DNA of 39,714 bases from a virus. The notes below the pieces were generated by a model. It saw only the letters and a program-made list of their open reading frames with translations. It made no database searches and was not told the origin of the DNA. Position numbers and translations under genes: made by a program. The stretch is from positions 1-39,714 of the IMG/VR virus record IMGVR_UViG_3300030118_006568. One strand, written 5' to 3'. How positions within the stretch are numbered: position 1 is the stretch's first letter; each line of letters starts with the position of its first letter. This document shows, piece after piece, positions 1-39,714 of this stretch.

Positions 1-99
1 AGGGTTTAGCTATAATATATTGGATTTAGAAACGTATGGACGCACATTACTAACTAAAGATATTTCTAACAATTTAATATTTCAAGAAGAAAAGAACCC
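1..99. repeat. terminal direct repeat, copy 1
   Basis: These 99 bases are identical to 39616-39714. Both copies lie in the same reading frame of one methyltransferase gene, and joining them rebuilds an intact protein. This is best read as the overlap left when a circular or circularly permuted genome is assembled, not as a biological long terminal repeat. The unique length is 39,615 bp. Confidence 0.95.
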
Positions 100-280
100 G
101 AGACAATTTACTACTCGAGAATGCGCAAGATATCAAGGATTTCCAGAAACATTTAAGATACCAGATAATCTTGGGAAGGAAACCACGTACAAGCAATTTG
201 GCAACAGCGTAGCGGTACCAGTAGTTAACCGAATAGCAAAGCAAATGATGAAGGCACTCGAAAGGGTGCCTTTTTCATAA
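2..280 (+). CDS. DNA (cytosine-5) methyltransferase, C-terminal part
   Basis: This is the 3' part of the gene that begins at 38975; joining at the repeat gives 306 residues, close to HhaI-class enzymes (about 330). The segment carries motif IX (residues RECARYQGFP) and motif X (GNSVAVPVV), the end of a C5-cytosine methyltransferase that transfers a methyl group from S-adenosylmethionine to cytosine. It has no start of its own because the window opens inside the gene. The last codons form an intrinsic terminator. The sequence between motifs VIII and IX, which carries target recognition, is short, implying a short target. No partner restriction gene is adjacent, so protection of phage DNA against host restriction is the likely role. 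Confidence 0.95.
   Translation, partial: GFSYNILDLETYGRTLLTKDISNNLIFQEEKNPRQFTTRECARYQGFPETFKIPDNLGKETTYKQFGNSVAVPVVNRIAKQMMKALERVPFS
253..275 (+). terminator. intrinsic terminator inside the end of the methyltransferase gene
   Basis: GGCACTC pairs with GGGTGCC (one G-T pair) around a GAAA tetraloop and is followed by five T. It lies inside the last codons of the methyltransferase. With the terminator at 38924-38955 upstream, it makes the methyltransferase gene a self-contained cassette. Confidence 0.85.
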
Positions 281-294
281 GGAGATGTTTAGAA

Positions 295-348
295 ATGACG
301 TTAAAGGATCTCATTGACATCATCTACATCATTATTATTGGTGTGTGA
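295..348 (+). CDS. 17-residue hydrophobic peptide (MTLKDLIDIIYIIIIGV)
   Basis: A tiny reading frame follows a ribosome site (AAGGAG, 7-8 bases before ATG) and ends just before the Shine-Dalgarno of the phytase. The peptide has a short charged N-terminus and an Ile-rich tail able to insert into or lie on a membrane. It matches in length and pattern a second peptide directly after the phytase (1492-1545): both contain I-D-I-I, then I-I, then G before the last residue. No function is recognised. It could be a membrane-active peptide or a leader that couples translation into the phytase gene. Its reality rests on the ribosome site and on the matching second copy. Confidence 0.5.
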   Translation: MTLKDLIDIIYIIIIGV

Positions 349-363
349 AAGGAGGTGAATCGA

Positions 364-1461
364 ATGCGTGTGACAACAACTCTGTTAGCAATTGCGCTAC
401 TTTTATGTACCACTGCTTTTGCTACGCCCATGCCACAAAAGACCTTTCCTGTTACCGCAGATATAGAAACTACACCCGTACACAATTCAGGCGATGCGGC
501 GGATGATCCTGCTATCTGGGTTCATCCAACGGATGTAACTAAGAGCAGAATCCTAGGGAGCGATAAGCAAGAGGGAATTGAGGTATATGACCTTGATGGG
601 AACCGAACAGTGAGCTATGACTTTGGGAAAATAAACAACATTGATCTTCGCTATGGCTTCCCTCTCGGAGGAAAGCGTGTGGACATTGTCGGCGGATCTA
701 ATAGAACTAGTTGGGAAATATCCCTCTATACAATAGAGGAAGGCCGCTTGCGTAATGTGAATGGCGCACCCATAAAACCCAAAATGCCCAAAATGTACGG
801 GTTTTCAATGTACCATAGCCAGCGCACAGACAAATATTACGCCCTGATCGCTGGTAAAGGCGGAGAGTTTGAACAGTATGAACTCTATGACAATGGACAA
901 GGGAAGATCGACGGGAAACTGGTTCGCTCGATGAAGTTCTCTTCGATGACAGAAGGGATAGTAGCAGATGATGAATATGGGTTCATCTATGTAGCAGAAG
1001 AACGAGGAAGCGTGTGGAAGTTTAATGCTGAACCAGGTGACGATACACTCACTAAGATTGGTACAGCTTGGGACGGAATGCTTACACCAGATATTGAGGG
1101 CATGACAATATACTATACGTCAGATGGTGGCGGATATCTCATCATCTCCAGCCAAGGGAATAGCACCTATGCAGTATATGACCGTGTAACCAATAAATAT
1201 ATTAATAGCTTTGAAATCAATAAAGGCATAGTGGATGGTACCTTTGATACTGATGGTATTGATGTGGTGAGCTTCGGCCTAGGGGATAAATGGCCTAATG
1301 GCTTCTTTGTTGCCCAAGATGGAGTCAACACAGACAAGCGATTCCCTTTCTTATTCAATCAGAACTTCAAAGTAGTGTCATGGGAGAAGATAGCAAAAGC
1401 CCTAAACTTGAAAATAGATAATAGCGTTAACCCACGTCATCTCCAGAAAAGAGGCGAGTAG
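364..1461 (+). CDS. secreted beta-propeller phytase (3-phytase)
   Basis: Beta-propeller phytases are calcium-dependent enzymes that remove phosphate from phytate outside the cell. The 365-residue protein has the family length and its landmark motifs: DAADDPAIW (44-52), NNIDLRY (91-97), EG followed by ADDEYG (177-186), the acidic VAEE stretch (near 190-193), DIEG (213-216), SSQGNSTYA (232-240), DGTFDTDGID (261-270) and FVAQDG (285-290). These hold the acidic calcium-binding and substrate-site residues of the family, and none is obviously missing. Residues 1-20 form a signal peptide with a likely cut after AFA. ATG 364 is preferred because AAAGGAGGTG lies six bases upstream; the GTG at 355 is inside that site. 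The gene follows a terminator and has no head or tail role, so it is a moron. It probably lets lysogens release phosphate from phytate. Confidence 0.93.
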   Translation: MRVTTTLLAIALLLCTTAFATPMPQKTFPVTADIETTPVHNSGDAADDPAIWVHPTDVTKSRILGSDKQEGIEVYDLDGNRTVSYDFGKINNIDLRYGFPLGGKRVDIVGGSNRTSWEISLYTIEEGRLRNVNGAPIKPKMPKMYGFSMYHSQRTDKYYALIAGKGGEFEQYELYDNGQGKIDGKLVRSMKFSSMTEGIVADDEYGFIYVAEERGSVWKFNAEPGDDTLTKIGTAWDGMLTPDIEGMTIYYTSDGGGYLIISSQGNSTYAVYDRVTNKYINSFEINKGIVDGTFDTDGIDVVSFGLGDKWPNGFFVAQDGVNTDKRFPFLFNQNFKVVSWEKIAKALNLKIDNSVNPRHLQKRGE

Positions 1462-1491
1462 CTTCCTCTCTTATGAGAGGGGGTGAGCAGA

Positions 1492-1545
1492 ATGGACTTC
1501 TTACAACCTATCATTGATATAATCCGCGGAATCATCGGATTGTAG
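1492..1545 (+). CDS. 17-residue amphipathic peptide (MDFLQPIIDIIRGIIGL)
   Basis: This tiny frame has a GAGAGGGGGTGA ribosome site before its ATG. The peptide would form an amphipathic helix with one Arg and two Asp on an Ile/Leu-rich background, like short membrane-active peptides. It is exactly as long as the peptide before the phytase and shares the I-D-I-I and I-I-G pattern, so the phytase gene sits between two similar micro-peptides. A weak five-base-pair hairpin (1551-1565) follows without a T-run. No known family is recognised. Confidence 0.5.
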   Translation: MDFLQPIIDIIRGIIGL

Positions 1546-1584
1546 TCGAGGCCCCTTAACGGGGCTACATAAGGAGATGATCAT

Positions 1585-1797
1585 ATGGACTTCATTAATA
1601 CTATTAATTGGGAAAATGTGTTGTATGCGATATTCACACTTTTGGCGGCAAGTGGTGTTACATTCAGTTGGCTCAAGAAGATGTGCCAGAAGATTGAATC
1701 TACTAATCTACGTGTGGAAGAGCACAGGGACGAGATACGCGAGATTGTGGATGAGATGAGGAAGCTGATCGAAAACAACAAGGGGGCGAAGCCATGA
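1585..1797 (+). CDS. small membrane protein with coiled coil, holin-like (BhlA/XhlA-type topology)
   Basis: The 70-residue product has one membrane segment (about residues 12-30, VLYAIFTLLAASGVTFSWL), a short basic stretch (KK) and a charged helical tail rich in E, R, D and K. This is the layout of BhlA/UviB- and XhlA-type phage membrane proteins that help lysis. AAGGAGATGATC precedes the ATG. Its stop overlaps the next start (ATGA). It is not next to the endolysin at 18192, which is unusual for a holin, but no better holin candidate is seen near the endolysin. Role inferred from topology only. Confidence 0.6.
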   Translation: MDFINTINWENVLYAIFTLLAASGVTFSWLKKMCQKIESTNLRVEEHRDEIREIVDEMRKLIENNKGAKP

Positions 1798-1949
1798 CAC
1801 GCGTTAGATTTCTGCAACCGTTCGTGTATGCCGGCGCGACAATGACGGATTCTTATAGCTTTAACGCTAGCCCGAACTTGGAGGGCTATCTAGACGATGA
1901 GGTAGCGGCGGACCTAATAAATGAGGGGTTAGCAGAAGCGGTTGTTTAA
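1794..1949 (+). CDS. small conserved-type phage head-region protein
   Basis: The 51-residue protein starts at an ATGA overlap with the preceding gene and ends 30 bases before the portal start. Its layout (V-R-F near the N-terminus, a D-E-V-A-A-D-L-I-N-E-G-L-A motif near the C-terminus) resembles the small proteins often found beside portal and capsid genes in Gram-positive siphophages. A second protein of the same general form is at 6049-6249. Function is unknown. Confidence 0.6.
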   Translation: MTRVRFLQPFVYAGATMTDSYSFNASPNLEGYLDDEVAADLINEGLAEAVV

Positions 1950-1979
1950 CGACCACACACTCTACACAGGAGGTGAAAC

Positions 1980-3257
1980 ATGCTACAGAAGTTGAAGAAG
2001 ATGCTCAATATACAAGAGAAAAAACAATATGGTGCATACTCCCTCCTGAATGGGCCATGGAGTGTGTGGGGTTGGGATTCACAAGTAACAGGATGGAAGT
2101 ATGATCGATACGCATGGTTGGGCTACATGATGAACCCTATTGCGTATCGAGCGGTGAATATTATCGCTGATGCAGTAGCTGGAATACCATGGAAATTATA
2201 CCGTAAGATGGCAGATAATCGGGATGTAGAGATTGAGCAAGCTCCTGTACTAGATCTCCTCAAGCGACCTAACCCATCCATGGGTGAAAAGGACTTCTTT
2301 GCACAGTTCGTACAGTACTTACAATTAAGCGGAAACACATATGTTCGCAGTGCAGGGCCAAGCTCCGGGATGAATCCGAAGGAGCTTTATTTTTTACGAC
2401 CAGATCGCATTGAGATAAAAAGCGGTGATTGTGGTCTGGGGGGTATATGCCCCGACGAGTTCGACGGATTGATATATGAATACACGTGTGGGAATGCCAA
2501 GGAGCGTATCGACCTAAGATACTTCCATCACACGCGGTTGTGGAATCCACTGTGCGATCTATATGGCCTGTCACCATTGCAACCAGCTAGCTCTAGCATT
2601 GACCAACTAAACGAGGCCCTACAGTGGAATGTATCGCTACTTAAGAATTCTGCCTCCCCATCGGGCGTGCTCTCTAGCGATGGTAACCTATCGGATGAAC
2701 AAATTGCTAGATTGAAAGAGCAAATGGCATTGAAACATCAAGGGGTGTGGAACAGTGGTAAGCCACTCTTGCTTGAAGGCGGATTGAAATTTGACCAAAT
2801 GGGCATGAGCCCTAAAGACATGGACTGGATTAAAGGAACACAATTGGCCACCAAGAACATTTGTTTGACACTAGGAATTGACCCTAGTCTAATGGGAGAT
2901 AGCGATCACAAGACGTATTCTACATTCCGAGATGCTGAACGTTCGTTCTATATAAATACGGTTATTCCACTTCTCGAGAAGATAAGAGATGACTTCTTAA
3001 ATAGATGGCTATTACCAAGGTTCAACATGGGCGATAACGTATACTTCGAATTCGATATCGCAGCCATAGAAGTTCTTTCGGACTCAAGGACTGAGGTTTT
3101 TGAAAGAATGATATCGGGGGTAGCGGCAGGCATTATAACGGTGAATGAAGCTCGCGAGGAATTGGGTTACAGCGAGCTAAATAATCCGGAGGACGATACA
3201 ACACGCGATGACACAGAGGAATATATAGACATTGAAGAGCGTCCTGACGAAGGATGA
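1980..3257 (+). CDS. phage portal protein (HK97 family)
   Basis: Portal proteins form the dodecameric ring at the capsid vertex through which DNA enters and leaves. The 425-residue length and features are those of the HK97 portal family: N-terminal region with NPIAYRAVNIIADAVAGIPW, the core RYFHHTRLWNPLCDLYGLSPLQPA, a stem/crown region around residues 290-360 and an acidic C-terminal tail. A consensus AGGAGGTGA precedes ATG 1980. TerL lies about 5 kb upstream on the circle at 35447, not directly before the portal as is usual, because the small-gene cassette, methyltransferase and phytase island have been inserted between them. Confidence 0.95.
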   Translation: MLQKLKKMLNIQEKKQYGAYSLLNGPWSVWGWDSQVTGWKYDRYAWLGYMMNPIAYRAVNIIADAVAGIPWKLYRKMADNRDVEIEQAPVLDLLKRPNPSMGEKDFFAQFVQYLQLSGNTYVRSAGPSSGMNPKELYFLRPDRIEIKSGDCGLGGICPDEFDGLIYEYTCGNAKERIDLRYFHHTRLWNPLCDLYGLSPLQPASSSIDQLNEALQWNVSLLKNSASPSGVLSSDGNLSDEQIARLKEQMALKHQGVWNSGKPLLLEGGLKFDQMGMSPKDMDWIKGTQLATKNICLTLGIDPSLMGDSDHKTYSTFRDAERSFYINTVIPLLEKIRDDFLNRWLLPRFNMGDNVYFEFDIAAIEVLSDSRTEVFERMISGVAAGIITVNEAREELGYSELNNPEDDTTRDDTEEYIDIEERPDEG

Positions 3258-3282
3258 TTTTTTATTTTAAGGGGGCAAAAAG

Positions 3283-3627
3283 ATGGCAAATGTACCAATT
3301 TATTTAAATCAAGGTGGAACTGTCCTTACAATTGGCGAGGGCGGAAGTATTGATACCTCCGCAACCTCCGCAGATGTTGCAACAGGCAAAACGCTAGTGG
3401 GATCAAAAATGTTTATCTCTTCTGTGCAAACTGGAGACGGCATGGCGCAGAACGTAGCGCATTTTCTGGGCGTAACACCTTCAGCATATGTGATTATTCC
3501 CCAAGTTGTGCCGATGGGAGCCGGCGGAGAATTCAGCGCAGTTGTGGACGCGATGAACACGGATGAAACGAATATCGTGTGCACTGTTACAGATCAAGTG
3601 GACTATCAAGTCGTGGCGTGGGCGTGA
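3283..3627 (+). CDS. putative head fibre or decoration protein
   Basis: The 114-residue protein begins with a repeat-like stretch (G-G-T-V-L-T-I-G-E-G-G-S-I) resembling the N-terminal head-binding segment of phage head fibre proteins, followed by a small beta-rich domain with few charges. It lies between portal and prohead protease, where some phages carry a head accessory protein. Its stop is coupled to the protease start (TGATG). The AAGGGGG ribosome site is strong, suggesting a structural protein made in quantity. The name is an inference from pattern and position. Confidence 0.5.
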   Translation: MANVPIYLNQGGTVLTIGEGGSIDTSATSADVATGKTLVGSKMFISSVQTGDGMAQNVAHFLGVTPSAYVIIPQVVPMGAGGEFSAVVDAMNTDETNIVCTVTDQVDYQVVAWA

Positions 3628-4358
3628 TGAATATGGAAACTAAAGATTTCAAAGTAGAGTTTAAAGACTTCGACGACAGAACAGGCGAATTCGAAGCGTA
3701 TATTTCTACTAAAAGTATTGACTCTCACAATGATAGAGTATTGCCCACTGCATTTAATCGCAGTGTTTCCCACAACAAAGGAGTTTTCCCAATATTATGG
3801 ATGCATGACGTTAGCAAGCCTGTGGGCGCGAGTACAAAGCTATCTATAGAGAAGGATGGCGTGCGTGCGTTCGGAAAGGTCAATCTGGATATAGAACTCG
3901 GGCGAGAAATATACAGCGGTATGAAATTTGACCCACCCTACATTGATCGCACTAGTATCGGGTTCCAGTCTCTAGATGACGAATATGACAGGAAGACGAA
4001 TATCCGCACCATTAAAGAACTAAAGCTGATGGAATTTAGTCTCATAACTCGTAACTTCGCATCCAATTCCGAAGCAACAGTACAATCAGTGAAATCTGAT
4101 TCACCCATATACAAACGAATAGAAGATCTTGAGAAGAGGTTCGGGGATAATCCCGAGCTTCTTTTTATGTTGGAGCAAAGACTTCATGAACTAGAACAAC
4201 GCATGGCTGGCTCGCAGATTAGCACCCAGCCAACAGAGTGCTCGTCTGATGACACCACTCAACCCGAATCAACTGAGTTACGAGATGAAATGAAATCTGA
4301 TCCTGTGCTAATGGGTGTACTCGATGACTTTAAAAAATATCTGAGGGGTGACAAGTGA
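3627..4358 (+). CDS. prohead maturation protease (HK97 U35 type)
   Basis: The 243-residue protein cleaves scaffold domains during capsid maturation. The N-terminal 130 residues contain the family pattern: I-D-S-H-N-D-R-V (about 30-37), the catalytic-His region PILWMHD (about 55-61) and the catalytic-Ser region DRTSIGFQS (about 107-115). The C-terminal 90 residues are charged and helical, as expected for a fused scaffold-like tail. The start at 3627 overlaps the preceding stop; the frame opens at 3579, but the earlier codons lie in the upstream gene and lack a ribosome site. The capsid gene follows with a TGATG overlap. Confidence 0.9.
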   Translation: MNMETKDFKVEFKDFDDRTGEFEAYISTKSIDSHNDRVLPTAFNRSVSHNKGVFPILWMHDVSKPVGASTKLSIEKDGVRAFGKVNLDIELGREIYSGMKFDPPYIDRTSIGFQSLDDEYDRKTNIRTIKELKLMEFSLITRNFASNSEATVQSVKSDSPIYKRIEDLEKRFGDNPELLFMLEQRLHELEQRMAGSQISTQPTECSSDDTTQPESTELRDEMKSDPVLMGVLDDFKKYLRGDK

Positions 4359-5599
4359 TGTCATTGATTGAACAAAAGACACTAGCTGAAGAGTTACAAA
4401 GTGTGTTTGAACAATTTAAAGAAACGAATGAACAGAAGAGTGTGGAGATTAATAAGCTTGGTGAAGAAACAAAAGAAACGCGTAATAAGATGGAGAAAAT
4501 GAGTGACCGGATGGATGAAATCGAAACAAAATTGAGCCGTCCTCAGTTACAAGCTACAGATACTCGAGATGTTCAAAACGAGTACACAAAAGCATTCGTA
4601 GATTGGTTTAAAAAAGGTGACGAAAGAATAAAAGGTATGGACACCAAGGCTACATTCCCGAACATGAACGAAACTATCGATCCACAGGGGGGGTATCTAG
4701 TTCCGCCAGAGTGGTATCAGAGTGTAGTAGATTCATTGGTCCAGTGGTCTCCTGTGCGCCGTTACGCTACTGTGTTGCGCATGAATCGCAAAGAGTTACG
4801 CATCCCTGTTCAACAGCAAGCACAGAATCTACAGACAGGAACACCAGCATCTGGACTATTCCGGACAAGTTGGGGGAGCGAATTTGGCCCTATTACGCAA
4901 ACGGACACGGGACTGTTAGGGCAGAAAACACTCGTAGCATGTGACTTAAATGCTTTCCCATTTGCTACTAATGACATGATCGATGATAGCGCATATGGAT
5001 CTATTGAAGCGTATATCCAAGAAAATATAGCCAAGTCGATTGCTTACGCAGAGGGCAGAAGCTTCGTTGTGGGAGACGGCATATTAGAGCCAACAGGGCT
5101 TTTAAACCCAACTGTTACAGGGAGCTATTCTTCGGTAACAGCAACAGGAGTCGCCAACACCATAGGTACAACTGGAGATGTATTAATTGATGCATTCTAC
5201 ACACTTCCAGATTTCTATGCGCGCAACGGAACATGGTTCATGAACCGTCAAACGATTAGAATTGTACGCGAATGGGTTGATGGACAAGGGCAGTATCTAT
5301 GGACTCCAACCTTTGGCAATACATTAAGCACCGAAGCACCAGGCGCAATCCTCGGACGTCCCTACCAAGAGCTTATTGATATGCCTGCTCCTAATAACGC
5401 TGGAGTCTATGAAAATGGATCTATTCCTATTCTCTTCGGTGACATGAGATCGGCATATTACATTGGTGACCGTTTAGGCATGACAATGCTACGTGACCCT
5501 TACACCAACAAGCCGTACGTAAGCTATTGGACTCGCAGTCGTGTAGCTGGAAACGTAATTCTTCCAGAGGCACTAGTTAAAATCGAGTTGGCATCTTAA
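4358..5599 (+). CDS. major capsid protein (HK97 fold)
   Basis: The 413-residue protein has an N-terminal charged coiled coil (about residues 5-65) typical of the HK97 delta/scaffold domain removed by the protease, then the shell domain with motifs such as GGYLVPPEW, S-P-V-R-R-Y-A and GRPYQELIDMP followed by an acidic patch and the P-domain end ILPEALVKIELAS. The start is ATG 4358 in a TGATG overlap with the protease; GTG 4355 is possible. The GAGGGGTGA ribosome site is strong. Order portal, fibre, protease, capsid is the standard head module. Confidence 0.95.
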   Translation: MSLIEQKTLAEELQSVFEQFKETNEQKSVEINKLGEETKETRNKMEKMSDRMDEIETKLSRPQLQATDTRDVQNEYTKAFVDWFKKGDERIKGMDTKATFPNMNETIDPQGGYLVPPEWYQSVVDSLVQWSPVRRYATVLRMNRKELRIPVQQQAQNLQTGTPASGLFRTSWGSEFGPITQTDTGLLGQKTLVACDLNAFPFATNDMIDDSAYGSIEAYIQENIAKSIAYAEGRSFVVGDGILEPTGLLNPTVTGSYSSVTATGVANTIGTTGDVLIDAFYTLPDFYARNGTWFMNRQTIRIVREWVDGQGQYLWTPTFGNTLSTEAPGAILGRPYQELIDMPAPNNAGVYENGSIPILFGDMRSAYYIGDRLGMTMLRDPYTNKPYVSYWTRSRVAGNVILPEALVKIELAS

Positions 5600-5616
5600 T
5601 AGAGGAGGAAAATCAA

Positions 5617-6036
5617 ATGGCAAAAATGGATATGTACAATAATATTGCTCCACTTCTTCAAATCCCGCCTCTCGCGTATTCGGCTACAGAAACACCAGCA
5701 ACTGGGGCGGACTTACAAGGATACGAGTCTTGTACGTTTATAATCACCACAGCGGACATAACGAGCGGTACTTGGACGGTTACATTCGAGGAATCGGATG
5801 AAGAATCTGCAAATTTTACCGAAATTGATGCAGCCGATCTATTGGGAAGTGCGCCTGGTCCCTTTACAAATTCTGGTGCTTTTGATGAAAAAATTTACAA
5901 AGTAGGATATATCGGAACAAAACGTTATGTGCGTTGCGTGGTGACCGAAACCGCCATGGGCACGGCTAATTTTAGCGTCATTGTAGAACGTGGAAATCCG
6001 CATAGTGCGCCTACACCAACCGACTTGAATGCGTAG
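5617..6036 (+). CDS. conserved phage structural protein, probable head decoration
   Basis: The 139-residue protein contains a pattern seen in phage proteins located right after the capsid: an N-terminal D-M-Y-N-N-I, a beta-rich body with L-Q-G-Y-E-S, F-E-E-S-D-E-E and then V-G-Y-I-G-T-K-R-Y-V-R, ending in P-H-S-A-P. It resembles hypothetical proteins found between capsid and connector genes. An AGAGGAGGAAAA ribosome site suggests strong expression. A capsid-surface or accessory role is inferred from position. Confidence 0.55.
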   Translation: MAKMDMYNNIAPLLQIPPLAYSATETPATGADLQGYESCTFIITTADITSGTWTVTFEESDEESANFTEIDAADLLGSAPGPFTNSGAFDEKIYKVGYIGTKRYVRCVVTETAMGTANFSVIVERGNPHSAPTPTDLNA

Positions 6037-6048
6037 GAGTGATACATT

Positions 6049-6249
6049 GTGAAACGAGTACGCATGATTCGTACTAAGCATATGCAGCGCGGAAGCCAAA
6101 GATATCGATACGACGAGGGGAAGGTATTTTATCTTCCCCTTAATGTTGCAAAAATGTTTATCCAAGAAGGATCAGCGATGGAAGATAAGTCTGTGGACGC
6201 GCCATCCGAAACAAAAGCAAAGCCCAAGCGTAAGAAAAAAGCCATTTGA
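6049..6249 (+). CDS. small basic head-region protein
   Basis: The 66-residue product starts at GTG 6049 with AGGAGTGA upstream. It has the form of small proteins common beside capsid genes (V-R-M-I, then a G-x-V-F-Y-L-P-L-N-V-A-K-M-F-I-Q-E-G-S-A body) and a very basic C-terminal tail, KPKRKKK, that could contact DNA. The 51-residue protein at 1794 has a similar body without the basic tail. Function is unknown. Confidence 0.6.
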   Translation: MKRVRMIRTKHMQRGSQRYRYDEGKVFYLPLNVAKMFIQEGSAMEDKSVDAPSETKAKPKRKKKAI

Positions 6250-6263
6250 GGAGGTGAGGGGGT

Positions 6264-6881
6264 ATGTCGTGGCGACTCATCGTACCGCCAACAGTAACGC
6301 CCGTGAGCGTGTCAGAGGCAAAAGAACACGAGCGAATATCTATCAATGATGCAGCCGAGGACTTACTAATACAACAACAACTATTCGCTGCTACTCGATT
6401 TGCAGAAGAGTTTACACGTCGCGCTTTCGTTACCCAGACCTGGGAGCTACGTACTACAAAAATCGCGCAAATTATGGAAATTCCACGGCCCCCACTTCTT
6501 GAGATTATTCCAAATAGTACCGACGCATCAAGCATGGTGTTCACTAACATGAATGATGTAACTACTGCTATCGACGACGATACCTGGTTTCAAGACAATG
6601 TGGATGAGCCCGGTCGTCTAATATTCAAGTCCAGTTTAGCATTCCCATATCCTTGGGCCACATGGGGGTGGGGATGCATTCCGTATGGGTACATGACGCT
6701 GAAGTTTCGCGCAGGATATGGTGTCGACGGGGATACGAGTGTGGAAAATATCCCTTGGGAAATTAAAGAGGCTATCCTGCAAATATTCGGCTTCTTGTAC
6801 CAGAACCGCGAAGGCCAGCCTATCCCGTGCGGAAGCGTTGCGCATACGTTACTCCAGCCGTTTAAGGTGGAATATTTATGA
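6264..6881 (+). CDS. head-tail connector protein (gp6-like)
   Basis: The 205-residue protein begins P-P-T-V-T-P-V-S-V-S-E-A-K-E-H, then an alpha-helical part with F-A-E-E-F-T-R-R-A-F, a middle beta region and a C-terminal helix ending near F-L-Y-Q-N-R-E-G. This is the layout of the HK97 gp6 / SPP1 gp15 adaptor family that docks under the portal. GAGGAGGTGAGGGGG precedes ATG 6264. The next gene starts in an ATGA overlap. Position in the connector cluster supports the call. Confidence 0.8.
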   Translation: MSWRLIVPPTVTPVSVSEAKEHERISINDAAEDLLIQQQLFAATRFAEEFTRRAFVTQTWELRTTKIAQIMEIPRPPLLEIIPNSTDASSMVFTNMNDVTTAIDDDTWFQDNVDEPGRLIFKSSLAFPYPWATWGWGCIPYGYMTLKFRAGYGVDGDTSVENIPWEIKEAILQIFGFLYQNREGQPIPCGSVAHTLLQPFKVEYL

Positions 6882-7300
6882 GCTGTGGATTCGGTGCAGG
6901 TTGTGGAAAGGGAAACTATAAGCCGTCTGTATTTCCGGCGATTGACGCGGGCTCCTTTCGCCAAAAGGTAGAGATACAGACGCCATTTCTTCTCGAGGAT
7001 AACCAGGGTGGAGGATTGTATCAATGGTCTACTATTGCCACAGCATGGGCACGTATTGAAACGATTGATAGTGGTTCCTACGGGTCGTTGGTTAACCGCG
7101 AAAATTGGGAAGAAGGCCAGTTACGGGCACGTAATAGTTATAGAATCACACTGCGCTATGGCCCTACAATCACTACAGATATGCGCATCATCTATAATGG
7201 AAGAGATTTAGAGATACAGTCAGTAGTAAATGTAGACGAGTTAAATTGGGTGATTACGTTATTTTGTCAGGAGATGGGAAACGGTGAACCTCAAAATTAA
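6878..7300 (+). CDS. head-tail joining / head closure protein (PF05521 type)
   Basis: The 140-residue protein has a short Gly/Cys-rich N-terminus (CGFGAGCGKG) followed by a compact beta-rich domain: F-R-Q-K-V-E-I-Q, W-A-R-I-E-T-I, then Y-R-I-T-L-R-Y and M-R-I-I-Y-N-G-R-D-L-E-I-Q-S-V. This pattern is typical of SPP1 gp16-like head closure proteins that seal the portal channel after packaging. It overlaps its neighbours on both sides, as expected in a tight morphogenesis operon. The Cys-rich tip before the conserved domain is unusual. Confidence 0.8.
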   Translation: MSCGFGAGCGKGNYKPSVFPAIDAGSFRQKVEIQTPFLLEDNQGGGLYQWSTIATAWARIETIDSGSYGSLVNRENWEEGQLRARNSYRITLRYGPTITTDMRIIYNGRDLEIQSVVNVDELNWVITLFCQEMGNGEPQN

Positions 7301-7730
7301 AGTTCTTGGAGTAAACCAAGCCATCAATAATATTGAGAACTACATGAAGCGTAAGCACGCTAGTCTATTAGGTGCGGTCGCTGAATCGTCGGCTTCTATA
7401 AAATCAGAAGCTAGGAGTCTAACACCTGTGGATTTAGGAGATCTTCGTGACAGTATCAACTATACAGTTAAAGATCGCAAGAATGTAATTGAGGGCGACA
7501 TCTTAGCAGATTCTTCTTACGCTGCCTATGTTGAATTCCCCACTAGGCCTCACTGGGCTCCGCGAGAGGCGTTGCAAGGATGGGCTGACCGTCATGGCAT
7601 TCCAGTATATGCCGTACAACGAGCCATCGCTGAAAAAGGAACACTTGGTAAGCCGTATATGGCTCCAGCAGCTGCTCGTGAGAAGCCCAAATTTATCCGC
7701 GCGGTTAGAAGGGCTATGAGTAGCCCATGA
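7284..7730 (+). CDS. HK97 gp10-like neck / tail completion protein
   Basis: The 148-residue basic protein matches the HK97-gp10 family pattern: an N-terminal helix, then T-P-V-D-L-G-D-L-R-D-S-I, A-A-Y-V-E-F, and a C-terminal K-P-Y-M-A-P-A. These proteins lie between head closure and tail terminator and help join head and tail. The start is GTG 7284 with AGGAGA about eight bases upstream, overlapping the preceding gene by 17 bases. The C-terminus overlaps the next start by four bases. Confidence 0.85.
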   Translation: MNLKIKVLGVNQAINNIENYMKRKHASLLGAVAESSASIKSEARSLTPVDLGDLRDSINYTVKDRKNVIEGDILADSSYAAYVEFPTRPHWAPREALQGWADRHGIPVYAVQRAIAEKGTLGKPYMAPAAAREKPKFIRAVRRAMSSP

Positions 7731-8167
7731 GCGGAGGAAATAGTTTTAACCCGATACTCGTAGCTGTTACACAACTTTTGAAAGCAGACCCCACGCTGAT
7801 GAGTCAGGTTACTGGGGTCTTTAATTTTGTACCTGATAATCAACTTTTTCCGTACGTTTGCATTAACACCACGTCGCCAAATCAATATCAAACCATGGAC
7901 CGATACGGGCAAGATGTAACTATAAACGTAGATGTATACGGGCAAACGATTGGACCCAATGCTTATCAAGGCTCTAAACAAATAAACGACATTATGAACT
8001 CTGTGCAACGCCTGTTATCGCGTACATTCTTTCCAATTATAGGGTGGAGCAATCTTGGATGTGTGGGAACATACTCTAATACTCTCCAAAACGGAAAGGG
8101 ACTCACGTATCAGGGTGTTATGCGATTTGAATTAAAAGTACTACAAGAGTACAGTCCCGATTATTAA
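7727..8167 (+). CDS. probable tail terminator protein
   Basis: The 146-residue protein follows the gp10-like gene in an ATGA overlap and sits before the tail-region paralogs. The pattern L-L-K-A-D-P-T-L, F-N-F-V-P-D-N-Q-L-F-P-Y-V-C-I, then V-T-I-N-V-D-V-Y and the C-terminal G-V-M-R-F-E-L-K-V resembles DUF3168-type tail terminators that cap the tail tube. The function is supported mainly by position and this pattern. Confidence 0.7.
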   Translation: MSGGNSFNPILVAVTQLLKADPTLMSQVTGVFNFVPDNQLFPYVCINTTSPNQYQTMDRYGQDVTINVDVYGQTIGPNAYQGSKQINDIMNSVQRLLSRTFFPIIGWSNLGCVGTYSNTLQNGKGLTYQGVMRFELKVLQEYSPDY

Positions 8168-8178
8168 GGAGGGATACA

Positions 8179-8526
8179 ATGCCCCGTACAGTTATTACAG
8201 TAACTAACTTGGACCCTCAAAAGAGCGTGGGACTAACACTAGAAGACGCAGACGCAATGAATGGCATGATGTTTTCCAATGATGGCACCTCAGCCCTCGT
8301 GGTTAAAAATGATGGGGCAATGGACCCTGTGCAAGTAACCATTGTTGCTGTACCTGACGAGGCCGGCCGCGCTGTGAATTATGTAAAAACCGTAGACGCT
8401 GGAACCACGGAGGTATTTGGATACTATTTACCTGCGTGGTGGAATCAGACGGCTCAAAATCTTGGATATATCTATGTAGACTTCGATGATGATACGGACA
8501 TTAAAGTCGGAGTTATTAACTTTTAG
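8179..8526 (+). CDS. tandem paralogous structural protein A
   Basis: This 115-residue protein is the first of four consecutive paralogs (8179, 8538, 8922, 9300). Shared marks are N-D-G near residue 33, a D-x-A-G-R around residue 60, an A-W-W-N in place of the R-P-I-W-W-N of the others, and a C-terminal N-F. It is the most divergent copy. The body is beta-rich and acidic. A strong ribosome site (AAGGAGGG) suggests high expression. I do not recognise the family; position between tail terminator and tail tube gene suggests a virion decoration or tail-surface protein. Confidence 0.7.
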   Translation: MPRTVITVTNLDPQKSVGLTLEDADAMNGMMFSNDGTSALVVKNDGAMDPVQVTIVAVPDEAGRAVNYVKTVDAGTTEVFGYYLPAWWNQTAQNLGYIYVDFDDDTDIKVGVINF

Positions 8527-8537
8527 GAGGGGATAAA

Positions 8538-8909
8538 ATGGCAGCAACACCGCTTACAGTTTATACAGTCCCATTTCAAGGCGTAATGAATCTTACAGCA
8601 AATAACACTACTGCTACTGCTGAAATGACATTTGTCAACGATGGGTATACAGTCATGAACGTCGTTAATGCTGATCCAGATAACGCGCTCACTGTTACGA
8701 TAACTGGTGTGAAAGACAACGCAGGCCGGGGGAAAACAATTACTCAGGAAGTGGCTGCGGCTGGAGGTTACTTCATGTTCGGACCACTCCGCCCAATTTG
8801 GTGGAACGATTCTGGCGATGTTCAAGTTTCTTTCAGCACCGGAGATGACATGGGCGTTCCCAATACCCTAGCTAATATTGGTGTTAAAGTAATGAAACTT
8901 CAATTTTAA
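8538..8909 (+). CDS. tandem paralogous structural protein B
   Basis: Second paralog, 123 residues. It shares with C and D the N-terminal V-P-F-Q-G, the V-N-D-G-Y block, D-N-A-G-R, the conserved F-G-P-x-R-P-I-W-W-N and a C-terminal Q-F. Spacing to the previous stop is 11 bases and is filled by AGGAGGGGATAAA. The conserved Trp-Trp block near residues 90-95 is the most constant feature and probably forms the core or an assembly contact. Function is unknown. Confidence 0.72.
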   Translation: MAATPLTVYTVPFQGVMNLTANNTTATAEMTFVNDGYTVMNVVNADPDNALTVTITGVKDNAGRGKTITQEVAAAGGYFMFGPLRPIWWNDSGDVQVSFSTGDDMGVPNTLANIGVKVMKLQF

Positions 8910-8921
8910 GGAGGGGCATAA

Positions 8922-9287
8922 ATGGCAATTCAGGAGTTAAAACCAGGGGCAGGATATGTAACCGTGCCATTCCAGGGGCACGCCAATTTGACAGCGAGTT
9001 TTGTTGCGGCTACACAAACGAACATTAGTTTCGTAAATGATGGGTATTGCGTATTGTTTGTGCAAAACAATAGCGGAGGAGATCGCCTTGTTAAGATTCA
9101 GTCTGAGCCAGATAATGCTGGCAGAATCGACGAGGCGCTAACAAACGATGGGTTTGACGTACCTACAATGACCACCGAGATGTTTGGACCATTTCGGCCG
9201 ATTTGGTGGAACGAAGCAGGTAAAGTGTTCATTGAACTCGATGCAATTGCAACGACAAACCTACTTGTGGTCAAGTATCAATTTTAG
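8922..9287 (+). CDS. tandem paralogous structural protein C
   Basis: Third paralog, 121 residues, with V-P-F-Q-G, F-V-N-D-G-Y, D-N-A-G-R, F-G-P-F-R-P-I-W-W-N and C-terminal Y-Q-F. Between these blocks it is quite different from B and D, so the duplications are old or the variable parts are under diversifying selection. The ribosome site is AAGGAGGGG. No enzyme motifs are seen. Confidence 0.72.
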   Translation: MAIQELKPGAGYVTVPFQGHANLTASFVAATQTNISFVNDGYCVLFVQNNSGGDRLVKIQSEPDNAGRIDEALTNDGFDVPTMTTEMFGPFRPIWWNEAGKVFIELDAIATTNLLVVKYQF

Positions 9288-9299
9288 GAGGAGGGACCT

Positions 9300-9641
9300 A
9301 TGGCAGTAATACAAACCCTCGATGTAGTGCGTGTTCCTTTCCAAGGGGAGATAAATTTCACAGATCAATTTTCTAATGCTTATACTCAAATGAAGTACCC
9401 AAATGACGGGTACACCGTTCTTTATGTCCGCGTTGGAGCTGTTACTCCTACTATTACAATTAGTTCTGTACAAGATAGCGCCAGTCGATATGGAAATGTT
9501 GGGCCAACCGTAATGCAAGCAAACAAAACCGTATCGTATGGACCATTTAGGCCAATTTGGTGGAACAATAGTGGCTTTGTCTATGTAACCCTAAGCAACG
9601 CAGCTAATGTTACTGTTGCTGTACTAAATTATCAATTCTAA
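9300..9641 (+). CDS. tandem paralogous structural protein D
   Basis: Fourth and last paralog, 113 residues, with V-P-F-Q-G, N-D-G-Y-T-V-L, D-S-A-S-R in place of D-N-A-G-R, G-P-F-R-P-I-W-W-N and C-terminal Y-Q-F. An intrinsic terminator follows directly (9652-9674), so the four-gene array ends a transcriptional segment. This fits a need for high dosage of these proteins relative to the tail genes downstream. Confidence 0.72.
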   Translation: MAVIQTLDVVRVPFQGEINFTDQFSNAYTQMKYPNDGYTVLYVRVGAVTPTITISSVQDSASRYGNVGPTVMQANKTVSYGPFRPIWWNNSGFVYVTLSNAANVTVAVLNYQF

Positions 9642-9651
9642 ATACAAAGAG

Positions 9652-9674
9652 AACACCCGTTGAGGTGTTTTTTT
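9652..9674 (+). terminator. intrinsic terminator after the paralog array
   Basis: AACACC pairs with GGTGTT around a six-base loop and five further T follow. It separates the head/paralog block from the tail block and ends 23 bases before the tail tube start. Some read-through or a local promoter would be needed for the tail genes. Confidence 0.8.
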
Positions 9675-9697
9675 ATGCCCAAAAAGGAGGATTCAGA

Positions 9698-10123
9698 ATG
9701 CCAACAAGTGCATTTGCAGGGTTTACAGGGAAGGTGTATATATCCGTGGACGGCATGAACACGTGGGTACCCGTGGGCGAGACGCGTGACGCAACACTCA
9801 CTGTGAACCAGGAAGAAATTGACGCAACATCGTTTGACAGTATCGGATGGATGGAAAACATTGTGGGACTCCTCTCATGGGAAATGAGCATGGAGTCCCT
9901 TTACGTATACGGGAATGAAGGGCAGACCGAGTTAGAGGATTCCCTATTAGGAGGACAAGTTGTGGGATGGAGATTCTTGCCCAAGGTTCAAGCTGGTAAC
10001 AAGGGTTATCAGGGGCAGGGATTTGCTACAAGTTACGAAGTTAATATCCCCGTGGACGACGCGGTTACATTGTCGCTAAACATAAAGGGCTCTGGATACT
10101 TAGAGACCTATACTGCTTCCTAG
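9698..10123 (+). CDS. major tail tube protein
   Basis: The 141-residue protein has the tail-tube pattern of Gram-positive siphophages: F-A-G-F-T-G-K-V-Y-I-S near the N-terminus, W-V-P-V-G-E-T-R-D-A-T-L-T-V, a D-A-T-S-F-D-S-I-G-W motif, and W-R-F-L-P with a C-terminal beta strand. It forms the stacked hexameric rings of the tail. AAAAAGGAGG precedes ATG 9698; the frame is open from 9665, but that part lies in the terminator. The chaperone gene follows. Confidence 0.85.
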   Translation: MPTSAFAGFTGKVYISVDGMNTWVPVGETRDATLTVNQEEIDATSFDSIGWMENIVGLLSWEMSMESLYVYGNEGQTELEDSLLGGQVVGWRFLPKVQAGNKGYQGQGFATSYEVNIPVDDAVTLSLNIKGSGYLETYTAS

Positions 10124-10136
10124 GAGGGGATATTTA

Positions 10137-10460
10137 ATGGCCAATAAGCACCGTGGAGAAGTCTCAATTAAGCTAGATAAAATGCGTAAATTAAGATTTA
10201 ATACGCACGCTCTGGCGGAGTTAGAAGACATCTTAGGACATTCTCTTACAAAGCTAGACACTGCGGAGGTAGGAGTTAAAACAATCGTAAAAATGTTTTG
10301 GGCCGGTATGATTCATGAGCTTCCTGAGTTAACTCTTAAAGAAGCTGCCGACTTAATGGACTACAGTACAATATCCGAAGTATCCGAAAAGGTTCGAGAA
10401 GCATTAGAACTATCTTTTGGAACAGAGGACGACAAGGAAAAAAAAAGAGGAACGATCTGA
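10137..10460 (+). CDS. tail assembly chaperone, short form (gpG-like)
   Basis: The 107-residue protein lies between tail tube and tape measure, the fixed place of tail chaperones. It contains L-R-F-N-T-H-A-L-A-E-L-E-D-I-L-G, typical of the first tail-chaperone reading frame in Gram-positive phages. Near its end an unbroken run of nine A (10438-10446) allows a shift into the frame that continues to 10764. It binds the tape measure during tail assembly and is not in the mature virion in known systems. Confidence 0.85.
   Translation: MANKHRGEVSIKLDKMRKLRFNTHALAELEDILGHSLTKLDTAEVGVKTIVKMFWAGMIHELPELTLKEAADLMDYSTISEVSEKVREALELSFGTEDDKEKKRGTI
10438..10446 (+). other. candidate frameshift site (A9) of the tail chaperone
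   Basis: Nine A in a row occur inside the codons GAA AAA AAA AGA near the end of the short chaperone. The downstream frame is reached by a shift of +1, which is the same as -2, rather than the common -1. Ribosomal slippage on Lys codons or transcriptional slippage on the A-run could both make it. The product would be about 208 residues. Confidence 0.7.
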
Positions 10461-10764
10461 GTGGAATTGGGTAGAAATAAAAAAGCTCGCATTCGGTCCG
10501 CTTTCGCTGAGTCCAAAAGAGTTTTGGAGCTTAACCCCTGTGGAAATCTTCGCTATGGCTGAAGGGTATCACGAGCGTTATGATACCCAAATGCATATAG
10601 TCGCTTGGCACGCAGCCAATGTAATGAATATCCACACTAAAAAGCATATAACAATCGATGGTCTTCTAGGAAAGAAGAAAGAAATGACGCAAATTGACCG
10701 CGAAACACAAGTTGAAAAGCTACGTAGTGCCCTAGCAGAGAGGAGGATGAAAAATGGCAACTAA
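10447..10764 (+). CDS. tail assembly chaperone, frameshift extension (gpT-like)
   Basis: This frame is open from 10417 but has no ribosome site or convincing start. It encodes E-E-R-S-E-W-N-W-V-E-I-K-K-L-A-F-G and then L-S-P-K-E-F-W-S-L-T-P-V-E-I, a pattern typical of the second tail chaperone segment, followed by a basic helical tail. It is therefore expressed as a fusion with the gene at 10137, by slippage at 10438-10446. Its end overlaps the tape measure start by 11 bases. The fused form recruits tail tube subunits to the tape measure. Confidence 0.8.
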   Translation, partial: EERSEWNWVEIKKLAFGPLSLSPKEFWSLTPVEIFAMAEGYHERYDTQMHIVAWHAANVMNIHTKKHITIDGLLGKKKEMTQIDRETQVEKLRSALAERRMKNGN

Positions 10765-12658
10765 TACAATAGCTACTCTTCTGATAAAAATTGGTGTCCA
10801 AACTCAGTCTCTGACCAAGGGAATGAAAGAAATTGAGGGTAAATTAGGTAAGGCTACAAAGGACTTTTCTGCATCCTCTTTGGCAATAAGAGCTTCTTTT
10901 GCTGCCATTGGTACGGCCGCGGTAGCTGGTTTAGGAGTTGCGGTCAATAAAGCTATTAAATTCGAAAATCAGATGACGCGCGTTAAAGCAGTAACTAATG
11001 CAACTGACACTGAATTTAAGCAACTCCAAGACACTGCTTTCAAGTTGAGTAATGCAACTGGCGAATCTTCTACTAAGATAGCCGAAAGCATGGAGAAGTT
11101 AGCACGATTTGGGTTCGAGTCAAAAAAGATAATAGAAGTATTGCCTTCAATATTAGATGCCACTAAGGCAAGTGGGGAAGGTCTCGAAACTGTACTTAAA
11201 GTTACAGAAGCCCTTATTTCGGAGTTCGGACTTACTGCAAGTGATACTACTAAAGTAGTAGACTTACTTTCTGCCGTATCATTCAAAACTCGAGCGAATA
11301 TATCCAAGATGGGTGAAGCATTTAAATACTCGGCAGGAACAGCTAAACAAGTAGGCATTGAAATGCATGATCTGGCTGCCACCACGGGTCTTTTAATCAA
11401 TGCAGGGGTAGAGGGAGGCATGGCTGGTCGCGCAATGAGAAGAGTTATGCTCCGCCTCGCAAGCCCTACTGGTGCAGCTGCTAAGGGATTGCGTAAGCTC
11501 GGAGTAACGATAGACGACGGAAAAGGCAAGATGAAATCGATGACTTCCATCATCGGCGATTTTGTGGATAAAACTAAAGATCTAACTAAATTGAAAAAGG
11601 TTGAAATAATAAATAAGATATTTGGCACTGAAGGTGTTACTCCTATTCTAGCGCTAATGGAGCAGGGGCCTGAAAAAATAAAAAAACTAGCTAACGAAAT
11701 AGAAAAAGCTGGTGGGATCACTAAAAACACAGCAGATATAATGCGCAACACTGCGCAAGGAGCCATTGACCGCTTTAACACTTCTATAGAAAACTTGGGA
11801 ATAAAATTAGCAATTAACTTTCTCCCCCTTATCACAAAGGTAGCAGATGGCCTTGGTGAACTAATAAGTTCTGTTTCAGAATGGAAAATTGATGAAGAAT
11901 TTGCAAAAAAATTAGAACCCATTAAACAAAAATTTGCAGATATATTTACTGAAATTGGTGCTAGTTTAAAGGTTAAATTAGCGGGATTTAAAACAATATG
12001 GGATGAATTCAGCCCGTCTTTTAAACAAAATATTACAGATACACTAAATAGTATTGCTGCAGAATGGGAAACAACCTGGAATCATCTCGAGCCTGTGATG
12101 AACATTGGACTAGAGGCAGCTAAGATAGCTGAAGCAGCGGCACTGACCGCAATGACTGGGGATTGGGAAACCGGTATGCGAAATATACTTAGATCAACCA
12201 GGGAGATACTTGGTAACTTGGGATCTATTATTGATGAAGTTTGTGGTCCACTGCCTGGCAAGATGGCTCATTGGGCCGGAGAAATGCTGTTTAGCTTTTA
12301 TTCGAAAATCAATGATGGATTAGCAAAATTTAATATTGGTAGCAGCATAGGGGATTCAGTAGCTGATTACCTTGCCCATAGTACCCCTAAAAAGGGCCCG
12401 CTTAAAGATGATGATAAATGGGGCGGGCACATGATGGACAACTTTACAAAAGGTATCAAACTTGGCATGCCCCAACTAAAAACAGCTTCAGAGGAAGTCG
12501 CTTCATTTTTAAATATGAAGGACTATTTTTCTCCAACATCTCCTATTTCGAATAACAACACAGTAAATGTATATCCTCGATCAACAAACATGAACAAGAA
12601 TCAATTTGTGCGCGCTCTTAACCAAGTGGCTTGGACGAGGGGTGGGGTGATGATCTAA
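10754..12658 (+). CDS. tail tape measure protein (TP901 family)
   Basis: The 634-residue helical protein sets tail length. Residues 60-270 match the TP901 core region (F-E-N-Q-M-T-R-V-K-A-V-T near 70-80, G-L-L-I-N-A-G-V-E-G-G-M-A-G-R-A-M-R-R near 212-230). A hydrophobic segment is at about 41-66. At roughly 1.5 angstrom per residue the tail would be near 95 nm (rule of thumb, not measured). AGGAGG lies seven bases before ATG 10754. No peptidase or lysozyme domain is seen within it. The long open frame on the opposite strand (10969-11922) is a shadow. Confidence 0.95.
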   Translation: MATNTIATLLIKIGVQTQSLTKGMKEIEGKLGKATKDFSASSLAIRASFAAIGTAAVAGLGVAVNKAIKFENQMTRVKAVTNATDTEFKQLQDTAFKLSNATGESSTKIAESMEKLARFGFESKKIIEVLPSILDATKASGEGLETVLKVTEALISEFGLTASDTTKVVDLLSAVSFKTRANISKMGEAFKYSAGTAKQVGIEMHDLAATTGLLINAGVEGGMAGRAMRRVMLRLASPTGAAAKGLRKLGVTIDDGKGKMKSMTSIIGDFVDKTKDLTKLKKVEIINKIFGTEGVTPILALMEQGPEKIKKLANEIEKAGGITKNTADIMRNTAQGAIDRFNTSIENLGIKLAINFLPLITKVADGLGELISSVSEWKIDEEFAKKLEPIKQKFADIFTEIGASLKVKLAGFKTIWDEFSPSFKQNITDTLNSIAAEWETTWNHLEPVMNIGLEAAKIAEAAALTAMTGDWETGMRNILRSTREILGNLGSIIDEVCGPLPGKMAHWAGEMLFSFYSKINDGLAKFNIGSSIGDSVADYLAHSTPKKGPLKDDDKWGGHMMDNFTKGIKLGMPQLKTASEEVASFLNMKDYFSPTSPISNNNTVNVYPRSTNMNKNQFVRALNQVAWTRGGVMI

Positions 12659-13686
12659 TGCCCTATTGGCGATATGAATGGGTAGACCGCGTGGACAAGA
12701 ACGGTAATACGACTGTCGCTAGTACAGTTGTGGGACTAACGCCTGTCATGATGTACTCATTTTCGGGGGGATCAGCTCCTCCGTTTCATCCCGTTAATGA
12801 ACCGATCCCGCTAACACCAGGATCTTTTTTAAAGTTTGTGGATACAGACGAAAATGAAATTGATTTGACCATCCTTGTTCAAGCTGCTAATTATACGGAT
12901 CTATGGAATAAGCTAAGAACGTATCCGGCTCTTTTTAGTCCTGTTAAAAAAAGTGTCTCAGTTGCTGATCCACGCTATCCTCCCGACATTACTTATAAAG
13001 ATGCCAAGATTGATCTAACTGGAGAGGGGAAACTAGTTGTAACCACGCCAGGAACGCACTTGGTGGAGGGTAATCCAGTACCGCGTCCAAATGTAAGAGA
13101 ACTCATTTGCAGATGTATTTCAGGGTTTAACTACGATCCGAGTACTCTTCTGCCCACTAGTGTAAAAGCTACGCTATCTTTTTACGCCAATCAACCATAC
13201 TGGCGCGACTCAATCAACTCTGGATTTGCTGCTAACGCAAATGGGCAAGTTCCGCGATGGTTTGATTACTTTCCTGTGCGTCTAGGCCCCCGACTCGGAA
13301 CGTTTGTTGCCCAGTTTAGCGACCAAGACCCTAATCCGAATCCAATTTTGAACGATGGGGATGTAGACACTCCTCTCATTTGGACCATACACGGACCTGG
13401 GAGAAACATTACTCTAACGAATCAAACAACCGGTCAAACGCTGACCGTTAACACTGGGGATAACGGACTAGGACAATTAGAAACTCTTACAATCAACACG
13501 GCTACTAAGACAGTTGTGAAAAGTGGCAACGGAATCACGAACTGGTTAAACAAGGTTACGTTTGATTCTCAATTTTGGTATCTTGCACAGGGGAGTAATA
13601 ATATCCGCGTGGAAATGTTTGGGGCAAATAATACTACTTCCGATATACGAGCGTCTTACCATAAGCGCTATTTTGGGGTGATTTGA
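12658..13686 (+). CDS. distal tail protein (Dit-like)
   Basis: The 342-residue protein directly follows the tape measure (TAATG overlap), the usual place of Dit. The N-terminal part with P-G-S-F-L-K-F-V-D-T-D-E-N-E-I-D-L-T-I-L-V-Q and L-W-N-K-L-R-T-Y matches Sipho_tail/Dit-type domains that form the ring at the tail tip. The C-terminal part (about 200-342) is a second beta-rich domain. Start ATG 12658 is chosen over the earlier open codons because those lie in the tape measure gene. Confidence 0.82.
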   Translation: MPYWRYEWVDRVDKNGNTTVASTVVGLTPVMMYSFSGGSAPPFHPVNEPIPLTPGSFLKFVDTDENEIDLTILVQAANYTDLWNKLRTYPALFSPVKKSVSVADPRYPPDITYKDAKIDLTGEGKLVVTTPGTHLVEGNPVPRPNVRELICRCISGFNYDPSTLLPTSVKATLSFYANQPYWRDSINSGFAANANGQVPRWFDYFPVRLGPRLGTFVAQFSDQDPNPNPILNDGDVDTPLIWTIHGPGRNITLTNQTTGQTLTVNTGDNGLGQLETLTINTATKTVVKSGNGITNWLNKVTFDSQFWYLAQGSNNIRVEMFGANNTTSDIRASYHKRYFGVI

Positions 13687-15215
13687 TGGATGTACCACAT
13701 TACGAAATATTTATCCGAGACAATAACTTTAACATAGCAGGCGTGGTAACGCGTTATAAATCACTAGAACTGGTAATGAGATACAACGACATCGGATCAT
13801 TCGTTATTGAGATGATAGATGATGATGGGGAAGACACCCAAACAATGAAGGCTGTATTCCGTCAAAATGGTTACGGCGGTGGCATTGTAGTAACTCGTAA
13901 TTCGCAAATTATTTTTTCTGGCTTCATCCGAGGGTATGAGGCAACTGGAGTTTTTGCCAATTCAGAAGACCAAAAAACAATCATTTTCCACGGGTGGGAC
14001 GATACAGGATACCTAGCCTCGAGACTTGCGATGGTTCCACAGCTGCCGCCTTTTGTAGCGCCATCACCCAACTATGGGCCATTCGTAGCACCTTTCTACC
14101 AAGGATGGGGATATCATGTGTATCCCGAATTAGATCCTACTATTACAGACCCTGCCCAACAGCCGCGAAGAAATATTTCGCAAATATTACGCAACTTAGT
14201 ACAGCTAAACATTGCAGAAGCGGCTCCCCCAGAGCGTAGGCTCCAGCAATTAAATCCTGGTCCAAACAAGCTTTTAGGCCCGCGCTCTTATCGCGTGCGT
14301 AGCAGATACGAAAACCTGCTTACAAAACTGCAAGAGGTAGCGGCTTTTGTTCCAGATGCGGATGATCCAAACGACAATTACATGAGAAGACTAGGAAACG
14401 AAGATTACGACGGTTTAATGTTTCGGTTAATCCAAAACGAGCCAGGCGAAATACTATTCGATGTACGAAAGCCAAGAAGCAGCACTAAAAATAGTGTTGT
14501 TTTTTCATTGGGATTCGGAAATATATCCAGTTATAAGTACACCGTTGAGCAACCAGACATAAATTTTGTAGTAGCAGCAGGCATGAACTATAAGCCCACT
14601 AACTGGAGTTCATATCCTGCTGCACCAGTAGATCCACCTCCACCACTAACTCCGGCACAATTGGCGAACGCTCCAAGTGCGGATCAAGATCCTCTTGCGC
14701 GGTACTTTTGGCATAAAGGGTCTACTGCCATTACTAATAATCTAATCCAGAAATACGGCTTGTGGGAAGGATTCTTAGATAGGAGAGATATCCAATATCC
14801 AGTCACGGGACCGGATGGGAATCCCGTTAGTGGTGCCCCCAGAGCACCCAACGTATGGCCTGTGACAGCTTTGGGGAACGATACGTATCAGTACATGAAC
14901 ACAGATATGCTGAATGCGATGCAGGTTGAGCTAATTGAGAAAAGAGACAAGGAAGAAATCGAGGTTACAACCGTCAATGTAGAGCCGACACTATTTATGA
15001 CCAACTGGCGCATGGGAGATTTAGTCACCATAATCGTTCCCGATCACGAACCTGTACAGCAGCGCATACGTGAAATTAATATCAGCCTAACCAAAGAGGC
15101 AGGCGAGCGAATAACTACTACAATTGGCGTACAAAATTCTGGACAACACTTAGATATATTGAATGACGTTATCTCTGTGCGTCGCAAATTATCTTTAATA
15201 CAAAAATCTAGATAG
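13686..15215 (+). CDS. Gp37-like tail-associated protein (Sipho_Gp37)
   Basis: The 509-residue protein begins with H-Y-E-I-F-I-R-D-N-N-F-N-I-A-G-V and continues with S-L-E-L-V-M-R-Y-N-D-I-G-S-F-V-I-E, characteristic of the siphovirus ReqiPepy6 Gp37-like family. It lies after Dit, so it probably forms the baseplate hub or tail-tip protein. A Pro-rich linker occurs around residues 315-330. The C-terminal part (W-R-M-G-D-L-V-T-I) resembles the last domain of baseplate hub proteins. Start ATG 13686 forms a TGATG overlap; TTG 13683 is possible. Confidence 0.85.
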   Translation: MDVPHYEIFIRDNNFNIAGVVTRYKSLELVMRYNDIGSFVIEMIDDDGEDTQTMKAVFRQNGYGGGIVVTRNSQIIFSGFIRGYEATGVFANSEDQKTIIFHGWDDTGYLASRLAMVPQLPPFVAPSPNYGPFVAPFYQGWGYHVYPELDPTITDPAQQPRRNISQILRNLVQLNIAEAAPPERRLQQLNPGPNKLLGPRSYRVRSRYENLLTKLQEVAAFVPDADDPNDNYMRRLGNEDYDGLMFRLIQNEPGEILFDVRKPRSSTKNSVVFSLGFGNISSYKYTVEQPDINFVVAAGMNYKPTNWSSYPAAPVDPPPPLTPAQLANAPSADQDPLARYFWHKGSTAITNNLIQKYGLWEGFLDRRDIQYPVTGPDGNPVSGAPRAPNVWPVTALGNDTYQYMNTDMLNAMQVELIEKRDKEEIEVTTVNVEPTLFMTNWRMGDLVTIIVPDHEPVQQRIREINISLTKEAGERITTTIGVQNSGQHLDILNDVISVRRKLSLIQKSR

Positions 15216-15236
15216 CCTCAGGGAGGTGTTTTTTTT

Positions 15237-15815
15237 ATGCCGGCAGAGTTTGCTTATTTCCCGTTCGAAGCGGGAGCAGGATCAGAATCAAGCGAGCCGC
15301 AGTGGGGAGCAATGTTTAAATATATGCGCACCACGGGGATATTAACGGCGGACTCCTCGCTGGACCCCACTTCGGATAACTTGGCGGTAACGGCGTATGC
15401 AGTAGGACTAGCCGTTAAAGTAGCCGTGGGAGAAGCGTGGGTTCAAGGCTTTATGTTTCAACAAACAATGGACTATAACTATTTAACAATAGAGAGCAAC
15501 CTCTCTGGCAACCCACGTATTGACCTCGTTGTTGTAGAGCTAGATGTGGACGCAAATATTATTGAAGAAAAAGTTATAACAGGAACGCCTGATCCTACCC
15601 CTGTGGCCCCGACTCCCGCGCAAAATGATACAGTGTGGCAACTGCCATTGGCAACCGTGGATGTAGCCGACGGCGCAGTGGTAATCGATGATGCAGATAT
15701 AACAGATCTACGCGTGCATAGCTATCAAGCGCAAAAAGGGTCTTCCCCCTTGGTCGCCGGATCTGGGATCACGATTACGTATGTGGGCGATCAAATCGTT
15801 ATTAGTTCGCCATGA
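15237..15815 (+). CDS. receptor-binding / baseplate protein, N-terminal module only
   Basis: The 192-residue protein consists of an anchor module shared with the protein at 16228: F-P-F-E-A-G-A-G-S-E-S, Q-W-G-A-M-F, M-R-T-T-G-I-L-T, V-A-V-G-E-A-W-V-Q-G-F-M, R-I-D-L-V-V-V-E-L-D-V-D-A-N and T-G-T-P-D-P. Such modules attach side fibres to the baseplate. Here the tip domain is encoded separately by the next gene, which starts four bases before this stop. The C-terminus (G-S-G-I-T-I-T-Y-V-G-D-Q-I-V-I) is a short beta repeat typical of fibre shafts. Confidence 0.75.
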   Translation: MPAEFAYFPFEAGAGSESSEPQWGAMFKYMRTTGILTADSSLDPTSDNLAVTAYAVGLAVKVAVGEAWVQGFMFQQTMDYNYLTIESNLSGNPRIDLVVVELDVDANIIEEKVITGTPDPTPVAPTPAQNDTVWQLPLATVDVADGAVVIDDADITDLRVHSYQAQKGSSPLVAGSGITITYVGDQIVISSP

Positions 15816-16213
15816 TGGAAATCTGTCGTGTTTCTACAGCTAACGTACATCTATCTGCCTCACAAGAACTCATCGTAACGTGGGAAAACGGGGAAGAGAA
15901 TAAGCACCACACTAAAAAAGAGTATCTTAAAATCCTTACTGATGGCGAGTATAAAGTGGCTTATGAGATCAAGTGGAAGCACGTGGAAAGCACTTCACAG
16001 CCATTACAACTTACGATATATCGCATAACGAAAGACTTTCAAATGATCGCCCTTCACCAGCACGCCACCGTCTGTGTAGGGAATCCCATCACCGTTAGAA
16101 AGAATTTCCCTTTTCAACTCAAAAAAGGTGACCGCATTTGTGTAGCTGCTAAAAATTTCAGCAGCGTAAACTTTTTACTCATAGATTCTAAACTTTCACT
16201 AACCCAACTCTAG
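15812..16213 (+). CDS. separate jelly-roll (C1q/TNF-like) tip protein
   Basis: The 133-residue basic protein is a single beta-sandwich with the strand pattern of C1q-like domains: an opening A-S-Q-E-L-I-V-T-W, a middle G-E-Y-K-V-A-Y-E-I-K-W and a closing K-G-D-R-I-C-V-A-A-K-N. It starts in an ATGA overlap with the anchor-module gene. In the next gene a similar anchor and tip are fused in one protein, so this pair looks like a split receptor-binding protein. Its high Lys/His content contrasts with the acidic neighbours. Confidence 0.6.
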   Translation: MMEICRVSTANVHLSASQELIVTWENGEENKHHTKKEYLKILTDGEYKVAYEIKWKHVESTSQPLQLTIYRITKDFQMIALHQHATVCVGNPITVRKNFPFQLKKGDRICVAAKNFSSVNFLLIDSKLSLTQL

Positions 16214-16227
16214 AAAGGAGGCAAACG

Positions 16228-17334
16228 ATGCCACCAGCAGAGTTTTTTTATTTCCCATTCGATGCAGGCCCAGGCTCAGAATCCGCCGAAAACCAATGGG
16301 GAGAAATGTTTGTGTGGATGCGCACTACAGGCATACTTACGGAGAGCTTAACCCTCAATACTACTACAGATGATTTAGCGGTAACACCAGGGAGTTTAAC
16401 AGATCTCGTTATTCAAGTAGCCGTAGGGGAAGCGTGGATTCAGGGTTTCATGTATCAACACACCACGGATTATGCGCAGTACGCTCTAGAGGAGAATCTG
16501 TCAGGAGATCCAAGAATTGATCTCATTGTTGTGGAGCTAGATGTAGATGCCAATGTTATTGAGGAAAAAGTTATTACTGGGACACCAGACCCATCACCAG
16601 TTCCTCCCACACCTATACAGAACTCTACCATCTGGCAAATGCCCCTAGCGGAAGTGTATGTAGCTGACGGAGCCACAACAATCAACTCCATGGATATCAC
16701 GGACGTAAGAGTGCGGAGCATGCAAGGAGACGGCGGATCTGTAGCGGTAACACTCAATTCAGCTGGCGGAGACGAGACACTTGTTGCGGGCGGAAATGCA
16801 CCGCCAAACTTACAATGTAAGGGACTGACTCAAGGGGCGAATATTACACTAACGAGCGATGCAGATAGCGTAACAATATCGGGCGCAAACGCTCCTTCAG
16901 ATTCGCCGCTGTGCATCGTGCGACGAAGCACTAATTTATCCTGTGCGAACAACTCTATTGTAACCATGACTTGGGATATAGAAGATGCGGATAGTACGGG
17001 GACGATGTGGGAAGGTGTAACAAATCCCCAGAATGTGGTGATTCCCGAAGATGGTTATTACAGTATAACCGTGCACATATTTTGGGGTGGCGATGCGGCA
17101 GGCAACGGGATGGCAAGAACATTTATTCGTAAAAACGGCGGTTCAGTTTCTATGTTTGCAGCGCGAACGACTGGAAACTATAACGTGTCGAATGACCACG
17201 CTGTAACGATTCCATGCGTAGCAGGCGATATTATTACTGTTCATCCACAGCAAACGAGCGGAACTACTTTAAATGTGTTATTTGTAAATCCGTTTAGCCC
17301 AGCATTGGAAGTTAGAAAAGTACGCGAACTATAG
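16228..17334 (+). CDS. receptor-binding protein with anchor module and C1q-like tip
   Basis: The 368-residue protein has the same anchor as the 15237 product (residues 1-170), a short beta linker (G-A-N-I-T-L-T-S-D-A-D-S-V-T-I-S-G), and a C-terminal jelly-roll (about 225-368) with P-E-D-G-Y-Y-S-I-T-V, R-T-F-I-R-K-N-G-G and C-V-A-G-D-I-I-T-V. This is the layout of trimeric phage receptor-binding proteins and C1q/TNF-like tips. AAAGGAGG precedes the ATG. It probably contacts a host surface glycan. Confidence 0.75.
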   Translation: MPPAEFFYFPFDAGPGSESAENQWGEMFVWMRTTGILTESLTLNTTTDDLAVTPGSLTDLVIQVAVGEAWIQGFMYQHTTDYAQYALEENLSGDPRIDLIVVELDVDANVIEEKVITGTPDPSPVPPTPIQNSTIWQMPLAEVYVADGATTINSMDITDVRVRSMQGDGGSVAVTLNSAGGDETLVAGGNAPPNLQCKGLTQGANITLTSDADSVTISGANAPSDSPLCIVRRSTNLSCANNSIVTMTWDIEDADSTGTMWEGVTNPQNVVIPEDGYYSITVHIFWGGDAAGNGMARTFIRKNGGSVSMFAARTTGNYNVSNDHAVTIPCVAGDIITVHPQQTSGTTLNVLFVNPFSPALEVRKVREL

Positions 17335-17346
17335 GAGGGGTTAAGA

Positions 17347-18192
17347 GTGATAATTTATGCGCCTTGGACTTTTGAAGATCCGCCGCAGGACTACGGGAAT
17401 GGTGTAGAAACTGGGCTACAAGTAACGCAAGATAGCGGAATGGATATAGCTGTATCTGCTGGTACAGCAAAGATTTCGGGAGACTTTTCAAGCGATTCGT
17501 CCGCAACGCTAACGGTATCGGCGAATGTAAGCGGTGTAACGAGGTATGACCTCGTCGTTGCACGCGTGGAAATCGGAACTACTAATGCAGAATTGGCTAT
17601 CAAGACAGGGAACTTAAATCCGCAACAAAACAACACAATCTGGGAGTTGCCTCTGGCCATGATAGCGGTTACCAATGGTGCAGTTTCTATAACTAACGCG
17701 AATATAACAGATTTGCGAATATTTTACGGAGACTTAAGCGAAAAATTACTAGTGGACGTAACAAATAGCACAGACTATACAATAACCGCTGGACAAGAAA
17801 AAACACTCTCATTCGATACTGTAACTACAGATTTCTACCTTTACGGACTTTTGGGGAGCTATCTAAGTCCGCGTGTAACGGCATGGTACAACATAGAAGT
17901 TAATATGCAATGGTTACCAGCCTCCCCAACTGCTAAACCGATCGTCTTCAGCGTTTACGTAGCAGACGGAACCACATTTTCCACAAGGGAAATATATCGT
18001 ATCTCCTCAGCGCAGACCGCTGGAGGTGCTGTTACATTTAACTTCGACAGGAATTTTCTGATAAATCAAGGAGATTTTTTATATGTAAGCGTTAAAAACA
18101 CATCTGATGCGGATATAGACGTGAAGTCTGTAGCGAGTACTTCGCCACTTTTCAAGATGTATATTACGTCGTATCCCTTAGAGGTAGTTTGA
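17347..18192 (+). CDS. receptor-binding / tail fibre protein, third member
   Basis: The 281-residue protein has a diverged anchor (Y-D-L-V-V-A-R-V-E-I, N-N-T-I-W-E-L-P-L-A-M-I, I-T-D-L-R-I), clearly related in layout to the two proteins before it, and a C-terminal beta-sandwich (about 150-281) with W-Y-N-I-E-V-N-M-Q-W and N-Q-G-D-F-L-Y-V-S-V. The start is GTG 17347 after AGGAGGGG. With its two neighbours it forms a set of three anchors and three different tips, immediately before the endolysin. Confidence 0.7.
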   Translation: MIIYAPWTFEDPPQDYGNGVETGLQVTQDSGMDIAVSAGTAKISGDFSSDSSATLTVSANVSGVTRYDLVVARVEIGTTNAELAIKTGNLNPQQNNTIWELPLAMIAVTNGAVSITNANITDLRIFYGDLSEKLLVDVTNSTDYTITAGQEKTLSFDTVTTDFYLYGLLGSYLSPRVTAWYNIEVNMQWLPASPTAKPIVFSVYVADGTTFSTREIYRISSAQTAGGAVTFNFDRNFLINQGDFLYVSVKNTSDADIDVKSVASTSPLFKMYITSYPLEVV

Positions 18193-18881
18193 TGAAAATC
18201 TCCCAAATGTTAATCCCGATCAGCAATAAGTTTACTAGACCTGGCACGGCGATGAATCCCCAGTATATAACGGTACACGAGACGGGAAACACATCCGCTG
18301 GAGCTACGGCATTGGCACATGCTAAGTTGCAACAGAACGGGAATAGTAGACAAGCTAGTTGGCATTTTACCGTAGATGATGGAGACACAATCTATCAATC
18401 TATTCCCACGAACGAAATTGGTTATCATGCTGGTGATGGGTCTGGAGATGGGAATAGAAAGTCGATTGGGATTGAGATATGTGTTAACTCAGATGGAAAC
18501 TTTACAAAAGCGAAAGAGAATACGGCGTGGCTCATTGACTACTTGATGGACAAGTATAATATCCCCATTGATAGAGTGGTTCAGCATAGCCACTGGAGTG
18601 GAAAGAATTGCCCTGCAAATATTCGAAAAGAGGGATGGGACAAGTTCATAGCCCTAGTTAAATCTGCCCACACGCACCCAAAACCATACCCTGGTACATT
18701 GGTTAAGCTTGGGTCAAAAGGGCAGTCTGTGAAGGATATTCAGGCAGCACTAGGAGGGCTCGTGATAGACGGGATATTTGGCCCTCTCACACTGGCTAAG
18801 GTGAAGGCGTTTCAGAAGAGTAAGGGGCTTGTAGTTGATGGGCTTGTGGGGCCGATAACGTGGAAGGCGTTGTTTGGATAG
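18192..18881 (+). CDS. endolysin: N-acetylmuramoyl-L-alanine amidase with peptidoglycan-binding domain
   Basis: The 229-residue enzyme cuts the amide bond between N-acetylmuramic acid and L-alanine to release progeny. Residues 20-150 form an Amidase_2 domain with zinc ligands His29 (V-H-E-T-G-N), His132 and Cys140 and the motif H-W-S-G-K-N-C-P. Residues 170-229 are a PG_binding_1 domain (L-G-S-K-G-Q-S-V-K-D-I-Q to D-G-L-V-G-P-I-T-W-K-A-L-F). There is no signal peptide, so a holin is needed. ATG 18192 overlaps the preceding stop. No holin gene follows; the nearest candidate on this map is at 1585. Confidence 0.95.
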   Translation: MKISQMLIPISNKFTRPGTAMNPQYITVHETGNTSAGATALAHAKLQQNGNSRQASWHFTVDDGDTIYQSIPTNEIGYHAGDGSGDGNRKSIGIEICVNSDGNFTKAKENTAWLIDYLMDKYNIPIDRVVQHSHWSGKNCPANIRKEGWDKFIALVKSAHTHPKPYPGTLVKLGSKGQSVKDIQAALGGLVIDGIFGPLTLAKVKAFQKSKGLVVDGLVGPITWKALFG

Positions 18882-18905
18882 AAAAAAGACACCCGTTAGG
18901 ATGTC
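18882..18905 (-). terminator. minus-strand intrinsic terminator
   Basis: Read on the minus strand, GACATCC pairs with GGGTGTC (one G-U pair) around TAAC and is followed by six T. The stop of the 33-residue peptide gene lies in its loop. On the plus strand the stem has a mismatch and no T-run follows, so it serves the minus-strand pair 19553-18896. Confidence 0.8.
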
Positions 18906-18997
18906 CAAATGTATTTTACAAATAAATAACCTATTATATTAGCCGCGATTACAATTAAGATTAGTTTTGAGCGTTCACTTTTCAGGAATTTCATCAT
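18896..18997 (-). CDS. 33-residue single-pass membrane peptide
   Basis: A short gene with an ideal ribosome site (AAGGAGGG) that overlaps the stop of the preceding gene. The peptide has a basic N-terminus (KFLKSERSK), one hydrophobic segment (L-I-L-I-V-I-A-A-N-I-I-G-Y-L-F-V) and a short tail. A terminator overlaps its end. It forms an operon with the Pro/Lys-rich exported protein at 19005. Function is unknown; a role as membrane partner of that protein or in superinfection exclusion would fit. Confidence 0.7.
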   Translation of the reverse strand: MMKFLKSERSKLILIVIAANIIGYLFVKYIWTS

Positions 18998-19004
18998 GCC
19001 CTCC

Positions 19005-19553
19005 TTAATGTGGGAACGATTTACCCATAGGATCTTCTAACACACTAATTCTTTGATATTCTTTTGCTACTTTTTCTACGCCACGTACGGTTTTATCTGC
19101 ACCGTATTCTAAATTATCATATCCCCATTCGACAACAGATGAGACTATTGCTCCACTTCCGGATAATGCCGCTGTGGGGATTGCTGCCGCACCTCCAGTC
19201 ACAATAGCTGCCATTGTTCCTGCAGCCACACCAGTAGTAACTGTTCTCTTAACTGCAGACTTTGTGTCAAAAGGAACATACTTTGGTTTCGGAGCAGGTT
19301 TCTTAGCAACTGGTTTAGGTTTAGGAGCTGGCTTCTTAGCAACTGGCCTCGGCTTAGGCTTGGGAGCTGAATTTCTAGCTGGTGGCCTATATGGATTCTG
19401 CTTCAAATATTTGTCTACATCGATGACGTTAACTTGTCGCCCGTTCTCGTCTGTCCCATACAATCCCATTCCATGTGCATTCTCGCTAATTATAAATCCA
19501 AAAACAAATGCCGTAAAAAATGCGAATACTGCTAGTCTAATACACTTCGACAC
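19005..19553 (-). CDS. exported Pro/Lys-rich protein, unknown function
   Basis: The 182-residue protein has a signal peptide or N-terminal anchor (residues 4-26; possible cut after N-A-H-G), a spacer, then an extended stretch at about 60-92 built from repeats of K-P-A-P-K-P-K-P-V-A-K, like wall-spanning or TonB-type linkers. A Gly/Ala-rich hydrophobic segment (about 108-140) resembles a membrane-inserting hairpin. The tail is charged. The DNA of the repeats is itself an imperfect 36-bp tandem duplication (19289-19360). The start is GTG 19553 with AGAGGAA upstream. It is transcribed away from the subtilisin gene. A cell-envelope role such as immunity or surface change is possible, with no family recognised. 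Confidence 0.65.
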   Translation of the reverse strand: MSKCIRLAVFAFFTAFVFGFIISENAHGMGLYGTDENGRQVNVIDVDKYLKQNPYRPPARNSAPKPKPRPVAKKPAPKPKPVAKKPAPKPKYVPFDTKSAVKRTVTTGVAAGTMAAIVTGGAAAIPTAALSGSGAIVSSVVEWGYDNLEYGADKTVRGVEKVAKEYQRISVLEDPMGKSFPH

Positions 19554-19590
19554 TCAATTCAATTCCTCTCATTATGTAGTATTTTATTAG

Positions 19591-19619
19591 ATTATAAGCA
19601 TAATTACATTAATTTTCCA
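19591..19619 (-). promoter_or_regulatory. possible minus-strand promoter
   Basis: On the minus strand TGGAAA and TATAAT are separated by 17 bases, upstream of the exported-protein gene. The -10 is perfect and the -35 is weak. I see no good promoter for the subtilisin gene in the same 140-bp gap. Confidence 0.4.
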
Positions 19620-19693
19620 GAGGAAAAACTTTCCAATTGAAAGGGGGTGATTTGAAGTAAGACGGCTATAACAATTTAGGAGGGTGCATACTA

Positions 19694-21292
19694 ATGAGAG
19701 TAGCTTCACTTGTTACATGTATAATCATTGCTTCCACCTCTACAGGATTTGCGTTTACCAAGCCTGCTGTTCAAAAGACTACACCTGAGTATAAGATCCA
19801 GCGTGTGGCAGGCTCTAAAATTATGAGTAACTTGGCTAATAAAACATCTGAAGATAAAATGCCCGTCGTTGTTACTTTTAACAACATGAACGGGGCTAAG
19901 AAGTTTAAAAAGAAGTGTAAGCGTAAGTATCGCCATATTCCAGCAGTGGCCACAGAAATGACCATGGCTGAGGTACACGAGACAGCTAAGAATCCTGATG
20001 TATCCCAAATAGATTATGATGAGCAAGTGAAAGCGATGGATGATGGATCCGACTACTGGTATGGAACAAAGAAGGCACGCACAGACTTTGGAGTTAGTGG
20101 AGATGGGGATGGAAATATTTCTTCTTTCACCAAGGAAGACAGCACGATTGCTGTTATTGATACAGGGATTGATGCTAACCATGTGGACTTACAAAACAAA
20201 GTAATTGGTTGGTACGATGCAACCTATCTAGCGAGGACAACGCCTTATGATGACAACGGCCACGGGACACATGTTGCTGGTATTGCAGCAGGTAAGGGTG
20301 TGGGAAATGCAGACTATATAGGCGTGGCTCCAGGAGCTTCACTTGTAGGTATTAAAGTGTTAAGTGGTAGTGGTGGTGGAACTACCAGTGATGTAATTGA
20401 AGGCATCGACTGGGCTATTGCCAATAAAGATAAGTACGGGATTAAAGTAATTAATATGAGTTTAGGTACAGATGGTAGCTCTGATGGTAGAGATGCTACA
20501 TCTTTAGCCGTAAATAGAGCTGTGGACGCTGGTATTGTGTGTGCCGTTGCAGCAGGTAACAGTGGGCCAGATACTAAGACTGTGGGGTCTCCTGGTGCTG
20601 CTGATAAGGCTCTTACTGTGGGAGCTATGGCAGACCCAAGTGAAGGTGGTTTTAATCTCGCATCCTTCTCTAGCCGTGGGACAACTGCGGACGGACGTAT
20701 TAAACCCGATATTGTGGCACCAGGGTATAAGATTATGGCTGCTAAGGCAAATAGCGGGAATGGATATGTTTCACTCAGCGGTACGAGTATGGCGACTCCC
20801 TTCGTAGCTGGTGTAGCGTCGCTAATGCTAGATGCAAACTCATCTTTAACACCTGCTCAGGTACAACAGAAGATGGAGGCTACAGCGGAGAACTGGGGGC
20901 CTTCAGGTAAAAATGTGGACTATGGTAGCGGTAACCTTAAAGCATATGACGCGATTAAGTCGGCTGGTGGATTCGCTGGCGTTGGCCCCACACTTCCACA
21001 GCACATCTATAAAGAGGGGACTATATCTTCTTGGCGTGGGAAGCAGGACTACACATTCAGCTTTAAAGCAGGGCAAAAGGTTGCTATTACAATGATTATC
21101 CCACAGTGGTACTTCTCTGTACCCGACCTAGATGTATACTTACTCAACCCTTCTGGTGGCACAGTGTCCTATTCAATTGGCACGAAGCGTCAGGAGACAA
21201 TCACGTACACTGTACCTACTACAGGCACGTATACGGTGAGTGTACGCTCCTATTTAGGCACAGGAAGTTACTTCTTCGATCTAAGCGCATAA
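19694..21292 (+). CDS. secreted subtilisin-like serine protease with pro-peptide and C-terminal PPC domain
   Basis: The 532-residue protein has a signal peptide (about 1-20), an I9-like inhibitor pro-peptide (about 35-115, with M-P-V-V-V-T-F), and a peptidase S8 domain with Asp156 (A-V-I-D-T-G-I-D), His190 (N-G-H-G-T-H-V-A-G), oxyanion Asn289 (A-A-G-N-S-G-P) and Ser365 (S-G-T-S-M-A-T-P). A C-terminal pre-peptidase (PPC) domain runs from about 445 to 532 (D-L-D-V-Y-L-L-N-P and T-Y-T-V-S-V-R-S-Y). All catalytic residues are present. TTAGGAGGG precedes the ATG. Such enzymes digest proteins outside the cell after self-removal of the pro-peptide. It is not virion-like, so lysogenic conversion or host-matrix degradation is likely. 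Confidence 0.95.
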   Translation: MRVASLVTCIIIASTSTGFAFTKPAVQKTTPEYKIQRVAGSKIMSNLANKTSEDKMPVVVTFNNMNGAKKFKKKCKRKYRHIPAVATEMTMAEVHETAKNPDVSQIDYDEQVKAMDDGSDYWYGTKKARTDFGVSGDGDGNISSFTKEDSTIAVIDTGIDANHVDLQNKVIGWYDATYLARTTPYDDNGHGTHVAGIAAGKGVGNADYIGVAPGASLVGIKVLSGSGGGTTSDVIEGIDWAIANKDKYGIKVINMSLGTDGSSDGRDATSLAVNRAVDAGIVCAVAAGNSGPDTKTVGSPGAADKALTVGAMADPSEGGFNLASFSSRGTTADGRIKPDIVAPGYKIMAAKANSGNGYVSLSGTSMATPFVAGVASLMLDANSSLTPAQVQQKMEATAENWGPSGKNVDYGSGNLKAYDAIKSAGGFAGVGPTLPQHIYKEGTISSWRGKQDYTFSFKAGQKVAITMIIPQWYFSVPDLDVYLLNPSGGTVSYSIGTKRQETITYTVPTTGTYTVSVRSYLGTGSYFFDLSA

Positions 21293-21318
21293 AAAACTCA
21301 GGGGCTTTGCTCCTGAGT
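21290..21318 (-). terminator. minus-strand intrinsic terminator of the partition operon
   Basis: ACTCAGGAG-type arms form a ten-base-pair stem with a three-base loop (21296-21318) and on the minus strand a run of T follows. It closes the operon 23274-21298 and overlaps the stop of its last gene. On the plus strand it directly follows the subtilisin stop but lacks a T-run, so it may be a weak two-way terminator. Confidence 0.85.
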
Positions 21319-21783
21319 ATACATAATTGTTTTGAACTCCTCCACGCACGATAAATCCCAAATACAACCGCTTGCACAGTCCCATCCGTAGTACCACATT
21401 AGATCAAACCTACAAGGCCACTGATATGGCGCGATTATAACGCCTTGGTAGTCTTGCTTTACTCTTCTCCAATCGAGAAACATTGTCATTAGTTTCTCAA
21501 GCTGTGCGTATTCTGGATCAGTGTTGGGGTATCTTTCGCCGAACCGCATTAGTTCGGAAGGCGATTTTAGATAGAGTATATTAGCATCATCTTTTAATTT
21601 TACCTCGTGCGCGTGGGTGATATTGTTCACCCAGTCAATTTGCTCACACCACCACTTCCAGTCGTCTTCCCCCTCCACGCTAACCCATAATCCAGCAGGC
21701 TTCATTATCGCGTCTTCTTTATCTATGTATATGCGCTCTGGATCGAATTCAACGACGTTTGATGCGTAGTGTATTAGCTTCAT
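21298..21783 (-). CDS. unknown protein in partition operon, ADP-ribosyltransferase-like motifs
   Basis: The 161-residue protein is last in the parM-parR operon. It begins M-K-L-I-H-Y, has K-P-A-G-L-W-V-S-V near residue 28 and is very Trp-rich (D-W-K-W-W, D-W-R-R). Histidine-tyrosine near the N-terminus followed by G-L-W-V-S resembles the first motifs of some ART-fold proteins, but I cannot identify a convincing catalytic Glu/Gln, so this is only a hint. AGGGGAA precedes the ATG. It could be an addiction or defence component added to the partition cassette. Confidence 0.6.
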   Translation of the reverse strand: MKLIHYASNVVEFDPERIYIDKEDAIMKPAGLWVSVEGEDDWKWWCEQIDWVNNITHAHEVKLKDDANILYLKSPSELMRFGERYPNTDPEYAQLEKLMTMFLDWRRVKQDYQGVIIAPYQWPCRFDLMWYYGWDCASGCIWDLSCVEEFKTIMYTQEQSP

Positions 21784-21792
21784 GTAATTCCC

Positions 21793-22050
21793 CTAGTCTT
21801 CAAAAGTAAAAGCCGCCTTCGTTCTTTTCTTCTTGATATTACTTTCTGTCTGGCCAGGAGTGGTAATTTTACCTCCAATACCAGGTATCTGCTCCCCCAT
21901 ATTTATCATGTATGAAAGGATTAGATTTTTTACAAGACCACCAAAGGATTGCTTATTATTCTTCATTTTTAAACTGTACAGGTACATTGCGTTTTCAATA
22001 GGGTCATGTGTATTAAACGATACTGTTTTGTTCTTCAACCCATCACGCAT
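21793..22050 (-). CDS. parR: ParR-like centromere-binding protein
   Basis: The 85-residue basic protein follows the ParM-like gene with an eight-base overlap. Its N-terminal part K-T-V-S-F-N followed by a helical stretch (N-A-M-Y-L-Y-S-L-K and S-F-G-G-L-V-K-N-L-I-L-S-Y-M) fits a ribbon-helix-helix DNA-binding fold, and the C-terminal tail is polar with K-K-K-R-T-K. In type II partition systems this protein binds repeats at parC and caps ParM filaments. The family call rests on fold pattern and operon position. GGAGGATG precedes its ATG. Confidence 0.75.
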   Translation of the reverse strand: MRDGLKNKTVSFNTHDPIENAMYLYSLKMKNNKQSFGGLVKNLILSYMINMGEQIPGIGGKITTPGQTESNIKKKRTKAAFTFED

Positions 22051-22936
22051 TTAATAACACATCCTCCAGTATGGTGTATAAACCATTCACATTAGCATTT
22101 CGAGGATTAGGATATGTCTCAGCTCTGGGAAATACCTGTTTAATGTATGGCAATACGATATCAGCTACACCACCAAAAACTTGTGTTTTATAGTGCGCTG
22201 ACCACCCTTGTAGCTTCACTTCATCAATAGCCTTCTGAGCTAGTTCCTTTGCCATAAGATCAACCTTATCCTGTGGTAACGACTTATCACTTACCCCTCG
22301 CAAACCATACATATGTTTCATTATCTCCCACCCGTCATCTATGGTTCCAGAACTAAGGTTATCGTATTCTTGATCTTCGTTGTGGAAGCAGTAGTTAATA
22401 GTTTTAGCTCCAAAATCAAAAGTCTGAGTACATTCCTCTTGCTTTTGAGACCAGTATGCGGCTACTCCCTCCTGAGATATCATGACTCTAGTAATATCAA
22501 TTTCTCCCTTAACCGCGGTTGGTTCTGTTCGGCTCTTTTCAACAAGCCAATATGTAAATCTATGTTGCCCTAGAAGTAATGCCCTAACTGCTTTTCTCTC
22601 CTCGGGAGTAAAATTATCAACAGGAACGAGGACTCCCAGATCAATTTCCCCTTGTGATAATCCCGCGTATATAGCTGCTGCGATCACTTGCACGCGGAGT
22701 ATAGGATCTGCCTTGGATTCACTAAAGTTATTTCTCTTAAAGCGCTTTCCTTCTGTTTCTGCGAGCTTCCCTACCCACCATTTTTCACCATCAATATGTA
22801 TTTCTAACGAATTTAAGTAATACTCAGGATTGTTTCTAGTCTTAGCCACAGATACCGCGCTAGGGAATGCTCTTACACCTGTCTCGCATTTTATTTCAAC
22901 TTCACTTCTACCTGCATCTACTGCCAACAATGCCAC
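22043..22936 (-). CDS. parM: ParM/Alp-like actin ATPase, plasmid partition
   Basis: The 297-residue protein has the actin-like layout: phosphate-1 loop near the N-terminus (L-L-A-V-D-A-G-R-S-E), L-G-V-L-V-P-V-D in the first half, a phosphate-2 type F-D-F-G-A-K-T-I, a helical region and a C-terminal F-G-G-V-A-D-I-V-L-P adenosine motif. Such proteins form filaments that push plasmid copies apart. The start chosen is GTG 22936 with AGAGGTGA before it; GTG 22945 lies in that site. It forms an operon with parR. Its presence in a phage genome that lacks an integrase indicates a plasmid prophage. Confidence 0.85.
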   Translation of the reverse strand: MALLAVDAGRSEVEIKCETGVRAFPSAVSVAKTRNNPEYYLNSLEIHIDGEKWWVGKLAETEGKRFKRNNFSESKADPILRVQVIAAAIYAGLSQGEIDLGVLVPVDNFTPEERKAVRALLLGQHRFTYWLVEKSRTEPTAVKGEIDITRVMISQEGVAAYWSQKQEECTQTFDFGAKTINYCFHNEDQEYDNLSSGTIDDGWEIMKHMYGLRGVSDKSLPQDKVDLMAKELAQKAIDEVKLQGWSAHYKTQVFGGVADIVLPYIKQVFPRAETYPNPRNANVNGLYTILEDVLLNA

Positions 22937-22967
22937 GCCTATCACCTCTACATGGGATAATTACAAT

Positions 22968-23055
22968 ACAATCCACTTAATTATACCCCGTTTTTACCTA
23001 AAAAACCACCAAAAAACCATATTCATTACATATTAACGTAACAATCCACTTAATT
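22968..23055. repeat. candidate centromere (parC) repeats upstream of parM
   Basis: The 15-mer ACAATCCACTTAATT occurs at 22968-22982 and 23041-23055, separated by an AT-rich stretch that also holds copies of AAAAAACCA (with another AAAAACCACC near 23108). Repeats in front of parM are where ParR binds in known type II systems. Only two clear copies exist, fewer than usual. Confidence 0.45.
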
Positions 23056-23274
23056 TCGAGTGTTTTTTTGTGCTAAAAACAAGGATTCCCCCCAGTATAC
23101 ACCCACAAAAAAACCACCCTGCGCATCAGGTGGCTTGTATGTAAGAAGTCTTATAGTACGTAGCATCTGCGACTTTTGAGTAGTGCATTCCGCACACATA
23201 CATTCTGAAAAATGTTTAAACTCTTGTAAATATGTGTCGATTAAGGTAGAATCATAGACAGTTACATAAATCAA
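23050..23274 (-). CDS. small cysteine-containing protein, unknown
   Basis: The frame is open from 23334, but that codon lies inside a promoter -10, so the start is placed at TTG 23274, where GGGCGGAG lies upstream. The 74-residue product contains C-M-C-A-E-C (possible metal-binding knuckle), followed by a conserved-looking L-L-T-Y-K-P-P-D-A-Q-G-G-F-F-V-G-V. No family is recognised. It is the first gene of the minus-strand operon that continues with parM and parR. Confidence 0.5.
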   Translation of the reverse strand: MIYVTVYDSTLIDTYLQEFKHFSECMCAECTTQKSQMLRTIRLLTYKPPDAQGGFFVGVYWGESLFLAQKNTRN

Positions 23275-23275
23275 A

Positions 23276-23314
23276 GAAGCGACTCCGCCCTTGGTCAGGT
23301 TAAAAAGTCGCTTC
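23276..23314 (-). promoter_or_regulatory. leader hairpin holding the ribosome site
   Basis: GAAGCGACT and AGTCGCTTC are a perfect nine-base inverted repeat around a 21-base loop in the 5' leader of the 23274 gene. The ribosome site AAGGGCGGAG lies in the loop and the first bases of the stem, and the start codon follows directly. The hairpin could limit translation. Confidence 0.5.
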
Positions 23315-23323
23315 CGAAAAAAC

Positions 23324-23377
23324 CTATGGGACAAGTATACCCTTTTGGATAATGAATTTCAAGGGTATATCTCATAG
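23324..23377. promoter_or_regulatory. overlapping divergent promoters with operator-like inverted repeat
   Basis: On the minus strand TTGAAA (23362-23357) and TATACT (23339-23334) are 17 bases apart: a good sigma-A-type promoter for the partition operon. On the plus strand a weaker one, TTTTGG (23343-23348) and TATATC (23366-23371), also 17 apart, faces the initiator gene. TATACCCTT (23336-23344) and AAGGGTATA (23361-23369) form an inverted repeat that places one arm on each -10; CTATG (23324-23328) and CATAG (23373-23377) extend it. One bound protein could shut both promoters. Confidence 0.65.
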
Positions 23378-23429
23378 AAATTTTTGGAAGCACTTCGTGG
23401 GTAGTCGCAATCCCAGGAGGTTTTTATTT

Positions 23430-24455
23430 ATGGAAAAGTATTATCAAGCAGAATTAGAAGTAAGGGCGCAAGCTACATATGATAATTGTTTTAATCACAC
23501 TTTACATGCACACATAGACATCGCAGGTGATTTAGTCGCAGGAACATTATTAAGCCGAATATTATACTGGTTCGCACCTAACAAAGAGGGAAGATCAAAG
23601 TTAAGAGTAATACGCGACAACAAATACTGGTTAGCAAAAGAACGCAGTGACTGGTGGAATGAAATAAGAATAACAGATAGGCAATTTGATCGCGCAAGCA
23701 AAGACTTAGAAAAAAAGGGTCTTATAACACGCAAAATATTCAAGTACGGAAGAAGTACAGCAACACACATACGACCAAATTTCCAAACTCTCAATGATGC
23801 TATAAATGACTATAAAAATTCTATAAAAGAAAAGATACAGGATAAAGAAGAGGTTAAAAACACCTCTGAACCCGTGCAGTCATTGGGAATTACACAAAGT
23901 GTAATTCAAGAGTTACACAAAGTGTCATTCGGGAATAACACAAAGTGTAATTCTGGAGTTACACAAAGTGTTATTCCTTCTATACAGGGATTACAAACAG
24001 GGATTACAAACAGGGATTACAAACAACAACAACAAAAAGATGAAAATCGTGTTGTTGTTGTTCGGGAAAAATATGAATCTCTCTTTCAAAAAAAGCTGAC
24101 CAATGAGCAAGCCGAGGATTTAATCACTCTGTCAGATAAGTATGAGGTTGATGTATTACACAAGATCGAGAACACGCATGAGTATCACACAAAAGTAGAG
24201 CGTTGCCGAAGCATAATGGCTTCAATAAAGCGGGCTATAACTCATGGAGATTGGGAGATTGCTAGAGTAGAAAAGAAACAATCCAAACCGCTCCCAAAAG
24301 CGGTGAGGGAACAGTTTGATCAGAAGAAGGGGAGCACTACTCAAAAAGTCACTAAATATACTCCAGAGCAGATTGCGCACGCCAAAGCTGAAATCGAAAG
24401 AAAAAAAGCGTTACTGTACGCAGATAGCCAGCATATAGAAGAGGAGGCACTATAG
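23430..24455 (+). CDS. replication initiator (winged-helix, replisome-organiser type)
   Basis: The 341-residue protein has an N-terminal winged-helix domain (about 25-125: I-D-I-A-G-D-L-V-A-G-T-L-L-S-R-I-L-Y-W-F, K-Y-W-L-A-K, T-D-R-Q-F-D-R-A-S-K-D-L-E-K-K-G-L-I), characteristic of phage and plasmid initiators in Gram-positive hosts. A low-complexity linker (about 150-210) is encoded by DNA repeats (23890-24062) that look like the origin itself, as in lambda O. The C-terminal 120 residues are charged and helical. CAGGAGG precedes ATG 23430; the frame is open from 23352, but that part overlaps the promoter. It probably drives plasmid-state replication together with the partition operon. Confidence 0.85.
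   Translation: MEKYYQAELEVRAQATYDNCFNHTLHAHIDIAGDLVAGTLLSRILYWFAPNKEGRSKLRVIRDNKYWLAKERSDWWNEIRITDRQFDRASKDLEKKGLITRKIFKYGRSTATHIRPNFQTLNDAINDYKNSIKEKIQDKEEVKNTSEPVQSLGITQSVIQELHKVSFGNNTKCNSGVTQSVIPSIQGLQTGITNRDYKQQQQKDENRVVVVREKYESLFQKKLTNEQAEDLITLSDKYEVDVLHKIENTHEYHTKVERCRSIMASIKRAITHGDWEIARVEKKQSKPLPKAVREQFDQKKGSTTQKVTKYTPEQIAHAKAEIERKKALLYADSQHIEEEAL
23890..23976. repeat. four 23-bp-spaced iterons (replication origin)
   Basis: Copies start at 23890, 23913, 23936 and 23959, exactly 23 bp apart. Each is an 18-mer such as TTACACAAAGTGTAATTC with invariant core ACACAAAGTGT, itself a dyad (TTACAC/GTGTAA). Because 23 is not a multiple of three, the repeats are read in different frames, so they are conserved as DNA, not as protein. 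They are the expected binding sites of the initiator that encodes them. Confidence 0.9.
23985..24023. repeat. three tandem 13-mers next to the iterons
   Basis: CAGGGATTACAAA is repeated three times without gaps at 23985, 23998 and 24011. Position beside the iterons is like the 13-mers of bacterial and lambda origins where strands open, although these are only moderately AT-rich. Confidence 0.9.
24022..24062. repeat. 12-bp inverted repeat at the end of the origin
   Basis: AACAACAACAAC (24022-24033) and GTTGTTGTTGTT (24051-24062) can form a 12-base-pair hairpin with a 17-base loop. It encodes Gln and Val runs in the initiator. It could act as a single-strand primosome site or a message-level control. 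Confidence 0.7.
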
Positions 24456-24546
24456 AGTCTTCTCTATGCCCCCTATACGCTTCATATTGCTTCGTAAATA
24501 ATAGATTAATAGGAATGGGTATACCGCCGAAAAAAGTCGTCTTAAA

Positions 24547-24576
24547 TCGAATATTTGGAGGTCATTGTCGAATATT
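24547..24576. promoter_or_regulatory. two direct repeats, possible operator
   Basis: TCGAATATT occurs at 24547 and 24568, 21 bp (two helical turns) apart, upstream of the promoter at 24593. Placement fits a regulator-binding site. The rest of the 189-bp gap is AT-rich with no gene seen. Confidence 0.4.
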
Positions 24577-24592
24577 AGCAACAAATTAACTT

Positions 24593-24621
24593 TTGACGCG
24601 ATAAATAGCGTTGGGTACGAT
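24593..24621 (+). promoter_or_regulatory. promoter for the DUF4352-like gene
   Basis: TTGACG and TACGAT are 17 bases apart. The DUF4352-like gene starts 24 bases after the -10. This is a typical sigma-A-type promoter, so the gene is a separately expressed accessory gene. Confidence 0.6.
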
Positions 24622-24644
24622 GTGGGAAATAAAATTATATAGGG

Positions 24645-25265
24645 GTGAAGAAGTTGGAAACGGTAAAAAAAGTATTGTGTGAGAAATGGGTTAGGTGGTC
24701 AGCTTTTATAGTGGTTCTTATAGTATGTGGGCTGCTTTTATACAACAAAGGATACAATGATAAGAGGGATGAAGTAGTTAAGGCTCTTTCAGAAATTGGT
24801 AATACCACAAAAGATATCAAGAATACTGCCGATGATGTGAAAGAAAAATTTGAGGATCTTGGCACAGTAAGTGTAGGAGATACAGCAAGCTACGGAAGAT
24901 TAAAATTTAAGGTAACAGGTTCAAAAGTATGTAAAGAATTAAGCGGATTGTTCCGAAAACCAGATAAGTCAGAATTAGGTCAATATATAGTTGTAGACTT
25001 AGAAGGAGAAAATGTAGGGAGTAGTCCGGAAAACTGGTATAGTGGTCATTTTAGGTTAGCTGACTCTAACGGACATGATTATGAACCTGATAGTTCTGCT
25101 ACTATAAATACTCAAAAGAAATATCATAGCATGTGGGGAGAGGCATTCAATCCAGGGAGTAAAAAGAGTTTTAGGTTAGTATTTGATGTTCCAGCAGGAG
25201 AATTAAATAAATACAAAATACAAATAAATTATAGAGACGGTGTTCAGTACATGGCCCTTGCATAG
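24645..25265 (+). CDS. membrane-anchored DUF4352-like protein
   Basis: The 206-residue protein has an N-terminal membrane anchor (about 20-34), a coiled-coil-like spacer (about 35-72) and a beta-sandwich domain (about 75-206) with V-S-V-G-D-T-A-S-Y-G, Q-Y-I-V-V-D-L-E-G-E-N, G-S-K-K-S-F-R-L-V-F-D-V-P and Y-K-I-Q-I-N-Y, the layout of DUF4352/telokin-like surface domains. GTG 24645 or TTG 24654 could be the start; the AGGGGTGA site better suits TTG. It has its own promoter and terminator. Genes of this type are often accessory in phages and plasmids; function is unknown. Confidence 0.75.
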   Translation: MKKLETVKKVLCEKWVRWSAFIVVLIVCGLLLYNKGYNDKRDEVVKALSEIGNTTKDIKNTADDVKEKFEDLGTVSVGDTASYGRLKFKVTGSKVCKELSGLFRKPDKSELGQYIVVDLEGENVGSSPENWYSGHFRLADSNGHDYEPDSSATINTQKKYHSMWGEAFNPGSKKSFRLVFDVPAGELNKYKIQINYRDGVQYMALA

Positions 25266-25281
25266 CAGGGGTTATTTTTTT
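25255..25281 (+). terminator. intrinsic terminator
   Basis: CCCTTGC pairs with GCAGGGG (one G-T) around ATA, followed by TTATTTTTTT. It overlaps the stop of the DUF4352-like gene. Confidence 0.8.
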
Positions 25282-25312
25282 ATGCATAGCAAATTTTAAA
25301 ATTTTATGCATA
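25281..25312. repeat. AT-rich palindrome
   Basis: The perfect 14-bp palindrome AAATTTTAAAATTT (25291-25304) is flanked by TATGCATA on each side. It lies in a 211-bp gap (25266-25476) with no gene. The gap otherwise shows only AT-rich sequence with no clear promoter that I can support. Confidence 0.5.
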
Positions 25313-25476
25313 CGAGAAGGCAATAACTTGATATATGCGAGACAGCAGGCAACAAAACAGTAAATTTTTATGCCCAATGGTACTTATACATAATGTTCTA
25401 ACTATTAAAAATTGTTCTTTAAAAAGTTTGTGTGTTCGGGTTACAATAGATCTACACCTTTTTGAGGGGGTAGTAT

Positions 25477-25749
25477 ATGCGTCCTACACTTACCGCTTGT
25501 ATAGTACTCATGTTCGCAATCGCGGCCGTGTGCTTGGTACCCTTGTCGGAAGAAATGCAAAATGATTTTGTGAAACGGTACATGTGGAAAATACACTCTA
25601 TAGAATATCCAGCTTATACACTAACGGATTATGAAGAGTATGTGGTTTGTCCACAGGGTAGGGATCGTGAAGGCATTAACCTCTTTGTGGCAATTGCGCG
25701 GATGGCATGCGGGCAAGAAGATGATGGGAATTTACAACTCCAGTTTTGA
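25477..25749 (+). CDS. small exported or membrane protein, unknown
   Basis: The 90-residue product has an N-terminal hydrophobic segment (T-L-T-A-C-I-V-L-M-F-A-I-A-A-V-C-L-V, about 4-21) that acts as anchor or signal, then a small soluble domain with two Cys (C-P-Q-G-R-D and M-A-C-G-Q) that could pair outside the cell. GAGGGGGTAG precedes the ATG. It sits between the DUF4352-like gene and the lysogeny switch, so it may be expressed in lysogens. No family recognised. Confidence 0.65.
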   Translation: MRPTLTACIVLMFAIAAVCLVPLSEEMQNDFVKRYMWKIHSIEYPAYTLTDYEEYVVCPQGRDREGINLFVAIARMACGQEDDGNLQLQF

Positions 25750-25770
25750 TGTGGGCATAAAAAACTGGAG
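25738..25770. promoter_or_regulatory. 10-bp inverted repeat at a gene junction
   Basis: CTCCAGTTTT (25738-25747) and AAAACTGGAG (25761-25770) enclose 13 bases. The repeat spans the stop of the 25477 gene and ends just before the ribosome site of the next short gene. There is no T-run on either strand, so it may act on translation or RNA stability. Confidence 0.5.
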
Positions 25771-25782
25771 GGAGAGGTAACC

Positions 25783-25935
25783 GTGGAAGTAATTTCTAAC
25801 AGCATTGTAAGATTATGTTTAGAAAAAAGCGACATTTTGGATAAAAAGCAGAGCGAAGCCATCGAGGAGATATACTTATTCTTAATTTCAGAACAGACTA
25901 CTTCTCCTCATCCTCTAATGTCACACTCTTCATGA
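25783..25935 (+). CDS. short protein convergent with the repressor gene
   Basis: A 50-residue frame starts at GTG 25783 with GAGAGGT five bases upstream. The product is polar and helical (C-L-E-K-S-D-I-L-D-K-K-Q-S-E-A-I-E-E-I). It overlaps the end of the minus-strand repressor gene by 38 bases. Reality is uncertain. Confidence 0.4.
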   Translation: MEVISNSIVRLCLEKSDILDKKQSEAIEEIYLFLISEQTTSPHPLMSHSS

Positions 25936-26251
25936 TTTTATATATCTCCCATATCTTGTCTAGCTGATCATCGGTAGCTGGCTTACCATTAATTATTGGG
26001 CGCGTGAAGTTCCTTACCATATTTACAGGCTGGTCAGGATGGCGCTCTTTAACAGAGGTAAGACCAAGTAGGTAGTCAAGGGAAACGTTGAAAACTTTGG
26101 CTATTTTGACTAAGTTATCTGCTCCAGGTTTAAGTGAATCTCTTTCATATTCGACAATTGTAGATTGCCCAATTCCAATATGTTGAGATAGCTCTGATTG
26201 ACTCATTTTATGTGATTTTCTTAGTTCTTTTAGCCTAATTCCGAATGACAT
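25898..26251 (-). CDS. CI-like phage repressor (HTH_3/XRE family)
   Basis: The 117-residue protein has an N-terminal XRE helix-turn-helix (about 6-60: I-R-L-K-E-L-R-K-S-H-K-M-S-Q-S-E-L-S-Q-H-I-G-I-G-Q-S-T-I-V-E-Y-E) with the following Y-L-L-G-L helix, and a short C-terminal part (about 75-117). No LexA-type self-cleavage peptidase is present, so induction would need an antirepressor or protease as in phi105- or ICEBs1-like switches. It is divergent from the Cro-like gene at 26429, the standard temperate switch. Confidence 0.85.
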   Translation of the reverse strand: MSFGIRLKELRKSHKMSQSELSQHIGIGQSTIVEYERDSLKPGADNLVKIAKVFNVSLDYLLGLTSVKERHPDQPVNMVRNFTRPIINGKPATDDQLDKIWEIYKIMKSVTLEDEEK

Positions 26252-26299
26252 CTTCGTATCTCCCTACACTATTGCAAATTTTATATTTATATTAACACT

Positions 26300-26320
26300 T
26301 AAGGGACTCAGAGTCCCTTA
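26300..26320. promoter_or_regulatory. 21-bp perfect palindrome in the switch region
   Basis: TAAGGGACTC and GAGTCCCTTA flank a central A, in the 177-bp gap between repressor and Cro-like genes. This is a strong operator candidate for the CI- or Cro-like protein. A T-rich tail on the plus strand means it could also terminate a short leftward-opposed RNA. Confidence 0.6.
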
Positions 26321-26350
26321 TTTATTTGTTTAATATTATCACAAAAACGA

Positions 26351-26379
26351 TTGACTAAATATCGGTATAATGATATTAT
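26351..26379 (+). promoter_or_regulatory. probable early rightward promoter
   Basis: TTGACT and TATTAT are 17 bases apart, 50 bases before the Cro-like start. A better -10-like TATAAT (26366-26371) lies only nine bases after the -35 and so is not used with it. Transcription would start near 26386. Confidence 0.65.
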
Positions 26380-26428
26380 TAACTTATCGGGTTGCTAATA
26401 ACAACAATTATACACGAAGGAGGATAAC

Positions 26429-26644
26429 ATGAGAAGCACACTACGAAACGAACGAACTAAAAGGAACCTCACACTAGGACAAGTCGCTAAAGCATCCGGT
26501 ATTAAAAGGTCGCACTACAACAATATTGAACTGGGTAAAGGAAATCCATCACACGAGGTATCCTGCGCTATAGGTAAATACTTTGGAATAATAGACATCT
26601 GTGAACTATTCAAACGAGACGGAGAAAACGACGATGAAAATTAA
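26429..26644 (+). CDS. Cro-like helix-turn-helix regulator
   Basis: The 71-residue protein is almost entirely an XRE helix-turn-helix: L-R-N-E-R-T-K-R-N-L-T-L-G-Q-V-A-K-A-S-G-I-K-R-S-H-Y-N-N-I-E-L-G. It is the first gene of the rightward early operon and opposite to the CI-like repressor. GAAGGAGGA precedes the ATG. It probably represses the lysogeny promoter in lytic growth. Confidence 0.85.
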   Translation: MRSTLRNERTKRNLTLGQVAKASGIKRSHYNNIELGKGNPSHEVSCAIGKYFGIIDICELFKRDGENDDEN

Positions 26645-26882
26645 CTACACACTAAGCGCAATAATGACTATGGGGCACAAGATAGCAAGTAGCGTTAGAG
26701 AAAAGTATGCTACATACAAGCAAGCGTTATCAAGTGGATTACGTAAAGCCTGGAAGATTGCAAAGGGACTCCTCCCACATGTGGAGGTTGAATCCGCAAA
26801 AGTGATTACCGAGGATGTTGGGCAAGAGTTTGCTCAACATTGTATGGGTAACATCGTGGAGGAAGTACAAATGGCTTGCTAG
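26634..26882 (+). CDS. small helical early protein, unknown
   Basis: The 82-residue protein starts at ATG 26634 within the end of the Cro-like gene, with ACGGAGAA upstream. It is basic and helical in its first half (K-I-A-S-S-V-R-E-K-Y-A-T-Y-K-Q-A-L) and acidic in the second. Such products often occur in early operons of Gram-positive phages. No family is recognised; an antirepressor or DNA-binding role is possible. Confidence 0.6.
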   Translation: MKINYTLSAIMTMGHKIASSVREKYATYKQALSSGLRKAWKIAKGLLPHVEVESAKVITEDVGQEFAQHCMGNIVEEVQMAC

Positions 26883-26893
26883 GGGGAGATCGT

Positions 26894-27076
26894 ATGCCAA
26901 CACTGGGAACGCGGATTAGATGGGCAATGGAACATAGGAATTTAAGCAAAATGTATGTATCTCAACAAACGGGGATTACAACGTACAAACTAGCGAAGAT
27001 GATGAAAGATGATATACAGCCGAGATCGGGGGAATTGAAGAAGCTGTCTCGCTTAGTGGGAGTGGAGTTGGGATGA
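26894..27076 (+). CDS. small HTH protein
   Basis: The 60-residue protein contains a complete short helix-turn-helix (I-R-W-A-M-E-H-R-N-L-S-K-M-Y-V-S-Q-Q-T-G-I-T-T-Y-K-L-A-K-M-M). It starts at ATG 26894 after AGGGGGAG and is probably an early regulator that follows the Cro-like gene. The frame is open from 26876, but the earlier codons overlap the preceding gene. Confidence 0.65.
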   Translation: MPTLGTRIRWAMEHRNLSKMYVSQQTGITTYKLAKMMKDDIQPRSGELKKLSRLVGVELG

Positions 27077-27090
27077 GGGGTAAAATTAAA

Positions 27091-27118
27091 AACGCCGCCT
27101 GATAGCAACAGGGGCGTT
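27091..27118 (+). promoter_or_regulatory. stem-loop between early regulators and erf
   Basis: AACGCC pairs with GGCGTT, followed after one bulged G by CCTG with CAGG and a seven-base loop. No T-run follows. It may be an RNA processing or anti-termination element. Confidence 0.5.
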
Positions 27119-27155
27119 CGCACAATACAAATGTATCATGAAGGGACTAATCAAC

Positions 27156-27833
27156 ATGACAAATACTAACATACTATCTGCACTTGTACAAGCTGAACTA
27201 GAAATGCCTACACCTAGAAAAGACGCTACGAATCCGCATTTTAACTCTAAATATTCCACACTACAAGAGCTACTACGCTGTGTTAAACCTGCACTATTGC
27301 GTCACGGTATACGAATGAAAATGGATATAGTAACACGCGATAATGAAGTAGGAGCTAAGATTACACTGCAACATATTTCTGGGGAAATTGTGGAGAATGA
27401 GCCAGTGTTTATGCCGGTGCAGAAGAGTACGCCACAGGGCAGGGCTTCCGCGATTACATATGCCCAACGTTACGCTATCTGCGCGTGCTTCTCCATTGCT
27501 GGCCTAGAGAGTGATGATGATGCGAATACAGCAGAGGACGAAGTGAAGAAGAGTACTATGCGAGTTAAGAAGAATGTGAACAGTGAGAATAGAACAGAGG
27601 TTTGCGGAGCTCAAACTGGTGTGTCTCGCAAACATACCGACGTGGAAAAAGAAAGATTACGCGATGCACAACGATGGATGTTCGCATTCTGTAGCAAAAA
27701 TAGTATAGATAATCACACACGCAAGGAGATTATTAAGCAGACGACAGGGAAAGAGTCTTCCACGATGCTTACCCTAGATGAATACGCCACACTATGCAGG
27801 TTCTTGCAAAGAGAATTCGTGTCCAGCGCATAA
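27156..27833 (+). CDS. erf: ERF-family single-strand annealing protein
   Basis: The 225-residue protein has the ERF core in residues 1-130: K-D-A-T-N-P-H-F-N-S-K-Y-S-T-L-Q-E-L-L, L-L-R-H-G-I, Q-K-S-T-P-Q-G-R-A-S-A-I-T-Y-A-Q-R-Y-A-I and G-L-E-S-D-D-D. Erf proteins bind single strands and anneal homologous DNA during replication and genome circularisation. The C-terminal 95 residues are variable. ATG 27156 has AAGGGA upstream; an earlier ATG at 27138 lacks a site. It heads the recombination cluster Erf, Sak4-like, DUF669. Confidence 0.9.
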   Translation: MTNTNILSALVQAELEMPTPRKDATNPHFNSKYSTLQELLRCVKPALLRHGIRMKMDIVTRDNEVGAKITLQHISGEIVENEPVFMPVQKSTPQGRASAITYAQRYAICACFSIAGLESDDDANTAEDEVKKSTMRVKKNVNSENRTEVCGAQTGVSRKHTDVEKERLRDAQRWMFAFCSKNSIDNHTRKEIIKQTTGKESSTMLTLDEYATLCRFLQREFVSSA

Positions 27834-27886
27834 AACAACGTGGCATGCCACGATCACATAGATACCATTTTATAGGGGTGTGAAGC

Positions 27887-28144
27887 GTGTCCGATGAACA
27901 TGTAGACGAAATGTGCATAAAGATTCTTACAATGAGAATGCGCCGCATAATAGAGGATTCCCACAATTCCACACCGATGGACATTCTACGTGGCGAGCTA
28001 TGTAAGATAGCGAACAAGAAATGCATAAGATGTGGCGATAGAATGCATCTCCACGATATCGATTATGGCGATCAAGATCTATGCTGGAAATGCGAATGTT
28101 GTTTGCGGAGAGGGGAAGAGATAAGTGAAGTTGCCAACGAATAA
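27887..28144 (+). CDS. small zinc-ribbon protein
   Basis: The 85-residue protein has a zinc-binding arrangement in its C-terminal half: C-I-R-C-G-D-R, then C-W-K-C-E-C-C. The N-terminal half is helical. It starts at GTG 27887 after AGGGGTG and lies between Erf and the Sak4-like gene, overlapping the latter by 20 bases. A DNA- or protein-binding adaptor in recombination is possible. Confidence 0.65.
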   Translation: MSDEHVDEMCIKILTMRMRRIIEDSHNSTPMDILRGELCKIANKKCIRCGDRMHLHDIDYGDQDLCWKCECCLRRGEEISEVANE

Positions 28145-28808
28145 GCGTCCAGCATTGAATACTCTACACAGCTATAGGATACTCCTCTATGGTGCTCCCA
28201 AAATCGGAAAGAGTACATTCTGCTCTCAAATGGAGGATGCACTATTCTTAGATACGGAAAATGGACTTCAGGCACTAGAGGTGTGTTGCGTTAACGTCAC
28301 AAACTGGAGTGATTTCAAAAGCGCGTGTACAGAGCTGAAGAAGGGGCATACTTGTAAGTTTGTAGCTATAGACACCGTGGACAGCCTTTATCACATGTGT
28401 AGGGAGGACGTATTAAAGCGACTTGGTATAAAGCATGAAAGCGATGCACCCTATGGAAAGGGATATGCAGAGGTGAAGAGCGAGTTTACAGAGGTAATGC
28501 GTAAAGTATTTAAGCTACCCTATGGCATAATCCTCACCAGTTGGTCAAAGATGGTCGAAGTGAAGACACGCACAGATATATTTAACAAAGCGGTTACCAC
28601 ACTCCCTACAGCGATCCAAGAATTTGTAACAGGCACCGTGGACATAATCCTCTACGCAGAAGTGCTACATGACGGAAGACGTGTTATCCATGCTGGTTCC
28701 AGTGAACTACATTTAGGAGGTGATAGAACAGGAAGATTACCAAAAACGTTACCGCTTGACTACAAACAGTTTGAGATCGCATTTAGAGGAGGAGAAATAA
28801 TTGAGTGA
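28125..28808 (+). CDS. Sak4-like RecA-fold ATPase (AAA_24)
   Basis: The 227-residue protein has Walker A (Y-G-A-P-K-I-G-K-S-T, about 22-31), Walker B (F-V-A-I-D-T), and late motifs (G-I-I-L-T-S-W-S-K, then a G-D-R-T-G-R-L-P-K-T-L-P-L). This is the AAA_24/Sak4 family of phage RecA-like ATPases that act with single-strand annealing proteins. The start is GTG 28125 or TTG 28131. It overlaps DUF669 by eight bases, matching the usual Erf, AAA_24, DUF669 neighbourhood. Confidence 0.9.
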   Translation: MKLPTNKRPALNTLHSYRILLYGAPKIGKSTFCSQMEDALFLDTENGLQALEVCCVNVTNWSDFKSACTELKKGHTCKFVAIDTVDSLYHMCREDVLKRLGIKHESDAPYGKGYAEVKSEFTEVMRKVFKLPYGIILTSWSKMVEVKTRTDIFNKAVTTLPTAIQEFVTGTVDIILYAEVLHDGRRVIHAGSSELHLGGDRTGRLPKTLPLDYKQFEIAFRGGEIIE

Positions 28809-29235
28809 CCTACAATCATTTTTAGACCGCACAGCGCCCGATTTTGGAAAAGCATTTGAAGATGCCACGCTAGAGGAATCCTTCGAAGAGCTACCGCTAG
28901 GAGCTTACAAAGTCCGCGTGGAAGAAGCGGAACTTACTACAAGCAGCGCAGGCAAACATATGTCCAAGTGGAAGATGAAGGTTATAGAAGGCGATTATCA
29001 AGGGCGATACGTATGGAAGAATACCGTGCTAGATAGCGATAACAAAGCGAAGTTTTTAAGCAGAGATATACAGCGATGCGGCGTAGCACCTGGCACGTAT
29101 ACGCAATTACGTTCCACACTGCTCTCTCTAAAAGATTTGAAGCTAGATATAGAAGTAAAAGAATCATTTTATAATGGCAAGAATTATCGAAATATTAACA
29201 TTATTAAATTGTCAGATGAAGGATTACCATTCTAG
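28801..29235 (+). CDS. DUF669 family protein, probable single-strand DNA binding
   Basis: The 144-residue protein has the DUF669 pattern: P-L-G-A-Y-K-V-R-V-E-E-A-E, S-A-G-K-H-M-S-K-W-K-M-K-V-I-E-G-D-Y-Q-G-R and Y-R-N-I-N-I. It shares a beta-rich layout with single-strand binding proteins and is nearly always beside Sak4-like or Erf genes. Start is TTG 28801 with AGGAGGAG upstream. A role in covering replicating DNA is inferred. Confidence 0.85.
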   Translation: MSDLQSFLDRTAPDFGKAFEDATLEESFEELPLGAYKVRVEEAELTTSSAGKHMSKWKMKVIEGDYQGRYVWKNTVLDSDNKAKFLSRDIQRCGVAPGTYTQLRSTLLSLKDLKLDIEVKESFYNGKNYRNINIIKLSDEGLPF

Positions 29236-29245
29236 GGGGTCTATT

Positions 29246-29818
29246 ATGCAAAACGCGGAGTTGGCGTATTTGGACACGGAGTTCTTTCGCATAATTGTTC
29301 AAAATCATGTGGATGTCGTTAACCGAATGGCATTGCGTGCAGAGCACAAAGAGAAAGTTGCTATTTTAGGCGTAGCAATGGATGTAGTACGCGGAATTTT
29401 GAACGAAACAGATAAGTGTCATTATAACTCTCCCATCGAGCGCATGATGTGGATATACATCAACACGTGGATTTCAGAGCAAGTGGATTCACATCTATAT
29501 AAAGTGTTTATCCAATATCACCTCGATGACAGAGTGAGCCCCGTGAGAGATATCGATTTATTGCTTCAGTATGATGGGTGTGATCCACCAGTGCATGTTG
29601 CGATAGAATGCGACGGAAAAGATCATCTGCGCCCAGAGGTAATGAAAAAAGACGCGATGAAAGACGAGCATCTTTGGAACAGATACGGTGTGGAAACGGT
29701 AAGAGTTACGGGCATAAAAGTATTCAATGACAGGGATTATTGTATTCGAAAAGTAGAGAGCGCATTGAATAGAGCAATCCAGCGCACGCAAGATGCACGG
29801 GGGGCGTATACACATTGA
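29246..29818 (+). CDS. PD-(D/E)XK nuclease-like protein (DUF559-like C-terminus)
   Basis: The 190-residue protein has a helical N-terminal half and a C-terminal restriction-nuclease-like core (about 105-175): R-D-I-D-L-L-L-Q-Y, V-A-I-E-C-D-G-K-D-H-L-R and later R-Y-G-V-E-T-V-R-V-T-G, as in DUF559 and very-short-patch-type nucleases. The first Asp, the E-C-D and a following Lys are likely catalytic. ATG 29246 follows TAGGGGG. It lies between DUF669 and the primase, so it probably processes DNA during recombination. Confidence 0.75.
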   Translation: MQNAELAYLDTEFFRIIVQNHVDVVNRMALRAEHKEKVAILGVAMDVVRGILNETDKCHYNSPIERMMWIYINTWISEQVDSHLYKVFIQYHLDDRVSPVRDIDLLLQYDGCDPPVHVAIECDGKDHLRPEVMKKDAMKDEHLWNRYGVETVRVTGIKVFNDRDYCIRKVESALNRAIQRTQDARGAYTH

Positions 29819-32241
29819 ACTTTGAAGAACAAACATATTTAGATGCCCTAGAAAATGCTCTTCTCCTCTCCAAGTATAATGTTAAAACGATCCCTCTATA
29901 TCGTGTGGTCGATGGCGTATGTAATTGCCATAAACGAGAGCGATGCGAAAGCCCTGGGAAGCATCCAGTGTGGAAAAAGTTTTATGAGAAAGCAACTAGT
30001 GACCCACAGGAAATCATTGACCTCTATACCAAGAGTTTTTACAACGTGGGGATTCCCACAGGTGAAGTGAACGGACTTGTGATACTAGACTTTGACGGCG
30101 AGGAAGGCATGCGCACGTTAGCCCAATGGCGCGAAAGGGGATTGAGTGACACATGGGAAGTGACTACGGCAAGTGGAGGCAAGCATCTTATTTATTCGCT
30201 ACCCTACGATGTGGAAATCGATGGCATACCCTTCGAGGTGCGCAACACAGTAAAAAGCATTGGCTCGGGTGTAGATGTACGGGGAGAACATGGGTTTACA
30301 GTCGCCCCAGGGAGTATCGCGCTAAAGGGACAGTACGTGTGGGATAAGTCCCCCGAGGATGAGGAATGCGCGGAAGTTGATGCATGGATGTTACGCTTAA
30401 TCTATGAATCTATGAAGAAGACACCGTCGCGCATTAATGTAGAAGAAGTGGACATTTTGATCAATTGGGATGTAGAACTATCGATGGAATTAGAATCAAA
30501 GATTAATGTTTTACGCAGTAATAACGAGAAGTTTAACGGATCTATAGACGTAAGCAAGGTTTTGTATAAAAGTGACTCCGATCGCGACTGGGCATTGATT
30601 AAGGAGATGGTTAAAGGATCGTTTTCTCCACAAGAAATAGCAGACTTCCTAGTGTTCTTCCGTCGGCTAAGAGGTGTAAAGATGAAGGATGATAGATACT
30701 ATGCGCGCTCGATAGCAAATGCACAAGCAGATGTGGAGAACGAAATGATTCGAGAGGAAGAGGCTCAAAAATTTGTGGATAGCATGACGCAAGAGGAAAT
30801 AGCCGAGGAGTTGAAGGTAGAGCGCCCCAAGCGCCCCACCGTTGACGCATTCCCGATACACGCCTTCCCACAGGTAATTCGGGAATACATTAAAAAATCG
30901 TCAAGCTCTCTCAATGTACCGCATGATTTTATTGTTGTAAATATCCTGGCTGCTGCCTCAATCGCTATTGGTAAATCTTATGAGATTGAGATCAAAAAGG
31001 GATATACGCAGCTGGCGAATATTTACATCATGTTGGTGGCCGATCCTGGCACTTCCAAGAGTCCTGCTATGAATATTGTATTCAAACCCATATTTGATAT
31101 GCAAACAGAATACGATAACAATTATGATCGCGATAAAGCAAAGTATGAAGCGGATTTAGAGGAGTATGAACGCCGATATAAAGAGTGGAAGAAATTACAA
31201 AAGGCCACGCGCGGAGAGGCCCCCCTGGACGCAAAGGGGGAACTCCTCCGCAGACCCAAGGCACCCGTGCGTAAGTCTATTTATACAACGGATGCCACAC
31301 CTGAGGCCATTTCACCCTTAATGCAAATTAATACTCGCGGTTTCGCATTAATACATGATGAACTATCCGCACATGTTAACGGAATGAACCAGTATAAGGG
31401 TGGTAAGGGAGCCGATCGACAGTTTTATCTAAGTAATTGGACGAACTCAAATATACGTGTTAATCGCAAGAAGGAAGAAGATCCGGTCATAGTCACACGT
31501 CCATGTCTAACAATAGTAGGTAATCTGCCACCAGGTACGCTGATGCAACTAGAAGAGTTACGCACCATGGCCGATGGATATACAGATCGCTATCTCATAG
31601 CTTATCCAGATATGCAACAGATCGCAGAATTCACATGGGATGATTTACCTGATCAAATACAAACAGCATGGGCCGATATCGTGAGGTGCATGTTGGAAAA
31701 AGAACCTCTAGCCGTCTACGAGGGGGAAGTGATTCCACATACCCTACAAATGTCCTTAGACGCAAAGTTTGAATGGGGAGAATGGCATACGCACTTATAC
31801 AAAGAGCGTACAGCAGAAGACTTTCAGCAGCGTCTACAAGGCGTGTTCTCTAAGATGGCTAATCAACTAGCGCGCCTAATCCTTATTCTTCACAGATTGC
31901 GCGTTGCGACGGGTGAGATTGAAGATGGCGAGATTGATGATATAACAGTAAAAAATGCGTGCGCGATTATGGACTATTTTAAGCAGAATTCGTACAAGGT
32001 ATATAAGCAAATGGAGAAGACAATGGAAGAGCAACGGGTGGAAGAGGCTATGGACTGGATAATAGTAAACGGTGGTAAGTCCACATCAAAAGAGTTCCAG
32101 ATGAGTAGAGTTTGCGGATGCGTAAAAAAAGAGGATGTTCAACATCTGTTTGCGATCCTAGAGAGCTATGGTTATGGGCGAGTGATAGAAGAGCGTGGCA
32201 AGAATGGGAAGATTAGAAAGACATTCCATGCATTTGAATAA
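29815..32241 (+). CDS. PrimPol and DUF3987 helicase fusion
   Basis: The 808-residue protein has an N-terminal bifunctional primase-polymerase domain (about 10-195) with the acid pair L-D-F-D-G (91-95), His124 (G-G-K-H-L-I-Y) and G-S-G-V-D-V-R-G. The C-terminal half (about 345-770) is a DUF3987 ATPase with Walker A-like V-A-D-P-G-T-S-K-S-P, D-A-T-P-E-A-I-S, a Walker B-like F-A-L-I-H-D-E-L and I-V-G-N-L-P-P-G. It is the primase and replicative helicase for lytic replication. Start is TTG 29815, overlapping the previous stop, with only a weak upstream site. The repeat region 32246-32488 follows directly. Confidence 0.9.
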   Translation: MNFEEQTYLDALENALLLSKYNVKTIPLYRVVDGVCNCHKRERCESPGKHPVWKKFYEKATSDPQEIIDLYTKSFYNVGIPTGEVNGLVILDFDGEEGMRTLAQWRERGLSDTWEVTTASGGKHLIYSLPYDVEIDGIPFEVRNTVKSIGSGVDVRGEHGFTVAPGSIALKGQYVWDKSPEDEECAEVDAWMLRLIYESMKKTPSRINVEEVDILINWDVELSMELESKINVLRSNNEKFNGSIDVSKVLYKSDSDRDWALIKEMVKGSFSPQEIADFLVFFRRLRGVKMKDDRYYARSIANAQADVENEMIREEEAQKFVDSMTQEEIAEELKVERPKRPTVDAFPIHAFPQVIREYIKKSSSSLNVPHDFIVVNILAAASIAIGKSYEIEIKKGYTQLANIYIMLVADPGTSKSPAMNIVFKPIFDMQTEYDNNYDRDKAKYEADLEEYERRYKEWKKLQKATRGEAPLDAKGELLRRPKAPVRKSIYTTDATPEAISPLMQINTRGFALIHDELSAHVNGMNQYKGGKGADRQFYLSNWTNSNIRVNRKKEEDPVIVTRPCLTIVGNLPPGTLMQLEELRTMADGYTDRYLIAYPDMQQIAEFTWDDLPDQIQTAWADIVRCMLEKEPLAVYEGEVIPHTLQMSLDAKFEWGEWHTHLYKERTAEDFQQRLQGVFSKMANQLARLILILHRLRVATGEIEDGEIDDITVKNACAIMDYFKQNSYKVYKQMEKTMEEQRVEEAMDWIIVNGGKSTSKEFQMSRVCGCVKKEDVQHLFAILESYGYGRVIEERGKNGKIRKTFHAFE

Positions 32242-32245
32242 TAAA

Positions 32246-32488
32246 ACCAATTGGTTGTAATTGGTTGCAGAATATTGCAACCAATGTATCCCAGTGATAC
32301 CAAGGGATTCGGCATATTTTTTCGATTGGTTGCTTGGTTGCATATAAAAAGTAAAAAAACAAAATTTACATGTATATATATATTATTAAAAATTACCCCC
32401 TTATAGTTGCAACCAATCGAAAACTGCATTTTACCCAGTAATATCAAGGGATAGCTGGTTGCAACCAACTCGCAACCAATGCAACCAA
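32246..32488. repeat. octamer array around an AT-rich core, candidate lytic origin
   Basis: TTGGTTGC or its complement GCAACCAA occurs eight times exactly (32261, 32277, 32326, 32334, 32409, 32461, 32472, 32481) and twice with one mismatch (32251, 32455). Left copies mostly point one way and right copies the other. Between them, 32342-32395 is almost pure A/T. A second repeat, CCCAGTRATAYCAAGGGAT, is at 32290 and 32434. No gene is present. This fits an origin or a large regulator-binding site beside the primase-helicase gene. Confidence 0.8.
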
Positions 32489-32508
32489 TGAACAGGGGAG
32501 TCTACACT

Positions 32509-32673
32509 GTGGAAATAAAAACAGATGAGGAATATTTTGCGGTGTTGCGTAAGATTGTGACGGGCGCGGATTATATAGATCCTGGGAAGTTATCGCCCGA
32601 AAAGTATAAGCGGGCAATGGAGCGTTATGAAGAATTATGCCAGATGGCTCACACATATAGGGGGAAAGTATGA
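32509..32673 (+). CDS. short acidic-basic helical protein, unknown
   Basis: The start is GTG 32509 because AGGGGAG lies eight bases upstream; the earlier codons (from 32479) overlap the octamer array. The 54-residue product is mostly helical (E-E-Y-F-A-V-L-R-K-I-V, P-E-K-Y-K-R-A-M-E-R-Y-E-E-L). It overlaps the next regulator gene by four bases. No family recognised. Confidence 0.6.
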   Translation: MEIKTDEEYFAVLRKIVTGADYIDPGKLSPEKYKRAMERYEELCQMAHTYRGKV

Positions 32674-33041
32674 TGAGTACAATTTTAAAGAAGTTCTCGT
32701 TAATAGATCACCAATTGCCACGTCTGGAAGAGCACAAGCGAAAAGTTATTGGATCGCGATTACGCGAACTACGTAGGGAGAAAAAGCTCTCTCAGTATAT
32801 GTTGGGACTCCTCGTGGGCGTGAGTAGGGATACGGTGTGTGCGTGGGAGTGTGGAGAGAGGGATATGCGTACCATATACAAAATGGTGTTCGCACACTTC
32901 TTCAATATCGACGAGAAGTATCTTTGGGATTACACACATACTGTGAAAGATAAGCATAAAAAGGATACTCTAGAAAACTTTGTGAGAGATCTGGACAACT
33001 CCCAACGCGAACGGCTTCACAGCCTATTAACCCACAAGTAG
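32670..33041 (+). CDS. XRE-family helix-turn-helix regulator
   Basis: The 123-residue protein has an XRE helix-turn-helix in about 27-82 (I-G-S-R-L-R-E-L-R-R-E-K-K-L-S-Q-Y-M-L-G-L-L-V-G-V-S-R-D-T-V-C-A-W-E-C-G), with an extra basic N-terminal segment. It is the third such regulator in the genome and sits after the octamer array, so it is a candidate for binding those octamers. AGGGGGAAA precedes ATG 32670. A strong terminator follows. Confidence 0.8.
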   Translation: MMSTILKKFSLIDHQLPRLEEHKRKVIGSRLRELRREKKLSQYMLGLLVGVSRDTVCAWECGERDMRTIYKMVFAHFFNIDEKYLWDYTHTVKDKHKKDTLENFVRDLDNSQRERLHSLLTHK

Positions 33042-33050
33042 CAATGGTTT

Positions 33051-33077
33051 CGGAGGATTCTATCCTCCGTTTTTTTA
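33051..33077 (+). terminator. intrinsic terminator
   Basis: CGGAGGA pairs perfectly with TCCTCCG around five bases, followed by eight T. It closes the early replication operon. Confidence 0.9.
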
Positions 33078-33128
33078 TGATCATATGAATAGACATAGTA
33101 TAATTATAGATGGGAACGGAGGTGCACA

Positions 33129-33434
33129 ATGTCAAAATATGCACGTGATAAAGGAGCAAGATTCGAGCGTGAGTTCGCTAAGTCTATTGGAGGATATCGT
33201 GTGCCACTGTCTGGCGCGATGGGCGGAGAATACTCTGGTGACGTAAAGGGTTTAGGAATGACATTCGAGTGCAAAGTACGCAAAGATGGCTTCAAAAAAA
33301 TATATGAGTGGTTGAACAATGAGCATGTGGATGCGTTAGCGATAAAGGCAGACAGGAAAGATACTCTTATAGTTATGCCCCTGGAAACATTTATGGATTA
33401 TATGCGCAAAAATATATCGGAATATTCTGTTTAA
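33129..33434 (+). CDS. Hjc-like Holliday junction resolvase
   Basis: The 101-residue protein has the PD-(D/E)XK resolvase layout of archaeal Hjc and related phage enzymes: K-G-A-R-F-E-R-E-F-A-K, V-P-L-S-G-A-M-G-G, G-D-V-K and F-E-C-K-V-R-K. It cuts branched DNA before packaging. ACGGAGGTG precedes ATG 33129. A TATAAT at 33099-33104 may be its -10, but no clear -35 is seen, so a local promoter is possible after the strong terminator at 33051. Confidence 0.8.
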   Translation: MSKYARDKGARFEREFAKSIGGYRVPLSGAMGGEYSGDVKGLGMTFECKVRKDGFKKIYEWLNNEHVDALAIKADRKDTLIVMPLETFMDYMRKNISEYSV

Positions 33435-33452
33435 AAACGAGGTGTACATTAC

Positions 33453-33623
33453 ATGGATAATACTCAGCTAGAGCTATTCGGCATGGCGGTACAAACGCAT
33501 AGGGGGTTAAAACACATATGCCTACTATGTAAAGCACGGTTTATCCCATTGCGCGATACACATTTTATATGCGAGGAGTGTTGGAATCCGTGCGATTGCA
33601 CAGAAGTACATTCAATTATATAG
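33453..33623 (+). CDS. short zinc-binding protein
   Basis: This 56-residue gene has GAGGTG upstream of ATG 33453. It has paired cysteines typical of a zinc ribbon (C-L-L-C-K near residue 23, C-E-E-C-W near 41, then C-D-C). It overlaps the start of the RinA-like regulator. Function is unknown; small zinc proteins at this site are common in phages of Bacillus-like hosts. Confidence 0.65.
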   Translation: MDNTQLELFGMAVQTHRGLKHICLLCKARFIPLRDTHFICEECWNPCDCTEVHSII

Positions 33624-33991
33624 AGAAAGAGCTATATGATTATCCCCAAACCAAGCGCCACTTAAAGAAGTTGCACGATGATATATTGAACTCTACCCCG
33701 CCCAAACATGAGATACGATCAACAGATGTATCTAATCCTACATTTTATATAGTGTCTATGCTTACTACACATAAGTTAAAATTACGCATGGAGGAGATTA
33801 TATTCGTAATAGATGTGGCGATGGTTGATACAGAATCTAGATATCGTGAAGCCTTTGAGGATAAGTATTGGGAGAGGCCATCAATATCGTGGACTAAACT
33901 ATCATTCGACCATGATATTCCGGAATCTACATTATATAGATTACGATCTATATTTATAAATAAGATTGCTGAGAGTTTAGGCATGCAGTAG
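33590..33991 (+). CDS. RinA/ArpU-like late-gene activator
   Basis: The 133-residue protein resembles late transcription regulators in form: a helical N-terminus (F-N-Y-I-E-K-E-L-Y-D-Y-P-Q-T-K-R-H-L-K-K-L-H-D-D-I), a middle helical region and a C-terminal helix-turn-helix-like segment (L-S-F-D-H-D-I-P-E-S-T-L-Y-R-L-R-S). Such activators lie just before the terminase genes, as here. The frame is open from 33569; GTG 33590 is preferred though the upstream GAGGAG is a little far, and TTG 33596 is possible. It is the natural candidate for binding the repeats at 33996. Confidence 0.75.
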   Translation: MRLHRSTFNYIEKELYDYPQTKRHLKKLHDDILNSTPPKHEIRSTDVSNPTFYIVSMLTTHKLKLRMEEIIFVIDVAMVDTESRYREAFEDKYWERPSISWTKLSFDHDIPESTLYRLRSIFINKIAESLGMQ

Positions 33992-33995
33992 ATAA

Positions 33996-34049
33996 ATTGG
34001 TAGAAAATTGGTAAAATTTAGGGGGTAAAACGTGATATTATGGTATAGT
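33996..34049 (+). promoter_or_regulatory. candidate activated late promoter
   Basis: ATTGGTA occurs at 33996 and 34007, one helical turn apart. About 30 bases further on lies TGGTATAGT (34041-34049), an extended -10 without a recognisable -35. An activator bound to the repeats could replace the -35. The activator gene is immediately upstream and the packaging genes follow. Confidence 0.55.
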
Positions 34050-34074
34050 GCGAGAAATATAACGCTTGTTCCTT

Positions 34075-34091
34075 GCTGGTTCAAATTCAGC
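34075..34091 (+). other. tRNA T-arm-like hairpin in late leader
   Basis: GCTGG, TTCAAAT and TCAGC form a five-pair stem (one G-T) with a seven-base loop exactly like a tRNA T-arm. The acceptor, D- and anticodon arms do not fit, so it is not a tRNA gene. It overlaps the terminator stem that follows by three bases, so the two folds exclude each other. Confidence 0.5.
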
Positions 34092-34109
34092 CTTCGGGCT
34101 ATTTTTTTT
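34089..34109 (+). terminator. leader terminator before terS
   Basis: AGCC, TTCG, GGCT form a stem with a stable UUCG loop, followed by A and eight T. It lies between the late promoter and terS, so late transcription must read through it. Confidence 0.8.
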
Positions 34110-34145
34110 GTTCTGGTTGGGCATCTAAAAAAAGGAGTGGGGTTA

Positions 34146-34571
34146 ATGCGAGTATCCATGCAGGATTGGACAAATGAAGATGCATTAGTCCTGCTCTCTG
34201 GATGGGCAAGAAGCGGACTCACGTTCGAACAGATAGCGGGAAACATGGGGATCTCACGTAACACGTTGCAGAACTGGAGAAAGAAGTCGCGTGAGATTCA
34301 TGAAGCTCTCCGAGTGTCCAAAGAAATAGCTGATTGCCATGTTGAGAACGCCATGTTCAAGAGTGCGATTGGCTTTTATTATAAAGAGCAAGTGGTAACT
34401 AACAAGGGTGAGGTCGTGTGGGTGGAAAAGTATGAGAAGCCCAATACGACAGCTCAGATATTTTACTTGAAGAATCGTAAGCCTAGCGTATGGACAGACC
34501 GACGCGAGATTAAGCACGAAGCGAAGATAGAGAATGTAGAGTATATCGCGGAGTGGGGGAAAAATGAGTAA
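34146..34571 (+). CDS. terminase small subunit (phBC6A51-type)
   Basis: The 141-residue protein has an N-terminal helix-turn-helix (about 15-45: L-S-G-W-A-R-S-G-L-T-F-E-Q-I-A-G-N-M-G-I-S-R-N-T-L-Q-N-W) followed by a helical and beta region with F-K-S-A-I-G-F-Y-Y-K and a late I-F-Y-L-K-N-R-K-P-S-V-W-T-D-R. This is the phBC6A51-like TerS family that recognises phage DNA for packaging. ATG 34146 follows AAAGGAG. The zinc-finger nuclease gene separates it from TerL. Confidence 0.85.
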   Translation: MRVSMQDWTNEDALVLLSGWARSGLTFEQIAGNMGISRNTLQNWRKKSREIHEALRVSKEIADCHVENAMFKSAIGFYYKEQVVTNKGEVVWVEKYEKPNTTAQIFYLKNRKPSVWTDRREIKHEAKIENVEYIAEWGKNE

Positions 34572-34573
34572 TT

Positions 34574-34582
34574 TGATATAAT
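34574..34582 (+). promoter_or_regulatory. extended -10 promoter for a leaderless message
   Basis: TGATATAAT is a perfect extended -10. Its predicted start of transcription (seven bases downstream) is the A of ATG 34589. No Shine-Dalgarno lies before that ATG. Confidence 0.55.
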
Positions 34583-34588
34583 TAGTAC

Positions 34589-35425
34589 ATGGAAAAAGAG
34601 AAGAAGTTTTCCCCTGTAAAAAGGATATATAAAGGTGTAGTTAAATTTTGTCAGTACTGTTATAATGCGTTCCGAATTCCTAGTGCATGGGTAAAAAAAG
34701 GGGGCGGAAAATTTTGCTCCCTTGAATGTAAAAGTTTATCCCAGCTCAAAGGAAAAGAATTGACATGCAAAACTTGTGGTATTACTTTCTATAAACCTAT
34801 GTATCGCTTGAATCAAGGCGGAGGAACTTACTGTTCCAATGAGTGTAAATACAATAGAAATCCCCCTTCTGAAAGAATATGCAAACAATGTGATAAGAGT
34901 TTTTTGGCACACCAGTGGGAGATAGAGCAAGGAAATGGTATTTATTGTTCTCATAAATGCTTATCACAGAGTAGAATTGTAGAAAGAATTGAACGTGTAT
35001 GTAAAAATTGTGAGATCAAATTCTATCTTATACCGTGCCTTCTGAAGCGAGATGGTGATGGATCTTTCTGTAGTCGTAAATGCAGATGGAATTATAAAGG
35101 ACCATCCTCATTAGAAATAGCTGTTGAAAAAGAAATAATAAAGTTAGGTTGGCCGTATGAGATGGAAAAGAAATTTATTACAGGTATGAGGGGTGTAGTT
35201 TACTATGCGGACTTCTTTATTCCTCATTTAGACCTTCTTATTGAAGCAGATGGTACCCAGCATAAAACGGTGGAGAAAATAAGAAGGAAAGATATAAAAA
35301 GAGACAAGTGGTTTAAAAAGCAAGGATATCAAACCATAAGAGTTCCCGAGGATGATATAAGAGAAGATCCTGAACACGCTCTTCTGTCAAGATTACCAAC
35401 TTTCCAACTATCGCTATTCGGATAG
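34589..35425 (+). CDS. zinc-finger repeat nuclease between TerS and TerL (homing-endonuclease-like)
   Basis: The 278-residue protein has four tandem zinc-binding repeats in residues 1-170, each C-x-x-C, about 17-19 residues, then C-S-x-x-C (or L-E-C-K in the first), with a conserved G-G-G or G-N-G before the second pair. The C-terminal domain (about 175-270) is a restriction-nuclease-like DUF559/Vsr-type core: Y-A-D-F-F-I-P-H-L-D-L-L-I-E-A-D-G-T-Q-H and R-D-K-W-F-K-K-Q-G-Y-Q-T-I-R-V. Zinc fingers joined to such a nuclease, inserted between terS and terL, suggest a mobile homing-type nuclease. Codon use is more AT-rich than its neighbours. It lacks a ribosome site and probably uses a leaderless message. 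Confidence 0.8.
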   Translation: MEKEKKFSPVKRIYKGVVKFCQYCYNAFRIPSAWVKKGGGKFCSLECKSLSQLKGKELTCKTCGITFYKPMYRLNQGGGTYCSNECKYNRNPPSERICKQCDKSFLAHQWEIEQGNGIYCSHKCLSQSRIVERIERVCKNCEIKFYLIPCLLKRDGDGSFCSRKCRWNYKGPSSLEIAVEKEIIKLGWPYEMEKKFITGMRGVVYYADFFIPHLDLLIEADGTQHKTVEKIRRKDIKRDKWFKKQGYQTIRVPEDDIREDPEHALLSRLPTFQLSLFG

Positions 35426-35446
35426 TTTGTTTATGGGGTGAATGGG

Positions 35447-36652
35447 GTGAAGGCTAAAATAAAATTATACACACCTCATTCTGCTCAACAAAGACTTCAC
35501 GCATCACTCAAAAGGTTCATCGTAGTAAGCTGTGGGAGAAGATTTGGGAAAACACTCATGGCCATCAATGAGTTAGTTAAACACGTCTGGGAAAATAAGG
35601 GTCAGCGTGGTTATTGGATCGCTCCAGTATATCGCCAGTGCCGTTTAGCGCATAGATTAATTACGCAAGAGTTCGATAATATCGTTAAAAGTTCCACGCT
35701 CAATCCTATGGAGATTCATTTAGTTAATGGGAGCGTCATTCAATTCGCTAGTACCGAAAACTCATCAAATATCCGTGGTGACCATGCGCATATCATGGTG
35801 ATTGATGAAGCGTCTCTAGTACCTGAAGAAGCATGGACGAATGTTTTGAGGCCGATGCTCTCAGATACTGGCGGACGTGCTATAATTATATCAACTCCAC
35901 GGGGAATCAACTCTTGGTTCCATACTTTATTCACTCGAGGCCAAGACCCAGAGTACCCAGACTACGCATCATTCAAATTCCCCACATCCGCTAATCCATA
36001 CATACCGCCCACAGAAATAGAAGAAGTACGTAGCACACTTCCCTCAGACGTATTTAAACAAGAGTATCTCGCAGAGTTCCTAGAAGATGGTGGCCAAGTG
36101 TTCCGTAACGTTATGTCATGCGTGAAAGACACACTGGAGGTGCCTATAAGTGGCCGATCCTATACTTGTTCTTGGGATATTGCTAAGCATACCGATTTTT
36201 CTGCTGTTGTCGTCATGGAAAATTCTACTGGACGAGTTGTTGCAATGGATCGATTCAATCGAGTAGACTACAGCTTGCAAGTAAAGCGCGTGGAAACAAT
36301 GGCGCGTAAATACAATAACGCTAAGGTGATACTTGACAGTAGTGGTGTGGGAGATCCTATCCTTGAGGCTGTGCAGAAAACAGGGTTAAACGTCGAAGGA
36401 TATCAATTCACCAACACGAGTAAGCAACAGTTAATTGAACACCTTGCGGTACTGATTGAGAAGCAGGAAATAAGCTATCCGAATGACAAAGTACTCATAA
36501 ACGAGTTAATGAGCTACCAATACGAGATTACTAGAGCGGGCAACATGAGATATAACGCGCCGTCTGGACAAAATGACGACTGTGTAATTGCACTAGCTCT
36601 AGCATCGTGGGGAGCGAAGCACGGAAGTATACCACAAGTGAGGTGGTTATAA
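35447..36652 (+). CDS. terminase large subunit
   Basis: The 401-residue packaging motor has an ATPase domain with Walker A (C-G-R-R-F-G-K-T, about 29-36) and Walker B (I-M-V-I-D-E-A, about 116-122), and a nuclease domain with acidic residues in W-D-I-A-K-H-T-D-F-S, L-D-S-S-G-V-G-D-P and Q-N-D-D-C-V-I-A-L-A-L-A. GTG 35447 is chosen since GGGGTGAA lies upstream; GTG 35438 is possible. It pumps DNA and cuts concatemers. The circular assembly of the contig suggests either headful packaging or cos ends. Confidence 0.95.
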   Translation: MKAKIKLYTPHSAQQRLHASLKRFIVVSCGRRFGKTLMAINELVKHVWENKGQRGYWIAPVYRQCRLAHRLITQEFDNIVKSSTLNPMEIHLVNGSVIQFASTENSSNIRGDHAHIMVIDEASLVPEEAWTNVLRPMLSDTGGRAIIISTPRGINSWFHTLFTRGQDPEYPDYASFKFPTSANPYIPPTEIEEVRSTLPSDVFKQEYLAEFLEDGGQVFRNVMSCVKDTLEVPISGRSYTCSWDIAKHTDFSAVVVMENSTGRVVAMDRFNRVDYSLQVKRVETMARKYNNAKVILDSSGVGDPILEAVQKTGLNVEGYQFTNTSKQQLIEHLAVLIEKQEISYPNDKVLINELMSYQYEITRAGNMRYNAPSGQNDDCVIALALASWGAKHGSIPQVRWL

Positions 36653-36689
36653 TCATAGGATGGGTGCGGCAGACTGTGGAGGTGATCGG

Positions 36690-36839
36690 ATGTCTGATCT
36701 AAAAGAGCTATGGGAAGCCATCTGCGAGATGAAATGGGTATTGCTTATTGCCTTAGTATTGTGCATATTCAGTTTTTATGGTGAGCTATATATATTCAAG
36801 ATGAAGGCAGAAATTGTAAAGGAAGCGATAAAGTCATGA
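36690..36839 (+). CDS. small single-pass membrane protein 1
   Basis: First gene of the small-gene cassette. The 49-residue protein has a polar start, one membrane segment (V-L-L-I-A-L-V-L-C-I-F-S-F-Y) and a basic helical tail. It starts with the shared junction GAGGTGATCGG and its stop overlaps the next start (ATGA). Function is unknown. Confidence 0.7.
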   Translation: MSDLKELWEAICEMKWVLLIALVLCIFSFYGELYIFKMKAEIVKEAIKS

Positions 36840-37009
36840 ATCAATTATTTGAGGCACTATGTAGTATATTAATAGCAGTAGCATGCGTGTTTCCTTTGAT
36901 TTATCTAAATCATTTATGGTTGTCGTATCGTCAGTTTCGTTACTATCGGGGATATTCTTATAAAGAATTAACATTTAGAAAATACTTGAAAAATGTATAT
37001 TTTGGGTAG
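36836..37009 (+). CDS. small membrane protein 2
   Basis: The 57-residue protein is coupled to the previous gene by an ATGA overlap. It has a membrane segment near the N-terminus (L-C-S-I-L-I-A-V-A-C-V-F-P-L-I-Y-L) and an aromatic, basic C-terminal tail (Y-R-Q-F-R-Y-Y-R-G-Y) that would be cytoplasmic. Its stop TAG overlaps the next junction element. Unknown function. Confidence 0.7.
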   Translation: MNQLFEALCSILIAVACVFPLIYLNHLWLSYRQFRYYRGYSYKELTFRKYLKNVYFG

Positions 37010-37017
37010 GTGAGCGG

Positions 37018-37266
37018 ATGGAAGAACTAAGTAGAAAAGAAGTGTTAGAAGAATTAGAGAGCACCCAGGATGAACTACGGAAGAAGTATACAATATTATT
37101 TTTAGAAGAGTTGCTGAAAAGAGCTGTAGAAGATGGATTCTATGTGAAAAATTGTAAAGAATCTATTAGTCATGAACATAAAATAACATTTGAACTAATA
37201 TCCGATAAAGCATACATAATCGAGGAATTCTACAAACGGCCTTGGTGGAAATTTTGGGAGAGGTGA
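37018..37266 (+). CDS. small soluble cassette protein 3
   Basis: The 82-residue protein has an N-terminal charged coiled coil (E-V-L-E-E-L-E-S-T-Q-D-E-L-R-K-K) and a beta-rich C-terminus ending P-W-W-K-F-W-E-R. The last Arg codon and stop lie in the shared junction. It has some similarity in size and strand pattern to the proteins at 37371 and 37903 (short V-x-x-x-I-E-hydrophobic strands), which may be distant relatives. Function is unknown. Confidence 0.7.
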   Translation: MEELSRKEVLEELESTQDELRKKYTILFLEELLKRAVEDGFYVKNCKESISHEHKITFELISDKAYIIEEFYKRPWWKFWER

Positions 37267-37270
37267 GCGG

Positions 37271-37366
37271 ATGAGATCATTGTTTGTGTCCTTCACAGGA
37301 ACAGTCTTAAGATTTAGTATATTTTCAGTTATATTCTGGGGTGTGTACAAGTGGATGGTGAGGTGA
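37271..37366 (+). CDS. 31-residue membrane peptide
   Basis: Very short gene with the shared start junction and its stop in the next one. The peptide (starting M-R-S-L-F-V-S-F) is mostly hydrophobic with Arg at the start, middle and end and aromatic W-G-V-Y-K-W near the end, so it probably spans or lines the membrane. Function is unknown. Confidence 0.65.
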   Translation: MRSLFVSFTGTVLRFSIFSVIFWGVYKWMVR

Positions 37367-37370
37367 TCGG

Positions 37371-37556
37371 ATGGACATAAGTCCAGTTATAAGTAAGGAT
37401 AAAGTTGATGCGTTGCTGAAGGATCTTTCAAATGCTATGTATGATGAGAAGATAATAATAACTAGTGTCGATCGAGAAAGTGTAACGAAAGAAGTAGAAT
37501 CATTAAATAGATGTGTAAAGCTTACTATAGAATACGAATTGAAGGAGGACAGGTGA
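37371..37556 (+). CDS. small soluble cassette protein 5
   Basis: The 61-residue acidic protein starts M-D-I-S-P-V-I-S-K-D-K-V and ends in a beta strand (V-K-L-T-I-E-Y-E-L-K-E-D-R). The last Arg codon AGG and the stop lie in the shared junction. Layout (helix, then paired beta strands) is like the 37018 product but shorter. Function is unknown. Confidence 0.7.
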   Translation: MDISPVISKDKVDALLKDLSNAMYDEKIIITSVDRESVTKEVESLNRCVKLTIEYELKEDR

Positions 37557-37560
37557 GCGG

Positions 37561-37707
37561 ATGGAAAAGAAGCCAATTTACGAAAAGCAATTCACTAATT
37601 TGAAAACTGTTAAAGATAGCTCGGATGAGGGACTAATGAATATAGTGCTATTGATGGTATTAGGATTTTCGTGTTTAGCTTTGCTCTTGAGTATATGGAT
37701 AAAATAA
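37561..37707 (+). CDS. small single-pass membrane protein 6
   Basis: The 48-residue protein has a soluble N-terminal half (E-K-K-P-I-Y-E-K-Q-F) and a C-terminal membrane segment (I-V-L-L-M-V-L-G-F-S-C-L-A-L-L-L-S-I-W). It begins with the shared junction; its stop TAA lies before the next one. Function is unknown. Confidence 0.7.
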   Translation: MEKKPIYEKQFTNLKTVKDSSDEGLMNIVLLMVLGFSCLALLLSIWIK

Positions 37708-37718
37708 GGGGTGAGCGG

Positions 37719-37898
37719 ATGACACCAGAAGTAGTATTAATGTGCGTCTTGATAGGAATCGGAGTCGCATTACTGCCGAAGATATTAAAAGTTTTAATAG
37801 CAATAGTAGCAGGTATACTGGGATGTATTCTGCTCTGTGTCGCCGTTATAATGGGGGTAAGTGTAAATCTATGGAGAAGATTTTCTTTGAAGAGGTGA
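37719..37898 (+). CDS. small membrane protein 7, two hydrophobic segments
   Basis: The 59-residue protein has two close hydrophobic segments (about 5-19 and 24-50) divided by P-K-I-L-K, and a basic tail (N-L-W-R-R-F-S-L-K-R). This topology resembles small holins or pore-forming proteins, so it is a second lysis candidate. ATG 37719 follows the shared junction; the frame is open from 37671. Its stop lies in the next junction. Confidence 0.7.
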   Translation: MTPEVVLMCVLIGIGVALLPKILKVLIAIVAGILGCILLCVAVIMGVSVNLWRRFSLKR

Positions 37899-37902
37899 GC
37901 GG

Positions 37903-38250
37903 GTGGAATCGAAAAACGAAAAAGCAGAGAGATACTTAATACAAAATCTTTTTAAATCTGTCGTTCCCAATCAACATGTAGAAAAGTTATACGAAATGAT
38001 GGGCATTCTAGCGGATATGGGGATCGAAGTAAAAATAACGAATCATGTTCCCGACGCATCTAAAATGGAAATCTCGTTGCAATTGTGGATTGACGAAAAA
38101 ATAGAATATGAACAAGTGCTCAAAGGTGATATGACAGAAACATACTTTTTCTTTCAGCATTGCAAGAACAAGATACTAGATCTATTAGCGATGGCTATTT
38201 ATACAGAAAACAAAAACGGCGTAATAGGACGAATAGGATCAATAACGTAA
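37903..38250 (+). CDS. last cassette protein, unknown
   Basis: The 115-residue protein starts at GTG 37903 in the last copy of the junction. Its middle contains M-G-I-E-V-K-I-T-N-H-V-P and M-E-I-S-L-Q-L-W-I-D, two strands around a turn, with an N-terminal and a C-terminal helix. It ends the cassette; no T-run terminator follows. Function is unknown. Confidence 0.7.
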   Translation: MESKNEKAERYLIQNLFKSVVPNQHVEKLYEMMGILADMGIEVKITNHVPDASKMEISLQLWIDEKIEYEQVLKGDMTETYFFFQHCKNKILDLLAMAIYTENKNGVIGRIGSIT

Positions 38251-38253
38251 CGT

Positions 38254-38346
38254 TACAAAAGAATTGTTTTGTATCCCTTAACCGAAATTAAAAACCCAGT
38301 AAAATCAACGTTTTCGTATGTAATTAGGTTTACCATCCTAATTACA
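38254..38346. promoter_or_regulatory. two inverted repeats in the gap after the small-gene cassette
   Basis: TACAAAA (38254-38260) and TTTTGTA (38267-38273) flank six bases. TGTAATTAGG (38319-38328) and CCTAATTACA (38337-38346) flank eight bases. Neither has a T-run. They lie in a 266-bp AT-rich gap (38251-38516) that holds no gene I can support. They look like operators or a protein-bound site. Confidence 0.5.
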
Positions 38347-38516
38347 AACACGGAAATATCTACCAATTAGAATCATGAATATTATTCTACACCAAGGTAA
38401 ATAGCACTAATACAACATTTGAATACTAGCATTCACAAAAAGCAATCAAAAATTATACATATCTGCATTATTTTCTATTTATAAGAATTCTACTAAATTT
38501 AAATGAGGTGATGGGG

Positions 38517-38918
38517 GTGAGTGTTAAATGGGAATATAACTCAATCGAATGTAAAGTTGAGAATTGGTTAGGGAAAGTACTTGATAAAATTGGGCTTAGT
38601 GAAGACAAGAGAGAGATGCTTTTTCACTTTGCTGATGGAGATATTTTCCGGATGTGTAATCTTATATCACGTATATGTTTTGTGGATGTATGGTGTGAAG
38701 AGATAATAGGAGATTTGGACGATTTAATTGGCTCTCCTTTGACGATGGCTGAGGAAGTATCCAATGTCGATCATGCCCAGAATGATTATAATGAAGGAAG
38801 TCACACATGGACATTCTACAAATTTTCTACAGCAAAAGGATATGTAACACTTCGATGGCTTGGCACATCCAACGGATTCTATAGTGAAGATGTGGACATC
38901 ATGAAGCGAATTAAATAG
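38517..38918 (+). CDS. DUF7448-like phage protein
   Basis: The 133-residue protein ends with W-T-F-Y-K-F-S-T-A-K-G-Y-V-T-L-R-W-L-G-T-S-N-G-F-Y-S-E-D-V-D, which resembles the conserved end of DUF7448-type phage proteins; the first part has C-N-L-I-S-R-I-C-F-V-D-V-W-C-E-E-I-I-G-D-L-D-D-L-I-G. I am not certain of the family. GTG 38517 is preferred because GAGGTGAT lies eight bases before it; ATG 38511 is possible. It precedes a terminator and the methyltransferase. Confidence 0.6.
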   Translation: MSVKWEYNSIECKVENWLGKVLDKIGLSEDKREMLFHFADGDIFRMCNLISRICFVDVWCEEIIGDLDDLIGSPLTMAEEVSNVDHAQNDYNEGSHTWTFYKFSTAKGYVTLRWLGTSNGFYSEDVDIMKRIK

Positions 38919-38923
38919 AACTC

Positions 38924-38955
38924 AGCATCCCGAATTAAAATGGGGTGCTTTTTTT
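38924..38955 (+). terminator. intrinsic terminator before the methyltransferase
   Basis: AGCATCCC pairs with GGGGTGCT (one T-G) around a ten-base loop, followed by six T. It ends the upstream unit 20 bases before the methyltransferase start. Confidence 0.85.
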
Positions 38956-38974
38956 ATTGGAGGTGATGTAATTA

Positions 38975-39714
38975 ATGAAGTTCATTGATCTTTTCGCTGG
39001 TATCGGTGGTATGCGTCTAGCATTCGAAGATTTTGGCACATGTGTATTCTCTTCAGAGATTGATAAGAAAGCGTGCGATACTTATCAACTCAACTTTGGA
39101 GAGAGACCGCACGGGGACATAACCAAAATAGATGCGAAAGACATTCCAGATCATGACATCCTTCTCGCTGGCTTCCCTTGTCAAGCGTTCAGCATGGCGG
39201 GTAAGCGGTTGGGATTTGAGGATGCTAGAGGAACCATGTTCTTTGAAATTGCACGCATCCTAAGAGAAAAGAAGCCAAGAGCATTTTTATTGGAAAATGT
39301 GAAAGGACTTACTCATAAGCCTTTCCGTCGTGAGTTTACAACCATTTTAAATATATTGGACGAATTGGGATATAATGTTGAATGGAAAGTACTTAGTTCA
39401 AAGGGATTGGTTCCGCAGAATCGTGAACGAGTTTATATTGTAGGAATGGATCGCATCGTTAACTTTTTGAAATTCGAATGGCCCATACTACCCGATAAAG
39501 GGCCCCCAGTAAAAAGTATCTTAGAGGATAACGCAGATGATAAGTATACTCTCCCCGATGGGACATGGAATCACTTTCAGCGCAAGAAAGAGAAGTATGG
39601 GCATGGGAAATCAGGAGGGTTTAGCTATAATATATTGGATTTAGAAACGTATGGACGCACATTACTAACTAAAGATATTTCTAACAATTTAATATTTCAA
39701 GAAGAAAAGAACCC
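38975..39714 (+). CDS. DNA (cytosine-5) methyltransferase, N-terminal part
   Basis: GGAGGTGATG precedes ATG 38975. The protein shows motif I (F-A-G-I-G-G, 7-12), motif IV with catalytic Cys69 (F-P-C-Q), motif VI (E-N-V, 107-109) and motif VIII (Q-N-R-E-R-V-Y-I-V-G, 148-157). It is cut by the window end and continues at 100-280; the total is 306 residues. It methylates cytosine C5 using S-adenosylmethionine. It lies after a terminator with no clear promoter in the 20-base gap, so expression probably needs read-through or a promoter within the leader. Confidence 0.95.
   Translation, partial: MKFIDLFAGIGGMRLAFEDFGTCVFSSEIDKKACDTYQLNFGERPHGDITKIDAKDIPDHDILLAGFPCQAFSMAGKRLGFEDARGTMFFEIARILREKKPRAFLLENVKGLTHKPFRREFTTILNILDELGYNVEWKVLSSKGLVPQNRERVYIVGMDRIVNFLKFEWPILPDKGPPVKSILEDNADDKYTLPDGTWNHFQRKKEKYGHGKSGGFSYNILDLETYGRTLLTKDISNNLIFQEEKN
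39616..39714. repeat. terminal direct repeat, copy 2
   Basis: Identical to 1-99; see that entry. The duplicated bases lie within the methyltransferase gene. Confidence 0.95.

Follow-up and report, generated by a model that had tools for sequence, protein, structure and literature searches.

A predicted secreted beta-propeller phytase as an accessory gene of a probably temperate phage-plasmid-like siphovirus

Phytate is one of the main forms in which soil and plant matter store organic phosphorus, and beta-propeller phytases are common in bacteria. The presence of a phytase-like reading frame among the genes of a virus raises the questions whether it encodes a true enzyme, whether it belongs to the phage at all and whom it would serve. 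We analysed the IMG/VR virus record IMGVR_UViG_3300030118_006568 over its whole length of 39,714 nucleotides (referred to here as the window). An earlier note, made from the sequence alone, had described there a complete secreted beta-propeller phytase carried by a phage and had proposed it as a candidate auxiliary metabolic or lysogenic-conversion gene. Taken together, our results make it probable that the locus encodes an intact, secreted, calcium-dependent phytase, a Bacillota-derived accessory gene of a temperate phage which would supply phosphate to the host and the phage.

The phytase and its active site

The coding sequence extends from the ATG at 364 to 1461 on the plus strand and encodes 365 amino acids; an in-frame GTG at 355 is an alternative start. 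The span 295-1545 given in the earlier note does not hold as the limits of the gene, since it also covers two separate mini-ORFs of 17 residues each (295-348 and 1492-1545). Its description of the product, in contrast, was borne out. The protein gave a single full-length Pfam match, to PF02333 (Phytase; 453.7 bits against a cut-off of 21, E = 6.4e-136, profile positions 21-375 of 375), and the NCBIfam search returned only a sub-threshold relative. Its sequence relatives in the PDB are exclusively the Bacillus beta-propeller phytases 1poo, 1cvm, 1qlg and 3amr (E values of 1e-101 to 1e-103; 1.8e-103 for 1poo), and the identity to the solved Bacillus enzyme is 51%. The two landmark motifs quoted in the note, GDAADDP and DGTFDTDGID, were found in the translation. 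The locus is composed of the following elements:

250..273, plus strand: terminator-like hairpin with a T run, overlapping the end of the methyltransferase gene (-20.1 kcal/mol, z = -6.95)
295..348, plus strand: 17-amino-acid micro-ORF MTLKDLIDIIYIIIIGV, preceded by a ribosome site of its own; the related phages L116 and L128 have it too
approximately 349..1571, plus strand: inserted cassette consisting of the phytase gene, a second micro-ORF and a hairpin, delimited by the empty-site alignment with L116
just upstream of the phytase start, plus strand: near-perfect Shine-Dalgarno sequence GAAAGGAGGTGA, seen in the sequence
364..423, plus strand: putative Sec-type signal peptide MRVTTTLLAIALLLCTTAFA/TPM without a lipobox, read by eye from the translation
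1492..1545, plus strand: second 17-amino-acid micro-ORF MDFLQPIIDIIRGIIGL, after the phytase gene and within the insert; absent from L116 and from the related contig L115
1585..1797, plus strand: small ORF of 70 amino acids with a putative N-terminal membrane segment and no Pfam or PHROG match

The proposed signal peptide is visible at the N terminus, with an AFA/T cleavage motif that was likewise recognised by eye. An AlphaFold2 model built from a 54-member alignment had a mean pLDDT of 93.8 and a pTM of 0.91, with low confidence confined to residues 1-20. In Foldseek searches, this six-bladed propeller model matched 1poo, 1qlg and 3amr with TM scores of 0.90 (normalised to the query) and 0.93-0.94 (to the target), generic propellers following far behind. 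Among the viral structures of BFVD, none was nearer to the model than a generic propeller, and the viral propellers reached TM scores of 0.55 at most. On the basis of sequence and model, the product is assigned as a bona fide beta-propeller phytase with a predicted six-bladed fold.

Active-site residues were mapped onto the numbering of TS-Phy and their conservation was measured over the 54 aligned sequences. The residues K76, E211, E227, E260, Q279 and D314, which are invariant in the alignment, are all kept in the phage protein, and so are the nearly invariant D55, D56, R122, Y159, D258, D308, D336 and N339. At K179, D312 and D341, positions variable across the family, the phage phytase agrees with the Bacillus enzyme. 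The sole lysine change on the substrate side is K77 to Q, a common alternative found in 15 of the 54 sequences. The roles of these residues in calcium binding, the affinity site and the cleavage site are presumably those described in the structural literature on TS-Phy. Judged by its residues, the active site is intact, with no sign of decay; the earlier note had argued in the same way against a decaying cargo gene, and no loss of calcium or substrate residues was found.

The carrier phage and the insertion site

Bases 1-99 of the window are identical to bases 39616-39714, and two halves of one C5-methyltransferase gene lie at its two ends; the unit is therefore an essentially complete circle of about 39,615 bp. 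Its main genes outside the phytase locus are:

38975..39714, plus strand: C5-cytosine methyltransferase, first part, running on at 1-280 across the circle
1..280, plus strand: C5-cytosine methyltransferase, last part, joining 38975..39714 (306 amino acids where whole, in L003)
1980..3257, plus strand: portal protein, start of the structural module (PF04860, E = 4e-79; phrog_2662, phrog_12)
19694..21292, plus strand: putatively secreted subtilase (S8) with a PPC domain (PF00082, E = 2.3e-61; PF04151)
21793-22050, minus strand: small putative DNA-binding partner of the partition protein (partition cassette 21793..22945)
22043-22945, minus strand: actin-like partition protein (PF17989, E = 1.4e-11; phrog_691 partition protein, E = 2e-29)
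25898-26251, minus strand: repressor (phrog_8/4/3 families, RstR/DicA-like NCBIfam models)
26429-26644, plus strand: Cro-like regulator, divergent from the repressor
34032-34571: terminase small subunit (phrog_309)
35438..36652, plus strand: terminase large subunit (PF03237/PF17289)

Genes for a prohead protease, capsid, head-tail connector, tape measure, Dit and other virion proteins were also found, as were those for an amidase endolysin, an ERF recombinase, an AAA protein and a primase/helicase. The phytase gene is thus flanked by phage genes within a complete phage genome; it lies between the methyltransferase (38975 to 280) and the portal gene, where the earlier note had placed it. One more small ORF separates the ORF at 1585..1797 from the portal gene.

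The divergent repressor/Cro-like pair at 25898..26644 is a probable lysogeny switch. On the minus strand, the region 21298-22945 contains the partition protein, its small downstream partner and a phrog_8582 protein, i.e. a plasmid-type maintenance module in a 39.6-kb siphovirus. The partition protein has ParM-like relatives in Psychrobacillus, Sporosarcina and Bacillus phages. No integrase was recognised among the larger ORFs of the window, which were those scanned. The repressor pair and the actin-like partition protein, in combination with the lack of a recognised integrase, point to a temperate phage-plasmid-like siphovirus, and for the same reasons the phage, when quiescent, probably persists as an extrachromosomal prophage. 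The window combines phage structural genes with partition genes of plasmid type and has no recognised integrase, which is the combination used to define phage-plasmids; its circularity alone is no proof of this, because headful packaging yields circular contigs too.

Two contigs from other IMG data sets (L002 and L003) span the methylase-phytase-portal junctions with an identity of 99.98-100%. The related phage L116, whose portal protein is 87% identical, provides a visible empty site: its micro-ORF MPDWLRDLIDIIYIIIIGV is joined directly to the post-cassette gene, the counterpart of the ORF at 1585..1797. Another relative, L115, carries neither the methylase nor the phytase gene and has a different ORF of 61 residues in their place. 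On account of the empty site in L116 and the missing phytase in L115, the phytase is classified, from these alignments, as an accessory insert (moron-type cargo). Gene turnover takes place at this site, which follows the terminator and precedes the portal gene.

The relationship to L115 is itself uneven. The two sequences are identical over about 14 kb (about 3.6-17.65 kb of the window; approximately 3579-17650), the identity falls to about 80% across the portal gene and the upstream genes are different, which marks either a sharp mosaic breakpoint or a mixed assembly. L115 could be such a mixed assembly, and L116 is independent of that worry.

The micro-ORF preceding the insert deserves description in its own right. 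A hydrophobic micro-ORF of 17-19 residues with the core DLIDIIYIIIIGV and its own ribosome site is kept between the packaging and portal genes, even in phages whose capsid proteins share only about 33% identity. Its counterparts lie at 9130-9189 on the minus strand of L116 and at about 2244-2300 in L128. Between the window and L116, 13 codons are shared and all differences are synonymous; in the core, one of the eight changes between the window and L128 is non-synonymous. A relaxed pattern for this micro-ORF matched no additional phages. From its sequence conservation, it looks like an unannotated phage micropeptide. The second micropeptide MDFLQPIIDIIRGIIGL is similar to the first and is perhaps a duplicate of it.

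Rarity, origin and host

The phytase had no match in 50,697 GenBank phages (INPHARED). The sensitivity of this search was adequate, since the same query reached cellular phytases down to 36% identity in a plasmid collection. PHROGs also gave no match. When 2.9 million IMG/VR contigs were scanned twice, once with family-wide patterns, nothing but this phage and two contigs of Bacillus subtilis was retrieved; the pattern needs one of two motifs, and records very near the window may have been left out. The phage copies in the collections are all near-identical. The failure to find other phage copies speaks for rarity in the collections scanned and does not prove uniqueness.

In both Bacillus subtilis contigs (L004 and L005), the host phytase gene sits at the very margin of the region called as prophage. 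In the chromosome, this gene adjoins a sugar epimerase gene, presumably spsM, in which SPbeta has its attachment site. Host phytases at prophage edges, apparently of SPbeta in these two cases, are a source of false phage-phytase calls in surveys of auxiliary metabolic genes. The two plasmid records with a Bacillus phytase that were inspected (CP035409 and CP094295; NZ_CP035409 and NZ_CP094295) were rejected as phage-plasmids, as they hold what look like chromosomal blocks (cge, msrAB, ilvA) deposited under a plasmid label.

Earlier reports are passing mentions. In the available text, a single sentence on activated sludge includes phy among the viral genes (PMC10589946), a marine study counts one viral class among the degraders of inositol phosphates (PMC12406696) and a third paper speaks of a 'putative 4-phytase' in the Cellulophaga phage phi38:1 (PMC13288928). 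The available parts of these three papers do not describe a beta-propeller phytase in a phage genome. The statement in the earlier note that no well-described phage phytase was known holds, with the qualification that passing mentions exist (PMC10589946, PMC13288928), and agrees with the INPHARED search.

A maximum-likelihood tree places the phage phytase inside the Bacillota clade with a support of 100/98. It stands there among lineages of Paenibacillus, Bacillus and Pelosinus, and the support for its exact placement is low (85/43). Its branch length of 0.65, compared with a median of 0.45, is not unusual. As the nearest sequences are only about 50-55% identical, the transfer appears to be old or the donor unsampled. 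The codon usage of the gene correlates with that of the phage core with r = 0.80, within the range of the core genes themselves (0.74-0.90), and this likeness argues for a long residence in the phage.

Bacillota is probably the host phylum, with Bacillus-like soil bacteria as hosts, which agrees with the relatives of the portal and partition proteins in Bacillales phages. Searches for the host with the terminase and portal proteins returned only distant prophage matches in 10 phytase-bearing genomes, 297 genomes of the Paenibacillus prosopidis family, 300 genomes of the Pelosinus class and 399 of the Paenibacillus class, the best portal match over all these genomes being 39%. No relatives of the phage core genes were found near 82 cellular phytases.

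Expression, benefit and comparison with known systems

The terminator proposed in front of the phytase was recovered as the hairpin at 250-273 (z = -7 when rounded), and hairpins of -13.9 and -15.9 kcal/mol occur at the same place in the relatives L115 and L116. The first start codon follows about 20 nt past the hairpin, and the relatives have the same layout of a hairpin and then the first ORF. Between the hairpin and the phytase gene, promoter-like sites occurred at about the rate of shuffled sequence with no consensus promoter among them, and no PhoP-box-like repeat was recognised by eye upstream of the gene. The stretch upstream of the phytase is the coding sequence of the first micro-ORF, which is also kept in L116 without the phytase. 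The short distance from the hairpin to the first start and the lack of a promoter above the shuffled background fit expression by read-through or antitermination in the structural operon, i.e. as a late gene, or else from a promoter type outside the scan. Such expression weakens a purely lysogenic role. Lysogenic conversion by the phytase is plausible, and we consider the chances that the enzyme acts at least partly in the lysogen to be about evenly balanced.

According to the reading that we prefer, an ancestor of the phage would have taken the gene from a Bacillota bacterium and would now hold it as an accessory (moron) gene at the variable site where the methylase region ends, ahead of the structural operon. 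The protein would be exported from the infected or lysogenised cell via Sec and adopt a six-bladed propeller fold built around calcium. It would then release phosphate from extracellular calcium-phytate, so that a phosphate-limited host and the replicating phage could both gain inorganic phosphate.

A role in the lytic cycle is a possible alternative that we would put forward tentatively. Transcribed at the head of the late (structural) operon, the phytase would feed phosphate to phage DNA replication in the manner of cyanophage phosphate genes; cyanophages carry pstS and phoA for phosphorus acquisition, and the classic phage phosphate genes act during infection. The location upstream of the portal gene on the same strand suits this role, as do the 20 nt behind the hairpin, which leave no room for a promoter, and the layout in L115 and L116, which suggests read-through into the late operon. 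However, a secreted enzyme made late would return phosphate slowly and share it with neighbours, and the temperate and partition genes of the phage favour a long-term benefit.

It is unlikely that the phytase is neutral cargo, that is, a bacterial gene caught by chance and not yet lost, of no benefit to the phage or the host. Its occurrence in one phage type and its absence from a relative sharing 14 kb of identical DNA would be expected of such a gene, but 365 codons have stayed open with every invariant active-site residue despite about 50% divergence from the nearest relatives, the codon usage is phage-like, and both the near-perfect ribosome site and the putative signal peptide are kept. 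An old neutral gene should have decayed, although the divergence may stem from an unsampled bacterial donor.

A virion or structural propeller merely resembling a phytase, a notion prompted by the nearby portal gene and by the propellers that occur in virions (the generic BFVD matches), is highly improbable in view of the similarity in sequence and fold to true phytases only, the putative Sec signal peptide and the complete set of catalytic residues. We likewise reject, as having hardly any probability, an assembly chimera or a host chromosome edge miscalled as viral: two false viral phytases of the latter kind, apparently beside SPbeta, are known in IMG/VR (the contigs L004 and L005 stop no more than a few bases from the host phytase gene), but here phage genes flank the phytase inside a closed circle, the junctions recur in L002 and L003, the site is uninterrupted in L116 and the codon usage fits the phage.

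Beyond the endolysin gene, the window encodes a second candidate cargo enzyme, the subtilase, with intact D/H/S motifs (DTG, GHGTH and GTSM) and a putative Sec-type signal. No relatives of it were found in IMG/VR with its own patterns, and the L115 contig ends before the corresponding position. It is a possible second lysogenic-conversion enzyme as judged from its motifs, and the two predicted secreted hydrolases lie at opposite ends of the late region. This arrangement allows a broader picture, which we offer with reserve: a lineage of temperate phage-plasmids of soil Bacillota may bear secreted nutrient-foraging enzymes, a phytase and a subtilisin-like protease, at both ends of the structural operon, enabling lysogens to use phytate and carrying an enzyme of the soil phosphorus cycle from one bacterium to another. 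A phage with a complete secreted phytase would let phages spread phytate mining and would tie lysogeny to the phosphorus cycle; together with the empty-site relatives, the gene is well defined for testing whether phages feed their hosts by extracellular enzymes.

The closest known systems are the Bacillus alkaline phytases PhyC and TS-Phy (1POO, 2POO and 3AMR), which the phage enzyme resembles in sequence (51%), six-bladed fold, length, calcium and phosphate residues and a putative Sec-type signal. It differs from them in being phage-borne and not chromosomal, in having Q in place of K77 and in forming a separate deep branch within the Bacillota clade. The Bacillus subtilis phytase of L004 and L005 also occurs in 'viral' IMG/VR contigs and is 50% identical, but it is a host gene and not phage cargo. 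The Psychrobacillus phage PVJ1, the Sporosarcina phage Lietuvens and the Bacillus phage PJN02 encode ParM-like partition proteins 22-27% identical to that of the window; they belong to other phage lineages and have no phytase matching the one described here.

The phi38:1 'putative 4-phytase' is, like the product studied here, a phage protein named as a phytase, and its detection in virocells is mentioned in the available text (PMC13288928). It is not a beta-propeller phytase, as phi38:1 is in the phage collection searched and gave no match to the phage phytase; the name '4-phytase' is not used in the part of its GenBank record that was examined. The viral phoA, phoD, phoN and phy genes of activated sludge are comparable as phage cargo possibly raising the phosphate supply of the infected cell; phy is covered there by one line, with no gene context or phytase class in the available main text (PMC10589946), whereas here a closed genome, a verified active site and an empty site are at hand. 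The phytase itself is an ordinary member of its family; the novelty lies in its carrier, a phage resolved at genome level and having a relative with the empty site.
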